Below, piece by piece: positions 1 through 57,091 of a stretch of 57,091 nucleotides of DNA; the first letter of the stretch is position 1; each line of letters opens with the position of its first letter. Below the pieces are notes generated by a model. That model did no database searches, was not told the DNA's origin, and saw only the letters and a list, made by a program, of their open reading frames with translations. The position numbers and the translations under genes were made by a program. Origin of the DNA: Pseudanabaena cinerea FACHB-1277 (GTDB lineage: Bacteria; Cyanobacteriota; Cyanobacteriia; Pseudanabaenales; Pseudanabaenaceae); NCBI RefSeq assembly GCF_014696345.1, contig NZ_JACJPY010000018.1, positions 1-57,091 of the forward strand, read 5' to 3'.

Positions 1-369
1 AATTTTGAAGGATTACCTGCAATTCTCAGAGAAAAATATGATCGGGGCGAGTACACGGAAATCCCAGATCTGCCCCATCCCTCACTGCCTTCTGATTGGG
101 ATAAGCTACTCAATCGCTTGCTTACAGGCGATCTGTATCCTCTTTTTCAATCAATTACCAACGCAGCTTTTTCAAATCCGATTTTGCTGGTGGCGCGAAA
201 TGATCTTTATGGTGCGATTAGCAACTCAAAGATTAGCGATCGCTTAGGGGCGCTTCGCGCTGGCTTAGATATGCTCTTGGCTTCGGGGTATGAGATGTCG
301 CCAGAAAATAAAAATCTGTGGAATCAGGCGATCGCTGAATTAAATTTTCCCGATGAGGTGAAATTATGA
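1..369 (+). CDS. Hypothetical protein, 5'-truncated by window edge
   Basis: The frame is open from base 1 to the stop at 367-369, giving 122 visible residues with no start codon, so the gene begins before the window. The sequence is soluble, with no membrane segment; the visible part has a Pro-rich stretch followed by a helical region. I recognise no family. Its stop overlaps the next start by four bases (ATGA), so it is the first visible member of a translationally coupled + strand operon of four genes. Confidence 0.7.
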   Translation, partial: NFEGLPAILREKYDRGEYTEIPDLPHPSLPSDWDKLLNRLLTGDLYPLFQSITNAAFSNPILLVARNDLYGAISNSKISDRLGALRAGLDMLLASGYEMSPENKNLWNQAIAELNFPDEVKL

Positions 370-728
370 CTCAAGTAATTGAAAGGCTTGCTAATGCCAC
401 TTTTCGCAGCCAATGGCAAAATATACCTGATAGCACTTTGAAGCTAAATTTTGATGTGCTGATTGACCATTTTGGGCTAACTGATGTGGGTAGCTTTTGC
501 CTTGTGCATTGGCAAGCAAAACCTAAGGGATTGCGGCGTTGGGGGGTGTATTGTCGCTCGGCTGATATGTATTACGCGGCTGATGAGATATTTTTTGATG
601 AAGGCTTGACGATCCAAACCTTGCAGATGGATGAGCGGGTGGTTAAAACTGTGCCAACGGCGGTGCTATTTTTGAATGGCGCGATCGCTGAAAGCATAAA
701 CAATCAAATATTGGTGACAAAGCTATGA
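366..728 (+). CDS. Hypothetical protein (120 aa)
   Basis: Begins in an ATGA overlap with the preceding gene and ends in an ATGA overlap with the next, which fixes both ends. It is a soluble alpha/beta-looking protein with a Trp- and Tyr-rich middle (residues 45-75) and an acidic patch. No motif is recognised. Coupling to its neighbours suggests that the four products are made in fixed ratio and may work together. Confidence 0.65.
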   Translation: MTQVIERLANATFRSQWQNIPDSTLKLNFDVLIDHFGLTDVGSFCLVHWQAKPKGLRRWGVYCRSADMYYAADEIFFDEGLTIQTLQMDERVVKTVPTAVLFLNGAIAESINNQILVTKL

Positions 729-997
729 GTATTGGTGACATTCTGGCGATCGCTACTTTTTTGATCTCCCTTTTGGTGATCGCCTATGGCTTTGGGGCAA
801 TGGCGAACCGTTTAGAGAAAGTGGAGCGCGATTTGAATGATTTAGGGGTGAAGGTATCAACAAACTTTCAAAGATGCGATAGCGATACCCGTGAGCTAGA
901 TCGCAAAATCTCTGGGCTTGCCAATAATTTCGCAAGGCTAGATGAGCGCTGCGCGATGCTTGAGCGTGAAGAGACGATTGGGAGGATGCGTGGGTAA
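725..997 (+). CDS. Small membrane-anchored coiled-coil protein (90 aa)
   Basis: One N-terminal membrane helix (about residues 5-27), then a charged heptad-like region (30-85) with repeated Leu/Val and Glu/Arg, typical of a coiled coil. The start overlaps the previous stop (ATGA). The layout resembles small phage or plasmid membrane proteins of the haemolysin-XhlA or spanin kind, but no family is assigned. Third gene of the coupled operon. Confidence 0.65.
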   Translation: MSIGDILAIATFLISLLVIAYGFGAMANRLEKVERDLNDLGVKVSTNFQRCDSDTRELDRKISGLANNFARLDERCAMLEREETIGRMRG

Positions 998-1413
998 TGG
1001 GTAAGATTTGTGACCGAAAAATCATTGTTTCGGCAATCATTACACTCCCAAATGGGACTATCTATAGATTTGAGAATCCACCTATCCCCCCTTTCTACAG
1101 ACAGCCGAGAATATGGGATATCAAAGGCGATTACAGCGTAACAATTTGGAATAACGATTCCATAAAAATGACTGCTGAAGAATTTAGATTCATTACTCCT
1201 AACAATCCTTCCCCACCCCCCCCTTCAGATATTTCGTATTTAGGGCTTTTTTCGGACAAGCAGGTTTTAACCATAACTAAAATTGAAGAATTTAGGGGTA
1301 ATTGCCAATGCACTCCTGATTCTTGTCGTGTGGATTGTGCTGGTGCGCCTGATGGATTTTGTTGTATTGATCACAGCCTCACGAATCGCTTGCTCCAAAC
1401 TTTGCAGGGTTGA
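997..1413 (+). CDS. Hypothetical protein with Cys-rich C-terminus (138 aa)
   Basis: The start overlaps the previous stop (TAATG). The N-terminal 75 residues look like beta structure. A Pro run (about residues 70-76) follows, and residues 102-125 hold seven cysteines in CxC...C...C...CC spacing, suggesting a metal site or disulfides. There is no signal peptide. Last gene of the + operon; it converges on the - strand gene that ends two bases downstream. Function unknown. Confidence 0.6.
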   Translation: MGKICDRKIIVSAIITLPNGTIYRFENPPIPPFYRQPRIWDIKGDYSVTIWNNDSIKMTAEEFRFITPNNPSPPPPSDISYLGLFSDKQVLTITKIEEFRGNCQCTPDSCRVDCAGAPDGFCCIDHSLTNRLLQTLQG

Positions 1414-1414
1414 G

Positions 1415-1609
1415 CTAACGTTTTAGCAAGGGTAATAAACCCATGACAGATAGCTGAAATGCGAGACCACATAACATCATTGCCAGAAAGTAAGGCAAGA
1501 TGCTCCATACACACCAAAGGAAAAATAGCAGTGAAGCGATCGCTGGAATTAGAAATAGCGATCGCAGATAAGTAAAAACTGACCTTGGCTTAGCTGATTT
1601 TAATTGCAT
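1415..1609 (-). CDS. Small membrane protein (64 aa)
   Basis: Two hydrophobic helices (about residues 14-36 and 38-58) after a basic N-terminus, so the N-terminus is probably cytoplasmic. It lies five bases downstream of the translocase gene on the same strand and is almost certainly cotranscribed with it. Its role may be tied to the translocase, for example as a membrane partner or, in an AICE-like reading, a spread-type protein; this is inference from position only. Confidence 0.5.
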   Translation of the reverse strand: MQLKSAKPRSVFTYLRSLFLIPAIASLLFFLWCVWSILPYFLAMMLCGLAFQLSVMGLLPLLKR

Positions 1610-1614
1610 AGTTG

Positions 1615-2901
1615 TTAACCTGCCGAAAATTCTAAATTGTCTGATTCACCACGAACGACACCGTGATTTTTATCGGCTAACCATTGAAAATATTGCCTGA
1701 TTTCTTTGGTGTCTGTGTCGCGAAATATCCTGATATTTTGTTTGACCTGCCTAGCCGTGATGTAGGTGTTTTGCTTTTTGGCATAGTTGACGATCGCCTC
1801 CAATGGTGTTGACAAACCTGTTGACAAATTGTCAACGGTTGACGAGTTGACAGGCGTTGACAGCCTTTTTGGCGTGTCAAAAAGGTCTAAATCGGTGTCA
1901 ACACTGTCAACGTCAACGCTGTCAACGGGGATGGTCACATAGTCTTTTGGCATCGGCAACTGTGGCAAAGCAACGCGATCAATCTTTGGTAATTCGCAGG
2001 GAAGATCGTCCAACATGGCGGGAAATTGGGCGGCGGCGATGAAGGTTTTAACCTGATCATCTTTGAGGGATTTGGCTCTATCCGCCGCAAATTTGCCAAG
2101 GCTGACGATCGCAAAGCATTCACGGATTGATCCTTGACCTTCAATGCCTAAACTCTTGACTTCGGAACCTTGGGACAAAATGATTAGCCTGATTTGGACT
2201 TTGCGGGCTTCTCTCACAATCAACATGATCTGTTCTGTAAACTTTTTGCCAAGGGTGGCAGCAGCAGCAGGGAACTCATCAATCAGCACTAGCAATGGTT
2301 CAAATTGCTTTTGTCCTTTGCCCCTTGCGTCATAGCGGCTATCCATGAGTTCGACTAAGCGATCAACTTCTTTGGCGATCGCTTTGTAATTTCTACCCAT
2401 GCCGATAACATTCATACCTTGCCAGTCATCGGGCGCGGCGTGGCTGTCTAGTACGATGCTTGGTGCTGAAGCATGGCTGACCAGATACTTAACCAAGGTG
2501 CTTTTGCCCGATCCTGTTTCGCCTAATACGAGAATGTGCGGCTTAGATAATGCTTTGCGGATGTCGGAAAACATTAGCGGCGCGGGTTGTGGCTCTGGTT
2601 CAGGCATTGCGCTTTGGGGGCGCATTTCATGATCGATATACCTTTGATATGAATTTTGAGATTGAATTTCGCTGATGTGGCGGTAATTCAGTGTGTAGGC
2701 TTGCAGATCGTCTAGACGTTTAGAGACTGCGAACAGAATCGCGCTGTTGCCAAACATAAATAGCTTTGGGGCTATGCCCTGACGGGGAAGCATCACAAAT
2801 ATGCAGGAACAAATTGCTAGTCCATAGGCGGCTATGGAGCAATGCCGACTGTGGCGAGTTACGCGATCGCTAAGTAGTAGTTGAGATGGGTGCATATTCA
2901 T
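1615..2901 (-). CDS. Membrane-anchored FtsK/HerA-type DNA translocase
   Basis: 428 residues. The N-terminus has two hydrophobic helices (about 22-40 and 44-60), then a linker. The P-loop ATPase domain has Walker A GETGSGKST at 127-135 and Walker B LLVLIDEF at 203-210. A low-complexity linker (about 326-365) is rich in Val-Asp and Ser-Thr-Pro, and the last 60 residues look like a winged helix. This order matches DNA-pumping ATPases of the FtsK/TraB class, where the C-terminal winged helix reads a short repeated DNA motif. The expected role is moving element DNA through a membrane pore during transfer. A terminator sits just before the gene, so it may have its own promoter or depend on read-through. 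A VirD4-type coupling protein is the alternative. Confidence 0.75.
   Translation of the reverse strand: MNMHPSQLLLSDRVTRHSRHCSIAAYGLAICSCIFVMLPRQGIAPKLFMFGNSAILFAVSKRLDDLQAYTLNYRHISEIQSQNSYQRYIDHEMRPQSAMPEPEPQPAPLMFSDIRKALSKPHILVLGETGSGKSTLVKYLVSHASAPSIVLDSHAAPDDWQGMNVIGMGRNYKAIAKEVDRLVELMDSRYDARGKGQKQFEPLLVLIDEFPAAAATLGKKFTEQIMLIVREARKVQIRLIILSQGSEVKSLGIEGQGSIRECFAIVSLGKFAADRAKSLKDDQVKTFIAAAQFPAMLDDLPCELPKIDRVALPQLPMPKDYVTIPVDSVDVDSVDTDLDLFDTPKRLSTPVNSSTVDNLSTGLSTPLEAIVNYAKKQNTYITARQVKQNIRIFRDTDTKEIRQYFQWLADKNHGVVRGESDNLEFSAG
1808..1926. repeat. Cluster of ten GTTGAC/GTCAAC hexamers in the translocase gene
   Basis: GTTGAC begins at 1808, 1820, 1838, 1846 and 1856; the reverse complement GTCAAC begins at 1831, 1897, 1906, 1912 and 1921. 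Most are extended to GTTGACA/TGTCAAC. The copies fall in different reading frames of the gene and so encode different residues (Val-Asp, Val-Asn, or Leu-Ser-Thr), which argues that the DNA word is conserved rather than the peptide. Position and form recall the clt/TRS repeats read by Streptomyces TraB translocases. Confidence 0.7.
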
Positions 2902-2903
2902 AC

Positions 2904-2926
2904 AAAAAAAGCGCTCATGGCGCTTT
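2904..2926 (-). terminator. Rho-independent terminator upstream of the translocase gene
   Basis: On the - strand AAAGCGC, a five-base loop and GCGCTTT are followed by a run of T. It stops transcription of the operon that ends at 2932 and lies directly before the translocase start (2901), so it separates or attenuates translocase expression from the upstream operon. Confidence 0.7.
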
Positions 2927-2931
2927 GATTT

Positions 2932-3234
2932 TTAGGACTTTTGGCAAGCTTCTAGGGCTTGCTTTAACTGCTGTTCGGTCATGTTTTGGGTGCTGATATT
3001 GCCAATATCGCAGTTTAGCTTTTGCAGTTCTTGCTCTAGGGCTTTGCGGTCAGCAAGTTTGGTTTTTGGGTGCAGGCGTTGCGGTGGTGGTGATGGTTGT
3101 GCGATCGCTTCTTCTTGTTTGGGCTGCTCTTTGGCAATAGGGCGGGTCAATCCCTCAAGGAAGTAGCCAAATAGCGATCCACTAGTGAAGGTCAGGAAGA
3201 TGATCGCCGCCCAAAATTTAATCTTCGTCATCAT
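2932..3234 (-). CDS. Single-pass membrane protein with Pro-rich linker (100 aa)
   Basis: One N-terminal membrane helix (about residues 6-25), a Pro/Gln/Glu-rich spacer and a C-terminal helical region with two cysteines. The start is taken at the ATG at 3234, which overlaps the end of the acidic gene upstream by 17 bases; ATG 3231 is equally good, and the frame is open further up to 3270. No family recognised. Last gene before the terminator at 2904-2926. Confidence 0.55.
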   Translation of the reverse strand: MMTKIKFWAAIIFLTFTSGSLFGYFLEGLTRPIAKEQPKQEEAIAQPSPPPQRLHPKTKLADRKALEQELQKLNCDIGNISTQNMTEQQLKQALEACQKS

Positions 3235-3340
3235 CTGGTTCATCTGGTTCATCCTCCTCTTCGTCATCATCGGAATCCCACCAGTCTGGGTTAGCGTTGG
3301 TTAGGGCATCCCAGAATGTCCATTTTTTGGGGTCACTCAT
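3218..3340 (-). CDS. Tiny acidic-tail protein (40 aa)
   Basis: Starts at the ATG at 3340 in an ATGA overlap with the stop of the gene upstream. After a Trp-rich N-terminal half (WTFWDAL, then PDWW), the last 20 residues are almost all Asp/Glu. Such tails occur in DNA mimics, SSB-like interaction tails and histone-like inhibitors, but nothing more specific is supported. It is kept as a gene because of the coupled overlaps on both sides. Confidence 0.5.
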   Translation of the reverse strand: MSDPKKWTFWDALTNANPDWWDSDDDEEEDEPDEPDDDED

Positions 3341-3699
3341 GCTGCTTGATCCTCTGGTTCGATGAGTGCCACTGATTGCGCTTCGATTTCGTTGGTGGCA
3401 ACAAAGGAGGCATTGCCACTGACAAACCAACGGATAAATTTGCGCTGAATCCCTACAAGAACGGCTTTCTTTACCGCTTTCCAGTCGATGTTATCAAGTA
3501 GCTCATCGGCTACGATCTGCTCAAGGGTCAGGGTTTCTTCAGGGTTGTCATCGATGCTGATGTCAAGATTTTGATCGGGGTTGTCATCGATGCTGATGTC
3601 AAGATTTTGATCGGGGTTGGCATCGACTGCTAGGAGTTTGTTTAATTTGCGTGTCATGATGTTGATTGAATAATTTTGACGGTGTGGGCTGCGGCTCAT
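3337..3699 (-). CDS. Hypothetical protein with internal 12-residue duplication (120 aa)
   Basis: The start at 3699 overlaps the upstream stop (ATGA); an internal Met at 3657 is a possible alternative. Residues about 28-51 are two exact copies of a 12-residue acidic unit (beginning NPDQNLD), encoded by a perfect 36-bp tandem repeat. The C-terminal half is helical and mixed-charge. No family recognised. Member of the - strand operon headed by the Xre regulator at 4401-4628. Confidence 0.55.
   Translation of the reverse strand: MSRSPHRQNYSINIMTRKLNKLLAVDANPDQNLDISIDDNPDQNLDISIDDNPEETLTLEQIVADELLDNIDWKAVKKAVLVGIQRKFIRWFVSGNASFVATNEIEAQSVALIEPEDQAA
3545..3616. repeat. Perfect 36-bp tandem duplication
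   Basis: Two identical 36-base copies (3545-3580 and 3581-3616) with a decayed third start after 3617. The repeat is in frame, adding 12 residues to the host protein. Perfect identity implies a recent duplication or ongoing copy-number change. Confidence 0.9.
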
Positions 3700-3917
3700 G
3701 CCGTTTTTTTAATGATGTATTTTGTACAAAACTGGCGACCGTATCCTTTGGGCCCTAGCTCTTTCCAGTTGATATGCTCTGGGCTGTATTGCCACAAAAC
3801 ATAAACGGCGTAAGGTGTTAGGTGATCTATGAATCCGTCTCCTAAATACGGTTCGTTTTTGTGGTAAACCAAATCGCCTAAAGAGTAGTCATCGCCAAAT
3901 AGATTAGGGCGTGGCAT
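3696..3917 (-). CDS. Hypothetical small protein (73 aa)
   Basis: The start is placed at the ATG at 3917, overlapping the lipoprotein gene by 14 bases; the frame is open upstream to 3962. The sequence contains LGDLVYHKNE and many aromatic residues, like small SH3-type or DUF beta-barrel proteins seen in plasmid operons. There is no membrane segment. Its stop overlaps the next start (ATGA). Function unknown. Confidence 0.5.
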   Translation of the reverse strand: MPRPNLFGDDYSLGDLVYHKNEPYLGDGFIDHLTPYAVYVLWQYSPEHINWKELGPKGYGRQFCTKYIIKKTA

Positions 3918-4404
3918 CGTCAGGCAAACAGGCTTTTGACGATTCAGGGTCAGGGATTGCACTGCCTGAAAACAAGACTTTTCCGCACTCTTTACCGTTT
4001 TTACGAATAAAAACTTTGGGCTTTACATTGTCTTCAAAGGTATGTAGGGATGCACCGACACTCGCATTATTGGGCAATTCAAGCTTGACGCTAAAGGGTA
4101 AAACGCCCTTTACTTCCTCAATCTGTCCTGCACCAAAATCATCTCGTTTATGGATTGAATACATCCCAGTTACCGAAACCCCTGCCTTGCCTTCATAACG
4201 AATTTCGTAAGTGTCTTTAGCCTGTGGCAAGGCTTTTGGGCTTGGGTTAGGGCTGGCAATTGGCGCGACGGCGGCGGGCGCTTTGGCTTCTGGTGTGGCA
4301 GTGACTGTCGCAGTGACGGTCACTGTGGGGACTGGGTTGATTTGGGGTAAATACCCACAACCTGTAAGTAACAAGCTAATCAAAGTTAAGCGGCGATCGC
4401 TCAT
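3904..4404 (-). CDS. Lipoprotein with MmpS-like beta-sandwich pattern
   Basis: 166 residues. A short basic N-terminus and hydrophobic core end in the lipobox LLTGC (Cys at about 16), so it is exported and lipid-anchored. A Thr/Val and Ala/Pro-rich stalk (20-62) follows. The C-terminal 100 residues are predicted beta, with an LPFSVKLELPNNA pattern and two cysteines near the end, reminiscent of MmpS-like proteins common in actinobacteria; that match is from memory and weak. The start overlaps the upstream regulator's stop by four bases, so it is the first structural gene of the operon. It may act at the cell surface during transfer. Confidence 0.6.
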   Translation of the reverse strand: MSDRRLTLISLLLTGCGYLPQINPVPTVTVTATVTATPEAKAPAAVAPIASPNPSPKALPQAKDTYEIRYEGKAGVSVTGMYSIHKRDDFGAGQIEEVKGVLPFSVKLELPNNASVGASLHTFEDNVKPKVFIRKNGKECGKVLFSGSAIPDPESSKACLPDDATP

Positions 4405-4628
4405 GTAGTTTCCTCAACCTCTTTCATTACAAATAAATCACCCACTTCACAGTTGAAGTGGTTGCACAGCGTGTTGATCGTGGCTGCATCAATGCGATCA
4501 AACTCATTGTTATGCAGCTTATTAACGGTTGCTGTGCTTAATCCAGTCAGGCGAGAAAGTTCACGCTGGCTTAATCGCGTGTCTCTTTCTTTCATCAAAA
4601 CGGCTAAGCGGCAATACATTTTTTTCAC
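4401..4628 (-). CDS. Xre/Cro-type transcriptional regulator (75 aa)
   Basis: A single HTH_3-like domain: residues about 18-60 hold LSQRELSRLTGLSTATVNKL, the classic Cro/CI helix-turn-helix, followed by the closing helices and a short tail ending at VGDLFVM. It matches YozG/Cro-size regulators. It opens the - strand operon toward the lipoprotein and faces the + strand gene at 4804 across a promoter region with repeated TAGCTA and ACAATG words, so it probably represses itself and that gene. Confidence 0.85.
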   Translation of the reverse strand: MKKMYCRLAVLMKERDTRLSQRELSRLTGLSTATVNKLHNNEFDRIDAATINTLCNHFNCEVGDLFVMKEVEETT

Positions 4629-4644
4629 ACACTAATTGTACTTG

Positions 4645-4750
4645 TTAGCTAAAACAATGCAATACAAGGCTTAGCTACTTCATTACAGTAGCAATATAAC
4701 ATACTTTTGTCTATAGACTTGACAATGTAGTAGGTAGCTGATACATTGTT
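4645..4750. promoter_or_regulatory. Likely operators of the 4401-4628 regulator
   Basis: TTAGCTA at 4645 and 4671 and GTAGCTGA at 4734, together with ACAATG near 4654 and 4723 and its inverse CATTGT at 4744, are spread between two divergent genes. Repeats overlapping a promoter next to a Xre gene are the usual operator layout. Assignment to this regulator is inference. Confidence 0.5.
4719..4747 (+). promoter_or_regulatory. Sigma70-type promoter for the gene at 4804
   Basis: TTGACA (4719-4724), a 17-base spacer, then TACATT (4742-4747). The leader that follows holds a small hairpin (AAGCGG/CCGCTT, 4755-4775) and an AGGAG ribosome binding site just before ATG 4804. Confidence 0.65.
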
Positions 4751-4803
4751 ATTCAAGCGGGTAACAAAACCGCTTAGAACCTTGAAAACCGAATAGGAGA
4801 CAC

Positions 4804-5253
4804 ATGGAATCCAACAACAGGAAAGACCCGTTTGGTGGTCAGTTTGGACACATTCAAGTACCAGACAGAGGCATTGCTGACGCTGGGGCTTATAGCATTC
4901 TCAACGGCATCATGATGTTTGGGCTAGGTATGCTCGCTCAAGAAAATGAGCGTAACTACCAAGAAAAAATCCAAGCACAAAGGATCGCCGAGCTAGAGAA
5001 GCAACACGCTTATGAGCTAAGGGCTAAGGAGCTAGAGCTAATGGGGAGGGCGCAGGTGGAAGCGAAACAGCAACCACCGCAAGTTAACCCCTATCGCGGT
5101 GCAAACACAGTGGCAGAGCTAGAGAAAATCCTGCTAGGTCACTCACCCTCACCACAGCGTGAGGCTGTACTGCGAGAGCTGGCTAAGTACCCTGAGACGA
5201 TGCCCCTAGCTCAACTCCCTACTGCTACCACCAGACTGCTAACTGGCAAATAA
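4804..5253 (+). CDS. Hypothetical protein with coiled-coil centre (149 aa)
   Basis: Strong AGGAG seven bases before the ATG and a consensus promoter upstream suggest good expression. Residues 28-45 are a Gly/Met-rich hydrophobic stretch, 46-85 a charged coiled coil rich in Glu, Gln, Arg and Ala, and the C-terminal third a soluble helical part. No family recognised. It stands as a single transcription unit or leads into the gene at 5311, which ends at a terminator. Confidence 0.6.
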   Translation: MESNNRKDPFGGQFGHIQVPDRGIADAGAYSILNGIMMFGLGMLAQENERNYQEKIQAQRIAELEKQHAYELRAKELELMGRAQVEAKQQPPQVNPYRGANTVAELEKILLGHSPSPQREAVLRELAKYPETMPLAQLPTATTRLLTGK

Positions 5254-5310
5254 AAAACAAGCTTGGGGGAAACCCCAAGCCCTCTAAAACTCTTACCCAA
5301 ATTAAACACC

Positions 5311-5529
5311 ATGCAAGCTCAAGATTTGAACCGCTTTGATTTATTTTTCTTGCCTAACTGCGACCACAAGGGTACGACCATCAACACGGTCTATCAGGTC
5401 AAAGAACACACCGATGACGGAATTATCGCTCACGGCTCTTTGCAAAGCCAGTACGGATCGCTAAACCTAGACTTTTACCTCCCCAACTGGGCAGAGGTAG
5501 AGCTATTACCAATCGAGCAAGCACTATAA
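5311..5529 (+). CDS. Hypothetical protein (72 aa)
   Basis: The start is taken at ATG 5311, because the upstream in-frame extension (from 5263) reads through the spacer after the previous gene. It is a compact beta-rich protein ending in ELLPIEQAL. The stop is followed within ten bases by a strong terminator, closing the transcription unit that begins at 4804. Confidence 0.55.
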   Translation: MQAQDLNRFDLFFLPNCDHKGTTINTVYQVKEHTDDGIIAHGSLQSQYGSLNLDFYLPNWAEVELLPIEQAL

Positions 5530-5537
5530 ATCCTACC

Positions 5538-5563
5538 GCCCCCCTGTTGGGGGGCTTTTACTT
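5538..5563 (+). terminator. Rho-independent terminator
   Basis: Perfect seven-base stem GCCCCCC/GGGGGGC with a TGTT loop, then TTTTACTTT. Ends the 4804-5529 unit. Confidence 0.85.
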
Positions 5564-5585
5564 TATCCAGAAACAAACAAAATCT

Positions 5586-5846
5586 ATGCTTGAGCAATAC
5601 ATTAAAACCCCCGCCAATTCCGACTATGTTTCAGATTTTTTGGTACTACCTGAGGGGCTGAACGAAGAAGTTGTGATTGATATTTTCGTTGAGTACTTGG
5701 CTCCCATGAGGCTATCGCGCCGTGACACCTATGAGCATATGGCGGCTTTGCTGGGAGAGTGCAGCTTTATCGAAAAATACGAGTTCAGCGATGAGGGCCC
5801 TAAAAGCTTCACTGTCCTCCGCTATGAAGTCGAAATCAGCATCTAA
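5586..5846 (+). CDS. Hypothetical protein (86 aa)
   Basis: Start at ATG 5586; an upstream in-frame start at 5547 would lie inside the preceding terminator. It is a small soluble alpha/beta protein with many acidic residues. It sits between two terminators, so it is either transcribed by read-through or from a promoter I cannot identify in the 40-base gap. Function unknown. Confidence 0.5.
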   Translation: MLEQYIKTPANSDYVSDFLVLPEGLNEEVVIDIFVEYLAPMRLSRRDTYEHMAALLGECSFIEKYEFSDEGPKSFTVLRYEVEISI

Positions 5847-5849
5847 AAA

Positions 5850-5886
5850 AAGGGGCGATCGCTAACTTAGCGATCGCCCCTTTTTT
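5850..5886. terminator. Bidirectional terminator built on HIP1 octamers
   Basis: A-tract, GGGGCGATCGCTA (5852-5864), three-base loop, TAGCGATCGCCCC (5868-5880), then T-tract. The 13-base perfect stem lies between convergent genes and works in both directions; it contains GCGATCGC in both arms. Confidence 0.9.
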
Positions 5887-6196
5887 ATGGCTTATTTCTC
5901 CTGTTCATCTGCCCGATCTGATGCTTCAGTCTATTCAATTCGCGCTCAATCTCTAAGTGATCATCAGGCTTAGCCACCTTTGTGGGCTTAGCCTGTGGCA
6001 ATGGCTCATCCTTTTTGCCCTCACTCATCACCAATCGCCACGCCACGACCAGCAAAGCCAAAACTGTCAAAAGTGGCACTGCGTAAAACAAAAATATCAA
6101 TGCAAAGCCCAAAAATATCTCTAGAAAGTGACTAGCCAATACAGCGATCGCTATCCCCAATATCACTAATAACAAAAGTCTAGTTGATGTACTCAT
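5885..6196 (-). CDS. Two-helix membrane protein with charged tail (103 aa)
   Basis: Two hydrophobic segments (about residues 5-25 and 27-57, the second long enough to span twice), then a cytoplasmic tail of Lys/Glu/Pro and a short coiled coil. It is last of three genes in the repressor operon (6885 to 5885). Membrane proteins cotranscribed with a prophage-type repressor are often superinfection-exclusion factors; here that is inference from position. Confidence 0.6.
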   Translation of the reverse strand: MSTSTRLLLLVILGIAIAVLASHFLEIFLGFALIFLFYAVPLLTVLALLVVAWRLVMSEGKKDEPLPQAKPTKVAKPDDHLEIERELNRLKHQIGQMNRRNKP

Positions 6197-6205
6197 GCCA
6201 ATAGT

Positions 6206-6538
6206 TTAAATGTCATATCTACCGCTTGTAACCATCCGTCCCCCAAAAATCATTGCCGCTATCCCGATAAAAACCTCAGCCAATGATGTCGGCGTGATGG
6301 TAACTATCCCACCCATAAATATCAAAACCACGGACAGCAAAAGCATGATGAAACCTGCATTACGAGATTGCGGACTGCCAAACAAAAAAGTACATATGCC
6401 ACCAATCAGTAAAACAAGGCTGCCCCCTGCGGCAAGTCCTCTAAATGTGAACAATGATATTTGTGAGCTAAAGATTATGTTCTGACCTAGAAACCAGAAT
6501 CCAAAAAAGAACAGTCCTAACCCAGCTAAACGGATCAT
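6206..6538 (-). CDS. Four-helix membrane protein (110 aa)
   Basis: Four hydrophobic segments spread over the whole length (about 3-22, 30-50, 58-78 and 83-104) with very short loops. The ATG overlaps the repressor's stop by one base (TAATG), so it is expressed with the repressor while the element is quiescent. An exclusion or immunity role is plausible but not shown by sequence. Confidence 0.6.
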   Translation of the reverse strand: MIRLAGLGLFFFGFWFLGQNIIFSSQISLFTFRGLAAGGSLVLLIGGICTFLFGSPQSRNAGFIMLLLSVVLIFMGGIVTITPTSLAEVFIGIAAMIFGGRMVTSGRYDI

Positions 6539-6885
6539 TATTTACTCCCTACCATCTGAACTACGCGATCGCTCAAAAACTTAAAAACCTCTAACTGGTC
6601 ATTAGTTGGCAAGGAATCAATTTCTTTTTTTACCTTGTCCAAACGCAATGGTGAAACTTTTTTTTGACTCAAAGGTTTGCCAGTAATCATAGTTTGAAGC
6701 TCTTCAAGCGAGTACCCCAACACAGGGGCAAGCATAACAAGATTTTCGCGATCAGGTAGTCTCTCGCCAGCTTCCCAACTACCTATAGTCGTGTGACTAA
6801 CGCCCACCAAACGAGCAAACTCAACTTTGGTGCGCGATCCTCTGGCTTCTTTGATTAATCTTGCAAACCTTTCTTTGTCATTCAT
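6538..6885 (-). CDS. Xre/CI-type repressor of the element
   Basis: 115 residues from the ATG at 6885. The frame is open 60 bases further, but that stretch lies in the operator region. The N-terminal helix-turn-helix (about residues 18-42: FARLVGVSHTTIGSWEAG) is a textbook HTH_3 domain. The C-terminal 50 residues are helical and probably mediate dimerisation; there is no LexA/CI-type peptidase domain, so induction by self-cleavage is unlikely. It faces the + strand operon leading to rep, xis and int across a repeat-rich spacer, the arrangement of a lysogeny repressor. It also drives the two membrane genes behind it. Confidence 0.85.
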   Translation of the reverse strand: MNDKERFARLIKEARGSRTKVEFARLVGVSHTTIGSWEAGERLPDRENLVMLAPVLGYSLEELQTMITGKPLSQKKVSPLRLDKVKKEIDSLPTNDQLEVFKFLSDRVVQMVGSK

Positions 6886-6979
6886 AAATGCAAGCACACA
6901 AACATGAATGAATATTAGCATTCTTTTGTGAATGTATCCGTTCATACTTGACTATCCATATGAATGTGTGCATTAATTC
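6886..6979. promoter_or_regulatory. Divergent operator/promoter region with repeated TGAAT words
   Basis: Between the repressor and the + operon, TGAAT/ATTCA words recur in both orientations, many extended to ATGAATG or GTTCAT, and further copies continue into the first bases of the downstream gene. TTGACT at 6948-6953 could be the -35 box of the rightward promoter; no good -10 box is evident. Binding by the adjacent repressor is inference. Confidence 0.6.
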
Positions 6980-7018
6980 ATGATGAATGAACGAACACAT
7001 TTATTAATACAGGATTTT

Positions 7019-7213
7019 ATGAAAGCTAACGTTCAGATTAAAACAACCCACACTACGGCGCGAACCCTCAGGGCGCAAGCCGCCTTTGAGGGGCTAAGTA
7101 CTAGCGAATTAGCCGAAAACATGATTTTGCACTGCCTCACAGATGACGAGCTATTGAAGCGACTCGTTGCCGAGTGCCACGCCGCCAAAGCCCAAGCCAA
7201 ACAAGCCGCCTAA
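7019..7213 (+). CDS. Small protein, possible ribbon-helix-helix type (64 aa)
   Basis: First gene of the rightward operon. Start at ATG 7019 with AGGA four bases ahead; an upstream ATG at 6980 sits inside the operator repeats and lacks a ribosome binding site. The pattern (short beta start, then two helices with ELAENMI) resembles Arc/MetJ ribbon-helix-helix proteins, which would suit a Cro-like early regulator, but the match is weak. The tail is rich in Ala, Lys and Gln. Confidence 0.5.
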   Translation: MKANVQIKTTHTTARTLRAQAAFEGLSTSELAENMILHCLTDDELLKRLVAECHAAKAQAKQAA

Positions 7214-7295
7214 ACCTGCCGCGCATCTCTACAACATCGACCCCGCCTCTCTAGGCGGCAGACTTCGCCAAACCCACCAATTTGAATAAGAACCC

Positions 7296-7571
7296 ATGCC
7301 AAACCCATCAGGCTACTACCTAGAACTACCCACATCCATCAGCCTAAAGATCGAGCAGTTCTCGAAAATGCAGCTTTACAAACTAGCAACCGATTGTTCG
7401 TCCGAATTTGATTTTCCTTTCATGGAGGAAGAGGAATGCTTCACACCAGAGGAATTGCAAGCCCTCAACGATTTGAGCGAATCCGCTCAAATCCAACTAC
7501 TCCGATGGACAACCGAACTACTCCAAGAAAAAATCCGACTCCAACAAAAAATCAGTGCAAAAGCCGCCTAA
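7296..7571 (+). CDS. Hypothetical acidic helical protein (91 aa)
   Basis: Soluble, mostly helical, with an acidic run (MEEEE, about residues 43-47) and a C-terminal amphipathic helix rich in Gln/Lys. Second gene of the rightward operon. No family recognised. Confidence 0.55.
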   Translation: MPNPSGYYLELPTSISLKIEQFSKMQLYKLATDCSSEFDFPFMEEEECFTPEELQALNDLSESAQIQLLRWTTELLQEKIRLQQKISAKAA

Positions 7572-7616
7572 CCCAATCGAAACAGCCTTTTTTGATTTTT
7601 TCAAAGCCAAAACACC

Positions 7617-7856
7617 ATGCAACTCCAAGAAATATTCCCCAGAGAAGTCATAGACGAAATCACAGCCTTCACCCCTGCCACAAAAGCAATGGTGATATGG
7701 CAACTAGCCGATGAAGTCAGCGAAAAGCTGCCCGAATTTGCCGATCAAATCTCAGCCACCACCATGCAGTGGCTAACCGCCCTCACCACCAAACAGGCAA
7801 TCCACACCATCAACCATCTATCAGCCATGCTTCTAGCGATTTATGAAGACAACTAA
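7617..7856 (+). CDS. Hypothetical helical protein (79 aa)
   Basis: All-helical small protein with no membrane segment or signal. It is similar in size and helical character to the preceding product, and the two might interact. The next gene starts inside its last codons (ATG 7843), indicating translational coupling. Confidence 0.55.
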   Translation: MQLQEIFPREVIDEITAFTPATKAMVIWQLADEVSEKLPEFADQISATTMQWLTALTTKQAIHTINHLSAMLLAIYEDN

Positions 7857-7980
7857 ACTTATCCCCGCTTTGCTTACCCTCGCATTAGCATTACCCGCCT
7901 TTGCCTACAGCCAAGACCCTCGTAGTTGCGCCGATCCTCGTACCCAATTTCCTAGTAACCCGCCATGTCAGAAGCAATAG
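7843..7980 (+). CDS. Tiny secreted protein with signal peptide (45 aa)
   Basis: ATG 7843 lies within the end of the preceding gene and the stop at 7980 within the start of the following gene. The product has a typical signal peptide: basic MKTTK, a Leu/Ala core and an AFA cleavage site at about residue 21. About 24 mature residues remain, with two cysteines 14 residues apart that could form a disulfide. Double overlap and a convincing signal peptide make this a real gene despite its length. Function unknown; the mature part could act in the periplasm. Confidence 0.65.
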   Translation: MKTTKLIPALLTLALALPAFAYSQDPRSCADPRTQFPSNPPCQKQ

Positions 7981-8321
7981 AGTATTCAACTCACGAATAT
8001 CGCGCCAAGATACTTGATCTTGTGGCAAAGCTCAACGATGCCGAACGAGAGCGCGATCAATCGCAAGACAAGATCAAAAATCTGGAAGGCATCATCAACA
8101 GCAATGAAGCTGAGCAGAAATCAAGATTTGAAAAGCTTCAAACCATTGCCATCAATGGGATTGAAGCCGCAAGCCTAATCCTCACAGTCATCACCCAAGC
8201 AGACACAGCCCACTGGCAGAAAAAAGAGAACCTACGCAATGCGATCGCTGTTCTTCAAAGTGTGCAGAAGCGCATAGCCAAAGCCGATCCTTTCCCATGT
8301 CCTTTTGATGATGATTTTTAA
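7965..8321 (+). CDS. Coiled-coil protein (118 aa)
   Basis: Overlaps the secreted miniprotein gene by 16 bases. Residues 15-60 form a strongly charged coiled coil, followed by a helical hairpin with Ala/Ile and a short tail ending in acidic residues (FDDDF). A short acidic-aromatic tail of this kind resembles those used to bind replication proteins, but that is speculation. No family recognised. Confidence 0.6.
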   Translation: MSEAIEYSTHEYRAKILDLVAKLNDAERERDQSQDKIKNLEGIINSNEAEQKSRFEKLQTIAINGIEAASLILTVITQADTAHWQKKENLRNAIAVLQSVQKRIAKADPFPCPFDDDF

Positions 8322-8326
8322 CCACT

Positions 8327-8698
8327 ATGACACTGACACTTGCAAAACAAACAGCCCTAGTTTTGACTGAACGACTAGTTTGTCAGCCCAAACCACACAG
8401 AGCGCAATGCCTAGAGATTTTCCCCTGTTTCCATGCAAACAAGGGGTTAAAAGTAGTGATCGATCCCAGAAATGTACAAGCTAGTTACTCAACAGTCCAC
8501 CCCAGTGGCTACACAGTACCTCACTCATTCATGCACTCTTTAGACAATGCCATCAAATTTTGTGACCTAGTGGCTCAAGCTTGCCCAGAGCTAACGGTCG
8601 AAGGTTTGATTCTTGTTTCTTTACCTGTAAGCGATCGCAAAAGGATAAAAGCAATTCTGCGAGAAATATCCGACAGTCTAGAGCCATTTGAAGACTAA
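8327..8698 (+). CDS. Hypothetical protein (123 aa)
   Basis: Starts five bases after the previous stop. Soluble alpha/beta protein with no recognised motif. Its stop is followed at once by a strong terminator, so it marks the end of the promoter-proximal half of the operon; genes from 8770 on need read-through, antitermination or another promoter. Confidence 0.6.
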   Translation: MTLTLAKQTALVLTERLVCQPKPHRAQCLEIFPCFHANKGLKVVIDPRNVQASYSTVHPSGYTVPHSFMHSLDNAIKFCDLVAQACPELTVEGLILVSLPVSDRKRIKAILREISDSLEPFED

Positions 8699-8700
8699 TT

Positions 8701-8748
8701 AAAAAAGCGCAACTAATCGAAATTTTCGAGTAGTTGCGCTTTTTTTGT
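8701..8748 (+). terminator. Terminator/attenuator before the replication genes
   Basis: A6 tract, GCGCAACTA (8707-8715), inner stem around TCGAAA/TTTTCGA, TAGTTGCGC (8731-8739), then T7. It lies inside the rightward operon between accessory genes and the rep block, a place where phage-like elements gate replication. Confidence 0.85.
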
Positions 8749-8769
8749 CCAAAAAACAACCGAAAAACG

Positions 8770-9012
8770 ATGAGACACAACAAATTACTAAGAGCTAAAG
8801 CTTGCACTTTGCTTAAAGTGCCTTTGTGCTGGGTTATAGACGTGATGCCCAATTGTGGGCATACCGCCTATTTTATCCATCTAATTGAACTACAGCCAAA
8901 CAATCGCCACAAATTCCACACCGAATTAGTACCGGCTGAAGTCCTAGAAGCGATTGCAGTTTATCCCATGTATCAACGCGACATAAGTTCACCTCACCCA
9001 TTTTATTTATGA
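8770..9012 (+). CDS. Hypothetical protein coupled to rep (80 aa)
   Basis: Start at ATG 8770; an earlier in-frame start would be within the terminator. The last four bases overlap the rep start (ATGA), so rep translation probably depends on it. It has two cysteines (about residues 11 and 28) and a His-containing middle, but no clear zinc finger. Function unknown, perhaps a replication accessory or copy-control protein. Confidence 0.55.
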   Translation: MRHNKLLRAKACTLLKVPLCWVIDVMPNCGHTAYFIHLIELQPNNRHKFHTELVPAEVLEAIAVYPMYQRDISSPHPFYL

Positions 9013-10085
9013 CCGCCAACATTTACGCCAAAATACCAGCCGAAGCGATCGACATCGCCGAAGCTCACCTCAATAAATCTGAATTTCGAGTCTGGCTATA
9101 CCTTTGGAAAGTTGACGCATTTGGCGACAAAATGCGCGTTTTTCCATCACCAGAAAAAATTGGTGAAGCCCTAAACCTACACAAGCGAACGGTTACGAGA
9201 GCCTGTGACACCCTCGAAGAATTAGGGCTATTTACATTCAAAATCCAAGAATGGCAAGGCATCAATCATTACGGCTCCAAATCCGATCAGGCTAGAGACA
9301 AACTAGCCAAAAAATTTCAGATTGAAACCTCGGTTGTTTCTGGGTGTTGTGACAGCGCTGTCCAAAATTTGACAGAACGATCCAATTTTGGACAGAACGA
9401 TCCAAATCGTGACAGCGCTGTCCAAAATTTGACAGAACGATCCCAAAAATGTACGGAGTTGTCAAATTTTGGACAGGATTGTCAAAATCAAGGCTCAAAA
9501 GTGGCTCCTGAAGCGAGTTTCACCCCCTCTAATAACTCTTTAATAACTATTAATAACTCTCTAACTAACAAGGGCGAACAAAATTTTAACGAAACCCGAA
9601 ATGAGAGAGAGGAGGAGTTTATTGATTTTTCAGGAAACGGAGAAGAGAAGAATTTTGATCAAGAGGTAGAAATCGTGGAGAGCGTGCAGGCAACTTTAAA
9701 AATTGTTCAAGAGAGCCTCAATCAAAAGGGATCTAACCAAGCAGATTCAGAGAGGGAGGTCAAACCAGAAAGCGCAAACAATGGTGAGGATCATTTTTCC
9801 GCCGCGCCGCCCGAAACTTTTTTTAAAAAATTGCGAGATTTTGTGATTTATGAAGCCAAACAAGATCCCAAAATCAATGCCCCAGAGATTTGGGCAGATA
9901 CCGTCATCCGCCGCAATCGCGCTGACTGGCAAGAAAAATGGGACGCATGGGAAAAATCCCGCGCTCAAACCACAACCTACACCCCGCCCAAAGTCGAAAT
10001 ATCCCCCGATCCTGATGTCCGCCGCCGTGCAGTTGAGGAGGCTAAAAAGCTGCTACCTGAATGGATGAGGCGCAATCGTGGTTAG
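9009..10085 (+). CDS. Winged-helix replication initiator with internal iterons
   Basis: 358 residues. Residues 10-85 form a helix-turn-helix domain of the phage O/plasmid RepA kind, with sensing of a recognition helix around LNLHKRTVTRACDTLEELG. The middle (about 113-160) is a low-complexity zone made by DNA repeats read in different frames, followed by an acidic linker. The C-terminal 80 residues hold a helical, Trp-rich part (WADTVIRRNRADWQEKWDAW) that could bind a helicase or its loader. Initiator N-terminus, iterons inside the gene and an AT-rich stretch after them is the lambda O arrangement. ATG overlaps the previous stop; the next gene starts inside its last codons. No helicase gene is seen, so host DnaB is probably used. 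Confidence 0.75.
   Translation: MTANIYAKIPAEAIDIAEAHLNKSEFRVWLYLWKVDAFGDKMRVFPSPEKIGEALNLHKRTVTRACDTLEELGLFTFKIQEWQGINHYGSKSDQARDKLAKKFQIETSVVSGCCDSAVQNLTERSNFGQNDPNRDSAVQNLTERSQKCTELSNFGQDCQNQGSKVAPEASFTPSNNSLITINNSLTNKGEQNFNETRNEREEEFIDFSGNGEEKNFDQEVEIVESVQATLKIVQESLNQKGSNQADSEREVKPESANNGEDHFSAAPPETFFKKLRDFVIYEAKQDPKINAPEIWADTVIRRNRADWQEKWDAWEKSRAQTTTYTPPKVEISPDPDVRRRAVEEAKKLLPEWMRRNRG
9349..9487. repeat. Iterons inside the rep gene (candidate replication origin)
   Basis: A 35-bp sequence starting GTGACAGCGCTGTCC occurs exactly at 9349-9383 and 9409-9443. Its distal half (GACAGAACGATCC after a T-run) has a third copy at 9391-9403 in another reading frame. An inverted copy (TTGTCAAATTTTGGACAG, 9459-9476) and a partial one (GATTGTCAAAATC, 9477-9489) follow. 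The core is the near-palindrome TGTCCAAAATTTGACA. Repetition across reading frames argues for selection on DNA, as expected for initiator binding sites. Confidence 0.8.
9530..9577. other. AT-rich unwinding element with TAATAACT repeats
   Basis: Three copies of TAATAACT start at 9530, 9541 and 9551 (10-11 base spacing, one helical turn) in an AT-rich stretch right after the iterons. This is the expected form of a DNA unwinding element of an origin. Confidence 0.6.
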
Positions 10086-10320
10086 CACAGTCCAACGCCC
10101 GATTTTGAAAAATCAGGCGATCGCGCCGTCCAAAATCGAAACCACAGGCACAGACCTATCCCACCTGATTACCAAACGCGATGTGCTGATGACCCTGCGC
10201 GGCTTTGATTGGCAGCATCCCCGAATGCTTGCCTATCTAGAGCGTTGCGGCGCAAAAAGCCGCCATTACCTCACCGAAAAACAACTCAAAAACCTTGTCG
10301 AAAAACTAGAAGCCCTATGA
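10078..10320 (+). CDS. Hypothetical protein between rep and xis (80 aa)
   Basis: GTG start at 10078 inside the last codons of rep; the stop overlaps the next ATG (ATGA at 10317-10320). A soluble protein with a flexible N-terminal 30 residues and a helical C-terminal half (YLERCGAKSRHYLTEKQLKN) that looks like a small DNA- or protein-binding helical bundle. Function unknown. Confidence 0.55.
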   Translation: MVSTVQRPILKNQAIAPSKIETTGTDLSHLITKRDVLMTLRGFDWQHPRMLAYLERCGAKSRHYLTEKQLKNLVEKLEAL

Positions 10321-10520
10321 ACAAATTTTGGTATGACACCAAACCCGCCGCCATTGAGCTAGGCATTGCCGAAAGGCAACTCAGGAAACTTCGCGCCGAA
10401 GGGATTCTCAAAAAAGGGCAGCATTACCGCTTTAAGAATCCCACAGCCGCAAAGCCTAAATACCTGTGGAACATTCGGGCGATCGCATTGGTGCTTGAGG
10501 GCGATCAGTCCGCGACATGA
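10317..10520 (+). CDS. Excisionase-like (MerR/Xis-fold) small protein (67 aa)
   Basis: Starts at ATG 10317 in an ATGA overlap. The sequence has the winged-helix pattern of excisionases: W...A..LGIAERQLRKLRAEG, then a wing (KKGQHYRFKNP) and a short last helix. It is convergent with the integrase and overlaps its 3' end by 65 bases. Size, fold pattern and position agree with Xis, a directionality factor that binds the attachment site and promotes excision. As the last gene of the repressed operon it would be made together with Rep on induction. Confidence 0.75.
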   Translation: MNKFWYDTKPAAIELGIAERQLRKLRAEGILKKGQHYRFKNPTAAKPKYLWNIRAIALVLEGDQSAT

Positions 10521-11571
10521 TCGCATCGTATGCGCGTTGATGGTGGCGATCGCTAATCCAGTGGTGATAAATATCCGTATGCACCTGTACGCTATGCCCC
10601 ATTTGCATCGCCGCCAACTCAACAGGCAAGCCAAACTCCAGAGTACGCACCGCCCAACAATGGCGCAAAGTGTAAGGCGTAAATACACCTGCGCTCTTGA
10701 AATAGCGACTCACCTTGCTACCCAGATCGCTGTTAGTTTTGCCCGTGATGTTTGGCAATTCCACATTAGCCAAATCAAAAAGCCCAACCCATTCAGGGAA
10801 GCAAGCCCAAACCCTACGCCTTCCCGTTTTGGTTTCTTCAAGCACTTGCAAGATTGGCAAAGTCGAAAAATCCAAATGGAAAACCTCATGATTTCGCAAC
10901 CCATAGACCGCCATCAATCCGTAAACATAGCGCCATTGCCTGTTTGTAATCTTAAAAAATCCATCCACAATCTCTTGATCACTTGGCAAATCACGCGGCG
11001 TAACCTTCTTGGGTGAATATGTCCCAGAATACTTACGCAAATTGATTTCTAAACCTGCAAACCTAGCCAAAGCACCCAAAGCCATGCAGTAAACCTGTCT
11101 AGTCCTAGTGTCAGGCGTGGTACTAGTCACAGTTTTGTACAAAACCTCATCGGTCAAAGGTGCATCCATCGGTAAACGTTGCAAAGCCTCCCAGTAATTT
11201 TTCCGCCATGTGGACTGTGATTTAGAGTTTCTTTCCCTGCGAGTAAAGTAATCAGCCTCAAACCTGCTCACCCAATCCCCCGCCGTCATCGCTTCACTGG
11301 TTTCATTGAGATAACCCGACCACTCAAACTCACGACAATCAAGCAAAGCCCCGATCTTCCTTGCCTCTGCCTCCGCTTCTTTGATACCCACAGGGTTAGC
11401 CCTGACCCCAAGCGCTATGCGTTGCTGATAAGCTTCATGCTTCAAAGAATTTGGCTTAGGCGGTAAAGTCGCTCGAAGGTACAAGCGATCACCAATTGCT
11501 TCAATCTTTACCCCCACCTTTGCTGATTTTAAGCGTCCATTCGCTTGAGAAATTCTGGTGTCAATAGTCAT
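10456..11571 (-). CDS. Tyrosine recombinase (integrase)
   Basis: 371 residues. An N-terminal arm-binding-like part is followed by a core-binding domain (about 95-175) and the catalytic domain (about 195-345) with Arg226 (YGLRNHE), Lys near 248, Arg303 and His304 (YTLRH), His326 (MGHS) and the nucleophile Tyr335 (TDIYHHW). The usual His of the HxxR box is Tyr300, a substitution seen in some cyanobacterial integrases. The gene begins about 85 bases from the tRNA-Leu remnant and reads away from it. It should integrate and, with Xis, excise this element at the 3' end of tRNA-Leu(CAA). Confidence 0.9.
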   Translation of the reverse strand: MTIDTRISQANGRLKSAKVGVKIEAIGDRLYLRATLPPKPNSLKHEAYQQRIALGVRANPVGIKEAEAEARKIGALLDCREFEWSGYLNETSEAMTAGDWVSRFEADYFTRRERNSKSQSTWRKNYWEALQRLPMDAPLTDEVLYKTVTSTTPDTRTRQVYCMALGALARFAGLEINLRKYSGTYSPKKVTPRDLPSDQEIVDGFFKITNRQWRYVYGLMAVYGLRNHEVFHLDFSTLPILQVLEETKTGRRRVWACFPEWVGLFDLANVELPNITGKTNSDLGSKVSRYFKSAGVFTPYTLRHCWAVRTLEFGLPVELAAMQMGHSVQVHTDIYHHWISDRHHQRAYDAIMSRTDRPQAPMRSPECSTGI

Positions 11572-11657
11572 AACCTAGCCCTGTTTTTAGTCTAAATTTT
11601 AGTCAAGAATAAAAAAGCAAATTTGAAAGCCTTGCTATGTATTAATTATAGGTTTTT

Positions 11658-11720
11658 GACTAACAGACTCAAAATCTGACGACAGCGATGTCATGAGAGT
11701 TCGATTCTCTCTTTGCCCAT
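11658..11720 (+). other. Attachment site: orphan 3' part of tRNA-Leu(CAA)
   Basis: From the anticodon arm (CAGA CTCAAAA TCTG, anticodon CAA) through the long variable arm (GACAGCGATGTC), the T arm (GAGAG TTCGATT CTCTC) and the 3' acceptor strand TTTGCCCA, this reads as the last two thirds of a tRNA-Leu. The bases upstream do not provide the matching acceptor strand or a D arm, so it is not a working tRNA. It is what remains when an element integrates into a tRNA 3' end: the host 3' copy is left here and the tRNA is rebuilt at the far left end. Confidence 0.85.
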
Positions 11721-11735
11721 AGCTTAAGATCCGTA

Positions 11736-11780
11736 AAAATAAGGATCAATAAAATAAGGATCAATAAAATCAAGAATCAG
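11736..11780. repeat. 15-bp tandem repeat beside the attachment site
   Basis: AAAATAAGGATCAAT occurs twice in tandem (11736-11750 and 11751-11765), then a diverged third unit. It lies on the chromosomal side of the tRNA fragment. The rest of the 340-base gap (11572-11911) holds no gene. Confidence 0.8.
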
Positions 11781-11911
11781 TAGAAGTCAAGGGCAAGCTA
11801 TAAAAGGGCAAACTGGTTTTGCCGCAAGGGCAGGGCTTTACCACTAGAATATAGCCTGCTTTGCGCTGTATTCTTTAGATCAATACTGAGTGTAAGTTCC
11901 TTGTAAAACCG

Positions 11912-12805
11912 ATGACAGAAACAAAAAACTTGAAATATGCTTACTACTCTGGCTGCGTGGCTAAGGGAGCTTGCAAAGAACTACATATTTCGACAACAGC
12001 GATCGCCCGATCCTTGGGGATTGAGCTAGTGGAAATGCTTCAGGCAACCTGTTGTGGCTCAGGCACTTTCAAGGAAACCGATGAGTTGATGGAGGATGTG
12101 GTAAATGCACGAAATATTGCCCTTGCTGAAGCCTTAAATTTGCCGATGATGACCCAGTGTAGTACTTGTCAAGGGGTGATCGGACGGGTAAACGATAAAC
12201 TCAAGGGGGAAGATCCAGCTCGCAAGCACGAAGTTAACCAACTGCTCCAGCAACAAGGACATAGCTTTCAGGGTTCTACCGAAGTCCTACATTTACTCTG
12301 GATTTTGATTCGGGACTATGGATTGGCAAATTTGGCGGCTAGGGTAAAGCGATCGCTGGCAAATCTTAACTGTGCAGCTTTTTATGGATGCTATCTACTG
12401 CGATCGCAAACCGTTAACCGTTTTGATGATCCTTTCAAGCCTGAATCTTTAGAAAATATATTTCGTACCCTTGGCGCAACCCCAATTTATTATGCAGGCA
12501 GGGCGCAATGTTGCGGCTGGCCGATCTCTAGTTATGCGACTAAAGAATCTTTTACTATGGCAGGGCGACATCTGACCGCCGCGATCGCCGCAGGAGCAGA
12601 TTGTATTGTCACCCCTTGCCCACTGTGCCATCTCAATCTCGACTCTCGCCAGCCTGAAGTTGAGCAGGTAATTGGTCAAAAATTAGGAATCCCGATCCTC
12701 CATTTGCCACAGTTAATTGGCTTGGCGATCGGGCTATCCCCTGATGCGCTGGGTTTAGATCGTCACATCGTTGCCACCAGCTCGGTTTTACAAAAAATTA
12801 TTTAA
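11912..12805 (+). CDS. HdrB-like Fe-S protein with two CCG domains
   Basis: 297 residues with two copies of the cysteine-rich CCG motif: C...CCGSG...CSTC in the first half and C...CCGWP...CPLC in the second. These motifs build the non-cubane 4Fe-4S clusters of heterodisulfide reductase subunit B and of the SdhE/SdhC-type subunit of some succinate dehydrogenases. Cyanobacteria are not methanogens, so a role as a quinone- or thiol-linked redox subunit is more likely than true Hdr. No partner subunit is adjacent. The stop overlaps the convergent aminopeptidase stop. Confidence 0.85.
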   Translation: MTETKNLKYAYYSGCVAKGACKELHISTTAIARSLGIELVEMLQATCCGSGTFKETDELMEDVVNARNIALAEALNLPMMTQCSTCQGVIGRVNDKLKGEDPARKHEVNQLLQQQGHSFQGSTEVLHLLWILIRDYGLANLAARVKRSLANLNCAAFYGCYLLRSQTVNRFDDPFKPESLENIFRTLGATPIYYAGRAQCCGWPISSYATKESFTMAGRHLTAAIAAGADCIVTPCPLCHLNLDSRQPEVEQVIGQKLGIPILHLPQLIGLAIGLSPDALGLDRHIVATSSVLQKII

Positions 12806-15432
12806 AACTTGGACTTGGCTTCGATCGCCTCCAATCGGCTCTTGAGGGTTTGGTTATCCTTTCGCAATTGATCGAGTTCTTCGCGCAATTGTTTTAGTCC
12901 TGCATCCTTGCCAATCGCTTTCTGTACCCGTTGAATTGCTTCATCGGCAGCACGGCGGACACGCCCATCGGGAGTTGAGTCAGACAGCGATCGCAATACA
13001 CCCATTGCTCCTGCGCTGTCGATCTGCCCCAAAGCTGCCACTACAGACATTTGGGTCAAAAAGAAAGTCTCTTGGGCAATTACACTGAGGCGATTGAGAA
13101 TCTGTTCAGTTTTGGGCTGAGATTGGGATTTACCCATCGCACCCAAGGCACGGATCGCGGCAAGGCGCAAGGGTTGTGGCACATCTGGCTCCGTGTATTT
13201 AATCACGGTTTCTAAAGCTTCATCGGCATCCTTGATTTTGGCAAGCCCCGCGATCGCGCCCGATCGCACCACCTCGTTCCAGCCCGATCTTTCTTTGAGA
13301 ACCGTTTGCAGCAGCTTGATCACCTTCGATGGTTCCTTCTCAGAGCTTAGCACCGATGCCAGTTCACCTGTCAGCCTTGCCGCCGTTGCTTCAACGGTAT
13401 AGCTAGGATCGCCTTTTTTCAGGATGGGCTTGATCAGATCGAGACTCTTTTGGACTTTATTTTGCGCCAAACTGGAAATTACTGCCGCTCTCACCCTTGC
13501 ATCAGGATCGTTAATTGCCAGTGCTAGAGCCTCAAAGGATTGATCCAGCTTAATCGCCGCTAAGTTTTCGGCAATCTCGACTCGCACCGCCCAGAACTTT
13601 TCATTGAGCAAAGCCTCACCCAAAATCCTTGCGGCTTCCAAACCGCCTTTCTTGGCGAGTGCTTCCGCGCAGTAAATACGGGCGATGGGATCAGGATCGC
13701 ACTGCAAGCCTGCCTTTAGTTCCGCAACTCCATATTCAAGGGTGACTTGCTTGAGATAGTTATTGCCTTTGTCGAAACTGATGTATTTGGGCTTATTTTT
13801 GAGAGGGAAGTAAAATGCTTGTTCCTTCTCAAATAGCCGCACTGTGAAAGTCTGGGTATCGGCAGCATCCTCAAAACCAAAGCCAATGGGAATCTTGAGA
13901 TCAAATAATTCATCCTGAGTTTGGGAAACTGTGACCTTTGCCAAGTTATTATCGCCATCCCAACTGTAGCCCACCTTATATTCTGGATGTCCACCACGGA
14001 AGACATATTGATCGAAAAGCGCCATGCAGTTTTTGCCAGTGACCTCTTCGATCGCCCTCAGTAAATCGATAGTTTCCACGGTCTTGTGGGCATTGGTATT
14101 CACAAAATGATGGATTGCTTTCCAAAATAGTTCATCGCCTAGCTCGGTGCGAATCATATGATATACACAGCCGCCCTTCTCATAGATATGGCGATCGTAT
14201 AGTTCGATCGCCTCACGGTAGACATGAGTAACCATGGGACGGCGATAGCGATCGCGGTCTTCAGAAATATAGCGCCTTGCCTCACCTAATAGATAATAGG
14301 CGGCTTCTTCTGCTCCATACTCATGATCTGTCCAGAGAACTTCGGCATAGGTGGCGGCTCCTTCCTTTACCCAAGCGTGTGACCAATGTTTGATCACCAC
14401 CAAGTCGCCAAACCATTGATGTGCCAATTCATGGGCAACAAGGCTCTCACTAGAGCGGTTATCAAGGGCGGCACGGGCATCTAAGACACAGCGATCGGTG
14501 AGTAATGTGGTGGAAGTATTTTCCATGCCACCAAAAATGAAGTCAGCCACACAGACCTGTGCATACTTAGGAAAGGCATAGTCATAGCCATATTTTTGGC
14601 TAAAGAACTCAATCATTTTCGGGGTCTTGCCCATCGTCAGGATCGCTTCTTCGGCACTACGCGCCTTGTCAACATAGTATGTAACAGGTTTACCCTGCCA
14701 TTCATCCTTAACTTCGATAAAGTCACCGATCGCCAAGGTCATCAAATAGCTAGGATGAATTTCCCGTTGATACCAGTGATAGGTCTTTTCTTGCTCCTTG
14801 CGATGTTCTTTAACTTCAACCAATTCACCATTGGAAATTACCATCAATTCCTTCGGCACACGAATCGCAATTTCGGAAGTGGCAAGTTGCCCAGGATAAT
14901 CAAAGCAGGGGAACCAATAGCGAGAATCCTCATCTTCGCCCTGTGTCCAGACTTGAGTTGGTTTCTGTGGCTGATGCTCAGTGGGCTTGACAAAATAAAT
15001 GCCGCGTTGGGGCTGTTCCGCAGCATAGGCGATCGCAATCTCAATGGGGACATTCGCCTTTGTGGCTTCATTAAGATAAATTTTTAAAAATTCGCCATCA
15101 TAGTCAAATTTACATTGATTGTTAGGATTGGGCTTTGCTTCAATGCGATCGCTAACCGATACTGAGTCAATCCGCAAATTTACCGCATCTAAGGTCAAGT
15201 CCATCACCCCGTTTCGCACAGGACGCAACCGAATTTTGCAAGTGCCTGTAATTGAGGTGTTAGGAATATCTAATACCAAATCAAGGGCAATATGCTCTAC
15301 TTGACCAGGGCGATCAGGATTGTAGTGAGGCTTAGCCCCTGGCAACTGAAAGGATTTATGCTTTTTCGCCTTGTCGCTTTCTCCATCCCAAAATCCTAAT
15401 TCCAAGGTGCTTTCCCAAGATTTGCGCGTCAT
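12802..15432 (-). CDS. M1 family aminopeptidase with C-terminal HEAT repeats
   Basis: 876 residues. The N-terminal beta domain leads to the exopeptidase motif GGMEN at 301-305, and the zinc site HELAH at 334-338 is completed by Glu357 (WVKEG), so the enzyme should be active. It removes N-terminal residues from peptides. The C-terminal third (about 560-840) is a set of HEAT-like helical repeats, as in the cold-active/plant-type branch of M1, ending in a short coiled coil (845-876). No signal peptide, so cytoplasmic. Convergent with the HdrB-like gene with a three-base overlap of stops. Confidence 0.92.
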   Translation of the reverse strand: MTRKSWESTLELGFWDGESDKAKKHKSFQLPGAKPHYNPDRPGQVEHIALDLVLDIPNTSITGTCKIRLRPVRNGVMDLTLDAVNLRIDSVSVSDRIEAKPNPNNQCKFDYDGEFLKIYLNEATKANVPIEIAIAYAAEQPQRGIYFVKPTEHQPQKPTQVWTQGEDEDSRYWFPCFDYPGQLATSEIAIRVPKELMVISNGELVEVKEHRKEQEKTYHWYQREIHPSYLMTLAIGDFIEVKDEWQGKPVTYYVDKARSAEEAILTMGKTPKMIEFFSQKYGYDYAFPKYAQVCVADFIFGGMENTSTTLLTDRCVLDARAALDNRSSESLVAHELAHQWFGDLVVIKHWSHAWVKEGAATYAEVLWTDHEYGAEEAAYYLLGEARRYISEDRDRYRRPMVTHVYREAIELYDRHIYEKGGCVYHMIRTELGDELFWKAIHHFVNTNAHKTVETIDLLRAIEEVTGKNCMALFDQYVFRGGHPEYKVGYSWDGDNNLAKVTVSQTQDELFDLKIPIGFGFEDAADTQTFTVRLFEKEQAFYFPLKNKPKYISFDKGNNYLKQVTLEYGVAELKAGLQCDPDPIARIYCAEALAKKGGLEAARILGEALLNEKFWAVRVEIAENLAAIKLDQSFEALALAINDPDARVRAAVISSLAQNKVQKSLDLIKPILKKGDPSYTVEATAARLTGELASVLSSEKEPSKVIKLLQTVLKERSGWNEVVRSGAIAGLAKIKDADEALETVIKYTEPDVPQPLRLAAIRALGAMGKSQSQPKTEQILNRLSVIAQETFFLTQMSVVAALGQIDSAGAMGVLRSLSDSTPDGRVRRAADEAIQRVQKAIGKDAGLKQLREELDQLRKDNQTLKSRLEAIEAKSKF

Positions 15433-15629
15433 AGAACCTACTCTGAGTTTACTTTTTGATTAATTTTATGATATTTCTGTTTTTGACTGTTGTGCCTGAT
15501 TGACTGACAAAATTGTTGGAAATCCTGTTAGTACGGAAACACGCACCCTTTAGCCCTGTAGAACCGATCCCGTTTATAAGGGAGACAGTCTAAGATATTC
15601 ACAGATACTTTAGACCACAGGAGGCGGCG

Positions 15630-18248
15630 ATGCAACCAACCAACCCCAATCAATTTACCGAAAAAGCATGGGCGGCGATCGCCAAGACCCCTGATGTGGT
15701 CAAAGCGGCGCAGCAACAACAGATCGAACCTGAACATTTACTTAAGGCATTGCTAGAAGAAGAGGGTTTAGCAAGTAGCATTTTTAGCAAGGCGGGGATT
15801 AATATTCAAAAATTGCGCGATCGCATTGACGAATTTATCAACCGTCAGCCCAAGGTCTCTAGCTCCAATACATCAGTTTATCTGGGGCGCAACCTAGAGG
15901 TGCTATTTGATCGCGCCGAAAAGGAAAAGAAAAATTTTGGCGACGAATTTATTTCCATTGAGCATATGCTACTGCCCTATTGCAAAGATGATCGCTTTGG
16001 CAAGCCGCTCTATCAAGAAATGGGACTCGATGAAGGGAAACTACGTAATATTATTCAACAAGTGCGAGGCAATCAAAAAGTGACCGACCAAAATCCTGAA
16101 AATAAATATGAAGCGCTTACCAAATATGGTCGCGATCTCACGGAACTCGCCCATGCTGGCAAGCTTGACCCTGTAATTGGACGCGATGACGAGATTCGCC
16201 GCACGATCCAAATTTTATCCCGCCGTACTAAAAATAATCCCGTTCTCATTGGTGAACCAGGGGTGGGTAAAACGGCGATCGCCGAAGGATTAGCCCAACG
16301 GATCATTAGCGGTGATGTGCCTGAATCCTTGAAAGACCGCAAGCTAATTGCCATTGATATGGGAGCCTTGATCGCAGGGGCAAAATATCGCGGTGAATTT
16401 GAAGAGCGCTTAAAAGCAGTTCTCAAGGAAGTAACGGAATCCAATGGCAACATTATTCTGTTTATTGATGAAATTCATACAGTCGTGGGTGCGGGGGCTA
16501 CCCAAGGGGCAATGGATGCGGGTAACTTGCTCAAGCCTATGCTGGCGCGGGGCGAGCTGCGCTGTATCGGTGCGACCACTCTGGATGAATACCGCAAATA
16601 TATTGAGAAAGATGCCGCCCTAGAGCGCCGCTTCCAACAGGTTTACATCGATCAACCTAATGTGGAAGATACAATTTCCATTCTTAGAGGTTTGCGCGAT
16701 CGCTACGAATCGCACCACAATGTCACCATCTCCGATACAGCACTGGTGGCGGCGGCAACCCTATCCAATCGCTACATCAGCGATCGCTTTTTACCCGATA
16801 AGGCGATCGACTTGGTTGACGAGGCGGCAGCTAAGTTGAAGATGGAAATCACTTCCCAGCCAGAAGAACTTGATGAAATTAATCGCAAGATCATTCAGAT
16901 GGAAATGGAATGTCTATCTTTGAAGAAAGAAAACGATCGCGAATCCATTGAGCGTCTAGAGAAGTTGAATAAGGAACTAGGCGATCTGAAGGAAGAACAA
17001 ACCACCCTCAAAGCAAGGTGGGAAGCTGAGAAGCAAGTAATCGATAACCTTGGCAAAATCAAGGATGATATCGCCCATGTGAATGTGGAAATTCAACAGG
17101 CAGAACGGGACTATGATCTGAGCAAGGCGGCGGAATTGAAGTACGGCAAGCTCACTGATTTGCAGCGTAAGTTGGAAATTGCCGAGGTGAATCTGGAAGA
17201 GGCAAAAACCTCTGGGCGATCGCTGCTGCGTCAAGAAGTCACCGAAGAGGACATTGCCGAAATCATTTCCAAATGGTCGGGCATTCCTGTCAGTAAGCTA
17301 GTGGAATCAGAAAAAGAGAAGCTCCTGCAACTCGAAGATGTGCTACACGATCGCGTGGTTGGTCAAGAAGAAGCGGTCACGGCGATCGCCGATGCCATCC
17401 AAAGATCCCGTGCAGGGCTTGCCGATCCCAATCGCCCCATCGCTAGTTTCATTTTCCTAGGACCCACGGGCGTTGGCAAAACCGAACTCGCCAAGGCCCT
17501 CGCCGCTTATCTCTTTGATACCGAGGAGTCAATGGTGCGGATCGATATGTCTGAGTACATGGAGAAGCATAGCGTCTCGCGCCTAGTTGGTGCGCCCCCA
17601 GGGTATGTCGGCTATGAGGAAGGTGGACAACTTACCGAAGCCGTGCGCCGCCGTCCCTACGCGGTGATTCTCTTTGATGAAATCGAGAAAGCACATCCCG
17701 ATGTGTTTAACATCATGTTGCAAATCCTTGATGATGGGCGCGTGACCGATTCCCAAGGGCGTACCGTTGACTTCAAGAACTCGATCATCATCATGACCAG
17801 TAACGTTGGCTCGCAGTTCATTCTCGATATTGCAGGGGATGATTCTAAATACGAAGAAATGCGCGATCGCGTCATGGAATCGATGCGCTCTAGCTTCCGT
17901 CCTGAGTTCCTAAACCGCATTGATGAAATCGTGATCTTCCATGCCCTGCGCCGTGAGGAATTGCGCCGCATCGTTAAATTACAAGTGCAACGTCTCGAAA
18001 AACGCCTTGATGAACGCCGTATGAGCCTGAAACTGGCTGACGCGGCTTTGGACTTCATTGCTGAAGTTGGCTATGACCCTGTATATGGTGCAAGACCCCT
18101 AAAGCGGATCATTCAACGTCAATTGGAAACCCAAATTGCTAAGAGCATTCTGCGCGGCGACTTTGCTGAGGGCGATACTATTTTTGTGGATATCGAGAAT
18201 GAACGCTTAGCCTTCAAGCGCTTATCGTCAGATTTAATTACGATTTAA
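15630..18248 (+). CDS. clpB: ATP-dependent disaggregase ClpB
   Basis: 872 residues, full length. Double N-domain (1-145), first AAA+ module with Walker A GEPGVGKT at about 208-215 and Walker B with IDEIHT, the coiled-coil middle domain (about 400-525) that distinguishes ClpB from ClpC, the second AAA+ module with GPTGVGKT (about 605) and [11 protein letters not shown], and the small C-terminal domain. There is no IGF loop for ClpP, consistent with disaggregation together with DnaK. The ATG is preceded by GGAGGCGGCG, a strong ribosome binding site. No CIRCE element is visible in the 200-base upstream gap, so regulation is probably by a sigma factor. Cyanobacteria usually carry two clpB genes; which one this is cannot be told here. 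Confidence 0.97.
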
Positions 18249-18302
18249 CTATATTGCGTTAACAATTTTTTCAAATGAGCATTTAATCTTAGAGGCTGTT
18301 TG

Positions 18303-18462
18303 AAAAGCTCTAACCCCCCTCAATCCCCCTTGCAAAGGGGGAAGAAGAAAATTCTCCCCCCTTTTTTCAAGGGGGGCTGGGGGGGGATCAAAACCTGAAA
18401 ACGTAGTCAGAGAGACTTGTGTGTACACCGTAGCTTTGTAAGGGGGAAAGGGGGGATCAATC
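18303..18462. repeat. Dispersed C/G-tract palindromic repeat, copy 1
   Basis: The gap after clpB holds CCCCCTT...AAGGGGG and CCCCCC...GGGGGG inverted arms, then a unit with GACTTGTGTGTACACCGTAGC followed by GTAAGGGGG and GGGGGGATCAAT (18414-18460). The same unit recurs at 50594-50665, and the C/G-tract arms also at 32268-32352. There is no coding potential. A non-autonomous transposable or REP-type repeat is likely. Confidence 0.75.
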
Positions 18463-18526
18463 GACATTTTTAGCGAATGTCTAGACTTCTCAAACAGGCT
18501 CTTACAGCGCAAAGCGCCATAAGACT

Positions 18527-19996
18527 CTAGTTGAACTGCTCTGCCCAGTCAGATATCCAGTTAAGGGTTTTATGTACAAGTTCGGGCGTACTCGCCTCAC
18601 AATACAGTCGCAATAGTGGCTCAGTGCCACTAAACCTCACTAGCAACCAACTACCATCTGCCAAGCGGAACTTAAAGCCATCGGGAGCCGTGGATTCGAT
18701 GACTTTGCGACCAGCAATTTCGGTCAAGGAAAATTGTTGCAAAGTCGCAATCAGTTTTTCTCTCGCCGCCATACCTGACAGTTTCTTATCGATGCGATCG
18801 TAATGAGAAAAGAAGTTAGTTTGCTGTTGAAGATGGCGATAAATTTGACTAAGATCCTGTCCCGATTTGGCGATCGCCTCCAATACATAGAGCGCTGACA
18901 ATAACGCATCTCGTTCAGGAATATGATTACCATAGCCAATGCCACCAGATTCTTCACCGCCCAAGAGACATGGCACGCCCGACAGCATTCGCTCAGCAAT
19001 ATATTTGTAGCCCACAGGGGTCTCGTAAACGGGTAAGTCGAATAGTTGCGCGACTTTGGGCATTAGGTCAGAGCCGCTAATGGTTTTAATTAATTCGCCT
19101 TTAAAGTTGCGATATTTGGCGAGGTGTTCTAAGAGAATGGGAATGAGGATTTGGGAACTTAGGAAATTGCCTGTGCTGTCAACAGCCGCAATGCGATCGG
19201 CATCGCCATCAAATACAAAGCCCACGGCAGTCTTGTCTGGATATTGATGATGGTGGGCTTTGACCTGATCCAATAACTCGGAAATATAGCGCGGTAATGG
19301 TTCGGGTGCGCCGCCCCCAAATAGTGGATCGCTCTCGCTATTAATTTCATGAAGGTTAGTGAGATCCGTAATTTCGAGGATTTTGGCGAGTCCTGTGGCG
19401 GCGGCTCCATGCATCACATCTACAAATACCGTCAATTCTCCCGTGGCGATCGCTTCCTTAATGATGTCAATATCAACCTTGCCCCGCAAAACTTGACAAT
19501 AGCTCTGCCAAGGGTCAAAGAGGGTAATCGTACCTTTTTGGGGAGCTTCATAATTAAAATCACCGCTTTCTAAAATTGCTTCTACTTTGGCGGTGAGTTC
19601 AGGAGCAACAGAGCCACCAAATGCACCCTTAATCTTCAGCCCTGAATAGTTGGCAGGGTTGTGGCTCGCAGTGATAACTAATGCACCAAGGGCTTGGCGA
19701 TCGTAAGCAGCCCAACTAAAGGCGGGAGTGGGGGCAAAGCCATCGGCAAGCAGCACATCAAACCCGATCGCTGTCACTGACTCAGCCACCCGTTTGGCAA
19801 AATCCGCAGACATAAATCGGCGATCATAACCTACGATGATCTGATTGCTGCCATTACCGAAGGTCTCTTGCAATATATGGGCAGCGATCGGAGCGACTGC
19901 CGCTAAGCGATCATAGGTAAAGTCATCGGCGATGATGCCGCGCCAACCGTCAGTACCAAAGCGAATCGGATTTTGTAAAATATACTTGCCTTGCAT
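18527..19996 (-). CDS. Phosphoglucomutase/phosphomannomutase family enzyme
   Basis: 489 residues with all four alpha-D-phosphohexomutase signatures: catalytic serine loop TASHNP with Ser111, metal loop DGDADR (about 260), sugar loop GGEESGG, and phosphate loop RFSGTEP near the C-terminus. It interconverts hexose 1- and 6-phosphates, feeding glycogen, cell-wall and nucleotide-sugar synthesis. The family is conserved in cyanobacteria next to, and distinct from, the main Pgm; substrate (glucose or mannose) cannot be fixed from sequence. It stands alone, with no overlap with neighbours. Confidence 0.93.
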   Translation of the reverse strand: MQGKYILQNPIRFGTDGWRGIIADDFTYDRLAAVAPIAAHILQETFGNGSNQIIVGYDRRFMSADFAKRVAESVTAIGFDVLLADGFAPTPAFSWAAYDRQALGALVITASHNPANYSGLKIKGAFGGSVAPELTAKVEAILESGDFNYEAPQKGTITLFDPWQSYCQVLRGKVDIDIIKEAIATGELTVFVDVMHGAAATGLAKILEITDLTNLHEINSESDPLFGGGAPEPLPRYISELLDQVKAHHHQYPDKTAVGFVFDGDADRIAAVDSTGNFLSSQILIPILLEHLAKYRNFKGELIKTISGSDLMPKVAQLFDLPVYETPVGYKYIAERMLSGVPCLLGGEESGGIGYGNHIPERDALLSALYVLEAIAKSGQDLSQIYRHLQQQTNFFSHYDRIDKKLSGMAAREKLIATLQQFSLTEIAGRKVIESTAPDGFKFRLADGSWLLVRFSGTEPLLRLYCEASTPELVHKTLNWISDWAEQFN

Positions 19997-20170
19997 AAGC
20001 CCTTGAAAATATCTAACGGTATCAAGTTTACAGTGCTTTCCTTGCCTACTCCCTTCCCATTCAAAAATTAGTGGGCGGCACGAAAAGACTCTAAAAGACC
20101 CTAAAGATGCCGCAGCGCAGCAACTTCAAGGTCTTCTATTGATTGTGACCCAACCACAAAGTGCTGTAAA

Positions 20171-21232
<1,062 letters not shown>

Positions 21233-21389
21233 TTATGCTAACCCAAGTTTTTAAAGTCACAGTTTATCTTAATCTATCTATTAGAATTCAAAAGCGTTAC
21301 CAATTTGCAATGGCAAAAAGACCATATTTGCAAAATTTTTTGCCTCACAGTATCTTAAGACCAATTCATGAATTAATTTTATAAAATGT

Positions 21390-22061
21390 ATGCAATTTAT
21401 CAATCCCAAAATTGACTATGCCTTCAAGAAGATATTTGGCTCACAACAAAGTCATAATATCTTGATTAGCTTTCTCAATGCGCTGCTTTATGACGGCAAA
21501 CCTACAATTCAAGATCTAGAAATTATCGATCCCTACCTTGCTCCCAAAATACGCGGCATTAAGGATAGCTATGTAGATGTAAAAGCAACGATCAAAGACA
21601 CAAGCGATCGCACTTCCTCAGTGATTATTGAGATGCAGGTGTTGAATGTGGAAGGGTTTGAAAATCGCATTTTATACAATGCGGCGAAGGCTGATCCTGG
21701 GCAGTTAATTATTGACAATGACTATACCGATCTAGAACCTGTGATTGTCCTTACGATCGCTGACTTTGAAGTGTTTCCTGAACTAGAGCAGAGCATCTCG
21801 CATTTCATGCTTAAAGATAAAATCTATCTTACTGACTATCCAATTTATGACATTGAGCTAGTATTCGTCGAATTACCAAAATTTCGGAAAGAATTAGCAG
21901 AGTTGGAAACTTTGACCGACAAGTGGATCTACTTCATGAAGTCAGCACAAAAGTTAGACTCAATACCATTAGTGATGCAGACCGTGCCAGAGATTAGCCA
22001 AGCATTTGAACTTGCCAAAAAAGCCAACATGACCCCCGATTATAGAAACTATCATCTATAG
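21390..22061 (+). CDS. Rpn/YhgA-like PD-(D/E)XK nuclease, shortened C-terminus
   Basis: 223 residues. Begins with the family hallmark NPKIDYAFKKIFG, then the nuclease core (IDPY...SYVDVKA and IIEMQV, about residues 47-85: the D...ExQ metal residues are present). Members promote recombination or act as putative transposases and are abundant in cyanobacteria. The family pattern continues past the NMTP segment with a helical tail; here the frame ends after only a few more residues (residues 212-223). That suggests truncation by a frameshift or deletion. The catalytic part is intact. AT-rich flanks and a large terminator hairpin follow. Confidence 0.85.
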   Translation: MQFINPKIDYAFKKIFGSQQSHNILISFLNALLYDGKPTIQDLEIIDPYLAPKIRGIKDSYVDVKATIKDTSDRTSSVIIEMQVLNVEGFENRILYNAAKADPGQLIIDNDYTDLEPVIVLTIADFEVFPELEQSISHFMLKDKIYLTDYPIYDIELVFVELPKFRKELAELETLTDKWIYFMKSAQKLDSIPLVMQTVPEISQAFELAKKANMTPDYRNYHL

Positions 22062-22078
22062 CCATAGCCAAGCAAGTT

Positions 22079-22133
22079 AAAACCCAAAAGAGAGTTGCGG
22101 CGCGAAGCGCCGCAACTCTCTTTTGGGTTTTGG
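22079..22133. terminator. Very long perfect hairpin terminator
   Basis: AACCCAAAAGAGAGTTGCGG extended by CGC, a three-base loop, and the exact complement ending in GGGTTTTGGG. The stem is about 25 bases. A decayed relative is visible at 25255-25320 (same AAAGAG...TTTTTGGGTTTG arms), so it may be a mobile palindrome used as a terminator. Confidence 0.85.
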
Positions 22134-22215
22134 GTTTGTCCTAACATAACTGACTACAGCTATACTTCCAAAAAGATAATGCAGCCCACTACGCGGACTG
22201 CATTGTTCTTTTATT

Positions 22216-25670
<3,455 letters not shown>

Positions 25671-25724
25671 AAGGAGTCAACGGTCATTCTGATACTAATA
25701 TCGATCCTCGCTGCTATTAATACT

Positions 25725-27467
25725 GTGGCGGCAGTGTGTCTCACGTTTTATGGACTAAATGCCTATTGGCTGACGGCTGTTCATGGACGGCCACCATCTC
25801 GGCGCAAGCAAATTGCCTTTGTCCGCAAATCGCGGGTTGCTCGCGAATATCAGACTGCTCAAGCCGCGATCGCCACATCTCGCAATTTAAGGGCGATCAC
25901 TGTTAATAATTTTGATGATCACAGCTTTGGCAATTTTGAGCAATTTCGCCTAGATTTGCCGCAGCATCAGTCTGCCAACTATGCGATCGCCCCAAATGTC
26001 GCCCCAAATGTCGCCCCAAATATTGATCATATTGATCATATTGACTATTGGCCGATTGTGACGATCCAATTGCCAATTTTTAATGAGCGTTATGTATCGC
26101 AGCGTTTAGTCGATGCGGTTTGTGCATTAGACTACCCTCGCGATCGGATGCAAATCCAAGTGCTAGATGACTCCACGGATGATACGCAAGAAATTTTGCG
26201 GGAAACTGTCGCCACCTATCAATCCCAAGGGCTATGGATTGAATATATCCATCGGGTAAATCGCTCAGGATTTAAGGCGGGTGCTTTGCAGGCAGCGATG
26301 CCGATGGTGGCGGCTAACTATATCGCGATTTTTGATGCTGATTTTATCCCCTCTAGCCATTGGCTCAAAGATGCAATGCGCCACTATGTGGAAAATCCCC
26401 ACGGTAAGGTGGCAGTGGTGCAAACCCGTTGGGGACATATTAATTCTGAATATTCCCTATTAACTAAGTTGCAAGCAACGGGTTTAGATGGTCACTTTGC
26501 CATTGAGCAACAAGCGAGGGCAAATAATGGCTATTTCCTTAATTTTAATGGCACGGCGGGGATCTGGAATCGACAGGCAATCATTGATGCAGGCGGCTGG
26601 CACGCCGACACCCTTGCCGAAGATATGGATTTGAGCTATCGCGCTCAACTCAAGGGTTGGCAAATTATTTATGACAATGATATTGTCGCGCCTGCGGAGT
26701 TGCCTGTGGCGATCGCTGCCTTTAAGTTGCAGCAGTTCCGTTGGGCTAAGGGGGGCATCCAATGTGCCAAGAAGCTCTTGCGTCAGATTTGGGGTGCAAA
26801 AATCAGGTTGGGCGCAAAAATCCAAGCCACCTTTCACATGACGGGCTATGCTAGCTATCCCTTGATGTTGCTTTTGATTTTGACCTCAATGCCTTTGTTG
26901 TTGACAATGGGCATGACTCAAACTAGTGCAGTTTCAGGGGCGATCGCCAATAGTATTGCTCCCAATATTGTTAACAGTTTGGTAAATCCTCCCTCTAGCT
27001 CGATCACTTGGCAAAACTCCTTGGGTGGCTTTTGGTCAACCCTGATGCTATCGGCAACCTTTGGCCCCCCATTTTTATACCTTAATGCCCAGCGCCGCAT
27101 CTATCCCCAATCTTGGTTTCGTCGTTTAGGACGGATTATTTGCTTGGTAATGCTCGGACCTGGTTTGTCATGGAGCAATACCCGTGCTGTATTTGCGGGT
27201 TTATTTAATACTGGGGCAAATTTTCGCCGCACCCCTAAATTTGCGATCAAAAATAAAAGCGATCGCTGGCAAAACAAAGCCTACAAGATTCCCCTTGATC
27301 TCAATGCTGTCATTGAAATTGGGCTATGTGCTTATAGCGCCATTTGCTGCGCGATCGCTCTCTATAAAGGCATGTATATGACCGTGCCGTTTATGGCGCT
27401 CTATGCCATTAGCTATGGCTATGTGGGTGGCTTGACCTTTTGGCAGTCGTGGCAATCTCGCGATTAA
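25725..27467 (+). CDS. GT2 glycosyltransferase, cellulose-synthase-like
   Basis: About 580 residues. Catalytic GT2 signatures in order: DDSTDD, FDADF (the DxD that binds UDP-sugar with metal), the acceptor TLAEDMDLS (catalytic Asp) and QQFRWAKG (QxxRW), the set of processive beta-glycan synthases. Membrane helices flank the domain: one at the N-terminus and four or five after residue 370. It probably makes and exports a polysaccharide from UDP-glucose or a related donor. The GTG start used here would cut the first helix short; an AAGGAG (25671-25676) points to a start near 25686 with a non-standard codon (ATT), adding 13 residues. Confidence 0.88.
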   Translation: MAAVCLTFYGLNAYWLTAVHGRPPSRRKQIAFVRKSRVAREYQTAQAAIATSRNLRAITVNNFDDHSFGNFEQFRLDLPQHQSANYAIAPNVAPNVAPNIDHIDHIDYWPIVTIQLPIFNERYVSQRLVDAVCALDYPRDRMQIQVLDDSTDDTQEILRETVATYQSQGLWIEYIHRVNRSGFKAGALQAAMPMVAANYIAIFDADFIPSSHWLKDAMRHYVENPHGKVAVVQTRWGHINSEYSLLTKLQATGLDGHFAIEQQARANNGYFLNFNGTAGIWNRQAIIDAGGWHADTLAEDMDLSYRAQLKGWQIIYDNDIVAPAELPVAIAAFKLQQFRWAKGGIQCAKKLLRQIWGAKIRLGAKIQATFHMTGYASYPLMLLLILTSMPLLLTMGMTQTSAVSGAIANSIAPNIVNSLVNPPSSSITWQNSLGGFWSTLMLSATFGPPFLYLNAQRRIYPQSWFRRLGRIICLVMLGPGLSWSNTRAVFAGLFNTGANFRRTPKFAIKNKSDRWQNKAYKIPLDLNAVIEIGLCAYSAICCAIALYKGMYMTVPFMALYAISYGYVGGLTFWQSWQSRD

Positions 27468-27505
27468 AAAAGTGGTAGCGCGAGGCGCTACCACTTTTGT
27501 TTTTT
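27467..27505. terminator. Bidirectional terminator
   Basis: AAAAGTGGTAGCGC, GAG loop, GCGCTACCACTTTT, then a T-rich run, between convergent genes. Confidence 0.9.
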
Positions 27506-27513
27506 AATTGGTG

Positions 27514-30036
27514 TTACTGCACATTCAAAGTTAGGCGCATTGTGCCTTTAAAGCTGGATGGCAAGACTACATTTTGCAGCGATCGCTTCAGCATTTCGAT
27601 CGCATTTTGATCCTGCAAGGTGGAATCCACATCATCAAAAATAACCTTGACCAGTCTGCCATTTTGCACCGTGATTTCAAAGACCACCTTGCCAGAGATG
27701 CCTGATGGCAGTTGCAGCGATCGCAATTGCTGGGCGATCGCCTGCTCTGCGGTAGTTAGATCACCAGTTAGCCCTGTAATGCTGACAATTTGAATTCGAG
27801 ATTGAGCATTGGTGGGTTTGGGCATTGATATTGGGCGCTGCGGCGCAGACTCGGCAGCAATATTGGCATCGGCAGATTCTTCTAAGCGGGACGAGCCTCT
27901 GGTTCTAATTGCAGAACGGGTGACGGCTCCCGATGTTGCGGGAGAGAGAGGCATTATGCCTCCCGTAGGCGGCGCAGCATAACTCACGGCTTTATCGGCG
28001 GTATTAGCCCCAAAAATGCCTTCATAGCTCACGCCCTCTGGCAGTTCCACAGGCACTTGTACCGTAATTTTGCCGCCATCAGGGTTGACGCGCACCTCTT
28101 CGCTGACTGCCACGAAAGCGGTATATTGCGACAGCAGGCGATAGTTGAGGGCAGTTTGGGTGACAGCATCAACCAGAGATTTGACTTCGCCGCCAAACAT
28201 TTGATTCATCAGGCTCTTGATCTTGGCGCGTCCCCAAAGTTGGGCAATACCAAGGTTAGAATTACTTTTGCCAAAATTCACATCGAGGGTCTGCTCATAG
28301 CGCTCGCCCCCTGCGGCAATACCTGTAATTTTTAGCTTGCCATTGGAGCGATCGCTTTTTCTGCCAAAGAGAACCAAAGGCTGCTCGGCAAATAGGTCAG
28401 GAATAATTTGAGGGTAAATTTCAGGAGCCGCGCCTTCACCTTGCCATTGCACCTGAATATTCGTCAGCACAGGGTTATTGATCTGACGGAAGAATTTTTC
28501 GGCGACTTCCGTAGTCGATTCATCCTGACGCACCACCTGCACCGTGCCGCGCCCAACTTCGGCGAGGCGTTCTAAAATATAGCGATTGACAGAACTGCCA
28601 ACCCCAAAACTATAGAGGCGATTTCCTGGTTTAAGGTTTTTCTGCACGGCAGCGATCACTTCATTGTCATTGCCAATATAACCATCGGTAATCAGCACCA
28701 CCGATCGCAGTCTGCCATCCCGCGCCGCAGGAAATTTGTTCACAGCATTGATCCCATTCATCAATTCAGTACCGCCATTAGCATCAAGGTTATTGATGTA
28801 AGAGAGCGCCTTTTGACGGTTGCTGGCGGTATTCGCTAAAGGGGTGCTAGACAACTGACGGGTGGTGCTAGCAAAGTCAATGATTGTGAAGGTATCATTG
28901 GGATTCAGTCCATTGATGAAGCGGCGCATGAGTTCCTTCGATTTAACAATGGGATCGCCACTTTGAGAACCCGAAGTATCCATCAAAAAGACCACATCCT
29001 TCGGCACAATTTCATCGGCGCGATAGGTCACCGCAGGAATTACATAACTAGCAAAATGTGCGCCCTGATCAGTTTCCGTGGTCAGTACTGTGGGTTGGGT
29101 GCGATCGCCACTGACCTGATAGCGCAGGATTAAATCCTTATTGGGAATGTTATCCCCTGCGGCGAGTTGCAGGGCGATCGCCTCCCCTTGATTACGCACA
29201 TTGAGACGGTGGGAAGTGGAATAAAGATTGCGAATGGGAATACCTGCCTCAATCTGCAAACTTACCTTAATATCATTGCCCGATCGCGTTGATGGCTTGA
29301 CCACAGGCGGATTAATGCGCGAAGCATCGGGAACCTGCATGGTATCTCCCTGCGGATCGATCGCCGATCCCGGAATATAGCGGGGTCCCACGACCATCGG
29401 GAAGACAAATTCATAATCCCCTTTCTCAAACTTCAGGCTTTCGGTGTAGCGAATTGTGACTTTAATCTGTTCCCCCGGCTTAATATTGGCAAGAGACTGG
29501 GTAAAAATATTGTCTCGCTCCTGCTCTAGCAAGCCTGCGGTGCGTCCTTGCTGGCGGGCGCGTTCATAGATTTCTTTAGCTTCTTCCCGCTTTTTGATGT
29601 CCCCCTTGATAATGCGATCGCCGATCTGAATTTCCATATCATCCACCGCCGCCTGATCGGGCAGTGGAAATACATAAATCGCTTCTAGGGGCTTGTCATA
29701 GGGATTTTGAAAGGTTTGGGTCACTTCCACCCTTGCAATATTTCCCGAAATTTTGCCCTTAACATCGGTATTAGTCAGGGTAAAAGCTTCACGGCGCTTA
29801 GGATCTTGGGCATAGAGTCCACCTGTGGGGCGTTCTTTGGGGGGGGAAGCGCGGCGATCGCTGACGGGTTCGATGATGCCATTGGGGACGGTGCTGCTAG
29901 AAATGACCATAGGGCTATTTGTGAAGTTATTAGGTACATCTGATGGATTAGACTGGGCAAGGGTGCGGTGGGCGACTAATCCTGCAACGGCGATCGCCAT
30001 AGGAATCGCAATATAAACGGGCTTAATGAATTTCAT
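27514..30036 (-). CDS. VIT and von Willebrand A domain protein
   Basis: 840 residues. Signal-anchor at residues 8-28, VIT domain (about 75-205), a beta domain, then a vWA domain (about 335-510) with MIDAS residues in MDTSGSQSG (DxSxS). The last 90 residues resemble the AgmX/TonB-like C-terminal module that ends in a beta strand. Family members are exported or membrane-anchored and bind ligands through a metal ion; inter-alpha-trypsin-inhibitor-like proteins are the eukaryotic relatives. The exact role in cyanobacteria is unknown. Monocistronic. Confidence 0.85.
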   Translation of the reverse strand: MKFIKPVYIAIPMAIAVAGLVAHRTLAQSNPSDVPNNFTNSPMVISSSTVPNGIIEPVSDRRASPPKERPTGGLYAQDPKRREAFTLTNTDVKGKISGNIARVEVTQTFQNPYDKPLEAIYVFPLPDQAAVDDMEIQIGDRIIKGDIKKREEAKEIYERARQQGRTAGLLEQERDNIFTQSLANIKPGEQIKVTIRYTESLKFEKGDYEFVFPMVVGPRYIPGSAIDPQGDTMQVPDASRINPPVVKPSTRSGNDIKVSLQIEAGIPIRNLYSTSHRLNVRNQGEAIALQLAAGDNIPNKDLILRYQVSGDRTQPTVLTTETDQGAHFASYVIPAVTYRADEIVPKDVVFLMDTSGSQSGDPIVKSKELMRRFINGLNPNDTFTIIDFASTTRQLSSTPLANTASNRQKALSYINNLDANGGTELMNGINAVNKFPAARDGRLRSVVLITDGYIGNDNEVIAAVQKNLKPGNRLYSFGVGSSVNRYILERLAEVGRGTVQVVRQDESTTEVAEKFFRQINNPVLTNIQVQWQGEGAAPEIYPQIIPDLFAEQPLVLFGRKSDRSNGKLKITGIAAGGERYEQTLDVNFGKSNSNLGIAQLWGRAKIKSLMNQMFGGEVKSLVDAVTQTALNYRLLSQYTAFVAVSEEVRVNPDGGKITVQVPVELPEGVSYEGIFGANTADKAVSYAAPPTGGIMPLSPATSGAVTRSAIRTRGSSRLEESADANIAAESAPQRPISMPKPTNAQSRIQIVSITGLTGDLTTAEQAIAQQLRSLQLPSGISGKVVFEITVQNGRLVKVIFDDVDSTLQDQNAIEMLKRSLQNVVLPSSFKGTMRLTLNVQ

Positions 30037-30217
30037 AGCTATCGATCCTCAATTTGCAAATTTGCAACTACTCCTCATACCAAATCCAATGCAGATTTTT
30101 AACTGAAGAAACGGCTACGCCACTGCTTGGGGTTGGTATAATTTCCTAGCCTTCAGTCTGACATCAATCTTGAAGGGCGATCATCTAGTTGCATTTTTGG
30201 TAACAACAACTCGCAAC

Positions 30218-31957
30218 CTAAATCATCGGTAACTTTAAATGGGAAGGAAACTCTGCACCATAAAAAATCTGTTGGGTGGCTTCAACAAAATCTGTCACCC
30301 TCGCTGTTGACGGCGACCTTTGCGTATTACTATGGCGCTCGATCAGTGGAAAGGCAGCACTAGCGATCGCCACGCCTAACCGATGTCCTTTGGCAAAGTT
30401 TTGACAAGTGGGACGCAATTTGATGTTGTATTCATAGACCTGATCGGACTCCAGCCATGCGGGGCTGATCCATGAATTACGAAATTTAGCCCGTAATACC
30501 CCCATCGATACCAGCATTTGTCTACCATCGGGATAGATATCTAAAAGCTTGATTACCCAATCTGTATCGGGAGCGGTACTGGCGGCATAAAGTATAAATT
30601 CAGGAATACCCGCGATCGCCAAATCCGCTTCTAAAACTTGGCTTTGATATACCAATACATCCCAACGTTGATGCACCTTGCGCTGATCGTAAAATCCATA
30701 AGCAGTCGCAGGATTAGGATTGCGGGGATCGTAGACGTAGGTATCGGGGATTGGTAATTCGTAATTCGTAATTCGTAATTCGTAATTCGTAATTCGTAAT
30801 TCGTAATTCGTAATTCGTAATTGAGTGATTAATTGCTTGTGAGAATCCAAATAAAAATTTTGGAATTGCAGGTCTGGCTGGTTTGGTGCGGGAAATGTGG
30901 ATGCTTCTAGCCATTGATTTTTACCCATGAGGAACATCTGGACAGGGGCGCGATCGCTGATGCCGTTGTCGATGTCCTTTAGCCAAAAGTCGAACCAATC
31001 TATTTGCAGGCGATCAATTTGGGAAATGGCGGCTTCCCCAAAGTCCAATTCGCCGACCTGCGGCAACCAAGGTAAATGTTGCCAAGGCGCAACGATCAAG
31101 TGCTGGGGCTTGGCGGTGGCGCTTTTTGCATGGAGATAACTATTGATCGTGGCTTCGATGAATAGATCTGCCCAGCCAGCAATGTGCAGGGCGGGGATAT
31201 CGTAGCGATCAAAATAACTAAGGGGATTGAGCTTTTGCCAATATTCAGCATTGGCAGTTTGGTTGCCAATCCAATCAAAAAAGAACTGCCCAAATTTGCC
31301 AAAGTCTTGACCCTTAAAAATTTCAATGGCATTGAGGGGAGCAGATTCCAGCCATTTGGCAACATCTTTTTGCGCGGCAAATAATGCTGTGGCTTGGGGT
31401 TCACGTTTGAGATACCAAGCGCGATTCTGTGCCAATTGCAATGCCCAAGTCAGGTCAAAGTCAAGGCAAACAGCGCCACCAAAATAGAACCAACCATGAT
31501 AGAAATCTACGGTTGCCATCGCTGGGCAAATTGTAATTAGTCCCTGTGGTTGCTTGACGGCTGCCTGAAACTGGGTTACGCCCTGATAGGAAAATCCATA
31601 CATTCCCACCTTACCATTGCTGCCCTCTAGTTCCTTCGCGCACCATTCCACCGTATCAAAGCCATCGTTATATTCATTGACAAATGGATAGAATTCCCCT
31701 GCGGCTGTGCCACAACCGCGCACATCTTGAATAACCACGATGTAACCTTGGTGGGCATACCAACTAGGATGGGCGTAGGTGCAGCTTGAGGCGATCGCCC
31801 GACCATAGGGCAGACGCATCAGCAATACGGGCAGAGCAGTATCAACTCCCTTGGGGCGATAGATGTCGGCGGTTAGCTCAATGCCATCGCGCATCGGGAT
31901 TTTGACCTGACGCTGTACTGTCACATGGGTATGGAAGGCGGTTAATTTTGGAGCCAT
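30218..31957 (-). CDS. CocE/NonD (X-Pro dipeptidyl peptidase-like) hydrolase
   Basis: 579 residues. S15-type alpha/beta hydrolase with nucleophile Ser123 in GFSYQG, the upstream QDVRGCG oxyanion motif, and a C-terminal jelly-roll domain (about 400-570). Such enzymes cleave acyl esters, amides or X-Pro peptides; the substrate here is unknown. Between the two domains (about 378-401) a heptanucleotide repeat array adds three rounds of the heptapeptide ELRITNY. The rest of the protein is normal, so the insert is presumably a tolerated surface loop. No signal peptide. Confidence 0.85.
   Translation of the reverse strand: MAPKLTAFHTHVTVQRQVKIPMRDGIELTADIYRPKGVDTALPVLLMRLPYGRAIASSCTYAHPSWYAHQGYIVVIQDVRGCGTAAGEFYPFVNEYNDGFDTVEWCAKELEGSNGKVGMYGFSYQGVTQFQAAVKQPQGLITICPAMATVDFYHGWFYFGGAVCLDFDLTWALQLAQNRAWYLKREPQATALFAAQKDVAKWLESAPLNAIEIFKGQDFGKFGQFFFDWIGNQTANAEYWQKLNPLSYFDRYDIPALHIAGWADLFIEATINSYLHAKSATAKPQHLIVAPWQHLPWLPQVGELDFGEAAISQIDRLQIDWFDFWLKDIDNGISDRAPVQMFLMGKNQWLEASTFPAPNQPDLQFQNFYLDSHKQLITQLRITNYELRITNYELRITNYELPIPDTYVYDPRNPNPATAYGFYDQRKVHQRWDVLVYQSQVLEADLAIAGIPEFILYAASTAPDTDWVIKLLDIYPDGRQMLVSMGVLRAKFRNSWISPAWLESDQVYEYNIKLRPTCQNFAKGHRLGVAIASAAFPLIERHSNTQRSPSTARVTDFVEATQQIFYGAEFPSHLKLPMI
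30754..30823. repeat. In-frame heptanucleotide STRR inside a gene
   Basis: Nine perfect copies of GTAATTC (30754-30816) and a tenth ending in G. Nine units are 63 bases, so the frame is kept; a gain or loss of one or two units would shift it. The heptamer has no stop in any frame and encodes the same cyclic heptapeptide in all three. Confidence 0.95.
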
Positions 31958-31978
31958 GAAAACTGTTTATTCTTGTGT

Positions 31979-32161
31979 TTATTCTTGCCAATCGGGAAAG
32001 GTCTTCCGCAAATCAATAAATAAATCATCAAGTTCTTCTAAAGCTTGAATGACATCAATCCGCAAGCTTCCTAAGTTTTCTTTGAGGGATAGTTGCAATA
32101 GAAGTTCTCGTTTAGAAGCGATCGCGACGAATCTAGTTTTTAAGGATTCAGGGGTGGACAT
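31979..32161 (-). CDS. Conserved-looking small helical protein (60 aa)
   Basis: Helical, mixed-charge protein ending in DLRKTFPDWQE; no membrane segment. It lies 21 bases upstream of the hydrolase gene on the same strand and may be cotranscribed. The amino-acid pattern looks like real coding sequence, but I recognise no named family. Confidence 0.5.
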   Translation of the reverse strand: MSTPESLKTRFVAIASKRELLLQLSLKENLGSLRIDVIQALEELDDLFIDLRKTFPDWQE

Positions 32162-32267
32162 AGGGTTAAATTTGAGGAATTGGGATTAAAGAAGGGAACA
32201 ATAAATTAGTTTTAATTCCCCCTCTCTCTTAACGCTACGTTGTCCACATAATTCTGTCTACGATTCA

Positions 32268-32352
32268 AGGCTTCGATCCCCCCCAGCCCCCCTTGTAAAG
32301 GGGGGAGAATTTTCTTCTTCCCACTTTACAAGGGGGATTGAGGGGGATCATT
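32268..32352. repeat. Dispersed C/G-tract palindromic repeat, copy 2
   Basis: GATCCCCCCCAGCCCCCCTTG and AAAGGGGGGAG face CTTTACAAGGGGGATTGAGGGGGATC, with AATTTTCTTCTTCC in the middle as in copy 1 (18330-18360, inverted). It occupies the 360-base gap before the amidohydrolase; nothing else is seen there. Confidence 0.7.
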
Positions 32353-32525
32353 AGTAACTCGTGCTATAGATAATAACTTGTGAATACAATGCAATTTAAT
32401 CAGAGAGGAGGCTGGTTGCTGAGGGCGGCATCTAGCGACCCTGTGGAGATTGTTATATTAGAAATAGTTCTAATCTCAACCAATCTCAGCATCCATCTTA
32501 CCGCAATTGCCAAGCAAACAAACCT

Positions 32526-33779
32526 ATGACCTTTGCCACTACCATTTCCCCCACCCATACGGATTTTCAAATTCGCGAAGATATCCGTGAGCTGCAACCT
32601 AGCCTAGTGCAATGGCGGCGTAGCTTTCACCAGTTTCCCGAAATCGGCTTTAAAGAACATCGCACCGCCAGCGCGATCGCCGAAAAACTCACCGCATGGG
32701 GCATCCCGCACCAAACAGGCATCGCCGAAACGGGCATAGTCGCGATGATTACGGGGACAAAAGCAATTAATGGGGCGGTTAATGGCGCGGTTAATGGCAG
32801 ATGCAGGGGTAAGGTCTTGGCGATCCGTGCGGACATGGACGCGCTGCCCATTCAAGAAGAAAATATCGTTAGTTACAAATCGCAAATCGAGCGGATGATG
32901 CACGCCTGCGGCCATGACGGACATACCGCGATCGCCCTCGGCACTGCCAAATATCTCTGGGAACATCGCGCTGATTTTAATGGCACTGTCAAAATAATTT
33001 TTCAACCCGCCGAAGAAGGACCTGGGGGCGCAAAGCCGATGATCGCCGCAGGGGTACTAGAAAACCCGCAGGTTGACGCACTGATCGGTTTACATCTATG
33101 GAATAATATGCCCCTCGGCACGGTGGGTGTGCGTAGTGGGGCATTGATGGCAGCAACGGAACTTTTTCATTGCCAAATTATCGGTAGGGGCGGACATGGC
33201 GCACTGCCCCATCAAACCATTGATTCTATTTTAGTGGCGGCGCAGGTAGTCAATGCCATTCATACCATTGTCTCCCGCAATATTAGCCCCCTCGAATCGG
33301 CGGTAATTAGTATTGGTGAATTTCATGCGGGTTCTGCCACGAATATTATTGCCAATTCGGCGCGGCTCAGTGGTACGGTGCGTTATTTTGAACCTGAAGT
33401 CGGTGCAAAATTAGCCTCTCGATTGGAAGAGGCGATCGCTGGTGTCTGCGCGGCTCATGGGGCAACCTATGAATTGCAATATACTAAGCTCTATCCTGCG
33501 GTGATTAACGATCCTGCGATCGCTGATTTAGTGCGTTCCGTTGCCGCCACCGTCATCGAAACACCCGCAGGTATCGTGCCTGAATGCCGCACTATGGGCG
33601 GCGAAGATGTCTCCTTCTTTTTAGAAGCTGTGCCAGGATGTTATTTTTTCCTTGGTTCTGCCAATCCCGACAAGGGCTTAGCCTATCCCCATCACCATCC
33701 CCGTTTTGATTTTGATGAGACTGCCCTCGCCACAGGGGTGGAGATATTCGTGCGTTGTGTGGAGAAATTTTTGGCATAA
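32526..33779 (+). CDS. M20D amidohydrolase (IAA-amino acid hydrolase/hippuricase-like)
   Basis: 417 residues. Metal site residues: Cys128 and His130 in HACGHDGHT, the Glu pair in AEEGPGGA (about 162), the HLW motif His (about 190) and the late His in GGEDVSFF/PHHHPRFD. The central lid domain is present. Members release acyl or amino acids from N-acyl amides; in cyanobacteria the substrate is not established. An exact short duplication (GAVNGAVNG, about residues 83-91) sits in a loop before the metal site. Confidence 0.92.
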   Translation: MTFATTISPTHTDFQIREDIRELQPSLVQWRRSFHQFPEIGFKEHRTASAIAEKLTAWGIPHQTGIAETGIVAMITGTKAINGAVNGAVNGRCRGKVLAIRADMDALPIQEENIVSYKSQIERMMHACGHDGHTAIALGTAKYLWEHRADFNGTVKIIFQPAEEGPGGAKPMIAAGVLENPQVDALIGLHLWNNMPLGTVGVRSGALMAATELFHCQIIGRGGHGALPHQTIDSILVAAQVVNAIHTIVSRNISPLESAVISIGEFHAGSATNIIANSARLSGTVRYFEPEVGAKLASRLEEAIAGVCAAHGATYELQYTKLYPAVINDPAIADLVRSVAATVIETPAGIVPECRTMGGEDVSFFLEAVPGCYFFLGSANPDKGLAYPHHHPRFDFDETALATGVEIFVRCVEKFLA

Positions 33780-33788
33780 AGTCATTAG

Positions 33789-33812
33789 GAGCGGCAAAGC
33801 CGCTCTTAATCT
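33789..33812. terminator. Short hairpin between convergent genes
   Basis: AGCGGC, AAA loop, GCCGCT, then TTAATCTTTAT; placed between the amidohydrolase and the Rieske gene. Confidence 0.55.
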
Positions 33813-34178
33813 TTATACTTCTACAAACAAATCTGAGCCTTCTTGGGAGACCGTAAAGCTCTTGACATCAGTGGGAGCCTTGCCCATCGCGATCGCCTTT
33901 TTAGCGAAATCTGGCATAGGGATACCCACAAAGGAATCCACCCATTCGGTACTTTTGCCAGTGCAAACTTCAAACTTAGAACCATGAAATGGGCAGGTAA
34001 TCACGCCATTCTCAAACTTGCCCTTAGCAAGGGGCAGTCCGAAGTGAGGGCATTTATTGGCGATCGCGCAATATTTATCGCCCACCTTGGCAACGATTAG
34101 CGATTGACCGTTAGCGCTAGTTTTCAACACTTTATCAGCGCTCACATCGGCTGTAGCAGCAATTTTGACCTTAGCCAT
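33813..34178 (-). CDS. Rieske [2Fe-2S] ferredoxin-like protein
   Basis: 121 residues from the ATG at 34178; the frame runs on upstream to 34208, but that extension does not look like family sequence. Rieske cluster ligands are CPHFG and CPFHGSKF. There is no membrane helix and no fused oxygenase domain, so this is a soluble ferredoxin or nitrite reductase small subunit-like carrier. The C-terminal part completes the Rieske fold. Its partner is not adjacent. Confidence 0.9.
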   Translation of the reverse strand: MAKVKIAATADVSADKVLKTSANGQSLIVAKVGDKYCAIANKCPHFGLPLAKGKFENGVITCPFHGSKFEVCTGKSTEWVDSFVGIPMPDFAKKAIAMGKAPTDVKSFTVSQEGSDLFVEV

Positions 34179-34452
34179 TTTGCAAAAATCCTCATTAAAC
34201 ATAATCAATGACTACCAAATAATACAGGATCGAAAATGTTTGCATCGGCTAAAGCAGATCATTGACATCAAAATCAAGCTAAAGACATATTAAGTAAAAG
34301 TACTCGGTTAAGCTAAGCTGAGCCGAATGCCAAAAGGTAAGGATCAAAATTACCAATTTTTCTTGGCGATCGCCGATAAATGCTGGCAGTCACTAAAAAT
34401 CAGGAATCTGAGGCATTACAGTTTTACATTACAGTTTTATTCTATTTTTTTA

Positions 34453-35139
34453 ATGACCATCTTAAATCTTCTCAAAACTTCTCCAGTTACTAAACAGTCA
34501 GGGCATCCCCTCAAAATCACTGCCTTTGGCGATAGCCTCGTCTATGGCTATGGCGACCCTCTGCATGGCGGTTGGGCAGAGCTATTGCGGCGGCGCTGGA
34601 TGGGATCTGCCAATGGACATATTCTCTATAACTTGGGCGTGAGAGGAGATACTACGGCACAGGTCAATCAAAGGCTAGAGCAGGAATTTCTATGGCGCGG
34701 TGAACTACGTAATCGTGTGCCAGACCTATTGATTTTGGCGGTTGGCGTGAATGACTCGCCGAGGTTGGGCAAGCGTGACAGCAAAAGCATGACCACCTTC
34801 GATCGCTTTACCCTAGAGATGGCGAATCTATTGGACAAAGCCCAACGTCTCTGCCCCGTGATATTTGTGGGTATGGTTCCTGTGGATGAATCGAAAATGC
34901 CATTTCTCGATTGCTTCTATTTCAACCATGATGATCAATTTCGCTATAAAGAATTCACCAAGTCTGCTTGCCAATCCCGCGATATTCCCTACCTAGATTT
35001 ATTTGATCTCTGGCAAAGTCGCGGTGCTGATTGGTGCAGCGATCGCCTCTGCGACGACGGCTTACATCCCAATTCCGATGGCTATCGTTCCATTTACGAA
35101 GATATCTGCCAATGGCAACCGATGATGCAGTTGCAGTAA
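34453..35139 (+). CDS. SGNH/GDSL-type esterase
   Basis: 228 residues from ATG 34453; the frame extends to 34327, but the extra N-terminus is low-complexity and lies upstream of the family domain. Block I GDSLVYG (Ser), block II Gly in LGVRGDT, block III GVND, and block V DGLHPNSDG (Asp and His) complete the catalytic set. No signal peptide. Probably hydrolyses an acyl or acetyl ester, in the TesA/lysophospholipase L1 group. Confidence 0.88.
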   Translation: MTILNLLKTSPVTKQSGHPLKITAFGDSLVYGYGDPLHGGWAELLRRRWMGSANGHILYNLGVRGDTTAQVNQRLEQEFLWRGELRNRVPDLLILAVGVNDSPRLGKRDSKSMTTFDRFTLEMANLLDKAQRLCPVIFVGMVPVDESKMPFLDCFYFNHDDQFRYKEFTKSACQSRDIPYLDLFDLWQSRGADWCSDRLCDDGLHPNSDGYRSIYEDICQWQPMMQLQ

Positions 35140-35267
35140 TGGAACTGACAATTACAGTCTCGTGGGGCTTGATGTATAGAAATTTTTTTTAGTTTGACAA
35201 ATTGCTACTTATAGGCAATCATAGTAAAGCCTATAAATTAAGCGGTTAAGTTTGATTTGTTTGCAAA

Positions 35268-35340
35268 GGGGCTATAGCGCAGTTGGTAGCGCATCTCAAT
35301 GGCATTGAGAGGGCCAGCGGTTCGAATCCGCTTAGCTCCA
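35268..35340 (+). tRNA. tRNA-Ala(GGC)
   Basis: Cloverleaf: acceptor GGGGCTA/TAGCTCC with the G3-U70 wobble pair that identifies alanine tRNAs, anticodon arm TCTCA ATGGCAT TGAGA (anticodon GGC), T arm AGCGG TTCGAAT CCGCT, discriminator A. CCA is not encoded. A hairpin terminator follows. Confidence 0.95.
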
Positions 35341-35348
35341 TTTACATA

Positions 35349-35393
35349 TGATTTGTATGATTTGCGGCGCGTAGCGCCGCAAATCATACATTT
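35349..35393 (+). terminator. Hairpin terminator after tRNA-Ala
   Basis: TGTATGATTTGCGGCGC, GTA loop, then GCGCCGCAAATCATACA and TTTGTTTT. Confidence 0.8.
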
Positions 35394-35406
35394 GTTTTGA
35401 TACACC

Positions 35407-36864
35407 ATGCCTCAACTTATGTCTGGCTCTCTAGCCGCGATCGCTGTATGGTTAGCGATCGCCCCTGCACCGCCCGTCACTAAGGCACAAGCCCCACCAA
35501 TTCGCACCTATCAGCCCAAGGCAACAGAAAACGCCCGTCAGTTGCAGGTGCTAGATCAACAACAAAAGGCTGCCGCCCATCGCTTCGATTTGGCAAAATA
35601 TCCCATTAGCGATCGCCACCTCACCCATTGGCAAGAGTCATTATGGGCGATCGGTGTACTTACCCCCAGTCAGCCCTATGTCTTTACCGCGTTAGACAAT
35701 GTGCTGCGGCTAACCACAGCGCCCAACCTCAGCGATCCCCAAAAAGCGATCGTTGACACTGCTATGCAGGTTAGTACTCAGCTTTATACCCTAAAGCCTG
35801 CGGTCTATGGCAAGCTCAAACAAAATTTTGTCAATACCATCAACCTCAGCAATGATCCCCAGTGGGTGGCAATTTCTTTACTGGCGCTTTCCAAGTCTGC
35901 CAGTTATCCCTTAGAAATTTATCCCTTAGAAACAAATGCCAATGATCCCCAACCCGCCGATCCATTAGTCAATCCGAAGCCTAGCCAAAAGTCTAATCAA
36001 AAACTAGTCCAAACCCTGATTGCCAAGGTTAAGCAACGCTTTCCCCAATGGTCACAAGACCCGCACCTCCGCACCACGATCCAAAATCTCCAAAGTACGC
36101 CTCCCGCCAATACCCCCAATTTGCAAGATTTATTAACATGGCAGGTCGCCCCCAATCAGCCGCATCTATACGTATTTTGTCGCCCTAACCGCGATGTTTT
36201 ATGTACCACTGTCCTAAAGGATGGCAATGGCAAATTTGTCAAGAACGCAGCTAAGCAACTATGGTCAGCGCCATTATTACTTCAGTCACTGCATAACCTT
36301 GATTGGAACTTTACCAACGGACGCACGCCCCAAGGCTTGTATCGTATGGAGGGCATCTCCCGCCAGCCCGATGATGAGGTGTTCCATGCCTATGGACAGT
36401 TTTCCCTAGTAAATCTATTTCTGCCCTTTGAGGATGGGGTAAATAGTTTCTTGCCATCACAAAAAGGCAAATTTACAGGCAGTCTCAAGGATTATCAAAT
36501 GCTATTGCCCCCATCTTGGCGCAGCTATGCCCCACTGCAACAGGCTTATTGGGCAGGAAATATGGGGCGATCGCTGTTTCGGATTCATGGCAGTGGGGCA
36601 GCGCTCGACTTTTTTGGCAGCAAACCCGCCGTTGTTAATCCTCAAAATTTTGACTGGAACCCCACCTTGGGCTGCCTATCGGCGATCGAGCTTTACGATC
36701 AACGCGGCAATTTGCTAAAGGCGGATATGCCGAAAATATTAGATGCCCTTAATACCGTTGGCAGGGGCAAAATTGAAGGCTATTTAATCGTTGTCGATAT
36801 TCCTGATCCAACGGCACAGGATCAAGCGATCCCCCTTACAGAAATAGCCAAATATATCGATTAG
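35407..36864 (+). CDS. Exported protein with L,D-transpeptidase-like C-terminus
   Basis: 485 residues. Signal peptide about 1-28 (ending near TKAQA). The N-terminal 280 residues are helical and Pro/Gln-rich with no family recognised. In the last 130 residues, His394 in RIHGSG and Cys423 in TLGCLSA are spaced as in the YkuD catalytic motif HG...SHGC, but the second His of SHGC is Leu here. It may be an L,D-transpeptidase variant that cross-links or trims peptidoglycan, or a catalytically altered relative. It follows tRNA-Ala and stands alone. Confidence 0.65.
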   Translation: MPQLMSGSLAAIAVWLAIAPAPPVTKAQAPPIRTYQPKATENARQLQVLDQQQKAAAHRFDLAKYPISDRHLTHWQESLWAIGVLTPSQPYVFTALDNVLRLTTAPNLSDPQKAIVDTAMQVSTQLYTLKPAVYGKLKQNFVNTINLSNDPQWVAISLLALSKSASYPLEIYPLETNANDPQPADPLVNPKPSQKSNQKLVQTLIAKVKQRFPQWSQDPHLRTTIQNLQSTPPANTPNLQDLLTWQVAPNQPHLYVFCRPNRDVLCTTVLKDGNGKFVKNAAKQLWSAPLLLQSLHNLDWNFTNGRTPQGLYRMEGISRQPDDEVFHAYGQFSLVNLFLPFEDGVNSFLPSQKGKFTGSLKDYQMLLPPSWRSYAPLQQAYWAGNMGRSLFRIHGSGAALDFFGSKPAVVNPQNFDWNPTLGCLSAIELYDQRGNLLKADMPKILDALNTVGRGKIEGYLIVVDIPDPTAQDQAIPLTEIAKYID

Positions 36865-36879
36865 GGTTGCGCGGCAATC

Positions 36880-37881
36880 TTAATTATTGACTGTCCCTGC
36901 ACTAAACACACGCCCAATCACTTCCTCGATCGCTGGCTCACTCACCGCTAGATCTAATACCTCTAACTCCGCCAAAATTTGTGACACCGTGCGGGTTAAA
37001 TCTTCACGCTGCACCAAAAAGCAAACCGATTGACCATCAATATGCAGAATTTGACCATATTTACCAAGAAAGCCTGACAATTCTGCATCAACATTATAAT
37101 TTGCTCCTAGCTCCACCCTGACCTCCCGATAGGGTGCAAAGCTATCATGCAAACTATCGAGACTGCCATCATAGATCAATCCCCCTTGATGGATCAGCAA
37201 TACCCGCTTGCATAGCGCCGTAATGTCCGTCATGTAATGACTGGTCAGCAAAATAGTCGCCCCATAGCGATCGTTATATTCCTTTAAAAACTTACGCACA
37301 CTCGCCTGAGCATTTACATCTAAGCCCAAGGTCGGCTCATCTAAAAATAAAACCTGTGGCTGATGCAGCAGAGCCGCCAATAGCTCCGCCTTCATCCGCT
37401 CCCCTAAAGATAATTTCCGCATTGCCTGACTGAGCTTGCCCTCAAGGGATAACATCTCCGTTAATTCCCCAAGGCGATGCTTAAAGACGTTTTCAGGAAT
37501 ATCATAGACAGCCGCATTCATGCGTAAAGAATCGATCGCTGGTAAATCCCAGATCAATTGCTGCTTTTGTCCCATCACCAGCGTAATTTTCTGCAAAAAG
37601 CCTTGATCCCGCCGAAATGGGATATATCCTGCGACTTGGATCTTGCCTGAAGATGGGTAAACTAACCCCGTTAACATTTTTAAGGTGGTGGTTTTACCTG
37701 CCCCATTTGCGCCCAAAAAACCCACCATTTCCCCCGACTCAATCTCAAAGGAGATATCTTTAACGGCGGCGATCGGGCGATACTGACGATGCCAAAAATG
37801 CTTAAGCGTTGCCACTAGCCCATCTTCTTTGACCGCGATATTATAAACCTTGCTCAAGCCTGAGACATTAACTATTGCCAT
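36880..37881 (-). CDS. ABC transporter ATP-binding protein (ABC-2 exporter type)
   Basis: 333 residues. Walker A GANGAGKTT at 57-65, signature LSLGERMKAE, Walker B VLFLDEPTLGLD, H-loop TSHYM. The N-terminal extension and C-terminal 90-residue domain match the DrrA/NatA-like group of ABC-2 exporters, whose permeases are two separate membrane proteins. None is adjacent on the same strand in this window, so the permeases must be elsewhere. Confidence 0.92.
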   Translation of the reverse strand: MAIVNVSGLSKVYNIAVKEDGLVATLKHFWHRQYRPIAAVKDISFEIESGEMVGFLGANGAGKTTTLKMLTGLVYPSSGKIQVAGYIPFRRDQGFLQKITLVMGQKQQLIWDLPAIDSLRMNAAVYDIPENVFKHRLGELTEMLSLEGKLSQAMRKLSLGERMKAELLAALLHQPQVLFLDEPTLGLDVNAQASVRKFLKEYNDRYGATILLTSHYMTDITALCKRVLLIHQGGLIYDGSLDSLHDSFAPYREVRVELGANYNVDAELSGFLGKYGQILHIDGQSVCFLVQREDLTRTVSQILAELEVLDLAVSEPAIEEVIGRVFSAGTVNN

Positions 37882-38260
37882 AGCACCTACATTACCAACC
37901 TAATCAAAAAGCATTCTGATATACTGTCAACAAGTCAGCAGCATGAACAGCTAGTGAGATTGTCTTCAACCGATCGCATCAATTGTTTAGCCCTGACCCA
38001 GCTATCGATAAAATAAGTAAATTTGGGTATTGAGGGTGATCTAAACCCCATCCCAAGAGCTAAAGTTAAATCAATAAGATCTATTTAAACTAAAATAAAA
38101 CGATAATTTGACGCAATTGGTGTTGATATCGCAATATCCCTTAGCCTATGGTATTTTGGCATTTCGACTATGGAGAAATGTAAATTTCTGTCAGGTTTAA
38201 AAATTTAGTTGCAATTGATAGTAAACACTAGCGTAAAACTGGAAAAGCAGGAAGGCAATT
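37882..38260. other. Intergenic region before the response regulator
   Basis: About 380 AT-rich bases with no coding potential. It should hold the promoter of the response regulator gene; I see no clear operator or RNA structure. Confidence 0.4.
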
Positions 38261-38626
38261 ATGGTTAAAGTCCTTGTGGTGGACGATAGTTCGATGGTGT
38301 TGGAAATGGTCTCAGCACAACTAAAACAACATGGCATGGAAGCGATCGAGGCTAACGATGGCGCTGAGGCTGTGGAAAAGCTCAAGTCTTTTACGCCCGA
38401 TCTTGTGGTTACGGATGTGGTCATGCCCAAAATGAACGGCTATGAACTGTGTCGCTGGATCAAAAGTAATGCCTCTACTAAAGATGTCCCTGTGATTATG
38501 TGTACCACCAAAAGTGAGGAATTTGATAAATATTGGGGTATGAAGCAGGGAGCTGATGCCTATTTAACCAAGCCCTACCACCCGCCCGAATTAATCAAAA
38601 CTATTAAGCAATTACTAAATAATTGA
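38261..38626 (+). CDS. CheY-like single-domain response regulator
   Basis: 121 residues, only a receiver domain: acidic pair DD (9-10), phosphoacceptor Asp53 region in VVTDVVMPKMNG, Thr/Ser switch in CTTK, and Lys in TKPY. It resembles the PilH/PixH group used in phototaxis and type IV pilus control in cyanobacteria, but no che/pil genes are next to it. The likely start has GCAGGAAGG upstream. A strong hairpin terminator follows. Confidence 0.92.
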   Translation: MVKVLVVDDSSMVLEMVSAQLKQHGMEAIEANDGAEAVEKLKSFTPDLVVTDVVMPKMNGYELCRWIKSNASTKDVPVIMCTTKSEEFDKYWGMKQGADAYLTKPYHPPELIKTIKQLLNN

Positions 38627-38661
38627 TCGATGAAAGCGATGCAAACGCCGCTTTTATTGAC

Positions 38662-38710
38662 AAAAGATTCTAAAAGCCTTGCCTCGCATTGCTTTCAGAA
38701 TCTTTTAGGT
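38662..38710 (+). terminator. Rho-independent terminator
   Basis: AAAAGATTCTAAAAGC (38662-38677) pairs with GCTTTCAGAATCTTTT (38691-38706), one mismatch. Closes the response regulator gene. Confidence 0.75.
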
Positions 38711-38740
38711 TTATAAGTCAGCGCAAAGATCTGACACAAA

Positions 38741-39601
38741 ATGACAAATTTTTATCTTGGCTGTGCCGTGTGGGCTTTTCAGGGATGGAGCGGCGACTTT
38801 TATCCTAGGGGAAGTCGATCAACGGAATATCTCAATCTCTACAGCGATCGCCTACTAACTGTTGAGGTCAACTCCACCTTTTACGTGATCCCCGATCGCC
38901 AAACCCTTGAACGTTGGGCTGCCAGCACACCCAATAATTTCAGATTTTGCCCAAAATATCCCAAGCAACTTAGCCACAACGGATTGCTACTTCCCTTTCT
39001 AGAGCAGGGACAAAATTTCTTGAAACTCATGGCAGCTTTAGGCGATCGCCTCGGTGTAATTTTTATGCAGTTGCCACCTAGCTATAGTCCCCAGAATTTT
39101 GATGATCTCTCCCAATTTCTAACAGCGATCGCCAGTAATTCCCCCCATCGCCTTGCCCTCGAAATCCGCCATCGCGATTGGTTTGAATTAATCCACAGCG
39201 ATCGGCTCAATGGTTTGCTTAGCAGTCTAGGCATCGGTCGTGTCCTGCTCGACTCGCGCCCGATCTATGATGCAGCCTCACCGCCAATTACACAGCAGCG
39301 CCGCAAGCCTAATTTACCTCTCCAGCCAGTCGTAACCGCCCCCTTTAGTATTGTCCGTTTTGTCAGCCATCCTCAAGCGGATCTCAATTTTAAATTTTGG
39401 CAAGAATGGACAGGCTATTTGCAAGAGTGGTTGGCTAAGGGTACGGAGGTATATTTTTTTGTGCATTGCCCAATTGAGGAGCGATCGCCCCACAATGCAA
39501 AGAATTTTCAAGAAATCTTGGAAAAAGCAAATCTAGCAATTCCCCCTTTACCTTGGCAAAGTCTAACTCCACCACCGCAGCAGCTTACACTCTGGTCTTG
39601 A
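38741..39601 (+). CDS. DUF72 family protein (YecE-like)
   Basis: 286 residues. Typical opening FYLGCAVWAFQGWSGDFYP, then the TIM-barrel-like pattern with VEVNSTFY, FCPKYPKQLSH and the late segment EVYFFVHCPIEERSPHNA. The family is widespread, structurally a beta/alpha barrel; its reaction is not known. Full length. It lies after a terminator and has its own transcription unit. Confidence 0.9.
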   Translation: MTNFYLGCAVWAFQGWSGDFYPRGSRSTEYLNLYSDRLLTVEVNSTFYVIPDRQTLERWAASTPNNFRFCPKYPKQLSHNGLLLPFLEQGQNFLKLMAALGDRLGVIFMQLPPSYSPQNFDDLSQFLTAIASNSPHRLALEIRHRDWFELIHSDRLNGLLSSLGIGRVLLDSRPIYDAASPPITQQRRKPNLPLQPVVTAPFSIVRFVSHPQADLNFKFWQEWTGYLQEWLAKGTEVYFFVHCPIEERSPHNAKNFQEILEKANLAIPPLPWQSLTPPPQQLTLWS

Positions 39602-39858
39602 AATAAACCTATAAGTTCTCGGATTTACGAATTTCTTGCAAATATGTCATTCACCTTTGCCTGATTAAAAAAATCGGGGATCTTAATCTGTTTTTTTTAA
39701 GATTCTATATCTAGCTAAGTTGGAGGACAAATAAGCTAAGTTCGCGGATAAGCCTTGAAAAATGTTATGGTAAATTCATCAAATAAATGTTTATAGTTGC
39801 CCTTGTCGAATTTGATGTCGTACAAGACAAGAGTTAAATATATGATTAACAGACGCTG

Positions 39859-40245
39859 ATGAAAGAAAGGCAAGCAGCTTATTTAGAACGAAGCATCAAA
39901 GCTATTATTAGGTGTCAAAACCATATACAGTGGAAACCTGAAAAAGCAATCCCTCATTTAGCAAAAAGAATTCGTTTAGGACATTTACCTGAAAATTCTA
40001 CAATAATCCAATATCAAGAACTAATTCATCAAGTTATTACAGATTCTAAAGCCAAAGTTTACATCTATTTGTATGGATCAACAGCTTACCCAACTATTAC
40101 ATCAATAATCGAAGAGAAGCTATGGTTAGTAATGATTGGAATAGACGGAATCCTAGAAACGGCTTTTCCTCCTGAAGATCCTGATAACTATTTAAGTAAT
40201 CCAAATTTTGTATTCATTGGGATATTAGAGGAGTTACTAAAATGA
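39859..40245 (+). CDS. Possible RNase toxin of a two-gene module (128 aa)
   Basis: 128 residues. The N-terminal half is helical and basic; the C-terminal half (YIYLYGSTAYPT...KLWLVMIGIDGILETAFPPED) resembles the closing strands of BECR-fold ribonuclease toxins (a conserved 'W-V-V-dG-TaFP' ending). This is a resemblance from memory, not a confirmed match. The stop overlaps the next start (ATGA), as in toxin-antitoxin operons. The region is AT-rich compared with flanking genes and has few HIP1 sites, suggesting transfer. Confidence 0.5.
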   Translation: MKERQAAYLERSIKAIIRCQNHIQWKPEKAIPHLAKRIRLGHLPENSTIIQYQELIHQVITDSKAKVYIYLYGSTAYPTITSIIEEKLWLVMIGIDGILETAFPPEDPDNYLSNPNFVFIGILEELLK

Positions 40246-40556
40246 ACAAGACGTTAAAAAATTATCACTTTAGCTTAGATTATCCAGATGTGAGTGGCGC
40301 AGAATTATTAGAAGTTTTAGCAATTAGAGATCAAATTGCTACTTTAGAATCAGCATTCAGTTCAGAAGAGCAAAAAATTTTATTTGAAGCAGATCGAAAA
40401 CTAATTGCCAATGCAGTAGTTTTTTGTCAAGAAATTTCTCATTTTGTTAACTTGTATGAGCATCGCAAAAAGAATAATATTTCACCACAAAAATGGTGGT
40501 GGTATTTAGATGTTTTAGTAAATGTTCATGAGCACCTGATTCCTGTAGCAGCCTAA
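40242..40556 (+). CDS. Partner of the putative toxin (104 aa)
   Basis: Starts in an ATGA overlap with the gene before. Acidic, helical protein with a Trp cluster (KWWWYLD, about residues 86-92). It has no DNA-binding motif, so if this is a toxin-antitoxin pair it would neutralise by protein contact. Function otherwise unknown. Confidence 0.5.
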   Translation: MNKTLKNYHFSLDYPDVSGAELLEVLAIRDQIATLESAFSSEEQKILFEADRKLIANAVVFCQEISHFVNLYEHRKKNNISPQKWWWYLDVLVNVHEHLIPVAA

Positions 40557-40672
40557 ACAAACTTATAGCGTTTTTCTACCTTGGGACTTTCAAAAATATT
40601 GCTGAGTTTTAAGTAAGTGCCAAGCGCTGTAAAGGAATAATGTGATAAAATTTGCCATAATCAGCGCCGTGA

Positions 40673-41848
<1,176 letters not shown>

Positions 41849-41983
41849 TAGATCGATGTTTCCTAAAACAATGTAGCGATCGCACCGTTAAGGATTGCTT
41901 TCGCTAACTATACCTGTGTTGCCCTGATTGGCTAAGCAGCAAGAGATTTATCATCGGCATTGTGCGTAACATGAATTAAAGAA

Positions 41984-42150
41984 GTGAACTACCAGACGCA
42001 GACCGCTTAGGCGGTACAGGGCTGGCTTCCTGATTCAACGGGGATAGCGTCCAACAAAACCGAAGTTTTACCAGATCGACTTACATCTCCTCCACAGGCC
42101 GACTCGCTAGTTCCTAACGAGATAATCCGCAAGGCTTCATTTCTAATGTT
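41984..42150 (-). ncRNA. Predicted TnpB guide (omega) RNA scaffold and IS right end
   Basis: On the - strand the tnpB 3' end runs into ACCGCCTAAGCGGT, a hairpin overlapping the stop codon, then GCGTCTGGTAGTTCAC, which I take as the IS right end at 41984. In the TnpB systems studied, the RNA made from this region guides the nuclease and the bases just outside the end are the guide; here they read TTCTTTAATTCATG. The 5' limit of the RNA is arbitrary. Confidence 0.5.
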
Positions 42151-43200
42151 TATCGCTGCATTTACATCACGGTCATGATGCGTACCACAATGCTTACAAG
42201 TCCATGCCCTAACATCAAGATTGAGGTTGTCAACTCGATTTAGGCATACATGGCAAGTTTTAGAACTAGGGAACCATCGATCAATCTCGATATATTGCCT
42301 TCCTTCACTTTCAGCCTTGTATTTGAGCATTGTACAGAACATACCCCAGCCAACATCGCTAATCGCCTTGGCTAAATTATGGTTTTTAACCAGGCCCTTG
42401 ATGTTGAGATTTTCCACTGCAATAACTTGGTTTTCGTTGACTATCTTGCGGGATAGTTTGTGCAGAAAATCTTCGCGACATCTGGCAATTTTGGCGTGAA
42501 CTTTTGCCACGGCCAATCTTGCCTTTTTACGGTTCTGACTATCCTTCTTTTTCTTCGATAGCTTTTGCTGTTTGCGCTTTAAGTTGCGCTGATGTTTGGC
42601 AAATAATTTAGGATTATCAAACTTAGAGCCGTCACTGGTAATCGCAAAATGGGTTAGTCCCACATCAATACCAATAGCTTTGTCCACTGATACTAATTTA
42701 GGATTAGCTTTGCCATCGTCAACCAAGACAGATACAAAGTGCTTACCGTCAGGATTGCGAGAAACAGTGACAGTTTTGATAGTTCCTTCAAAGTCACGAT
42801 GACGCTGACAGTGGACTAAGCCGATCTTAGGTAGATTAATTTTGTCACCATCAAACTTGACGTTCTGAGGGTAACTAATTGACTGCCTACCATGCTTTGA
42901 TTTGAACTTAGGCAACATAGCCCGTTTATCAAAGAAGTTTTTATAGGCAGTGGACAAGTTCAAAGCTACTACTTGCAAACATTGAGAATATGGCTCAGTT
43001 AGCCATTCATATTCTTTCTTGAGTGCAGGAAGTAAGCCTTGTATATACGCTCTAGTTAGCCCTTTACCAGTAGTTTTGTAAGTTTCTTGGCATAGGTTTA
43101 AGGCATAGTTCCAGAACCATCTCGCACAGCCAAAAGACTTGGCAAGCAAGGTTTCTTGCTCACTTGTGGGATGAATTCTGTACTTGTATGCTTTATACAT
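42007..43200 (-). CDS. tnpB: IS200/IS605-family TnpB (RNA-guided nuclease)
   Basis: 397 residues. N-terminal helix-turn-helix part (1-50), wedge/REC-like region, split RuvC domain with Asp179 (GIDVGL), Glu263 (VENLN) and Asp345 (DRDVNAA), and a zinc ribbon with Cys316/Cys319 and Cys335/Cys338. All catalytic residues are present, so it may be active. No tnpA is adjacent: this is an IS1341-type stand-alone element that depends on a TnpA elsewhere to move. A Lys-rich stretch (208-230) probably binds RNA. Confidence 0.93.
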   Translation of the reverse strand: MYKAYKYRIHPTSEQETLLAKSFGCARWFWNYALNLCQETYKTTGKGLTRAYIQGLLPALKKEYEWLTEPYSQCLQVVALNLSTAYKNFFDKRAMLPKFKSKHGRQSISYPQNVKFDGDKINLPKIGLVHCQRHRDFEGTIKTVTVSRNPDGKHFVSVLVDDGKANPKLVSVDKAIGIDVGLTHFAITSDGSKFDNPKLFAKHQRNLKRKQQKLSKKKKDSQNRKKARLAVAKVHAKIARCREDFLHKLSRKIVNENQVIAVENLNIKGLVKNHNLAKAISDVGWGMFCTMLKYKAESEGRQYIEIDRWFPSSKTCHVCLNRVDNLNLDVRAWTCKHCGTHHDRDVNAAINIRNEALRIISLGTSESACGGDVSRSGKTSVLLDAIPVESGSQPCTA

Positions 43201-43282
43201 TTATCAAGAATATCGAATACTGATAAGCTAACTATAGCATAGATAACTTCTATTGATTCGAGAATCGCCCAATTTATTGTCG

Positions 43283-43345
43283 GGCTGCACTTTCATCCCG
43301 CCACTCATCCTTGTAAACGGATAGAGTGCGGGACTTCCCGTTCGC
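43283..43345. other. Imperfect palindrome, likely IS left end
   Basis: On the - strand CCCGCACTCTATCC, eight-base loop, GGATGAGTGGCGGG: a 14-15 bp stem with two bulges about 100 bases upstream of tnpB. IS605-type left ends carry such bulged hairpins for single-strand recognition by TnpA. The exact left boundary is not defined. Confidence 0.5.
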
Positions 43346-43347
43346 GT

Positions 43348-43373
43348 TAGTTAAAAAAGCGCCGCTTTTTTAA
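43348..43373 (-). terminator. Terminator of the DUF4090-like gene
   Basis: A6, GCGGCGC-type short stem, T6 (AAAAAAGCG/CGCTTTTTT). Confidence 0.7.
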
Positions 43374-43394
43374 TTCTTTTTTGAACTGCGCGGA

Positions 43395-43694
43395 TTATTT
43401 ATTGTAGTAATAGGCGATGTCCTTTTCTTTTAAAGGGGCAAAACCTGCGTCTAACAGCTTTTGATTGAGTTCATCTTGGGGAATATGCTTTGCGCCGATG
43501 CGGACAATGCGCGATCGCATCGTATTTGTCACACCACTGCGCTGGCGACCCGCTTCTAGTGCCATGACGCTATTATATAAATCTAGTTTTTTGGGATCAA
43601 TGGCTGTCCCGTCAAAATCAATACCTTGGGCGATCGCCACATCAATGGCATCAGCGCCCGTTGTTTGAGCGTTTTCTTGAGAATTTTCAGACAT
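43395..43694 (-). CDS. DUF4090-like cyanobacterial protein (99 aa)
   Basis: Contains the conserved-looking blocks GADAIDVAIAQGIDFDGT, LYNSVMALEAGRQRSGV and MRSRIVRIGAKHIPQ, which I recall from a short protein family found across cyanobacteria (DUF4090). The N-terminal 12 residues are a variable tail. No catalytic motif; function unknown. Monocistronic with its own terminator. Confidence 0.8.
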   Translation of the reverse strand: MSENSQENAQTTGADAIDVAIAQGIDFDGTAIDPKKLDLYNSVMALEAGRQRSGVTNTMRSRIVRIGAKHIPQDELNQKLLDAGFAPLKEKDIAYYYNK

Positions 43695-43747
43695 AAATAA
43701 AAACCAAATATTTATTGAGAGTGTTGCATTGCATCACTCTCAACAAA

Positions 43748-44443
43748 TTACCATTGAACGCGATACATACAAAACAATGCTCCATCTTTTTGGGCGGTGA
43801 TTTTCCCGCCCATTGACCGTACTAGATCAATAATTTCATTAAGCGGCGTGAGATAAACTTCAGCCCCTAAGTAGGTTTCTAAAATCGCCCAATTTTCGGC
43901 AAGTTCCAAATCAGGGGCGATCGCATCAAAAATGAATAACCCATTGGGTTTCAAGACCCGCTTTGCCTCCTGCAAGACCAACTGCCAATATGCTAGAGGG
44001 TAATAACAACTGAACCCTGTGGCAATGACGCGATCGAATATCGCATTTTCATAATTTAAGCGGTGCGCTGCCCCATGCTGCACTCCCTTAAACAGCTTGG
44101 AGTTAAGCTGCGAACCCCTAGAGTTAAGGGCATCCTTCGCCACAAAACTAATTTCCTGACCATAAAAATACACTTCCCAATCGCGCCAAGGATAGATCAA
44201 AAAACTGACCCCACAGCCAATATCTAGGCATCGCTGATTTTTTTGAAACTGTGCCAATTCCCAAAAAGGCGAGGCAATTTTGCTAGAGAGCGTATGACTC
44301 ACCCATTCTCGAAACAATGGCATGGACTCTACCTCCGAGGGCAAATCAAACGCCTCATTGCGATATTCGCGATCATAACGCTGCTGTACTGGCGCGATCG
44401 CCTCTGTCCATTCATCCACATGAGCAGTAAAAGCTTTATTCAT
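43748..44443 (-). CDS. SAM-dependent methyltransferase (class I)
   Basis: 231 residues. Motif I LDIGCGVSFLIYPW (about 72-85) binds SAM, with post-I acidic GQEIS and a later LQEAKRVLKPNGLFIFDA block typical of class I methyltransferases. The N-terminal 60 residues form a cap with the first helix. Substrate unknown. Not overlapping with its neighbours. Confidence 0.88.
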   Translation of the reverse strand: MNKAFTAHVDEWTEAIAPVQQRYDREYRNEAFDLPSEVESMPLFREWVSHTLSSKIASPFWELAQFQKNQRCLDIGCGVSFLIYPWRDWEVYFYGQEISFVAKDALNSRGSQLNSKLFKGVQHGAAHRLNYENAIFDRVIATGFSCYYPLAYWQLVLQEAKRVLKPNGLFIFDAIAPDLELAENWAILETYLGAEVYLTPLNEIIDLVRSMGGKITAQKDGALFCMYRVQW

Positions 44444-44571
44444 AGAAACTCAATATTTTTATAAATTGATCATCTAGTTTTTTATATTCAATAAACAACC
44501 ATAGGTGATTATCGGTTATTCCCAAGGGCGTGATCACGCTTTTGTGAAATAGCCTTAGACGCTTTGCCCTT

Positions 44572-45600
44572 TTAAATGTTGCTGACCTGCTCAATCCAGT
44601 CAAAAAAACGATTCCAAGCCCACCATCGATCGCGATCACCATATTCATGTTGACAATGCTTGCTGCTCACATAGCCCACATGACCGCCATATTCAGTGAG
44701 CAATAGAGAAATGGCAGGATTATTGGCAGCAATTTTTTGCAAATCTGGAATAATAGTTGGGTCAAATAGGGGATCATTGGCGGCATATATAATTAGGGTC
44801 GGTTTCTGCAAATTGGGCATGAAGTGTAGAGGGCAACTTGCGTCATAATATTCGGCAACGGAGGCAAAACCCAATTTGCCAATCGTTAGTTCATGGTCAA
44901 AGCCCCAAATACTATTGGCTCGCTCTACTGCCGCTTGATCAATGGCTTCAGGATAATTTTTTGCCATTTTACGCGCCAATTTCTTCAGTTCACGGGCGAT
45001 GGACTTTTCTAAATATTTGCCAAATTCATCTTTGACTAAATAGGTCAGCGATCGGGTGGAGTCCACGCTAGGACAGATCACTGCGCCCCCCGCAATGTCA
45101 CTATTGGCGATCGCCTCCCCAGCCTTGATGCCCCATAGTGCCAACTGTCCACCAAGGGAATAGCCTGTCAACCAAAAGGGCGCAGGACAACCAAATTCTT
45201 TAGCAGTTTTGGCAATACAAATATAGTCTTCTCCCTCATAGATGCCATCGGAGGTCAGCGCTGGTGATAGCTCTGCGGTTTTGCCATGCGCTCGCCAGTC
45301 AAATAGCACCACTGCATAACCAAGGGCGATCGCTTTGCGTCCCAGAATTTTTAAAAACCATTGATTATCAAGATCCCCTGTAATGCCGTAAGTACCAACA
45401 ATTGTCCCTTTGATTTTGTCAACCTTAGGAATGGCATATTTGCCAAAAATAGGCACACCATTTGCGCCAATAAAAATATGCTCTTGATAGTTTGGCTCTG
45501 GCTCAAGGGTAAAGTTTTCCCATGTTTGGCTCAGCCTCAAAGCCGTGTAAAGGGTCATCAGCAAACCATTTTGCAAATGCCAAGGCGGGGTATAGGTCAT
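44572..45600 (-). CDS. Alpha/beta hydrolase, YheT/EMB8-like
   Basis: 342 residues from ATG 45600. Nucleophile elbow GYSLGG, oxyanion region VGTYGITGDLDNQWF, Asp in NDPLFDP and late His in YGGHVGY give a complete catalytic triad. The family includes E. coli YheT. The frame is open to 45630, but those codons lie within a perfect hairpin (45611-45653), so the shorter start is preferred. Substrate unknown. Confidence 0.85.
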   Translation of the reverse strand: MTYTPPWHLQNGLLMTLYTALRLSQTWENFTLEPEPNYQEHIFIGANGVPIFGKYAIPKVDKIKGTIVGTYGITGDLDNQWFLKILGRKAIALGYAVVLFDWRAHGKTAELSPALTSDGIYEGEDYICIAKTAKEFGCPAPFWLTGYSLGGQLALWGIKAGEAIANSDIAGGAVICPSVDSTRSLTYLVKDEFGKYLEKSIARELKKLARKMAKNYPEAIDQAAVERANSIWGFDHELTIGKLGFASVAEYYDASCPLHFMPNLQKPTLIIYAANDPLFDPTIIPDLQKIAANNPAISLLLTEYGGHVGYVSSKHCQHEYGDRDRWWAWNRFFDWIEQVSNI

Positions 45601-45610
45601 GTCATCTATA

Positions 45611-45653
45611 AAAATTGGGTTAAGCATCACGTTGTGATGCTTAACCCAATTTT
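45611..45653. other. Perfect hairpin at the 5' end of the hydrolase gene
   Basis: AATTGGGTTAAGCATCAC, three-base loop, GTGATGCTTAACCCAATT: an 18-base perfect stem just upstream of the ATG at 45600. It could be a terminator of upstream transcription or a structured leader. Confidence 0.75.
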
Positions 45654-45685
45654 ATATTAAACACTCTTTAGGCTAGGTGTATTAG

Positions 45686-45736
45686 CGAAGAAGTTTTGAA
45701 AGGGCGGCTTCGCCGTCTTTTTAAAACTTCTTCGAG
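45686..45736. terminator. Hairpin terminator next to tRNA-Ser
   Basis: GAAGAAGTTTTGAAAGGGCGGC, TTCG loop, CCGTCTTTTTAAAACTTCTTC; lies downstream of the tRNA on the - strand. Confidence 0.8.
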
Positions 45737-45742
45737 TTTTGA

Positions 45743-45829
45743 CGGAGAGAGAGGGATTCGAACCCTCGTTAAAGTTTCCCCTAAACAGCATTTCCAGTGC
45801 TGCGCCTTCAACCACTCGGCCATCTCTCC
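45743..45829 (-). tRNA. tRNA-Ser(GGA)
   Basis: Class II tRNA with acceptor GGAGAGA/TCTCTCC, anticodon arm CAGCA CTGGAAA TGCTG (anticodon GGA), a long variable arm around TTTAGGGGAAACTTTAAC, and T arm GAGGG TTCGAAT CCCTC; discriminator G as in serine tRNAs. CCA not encoded. Confidence 0.95.
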
Positions 45830-45961
45830 TCGCTGACGTTGCAAGTAAATTACTTGATTTGTCGTGCGGATATTTATCATACCAAAGCTTGGTACATATG
45901 CAAGCCCTGAAGATTTTTTTTGTAATTTAGGTTTGAAAACTGACCAAATCAATGCAGGTAT

Positions 45962-48900
45962 TTAGATCTTTTCGCGCGTTGACTCGGCATCATCGGGATC
46001 ATAGCCAATGTCGCCGACAAAGCAGAAGGAGAGCATGAGGTCAAACACATTGCGATCTATCTTGAGTTTGGGTGGATTAGGTTCATTTTTAGGTTCCAGC
46101 ATTCGTGTGATGTCGCTGGTAAATTTGCGCCATTCTCTTTGGGCATAGCGATCGCTTTGTGTGGCTGTGGGCTTGATGGGTTTGAGGAGTTTGTCTAAAT
46201 AAATTTCAAGGGGCTTGCCTTCTTGTACAGTTTCTTCAAAAAGTACGTCAATTTCTTCAAAGAGGTTTCGCATATAGGTGGGGTAGCGACCTGAGAGGGC
46301 GAGAAATGACATGACGATACGTTTGTCGTCATCTGTGGGGGTTTTTGATGTTTTTTGGCTACGAGTTGCCCAGATGATTTGCAGGATCTTGTAGATATTG
46401 ATTAGGCGTTTGGCGGTGCGGGGGGTGATGTCTACGTGTTTGCAGCAGTTGACTAATAGTTGAAACTCTGATTCTTCAAATTCGATGGTTTGGGCGATGG
46501 TTTCGAGGAATGTAGTCTCATCGGTGGAGGTTGAGGCTTGTGTGGTTTGAGTGGAGATGGATTGTGAATTTTCTAAGGATTCTGGGGTGTCGATCTCAGA
46601 TAGTTCAGGCTCGATAACATCAGGTGTCTGAACATTTAGCTCGGCTAAAGGTGCGATCGCTTCTTGTATTTCTTCCTGTATTTCTGTTTTTGGGGTGATG
46701 TCGTCTTTTTCAACAGGTTTTGATGGAGCTTTGGCTACTTTGGTTTGGGCGCGAAGGTAGCCGTCAATGTTTGCGGATGAGATAGGGCGCATTCGGTAGG
46801 GAATCTGGATGATTTTTTCGAGATAGTCAAGTCCAGATGGTTTGCCGCCGCGTTTGAGAACACCTTCGTAGACCTGTTCTAGGGCGCGGGCAATATAGCG
46901 ATCGTCAATGCCTAATACGACTATGAATAGCTTTGTGTTGAGCAGTAGTTGGACTGATTCGAGGACTTCGACAACGCGATCGGGTGGGCAACGATCTAGG
47001 TCATCAATGTAGAGAACGACTCTCGCTGGACCTCTTGGGAAGAACTTTTTTAATTCTTCGCGGTTATGTTGCCAATCGGTGAGGCGATCAGAGAGGGCGG
47101 CAAGATCTTGCTTGACCTGTTGCATGAGTCCCAGTCGTTTGCCATAGTCGTCAACTTCGAGCCGATCGCTTACAAAGTCCATGAGCGAAGCATAGTTGGC
47201 GGTGAGTCCTACGCGCTGTTTTTGTTCTGCGACTTGGAGCTTGAGTTGGGCAACTTCTTTGACAAGGTTTTCAGAATCGCTTTGCTTTTGTTTTAGCAAG
47301 AACTCGCGATCGCTTTGAATTTTTGCTTGTTCTTTTTGGACGGAGTTGAGGTAATTGTTGATGGTTTTGAGGACCGGGATGAGGGTGGTGACTGCGGCGG
47401 CGATCGCGGTGATTATTTGTAAACCTGATGGAATTTTGGTGCGGATTGATTCCATCCATTGAGGGAAATTAGTGAACCAGTCACGAATTATATTGCCGAG
47501 TTCGGTGAAGTTGTTTTTGATTTCAGTGGGAATTAGGCGATCAAATAGGCTTGCTAAGCCAGTTTGTTGCAGCAAGTTTTGAGTGGCAGTGAAAATAGCT
47601 GTGCGGGTTGCGGGATCTAGGGTGAGGACGATCAATAAAGACATTATGAACAAGGCAATTAAGCCTTGCCAACTGGTGACGACTTTCTTTATTAAGGCGA
47701 TCGTCTCATTGGTGGTTTTGCCCGCTTCGGCTAACTTCTCAATTTCATTTTTGTATTTTTCAATTTCTTCTTTAGAAAACAGGAGTCGCGTAATAGCTTT
47801 GATAATGGGTGTCCAGAGTGCTGTCGCTTTGCGGTTAGCGAGTTGTTGTTTTACTTCTGCTTCGGCGCTTTTGAGTTGGCGTTGCAGTTCTTGTTCTTTT
47901 TTCTGGAGTTCCTGCTCTTGCTGTTTTAAACGCTGTTGTTCCTCTTGTTTGCTTTTATCAAGGGTATTCCACAAGTAGTTAGAATTTGATTTGGGGTCTT
48001 TCCAATCTTTAAGTTTTTTGAGGCGCTCGTTAGATTCTATAAAAGCCCTGCGTTCTTCGTCATTGTTGAGGTAAAGCACTCGCCAAAAATCGCCTCCTTT
48101 TAGCAAGGCGTTCTCAAACTCTTTCTGCTGCTTTGGATCGATTTCAGGATCTGTTACAGGTTTAGGATTTTTTCTCTGTTTGATTTTTTCTAAATTTTCT
48201 TTGCTATATTTTAAACGTTTTGGGAAGCCTTCAAGAAGTAGAAATAGCAAATGTTCTAGGACGGACTCAATCCCTTCACGCCAAGATTTATAAGATGCTT
48301 CTAAGTTGTTGGAAAAGTAGTAGTCTGACTGTTCGCCGATCCATTTGATAAATAGGAAATTGCTAATTTTTGATGCTAGATCGAAAAATTTTTTTGTGAG
48401 ACGATCAAATGGGATAACAAACAAAAGAACGAACGTAAAAGTAAGAATTGCTAGAGGAAATATAAGGAGGTGCAGAAAAAATTGAATGAGCCAGAGGTTT
48501 AGAATTTGTTGGATGAATATTACAATGGCTGTTTGTAAACGTTTGATGAGCGTCTGAATTGTTTTCGTTAGATTTTTGTAGGGGTTATAGATAAAGCGCT
48601 CGATATTGCGAGTCGATGATGATTTTTCTGAAAAGTTAGATTCTGGTTGCTCTTTTTTATTCTCTTGAGGGACTGGAGAGTTACTTAGAAAAGTTCCGAT
48701 CTGCCGTTCTAACGTAATTTGGCGATTTAATTCATAGAAAATTTCCTGCATTAGACTTGCCCAGAGGTCAGACTTAGCATAAGTCCAGGCATTGAAACTA
48801 ATTTGATAGATATGCCCCACGTGGGGAGACAGGATTTGGATGTCGTTAGAAGAGTTGGGATCGCCCCAAGCTTGAAGTCTTGTGAGTTCTTGCTTACGAA

Positions 48901-50134
48901 TTGCCTCGATCCTTTGTTGAATTAGATTCATACCGAAGGATTTGCCACTGCCCCAACTACCCAAGATTGCCACAGCCATCGGCGGTTGGAGACTGCGTAG
49001 CATCAGCACTGTTGCCATAGCCTCGATTTCATCCTGAACGTTTAGGCAATCCTTACCCTGCGACGAATCGTTGGCAACACCTTGAGGAATCTCGATCTGT
49101 CTGCTGCGATCTGCCAAGTTAGCGATCGGATTGCCATCTAGAGTCCACAGGCGAATTGTCTTGTCCTGACTACCCGAAATGATCGCCTTACCATCTGGAC
49201 TAAAGGCAACTGACCTTACACGATCCCTATGCCCTTGGAAAGGATTCCGAATTTGGTTACCCTGCAAATCCCACAACCGCAGCGTATTGTCCTGACTCCC
49301 CGAAACGATCTCCCTTCCATTGGGGCTAAAGGCTACTGACAAGACAATATCCCCATGCTCTCGGAAAGGATTCTGAATTTGGTTGCCCTGCAAATCCCAC
49401 AACCGTAACGTCTTGTCACAACTACCTGAAACGATCACCTTGCCATCGGGGCTAAAGGCTACTGACAAGATAATATCCCCATGCCCTCGGAAAGGATTCT
49501 GAATTTGGTTGCCCTGCAAATCCCATAACCGTAACGTCTTGTCACGACTACCCGAAACGATCACCTTGCCATCTGGACTAAAGGCTACTGACCAGACCCT
49601 AGCCTCATGCCCTTTAAAAGGAGCGCCGATTTGGTTGCCCTGCAAATCCCACAACCGCAGCGTCTTGTCATGACTGCCCGAAACGATCGCCTTGCCATCG
49701 GGGCTAAAGGCTACTGAACTGACCACACCCTTATGCCCTTGGAATGGTTGCCCAATTTGGTTGCCCTGCAAATCCCACAACCGCAGCGTCTTGTCATCAC
49801 TGCCCGAAACGATCGCCTTGCCATCGGGGCTAAAGGCTACTGAACTGACCCTATCCTCATGCCCTTGGAAAGGTTTGCCGATGGCTGTGCCAGAAATGGC
49901 ATCAAATAGTTGCAAAGTGCCATCATTCAGCCCTGCGACGATCTTGCGTCCATCGGGTGAGAATGCGGTTGAGAGTACCGCGCTCCCAAGGTTCGCAAAA
50001 ATCACGGGTTCGGCGCTATCCTCGGCGGCTGACTCAGATTGAACAGGAGATTCTTCTGCAAAAGACAACTCCTGCACCTCCTGTTGCATCTGCTGCTGCA
50101 TTGGTTGCGCTTCTGACGAAAATTCAGCATCCAT
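45962..50134 (-). CDS. WD40-repeat KAP-type P-loop NTPase
   Basis: 1390 residues. Low-complexity Gln/Glu start (1-45), then seven WD40 blades (about 50-340), a KAP NTPase with Walker A GSWGSGKS (392-399) and Walker B VVLYIDDLDRCPPDR (about 1040-1050). Between them are membrane segments (about 545-580, 820-835 and 900-920) and two coiled coils (about 715-770 and 950-1000), the inserted-helix design typical of KAP ATPases. The C-terminal 350 residues continue the KAP fold after an acidic linker. KAP proteins are membrane-associated NTPases, some linked to phage exclusion (PifA); the WD40 fusion suggests a sensing or scaffold propeller. Single gene. Defence is possible but unproven. Confidence 0.88.
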   Translation of the reverse strand: MDAEFSSEAQPMQQQMQQEVQELSFAEESPVQSESAAEDSAEPVIFANLGSAVLSTAFSPDGRKIVAGLNDGTLQLFDAISGTAIGKPFQGHEDRVSSVAFSPDGKAIVSGSDDKTLRLWDLQGNQIGQPFQGHKGVVSSVAFSPDGKAIVSGSHDKTLRLWDLQGNQIGAPFKGHEARVWSVAFSPDGKVIVSGSRDKTLRLWDLQGNQIQNPFRGHGDIILSVAFSPDGKVIVSGSCDKTLRLWDLQGNQIQNPFREHGDIVLSVAFSPNGREIVSGSQDNTLRLWDLQGNQIRNPFQGHRDRVRSVAFSPDGKAIISGSQDKTIRLWTLDGNPIANLADRSRQIEIPQGVANDSSQGKDCLNVQDEIEAMATVLMLRSLQPPMAVAILGSWGSGKSFGMNLIQQRIEAIRKQELTRLQAWGDPNSSNDIQILSPHVGHIYQISFNAWTYAKSDLWASLMQEIFYELNRQITLERQIGTFLSNSPVPQENKKEQPESNFSEKSSSTRNIERFIYNPYKNLTKTIQTLIKRLQTAIVIFIQQILNLWLIQFFLHLLIFPLAILTFTFVLLFVIPFDRLTKKFFDLASKISNFLFIKWIGEQSDYYFSNNLEASYKSWREGIESVLEHLLFLLLEGFPKRLKYSKENLEKIKQRKNPKPVTDPEIDPKQQKEFENALLKGGDFWRVLYLNNDEERRAFIESNERLKKLKDWKDPKSNSNYLWNTLDKSKQEEQQRLKQQEQELQKKEQELQRQLKSAEAEVKQQLANRKATALWTPIIKAITRLLFSKEEIEKYKNEIEKLAEAGKTTNETIALIKKVVTSWQGLIALFIMSLLIVLTLDPATRTAIFTATQNLLQQTGLASLFDRLIPTEIKNNFTELGNIIRDWFTNFPQWMESIRTKIPSGLQIITAIAAAVTTLIPVLKTINNYLNSVQKEQAKIQSDREFLLKQKQSDSENLVKEVAQLKLQVAEQKQRVGLTANYASLMDFVSDRLEVDDYGKRLGLMQQVKQDLAALSDRLTDWQHNREELKKFFPRGPARVVLYIDDLDRCPPDRVVEVLESVQLLLNTKLFIVVLGIDDRYIARALEQVYEGVLKRGGKPSGLDYLEKIIQIPYRMRPISSANIDGYLRAQTKVAKAPSKPVEKDDITPKTEIQEEIQEAIAPLAELNVQTPDVIEPELSEIDTPESLENSQSISTQTTQASTSTDETTFLETIAQTIEFEESEFQLLVNCCKHVDITPRTAKRLINIYKILQIIWATRSQKTSKTPTDDDKRIVMSFLALSGRYPTYMRNLFEEIDVLFEETVQEGKPLEIYLDKLLKPIKPTATQSDRYAQREWRKFTSDITRMLEPKNEPNPPKLKIDRNVFDLMLSFCFVGDIGYDPDDAESTREKI
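49110..49990. repeat. DNA-level repeats encoding WD40 blades
   Basis: Blades 2-6 are built from about 126-base units that are nearly identical at the nucleotide level, including synonymous positions (for example the block reading TTGGTTGCCCTGCAAATCCC recurs in five units). Recent duplication or gene conversion is implied. Confidence 0.85.
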
Positions 50135-50182
50135 GAAATTTTATTGGGTTGGAGACAGATTAATGATTTACAACAAAAAACT

Positions 50183-50366
50183 TGTAGGGGTAGAGCATTC
50201 GCGGCAATGTTCATAAATTATCACCAAAATTTCGATAGGCAAATGCTTTACCCTCTTCGCCTTCACCGATAAATTGTCCCTGCGTTACGAGTTTAGGGCA
50301 AAGCATTTCCAAATTCCAAACAATCTCGAAACTTATAAATTTCCGTGGGAATGCTATGCCCCTACA
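50183..50366. repeat. Two adjacent palindromic MITE-like units
   Basis: Unit A begins TGTAGGGGTAGAGCATTC (50183) and ends AAATGCTTTACCCTC (about 50256). Unit B begins AGGGCAAAGCATTTCC (about 50293) and ends GGAATGCTATGCCCCTACA (50366). The ends of both units are versions of the same inverted repeat. No reading frame. Confidence 0.75.
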
Positions 50367-50417
50367 TGGCGATCGCACCGCGTATACACAAGTCAGTCCG
50401 TCTTTATTTAAATATAT

Positions 50418-50665
50418 CGAAGCCCCCTAAATCTCACAATGATGGGGAACTTTGAAAGAATTTTATTTTCTTGTTCCCCCAGAATTGTGGGGGCTAGGGG
50501 GCGATTAATAGTTGACTTGACTGGAGTTTGAGACTTGTGTGTACAAGGTCGCTTAAAAAGGGGGACTCTTAAAAAGGGGGACTGAGGAGAATCTAAACCT
50601 TAAAACCTAGACAGAGATCTTTGTGTACGCCGTAGCTTTCGTAAGGGGGCTAGGGGGGATCAATT
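50418..50665. repeat. Dispersed C/G-tract palindromic repeat, copy 3
   Basis: Inverted arms GCCCCCTAAATCTCAC... and ...GTGGGGGCTAGGGGGC enclose AT-rich sequence. Then comes a unit (50594-50665) with TTGTGTACGCCGTAGCTTTC and GTAAGGGGGCTAGGGGGG, matching copy 1 at 18391-18462 over about 72 bases. A partial extra copy (GACTTGTGTGTACA) is at 50532. Confidence 0.75.
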
Positions 50666-50732
50666 AGTAATTCTAGCGATCGCAGATATATAAAACCAAG
50701 AATTAGCATTGTGGTGCTTTGTGCCGCAACGT

Positions 50733-52217
50733 CTAATTTTTCACTGGAAAGGTAGTATCCTTTGAATTATTTAATCGACGGGTATTTTTGGATTGCGAAA
50801 AAATTCGGTAATTATCAAAATTAGGGTCATGGTTAACATCAGCTAAATTTTGATTGTGAATATTATGCTGTCTATGGGGCTGAGGTTGAGGATCAAGATA
50901 CTCATTATAAATGCGATCGCAATCATTATGATGCCCATGGAGAGACTCAGCATTATGCATCTTGATCAAGGAATAATCTGTATCATCATCAAAAATAGCG
51001 AGAGTAACATTCAGCACATCCAAAAACTTAATAAAATCGTTGCATTCTTCTTCACTATAAACACTAAAGAAATTGATCAACTCAGCAACATAGCCTTCTA
51101 AATATCTACGACTATCAGGACATAGCAAAACAATTTTGAGGAGAATGATGATTAAACCTAAAAAATTTTGAGCATTGAGTGCAAATTTCAGAAATCGTGA
51201 AGGATGGCGATATTCATCTAACAAAATATGCTTCAGAAGTCGATTGCAGATAATATTTAATAGGCTAATCTGCATCTGTTGATTATCGTCACGCTCCAAC
51301 AAATTTACGGGCTTAGAAATAATTATTTCCTTAAGATTGAATGGATCTAAACTATTTGCAGATATTCCCAAATAATCTACTAACTTATCTTTGAATTCGC
51401 CAAAACTAAGATTGCGAATCTGTTTATATAGATTTTGAGCGATATTGCGAAATTTTTGATTCCCCTGCTTATTAAGAACCATTTTAATCAGATTTAAAAC
51501 CCCATCACCTAGGCTAGTTGGATTTTTGAGTTGAGGATTACTGCCTCTTGCATCGATCTTGGCTGTGTATAATGCTAGATCAAACTTGAATTGTTTTTTT
51601 AGCTTGCGCGATAGGTTTGCTGCATAGACTCGCTGCTCAATCGATTTACTGGTGTCGTTTGATTCTGATGCTAGAATGTAAGTAGAGAAACGTTCCGCCC
51701 AACTATCATAGCTATGCTGAATTGTAGGTCTTCCTGATAGCGATCGCAGTTTGTTATATTCTTGACTTTGGACAAATTTCTGTAGCCACTGCTTCAGGGT
51801 TTTAAGCTTAGTAACTTTAGTGGGAGTGCTAATAAAATTTGATAGAAATAAATCAACTAACTGCTGACAAGCATTGATATTTCTATTGACAATCCAATTA
51901 TTATTCAAAATATAGCAACAGCGTAGGATTGTATATTTAAAATCTTCTTCTTTATCATAAAAAATAATTTCTCCAAGGGCATAGTATGCTGCGGAGTTAT
52001 CAATTGGCTCATACCGAATAAATAACTTGTTGAACTGGTCTAAAATTTCATCATCACTGTAGGTTTTAATGATTTCTAGAAAGAAGTTATAAATACATTG
52101 CTGGGCTTTATCAATGTTGCCTGCGGTAATACTGGAGGAGTCGTCACGGCTATGACTAAAACCGTGATCAGGATTATATTGATTATGATTGTGAAAATTT
52201 TTCATAACTAATTTCAA
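50733..52217 (-). CDS. Large hypothetical protein, helical (494 aa)
   Basis: Mostly alpha-helical through about residue 400, with long Leu/Ile/Lys-rich helices like a helical-repeat scaffold; residues 355-375 are hydrophobic but probably buried rather than membrane-spanning. Asn/His/Asp-rich disordered ends (1-30 and about 425-494, with HNHNQ- and QPQPHRQH-type runs). No catalytic motif and no recognised domain. AT-rich relative to neighbours. It lies downstream of nothing on its strand, so it is monocistronic. Confidence 0.65.
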   Translation of the reverse strand: MKLVMKNFHNHNQYNPDHGFSHSRDDSSSITAGNIDKAQQCIYNFFLEIIKTYSDDEILDQFNKLFIRYEPIDNSAAYYALGEIIFYDKEEDFKYTILRCCYILNNNWIVNRNINACQQLVDLFLSNFISTPTKVTKLKTLKQWLQKFVQSQEYNKLRSLSGRPTIQHSYDSWAERFSTYILASESNDTSKSIEQRVYAANLSRKLKKQFKFDLALYTAKIDARGSNPQLKNPTSLGDGVLNLIKMVLNKQGNQKFRNIAQNLYKQIRNLSFGEFKDKLVDYLGISANSLDPFNLKEIIISKPVNLLERDDNQQMQISLLNIICNRLLKHILLDEYRHPSRFLKFALNAQNFLGLIIILLKIVLLCPDSRRYLEGYVAELINFFSVYSEEECNDFIKFLDVLNVTLAIFDDDTDYSLIKMHNAESLHGHHNDCDRIYNEYLDPQPQPHRQHNIHNQNLADVNHDPNFDNYRIFSQSKNTRRLNNSKDTTFPVKN

Positions 52218-52522
52218 TGCTCACTTGCGGCCTATTGAGGCTTTGAGTAGTGCGGAGAGATTATTAGAAGCGTTGTGGAGCGACACCTCCAGCAATTTTT
52301 CTGGATATTCTAATTAAGCGCAAAGCACTTAATGTTATTTCATCTGTGAGATTAACAACCTACTCAGTCGAGAGTTACGGTAAGTTAGTTGAACATATTC
52401 TACTGTAGGCTGCTCTGTTAGTATTTTAGAGTATTTTAGTATGCAGCCAGATTTGGGATTTATTTCGCCTAGTTGGCAATAAATCTTTAATTGAGTCTTG
52501 GGAAATTAACAAACCAAGACTG
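52218..52522. other. Intergenic region, no feature seen
   Basis: About 305 AT-rich bases between divergent genes; presumably holds both promoters. No repeat or RNA recognised. Confidence 0.4.
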
Positions 52523-52558
52523 ATGATAGCTATAAGTCCACTCCATAGATTGATAAAA

Positions 52559-53182
52559 ATGCCATCTTTCAAAATTTTTGATAACGACATCGACTTTGAT
52601 ACGCTTCAAGAATATTTAGGTTCTGAAGCGATCGCCATTGATACAGAAACAATGGGGTTAATTCCTCGGCGCGATCGCCTTTGTTTGGTGCAAATTTGTA
52701 ACCACAAAGATATTGTTAGCATTGTCAAGATTGGACAGGGTATATCGGAAGCGGTCAACCTGAAATATTTACTAGAAGCCGATGCCGTTACTAAGGTTTT
52801 TCATTTTGCTAGATTTGATGTGGCGATGCTAGAAGCGCACCTTGGCATTGCCACACACCCAATTTTTTGTACAAAAATCGCGAGTAAGCTCGCCCGCACC
52901 TACACCGATAAGCATGGGCTGAAGGAATTAGTAAAAGAGTTGCAGGGAATAGAGCTTGATAAGACTTCCCAAAGTTCGGATTGGGGCAATGTGGGAGCGC
53001 TTTCAGATGAACAGCTAAAATATGCGGCGAATGATGTGCTGTATTTGTTACCAGTCTATCACAAATTGATTGGTATGCTAATTCGCGAAAATCGTTATGA
53101 CCTTGCCAAAGCCTGTTTTGCCAATATACCCACTTTGGTTTATTTGGACTTGCTGGGTTATGCCGATGTGTTTGCCCATTAA
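52559..53182 (+). CDS. RNase D-type 3'-5' exonuclease (DEDDy)
   Basis: 207 residues from ATG 52559; an upstream in-frame ATG at 52523 would add 12 residues. Exo I AIDTETMGL (Asp, Glu), Exo II HFARFDVAML (Asp) and Exo III YAANDVLYL (Tyr, Asp) give a complete DEDDy site. It lacks the HRDC domains of full RNase D, as do the short cyanobacterial versions. Likely trims RNA 3' ends. Confidence 0.9.
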   Translation: MPSFKIFDNDIDFDTLQEYLGSEAIAIDTETMGLIPRRDRLCLVQICNHKDIVSIVKIGQGISEAVNLKYLLEADAVTKVFHFARFDVAMLEAHLGIATHPIFCTKIASKLARTYTDKHGLKELVKELQGIELDKTSQSSDWGNVGALSDEQLKYAANDVLYLLPVYHKLIGMLIRENRYDLAKACFANIPTLVYLDLLGYADVFAH

Positions 53183-53257
53183 AGTCCAAGGCAAATCTTG
53201 ATGGCGCGGTTACTTTGCGCCGCTATCAAGGGATGCTAGTTACCATAAACAAATATC

Positions 53258-54595
53258 ATGCCAAACTCAACTCTCCAAGGTTTTCGAGCCAGTTTTTTAG
53301 ATGCGATCGCCGATCCGTTTTATATGCCTGAATCTGAATGTATCAGGTATTTCGGCGATGGTTTATTGATCGTTGAGGATGGCAAGGTTAAGGAAATTGG
53401 CAATTATGCAGATTTACAGGCGAAATATGCTGAGGTTGACATCGCTGACTATCGCGATCGCCTGATCGTTTCAGGGTTTATCGATACCCATATTCATTTC
53501 CCACAGACAGAAATGATCGCCTCCTATGGTGAGCAACTGTTGGAATGGCTGAGTACTTACACTTTTCCCACCGAGCGCAAATTTAGCGATCGCCAATATG
53601 CTGCTGACATTGCCGAGATATTTCTCGATGAGTTGCTTCGTAATGGCACAACTACGGCTTTGGTATTTACGACCGTATTTCCGCAATCCACTGATGCTTT
53701 TTTTGAGGCAGCCCAGCGCCGCAATTTACGCATGATCGCAGGTAAGGTGCTGATGGATTGTCATGCGCCTGATTATTTGACGGATACGGCGACATCTTCC
53801 TATACAGAGACAAAGCAATTAATTGAGAAATGGCACAAATGCGATCGCCTGCTCTATGCGGTTACACCCCGTTTTGCAGTTACCTCTTCATCAGAACAGT
53901 TGAGCGTGGCTGGGCGCTTGCTGCAAGAGTTTCCCGATGTCTATCTGCATACGCATCTATCAGAAAATGTGAAGGAAGTTGCCTATATTGCCGAAGCTTT
54001 CCCTGAAAGTAAAGGCTATTTAGATGTTTATGATCAGGCGGGATTGGTGGGCGAAAGGTCGATATTTGCTCACGGGGTGCAACTGACGGATCAAGAATTT
54101 GCAAGGCTAGCAGAGACAAAATCAGCGATCGCTTTCTGCCCGACTTCCAATATGTTTTTGGGCAGCGGACTATTTAAAATCGAAAAGGCGAAGTCTGTAG
54201 AAACCCCGATCAAAGTTGGTCTAGGCACTGATGTGGGCGCAGGGACTAGTTTTTCAATATTGCGTACTGCTTGCGCTGCCTATCAGGTCGCCCAACTGCG
54301 ATCGCAAAAGTTGTCACCTTTTCAGGCGCTATTTCTTGCCACTTTAGGCGGTGCAAGGGCTTTATGCCTTGAAGATCAACTCGGTAATTTTGAAACTGGC
54401 AAGGAAGCAGATTTTGTGGTGTTAAATCCGCGCTCCACTGCGATTATGGCATTACGCAATCAGCTTTTTAATTCTAATCACCCTCTCACTCTGCCAGAAG
54501 TTGCCGATCAACTATTTGCCACGCTGATCATGGGTGATGATCGGGCGATCGCCGCCACTTACATCATGGGTGAGTTGGTAAAATTCAACCAATAG
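53258..54595 (+). CDS. guaD: Guanine deaminase
   Basis: 445 residues. Amidohydrolase zinc site HIHFPQTEMIASYGEQLLEWL, VYLHTHLSE, the central His in FAHGVQL, and the late Asp in GLGTDVGAG, all in family positions. Converts guanine to xanthine for purine salvage or nitrogen use. The gene follows the exonuclease with a 75-base gap and may share its transcript. Confidence 0.94.
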   Translation: MPNSTLQGFRASFLDAIADPFYMPESECIRYFGDGLLIVEDGKVKEIGNYADLQAKYAEVDIADYRDRLIVSGFIDTHIHFPQTEMIASYGEQLLEWLSTYTFPTERKFSDRQYAADIAEIFLDELLRNGTTTALVFTTVFPQSTDAFFEAAQRRNLRMIAGKVLMDCHAPDYLTDTATSSYTETKQLIEKWHKCDRLLYAVTPRFAVTSSSEQLSVAGRLLQEFPDVYLHTHLSENVKEVAYIAEAFPESKGYLDVYDQAGLVGERSIFAHGVQLTDQEFARLAETKSAIAFCPTSNMFLGSGLFKIEKAKSVETPIKVGLGTDVGAGTSFSILRTACAAYQVAQLRSQKLSPFQALFLATLGGARALCLEDQLGNFETGKEADFVVLNPRSTAIMALRNQLFNSNHPLTLPEVADQLFATLIMGDDRAIAATYIMGELVKFNQ

Positions 54596-54666
54596 TCATG
54601 GCAAATTGTTTACAATACTAAAAGAATAATAAAAGTAAGCAGCAAAGAAATTAAAAGGAGTAAATA

Positions 54667-54762
54667 ATGGCAAAAGAACAAAAGGGCAATAAAGAGGCTA
54701 AAAAGCCCAAAAAAGATCCCTCGGAAAAGAAAGAGAAAAAAGATCCTAAAAGATACGACTAA
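54667..54762 (+). CDS. Lys-rich miniprotein (31 aa)
   Basis: MAKEQKGNK start, then almost only Lys, Glu, Pro and Asp, ending KRYD. AGGAG six bases before the ATG is a strong ribosome binding site, which is the main reason for calling it a gene. Such small basic, disordered proteins are seen in cyanobacterial genomes, but no role is known. It is 71 bases after guaD. Confidence 0.55.
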   Translation: MAKEQKGNKEAKKPKKDPSEKKEKKDPKRYD

Positions 54763-54767
54763 CTGCA

Positions 54768-54938
54768 TTAGGGCTTACACAAAACAGCTAAAAGTTGGGG
54801 CAACTTATAAATTGCCCCTGCAATAGAATCATGGTTTTGAGTGCTTCTCTGGCTTCTACCAAAGTTGACCATCACCTGATCATTAACCCGATCTGGGTAA
54901 GATTCCATAATCTTGGGAAGGGCAAGATATTTTGCCAC
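54768..54938 (-). CDS. Possible small gene or gene remnant (56 codons)
   Basis: A GTG-initiated - strand frame with protein-like composition (an ALPKIMESYPDRVNDQ stretch, then HDSIAGAIYKLPQL). Upstream the frame is open for about 25 bases to a stop. There is no clear ribosome binding site. It may be the C-terminal scrap of a lost gene. I do not recognise the family. Confidence 0.3.
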   Translation of the reverse strand: MAKYLALPKIMESYPDRVNDQVMVNFGRSQRSTQNHDSIAGAIYKLPQLLAVLCKP

Positions 54939-55229
54939 ATAAAAGCCGAGATTTTGGTTGTCTAGCTAAAAGTAAAAATCGGGAGATGCAGCGATCGCTA
55001 AAAGTGTTAAAGAATCGGCTAAAAGCATTGGAAAATAATTGGTAGCTATTACAGCAATACTCGATCAAAACTGCCACAAAAAGGATCGCAGGGCGAAGCC
55101 CCACAATGGGTTTTATATTTGAATCTATGGTGAGTTTGAAATCAAATTGTTGTAAATTTCAAACAGCAAGTTATATTTAATAGCAAATTGTCACATCGCA
55201 TTAATTATCCCTGACAGCGTTGCCCCATT

Positions 55230-56603
55230 ATGAGTGAAACTACTGTATCTCTTGATAGCGAAACAGCATCAAATTTGGTGACAAAAGAGCCACCAGAAGA
55301 TCTAACCGATTCCCAGCAAGATAACTTAACTAACAATCTTGAAGTTGAGAGAAAATTTCAAGATTTCGCGATCGCACTTTCAGCATTACAATCAACTCCC
55401 CAAGCATCCCAAGAAATGATTTTGAAGGTACTCATTGCTAGAGATTACCTTCAAAAAGCATTAAGCAGTGAAGATGTAAAATCGGTAGAATTGCTAACCA
55501 AACTTTCTGTTCTAGATGAACAATTGATGCGGCTAGGTGAAGCGATCGCCACAGGACTACATCTACCTCAGTGGCGTAAAATCTTGCATCCTCCCGAAAC
55601 TAATTGGTGGTGGTTTTTTGAGGTAGTTCAACCAATTGCCAAACCACAAGGCTGGGATCAACTAGATTGGCTGTTTAACCTATTAACAATTCTTTGTCTC
55701 ACGGGTACGGTATCTTTCGCGTCAAAAATTATTCCAATAATCTTTTCTGGTGGCATGAGCCTCTTTGAATCAGTCGGTCTATTGGGTCCTAGCGGTATGG
55801 TTGCTTTGGTTCTCTCAAGTATGGGGGGTGGTCAAGGGCAGAAAAAGCTTCAGGAGGCAATGGCTAAGTTAGGTATTTCGCCAAAATTTCAAAGTGAAGT
55901 AACTTTTGTGATTGCATTTCTATTGTTCACTGGCGCATACTTCTTTTCGGAAAATCTCCCAAAATATTACTTTAAACACTATATCAGTGAAGGCGAGAGA
56001 CTATACAAAGACGGCAAACTTCCTGAGGCAAGAGATAATTTCAATCATGCTTTAGGAATTGAGGATCAAGACCCTACGGACATCGGTAAGGTGTATGTAG
56101 GAATCGGCTTACTAGAAGAGTCATTAGGTAATAATGCTGAGGCGGTAAAAAGCTATACCCATGCTCTTGAACTGGGAAATTATGCGGTTTTGAACAATTT
56201 AGGGCGTGTAAAAATCTCTCAAAATGAGCTTGATGCTGCTGAAATGTATTTAAACGTGGGATTGCAGAGGGTAGATGCAAACGATATTAATATTCGATAT
56301 CAATTGCATCGTAATTTAGGTTGGGTTAACCTTGAAAAGAAGCGCTATGCTATGGCTGAGATGAATTTGGTACAAGCAATCGAATTTGATAAGCGCATTC
56401 CTAAAGGGAACTTGGGTAAAGGGATGGCTAACTGCTTTAAAGCTAGGCTTTATGAGATTCAGGATAAAGCGGAAAAAGCGACAAACCAATGGAACCTCTG
56501 TTTGGAGTTTGGTAAGCCTGAAACACTGAATGAATATCAATCCATCCTGAAGCTCAATCCCGAAGTTGGCGCAAGGCTAGATTCCACAGGGATTTTTAAC
56601 TGA
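55230..56603 (+). CDS. Membrane protein with C-terminal TPR repeats (457 aa)
   Basis: An acidic N-terminal 130 residues, three hydrophobic segments (about 150-185, 190-205 and 228-248), then TPR repeats from about 253 (ERLYKDGKLPEARDNFNHAL; LEESLGNNAEAVKSYTHALE; and two more) to 430. The TPR part would face one side of the membrane and bind a partner protein. The partner is unknown and there is no operon mate. Confidence 0.75.
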   Translation: MSETTVSLDSETASNLVTKEPPEDLTDSQQDNLTNNLEVERKFQDFAIALSALQSTPQASQEMILKVLIARDYLQKALSSEDVKSVELLTKLSVLDEQLMRLGEAIATGLHLPQWRKILHPPETNWWWFFEVVQPIAKPQGWDQLDWLFNLLTILCLTGTVSFASKIIPIIFSGGMSLFESVGLLGPSGMVALVLSSMGGGQGQKKLQEAMAKLGISPKFQSEVTFVIAFLLFTGAYFFSENLPKYYFKHYISEGERLYKDGKLPEARDNFNHALGIEDQDPTDIGKVYVGIGLLEESLGNNAEAVKSYTHALELGNYAVLNNLGRVKISQNELDAAEMYLNVGLQRVDANDINIRYQLHRNLGWVNLEKKRYAMAEMNLVQAIEFDKRIPKGNLGKGMANCFKARLYEIQDKAEKATNQWNLCLEFGKPETLNEYQSILKLNPEVGARLDSTGIFN

Positions 56604-56614
56604 TGTGAGTAAAT

Positions 56615-56702
56615 GTAGGGTGTGTTAGCGTCAGCGTAACGCAAGAATTTTGAACATTGGGTAAGGTTAAGGTGCGTTACATTCCATTAACGCACCCTAC
56701 AG
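56615..56702. repeat. Inverted-repeat element (GTAGGGTG...CACCCTAC)
   Basis: TGTAGGGTGTGTTAGCGTCAGC at the left and TTAACGCACCCTACA at the right enclose further pairing around GCGTAACGCA and TGCGTTAC. This type of palindromic repeat is scattered through many cyanobacterial genomes. Non-coding. Confidence 0.75.
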
Positions 56703-56802
56703 GATCAGCGATCGCACTTATCGGAACTAATCAACGAAGAGAACCATTTTTGCTTGCCCAATCTCGGATGAAATCAGACAATCTCAACGGGCTTTTCGGT
56801 TT

Positions 56803-56892
56803 GGCATAACGGTCTAATTGAGCCGCCGTTGATTAATCCTAAGTTCTTAGAGATCAACTTTTAGCGGTCGGCTCCAACGCAGTGTTATGCGG
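56803..56892 (-). other. attC-like recombination site of an integron cassette
   Basis: Outer inverted boxes GCATAAC (56804-56810) and GTTATGC (56884-56890); inner boxes TTGAGCCGCCG and CGGTCGGCTCCAA, which pair with an unpaired base on one arm as in attC L boxes; centre GTTGAT...CTAAG/CTTAG...ATCAAC forming a further stem. Length 90. It begins 16 bases after the stop of the - strand gene, where an attC belongs in a cassette. No integron integrase is in the window. Confidence 0.6.
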
Positions 56893-56907
56893 CTTTAAGA
56901 GATTTAC

Positions 56908-57090
56908 CTAAAATGGCAAGTAGTGAATTTGTCCTTGTAACTCTTCCTCTGAACTGCATTCTATTAACAGAAAGATATCTTCTATTGCTCTTCCAATACT
57001 TGCATCCATGGGAACTTCTACAACACCATTCATAGGTAAATTTTGTTCTATTCTTTCATAAGCATAACGAGTAATAGTTGCTACATCATG
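56908..57090 (-). CDS. Partial gene of a putative integron cassette (60 aa visible)
   Basis: The - strand frame is open from the window edge to the TAG at 56908-56910, giving 60 C-terminal residues. The visible part, with YAYERIEQNLPMNGVVEVP and IGRAIEDIFLLIECSSEEE, looks like the end of a small PIN-like/DUF5615-type protein that I recall from cyanobacterial toxin-antitoxin-like loci; this is a weak memory match. The start lies beyond the window. Confidence 0.6.
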   Translation of the reverse strand, partial: HDVATITRYAYERIEQNLPMNGVVEVPMDASIGRAIEDIFLLIECSSEEELQGQIHYLPF

Positions 57091-57091
57091 G

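Follow-up and report, generated by a model that had tools for sequence, protein, structure and literature searches.

The nearest known layout to the locus described here is that of the Streptomyces plasmid pWTY27, as set out in the cited sections. Its TraA is an FtsK-like translocase with two predicted transmembrane segments, and its clt locus consists of 16 bp within traA and 159 bp adjoining it, with four TGACACC repeats; TraA binds clt in vitro, and transfer needs both traA and clt (PMC3583192). The TraB proteins of pSVH1 and pIJ101 are FtsK homologues that recognise 8-bp TRS repeats at clt, and TraB is reported to read DNA through its helix alpha-3 (PMC4170104, PMC3583192). Elements of the AICE type combine an integrase, a Rep and an FtsK-type Tra, and have been reported as limited to Actinomycetales (PMC3218068). 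Outside transfer systems, phage lambda has its iterons in the middle of gene O, as the cited account describes, so that sites inside the gene of their reader can work (PMC7466680). For cyanobacterial plasmids, CyRepA1/2 have been described as proteins with DUF3854 and a helicase, and the word "iteron" is absent from the main text of the three papers concerned (PMC10899382, PMC10079941, PMC9978351). Among the matches listed in literature searches for DUF3987, CyRepA, iterons and FtsK/TraB in cyanobacteria, there was no paper on arrays such as those reported below.

The window, by which we mean the whole 57,091-nt stretch of DNA analysed, contains in positions 1-11721 the part of an integrative element that is present on the contig (Table 1). 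The original prediction placed ten GTTGAC/GTCAAC words inside the ATPase gene of this element, in both orientations and three reading frames. All ten were found, together with an eleventh at 1786. The two orientations stand, as five of the ten words read GTTGAC on the gene strand and five read GTCAAC, but the three frames do not: six words are in phase 0, four in phase 2 and none in phase 1, which makes two codon phases (or three strand/phase classes). The words span residues ~326-365 and the predicted winged helix residues 365-428, and it is therefore correct that they stand directly before it. Their spacing is irregular.

Table 1. Features of the element and its motor gene in the window (position 1 is the first nucleotide).
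Feature	Coordinates	Strand	Remarks
428-aa P-loop ATPase	1615..2901	-	Two long N-terminal helices, motor (~110-320), linker, C-terminal winged helix
Winged-helix-coding DNA	1618..1809	-	Residues 365-428, from AlphaFold model
Putative recognition residues	1708..1752	-	R384, K387, Q388, R391 (helix 2) and T398 (start of helix 3), corresponding to columns 23, 26, 27, 30 and 37
Eleventh GTTGAC word	1786..1791	+	Inside helix 1 of the winged helix
Ten-word GTTGAC/GTCAAC array	1808..1926	1808+, 1820+, 1831-, 1838+, 1846+, 1856+, 1897-, 1906-, 1912-, 1921-	Linker-coding DNA
Small protein just upstream of ATPase gene	2932..3270	-	Weak similarity (28-31% identity) to small genes preceding the homologues on plasmids ABRG53g and pPg_01
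120-aa protein	3337..3699	-	39-41% identity over 59 aa to small genes that precede the ATPase gene on these two plasmids
HTH_3/CI-type repressor-like protein	6538..6945	-	
HTH_36 protein	9009..10085	+	Possible replication initiator
Tyrosine integrase	10456..11571	-	PF00589 23.0 bits, below curated cut-off 27.1
3' part (58 nt) of tRNA-Leu(CAA)	11664..11721	+	Likely attachment site

The array is non-random. Counting GTTGAC against expectation, as had been proposed, gave 40 copies on both strands of the window, compared with 18.07 +/- 4.28 in dinucleotide shuffles, and none of 100 shuffles reached 40. Eleven of these 40 lie within 141 bp (1786-1926), ten of them within 1808-1926, and the only other copy in 1-11721 outside the array is at position 9111. 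When the linker peptide was held fixed and codons were drawn from local usage, the ten observed words compared with a mean of 0.58 and a maximum of 4 in 2000 trials; allowing the best count of any hexamer in the same kind of recoding, ten compared with a mean of 2.69 and a maximum of 5 (300 trials). A scan for arrays of any hexamer found one other that is equally dense in the window, a tandem repeat of the TCGTAATTACGAAT type at 30687-30822.

The motor of the ATPase is FtsK/TcpA/HerA-like, with a DUF87 match of 30 bits, above the Pfam cut-off, and an FtsK_SpoIIIE match of 23.6 bits, just under the cut-off of 24. An AlphaFold model built from nine sequences has a mean pLDDT of 57. Confidence is low to middling in the motor, and the C-terminal domain is well defined, with 10-residue pLDDT means of 86-91 from residue 371 on and a mean of 73 for residues 361-370; the linker is repetitive and predicted to be without order (10-residue means of 25-28 over 321-360). 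The predicted winged helix is made up of a helix (365-377), a strand (381-382), a broken helix (383-393), a further helix (398-410) and a wing (415-426). Two long helices are predicted at the N-terminus, and hydrophobic stretches were noted by eye. A reading of the motor as a defence protein was rejected; the PADLOC matches fall in the P-loop region.

In structural comparisons, the motor model aligned with FtsK (6t8g; Z 10.3, rmsd 3.4, 156 aligned) and with the conjugation coupling protein TcpA of Clostridium pCW3 (6o1x; Z 10.2, rmsd 4.2, 165 aligned), which has an FtsK-like motor as does the window protein. TcpA works together with a conjugation apparatus, and to our knowledge no self-encoded word array has been described for it. 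The gamma domain of E. coli FtsK is a winged helix of a DNA pump that reads short repeated words, KOPS, which are spread over the chromosome with polarity, whereas the words in the window form one compact cluster of mixed orientation with one further copy in 1-11721. By hhalign, the motor matched TraB of pIJ101 at 97% over 234 columns, and the winged helix scored 0.1% against this TraB, the one compared, so that no relation is detectable. The reading part thus looks independent of Streptomyces TraB, as the original prediction had it. A PDB sequence search with the winged helix gave no relative that stands out, with calmodulins leading (E 0.009) and Zalpha domains at E of at least 0.3; structural comparison places it among generic winged helices, for instance Zalpha (1qbj; Z 9.1, rmsd 2.0, 61 aligned) and MecI (1okr; Z 8.1).

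A match is found in 16 of the 38 genomes of the order, own genome included, and a scan of genome contigs for relatives returned 10 loci, eight from Pseudanabaena and two from an uncultured cyanobacterium; the viral contigs and phage records searched had no relative. The GTTGAC cluster is present in none of the other 25 loci examined, although two copies of this word lie in or near the linker in L011 and L013, and one in L012. Other words are repeated in the linkers instead: GTCAGC (ten copies in L014, four each in L005 and L006), ATCAGC (seven to eight in L004, L016 and L020), GTCAAT (four to five in L003 and L011-L013) and ACTTAC (six in L007 and L019, both with another C-terminal domain). 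Among the 17 linkers extracted, four had no clear word (L002, L008-L010) and were omitted from the same-peptide test; all 13 tested exceed the null, two of them with another C-terminal domain. These 13 were picked after their words had been seen, and the any-hexamer null corrects for the choice of word. The own genome encodes three paralogous motors, associated with GTTGAC, with ATTGAC (on contig C15, locus p 0.04) and, weakly, with CAAGAC past the stop codon (C28, p 0.33).

L014 and L005 have a common word and common helix residues (SARKIQSS) with differing linker peptides, which indicates that the word is kept as the peptide drifts and that it changes together with the domain. Persistence of the array under peptide drift had been anticipated and is borne out by the alignment of homologues, but the word itself is not GTTGAC in other subfamilies. 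Homologues that lack GTTGAC, which had been put forward as evidence against the proposal, would have misled in that role, since most of those examined carry another word matched to their own domain. Selection at the DNA level, as first proposed, is supported by linker arrays that homologues keep as the peptide drifts, by the excess over the recoding null and by the difference in word between subfamilies. In L007, L019 and L151 (4661-5794), motors of this family end in a second type of C-terminal domain. The ATPase of the 6.4-kb Nostoc PCC 7524 plasmid apparently (by eye) has this L007/L019-type domain, without an ACTTAC-like array.

The association of winged helix and array extends further than the original prediction supposed, as the same module is also present in DUF3987 proteins, which have arrays inside their own genes. 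Across genomes of the phylum, a first, narrow winged-helix profile matched 10 of 386 genomes, a second one 61 of 291 and 44 of 195 (overlapping sets), and family profiles 61 of 217, 7 of 20 and 13 of 61. Among the distinct winged-helix proteins scanned against Pfam, DUF3987 was found in seven (L028, L029, L034 and those of L226, L230, L231 and L233), motor domains above cut-off in P0001 and L011, HerA-type matches below cut-off in the winged-helix proteins of L027, L033 and L035, and no match in L030 and the 426-aa winged-helix protein of L226. CyRepA proteins are plasmid replication proteins of the same phylum, but carry DUF3854, whereas the winged-helix family has DUF3987.

We collected 140 domain matches, reduced to 102 loci by removing identical domain peptides and scores <15, and a second set of 74 new loci, reduced to 69. 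A significant one-word array lies in or beside the winged-helix codons in 123 of these 171 non-identical loci (73/102 and 50/69), and 48 have none; the best hexamer was chosen per region, and the same choice was made in the shuffles. The 171 are not independent, as the second set contains many closely related loci (Nostocaceae motors with TGTAGAC). Significant arrays accompany 62 of 99 C-terminal and 61 of 72 internal domains. In paired 1-kb pieces of the same loci, arrays were found in 109 of 153 at the winged helix versus 10 of 153 elsewhere. Relative to the winged-helix codons, 49 of 104 arrays are downstream within coding sequence, 47 are past the stop codon (that is, with the middle site of the array beyond it) and eight are upstream in the linker, the class to which the window array belongs. 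No peptide can explain the 47 arrays past stop codons. Adjacent site spacings peak at 9-12 bp with no single period prominent, and we therefore make no claim of helical phasing.

Three contigs each carry a DUF3987-type or DUF3987-size gene together with a shorter winged-helix gene. On G537:C108, ATAGAC occurs seven times inside the DUF3987 gene and AAGACA six times after the 426-aa winged-helix gene; on G510:C26, ten GTCTAA (DUF3987) stand against six CCACAG; on G742:C985, the two arrays have the similar words AGTAGA and GTAGAC. Distinct words side by side on one contig or in one genome favour the view that each array is read by its own protein.

The aligned motifs (n=72; L004, L022 and L042 omitted) have a common core, TGNNGACA, with a score of 4.27 compared with at most 2.32 in 20 column-shuffled sets, which were given fewer restarts than the real set. 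GAC/GTC is present in 52 of the 72 motifs, where 11.9 were expected and the maximum in 200 sets was 22. For covariation, 115 motifs in 43 clusters (from 75 + 55 motifs) were anchored on G9 A10, and only comparisons between domains <45% identical were used, with family-wise p values over 67 protein columns. The column that came out on top for base 6 was R23 (p 0.033), that for base 7 was K26 (p 0.14) and that for base 8 was T37 (p 0.010, with Q27 second), and no column was significant family-wise for bases 5, 11 and 12 (0.147, 0.643 and 0.427). Columns 23, 26, 27 and 37 covary with the word, and column 30 falls short of significance. The first three of these and column 30 are spaced as i, i+3, i+4 and i+7 along a helix, and helix 3 begins with column 37.

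Six residue-base rules were first written down from the Pseudanabaena set alone. Outside Pseudanabaena three of them held at p<0.05: R23 with G6 (13/21 versus 5/23 for other residues, p 0.008), Q26 with C7 (8/14 versus 4/33, p 0.003) and S23 with A6 (5/10 versus 5/34, p 0.03). K26 with T7 (p 0.15), R30 with C11 (p 0.23) and A30 with T11 (0/2) were not significant there, and the rule linking residue 30 to base 11, which had no support outside Pseudanabaena, was dropped. On 28 representatives <50% identical, none of the six rules was significant. In leave-cluster-out top-1 prediction, column 27 gave base 8 correctly in 26.7 of 43 clusters compared with a baseline of 15.4, and columns 23 and 26 gave no gain for bases 6 and 7. 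When neighbours were chosen by columns 23, 26, 27 and 37, none of 150 random column sets did as well, whether Pseudanabaena was included or not, columns 27 and 37 having joined the recognition set after these same data had been looked at. Columns 23, 26, 27 and 30 were matched by 0 of 150 random sets when all loci were used and by 8 of 150 when Pseudanabaena was left out, and columns 23, 26 and 30 alone were no better than random columns (34 and 98 of 150). Pairs selected by hand, in which helix residues and word agree at 31-36% domain identity, are L011 with L080 and L124, L012 with L215, and L005 with L028 and L058; L011 among them is a motor of the FtsK type, and L028 and L124 belong to DUF3987. 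We read these patterns as recognition of the word by winged-helix residues that appears real but context-dependent, the rule being partial. That words track winged-helix residues supports, at the level of sequence, the proposal that the array is read by the gene's own C-terminal domain.

As in the TraB/clt systems, an FtsK/SpoIIIE-type motor goes with a cluster of short repeats in or next to the motor gene; the word and the cyanobacterial host are different, helix 2 covaries as well, and the winged helix has no detectable similarity to pIJ101 TraB. The 47 arrays past stop codons lie at the edge of their reader's gene much as clt of pWTY27 does in the sections cited above, whereas the window array occupies the linker ahead of the winged helix and most relatives' arrays come after it; moreover, the cyanobacterial word differs by subfamily and covaries with the domain.

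The gene set of the element resembles that of an AICE, with an integrase score below the Pfam cut-off. Chromosomal genes begin beyond the 3' end of tRNA-Leu, which is likely the attachment site of the element, and an intact tRNA-Leu(CAA) is present on another contig of the own genome and in four of the five relative loci scanned. In relatives, the neighbouring gene (11912) has the tRNA-Leu on its other side and on the opposite strand; the order of the flank differs, and a clean empty integration site was not found. The 15 element ORFs scanned contain no relaxase or other secretion gene, and in place of an AICE replication gene (RepSA, RepAM or Prim-Pol) they gave only the HTH_36 protein; the left part of the element, which may carry other transfer genes, is off the contig. 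In another genome of the genus, L251 (G014:C298) carries the end of a related element, with 85% identity along 1.4 kb (2311-3716) that takes in the integrase region and the 3' end of tRNA-Leu. By eye, a short tandem duplication that keeps the frame was seen at 3530-3620, inside the small gene 3337-3699. Elsewhere in the window, 45962-50134 encodes a protein of 1390 aa in which WD40 repeats occur together with a KAP NTPase domain.

We consider it very probable that the gene's own winged helix binds the array, whose words are well-supported candidate sites as far as sequence comparison goes. That the array serves, like clt, as a loading site from which double-stranded DNA is moved between cells may well be so, and we infer it with more reserve; the combined claim, that the gene's own winged helix binds the array and that a double-stranded DNA pump is loaded there in the manner of clt, is one that we hold with moderate confidence. 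In the mechanism that we infer, several ATPase subunits would bind the words through their winged helices, and the bases beside the constant GAC core would be read by helix 2 together with the start of helix 3. The bound subunits would assemble an FtsK/TcpA-like motor, which probably sits in the membrane, on the DNA of the element itself, and the motor would pump this DNA, probably double-stranded, after excision, to serve transfer to another cell rather than segregation. As a single stretch of DNA holds both site and reader, the two are inherited and swapped together, and related elements may in this way drift to new, often mutually distinct words.

The same domain and words could instead form a centromere-like or segregation site, with the motor acting at the septum to clear or partition the element's DNA. 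Homologues on plasmids do lie near replication genes, on ABRG53g (12.6 kb), on a 25-kb stretch of the 225-kb pPg_01 and, with another C-terminal domain, on pNOS7524.02 (6.4 kb), with no transfer gene except the motor annotated near them, and FtsK is the nearest solved motor besides TcpA. The copy in the window, however, belongs to an integrative element that has an integrase and a tRNA 3' end, and such an element has no need of partition as long as it is integrated; we regard segregation as rather unlikely. Against transfer, the 12 plasmid records with a relative were typed as non-mobilizable, although the conjugative pIJ101 is typed likewise.

We find it quite improbable that the array is a replication origin, with iterons for a replication initiator that merely happen to be in the motor gene. 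The DUF3987 proteins share the winged helix and have their arrays inside their own genes, which together with the lambda iterons in the middle of O speaks for such an origin, but where DUF3987 and shorter winged-helix genes share a contig the words are clearly different in two of three cases (similar in the third). Moreover, the CyRepA1-like replicase on C15 (below the NCBIfam cut-off, with DUF3854 above the Pfam cut-off) is without this winged helix, yet the paralogous motor gene on C15 still has a linker word. Lambda O has its binding sites in the middle of its own gene (PMC7466680), as the ATPase of the window probably does; lambda O is a replication initiator and no motor, whereas the ATPase gene encodes a motor and not an initiator. 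A lambda O-type origin layout may apply to the DUF3987 relatives.

Words that serve as operators, through which the protein controls nearby transcription, would fit a winged helix with clustered sites, which is typical of regulators. We think this very improbable, with 96 of 104 arrays downstream of the winged-helix codons and 47 past the stop, away from the gene's own promoter, although control of a following gene is conceivable. That the words have no DNA function and come from codon bias or repeat slippage in a low-complexity linker, which is indeed repetitive and disordered in the model (pLDDT 25-28), is already disfavoured and hardly credible given the recoding null, the two orientations and phases, the irregular spacing, the arrays past stop codons, the common core and the covariation.

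Returning to an array bound by the gene's own winged helix, we tentatively propose a portable self-addressing module on cyanobacterial plasmids and integrative elements, made up of a winged helix and of an array of the words it binds, placed within its coding DNA or immediately next to it, which would be shuffled between pumps and DUF3987 replication-type proteins and whose words would drift via a few helix-2 and helix-3 residues; for the pumps, this would mean a Streptomyces-like, relaxase-free spread of double-stranded DNA outside actinomycetes. If this is true, many mutually distinct addresses would exist, also within one cell, and a cis-acting site would be named for many cyanobacterial plasmid motors and DUF3987 proteins. 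It would also suggest mutually distinct vectors for cyanobacteria, and single-protein plasmid spread between filament cells would become testable outside Streptomyces. The 115 domain-word pairs in 43 clusters constitute a natural series for how a winged helix reads DNA.

Several further arrays were seen on other contigs. On small Pseudanabaena contigs, arrays lie on the upstream side of a serine-recombinase-size gene in L227 (8328-8530, eight TGTAAA), L228 (6031-6225, nine GTTAAA) and L232 (5624-5773, nine TATAGA), where the recombinase was assigned by eye in the first two and by length in the third; their A+T-rich words differ from the TGNNGACA type. The contig of a 58%-identical homologue, L229, has 14 AGTCTA (6334-6515) and eight TCGTCA (3510-3650), with no reader assigned, and L022, in another genome, has five AGTCTA plus five GTAGAC. 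In L231, seven GTCACA (5452-5671) are upstream of a 377-aa ORF without a Pfam or NCBIfam match, on a 7.4-kb contig that also carries a DUF3987 gene and a ParB-like gene.
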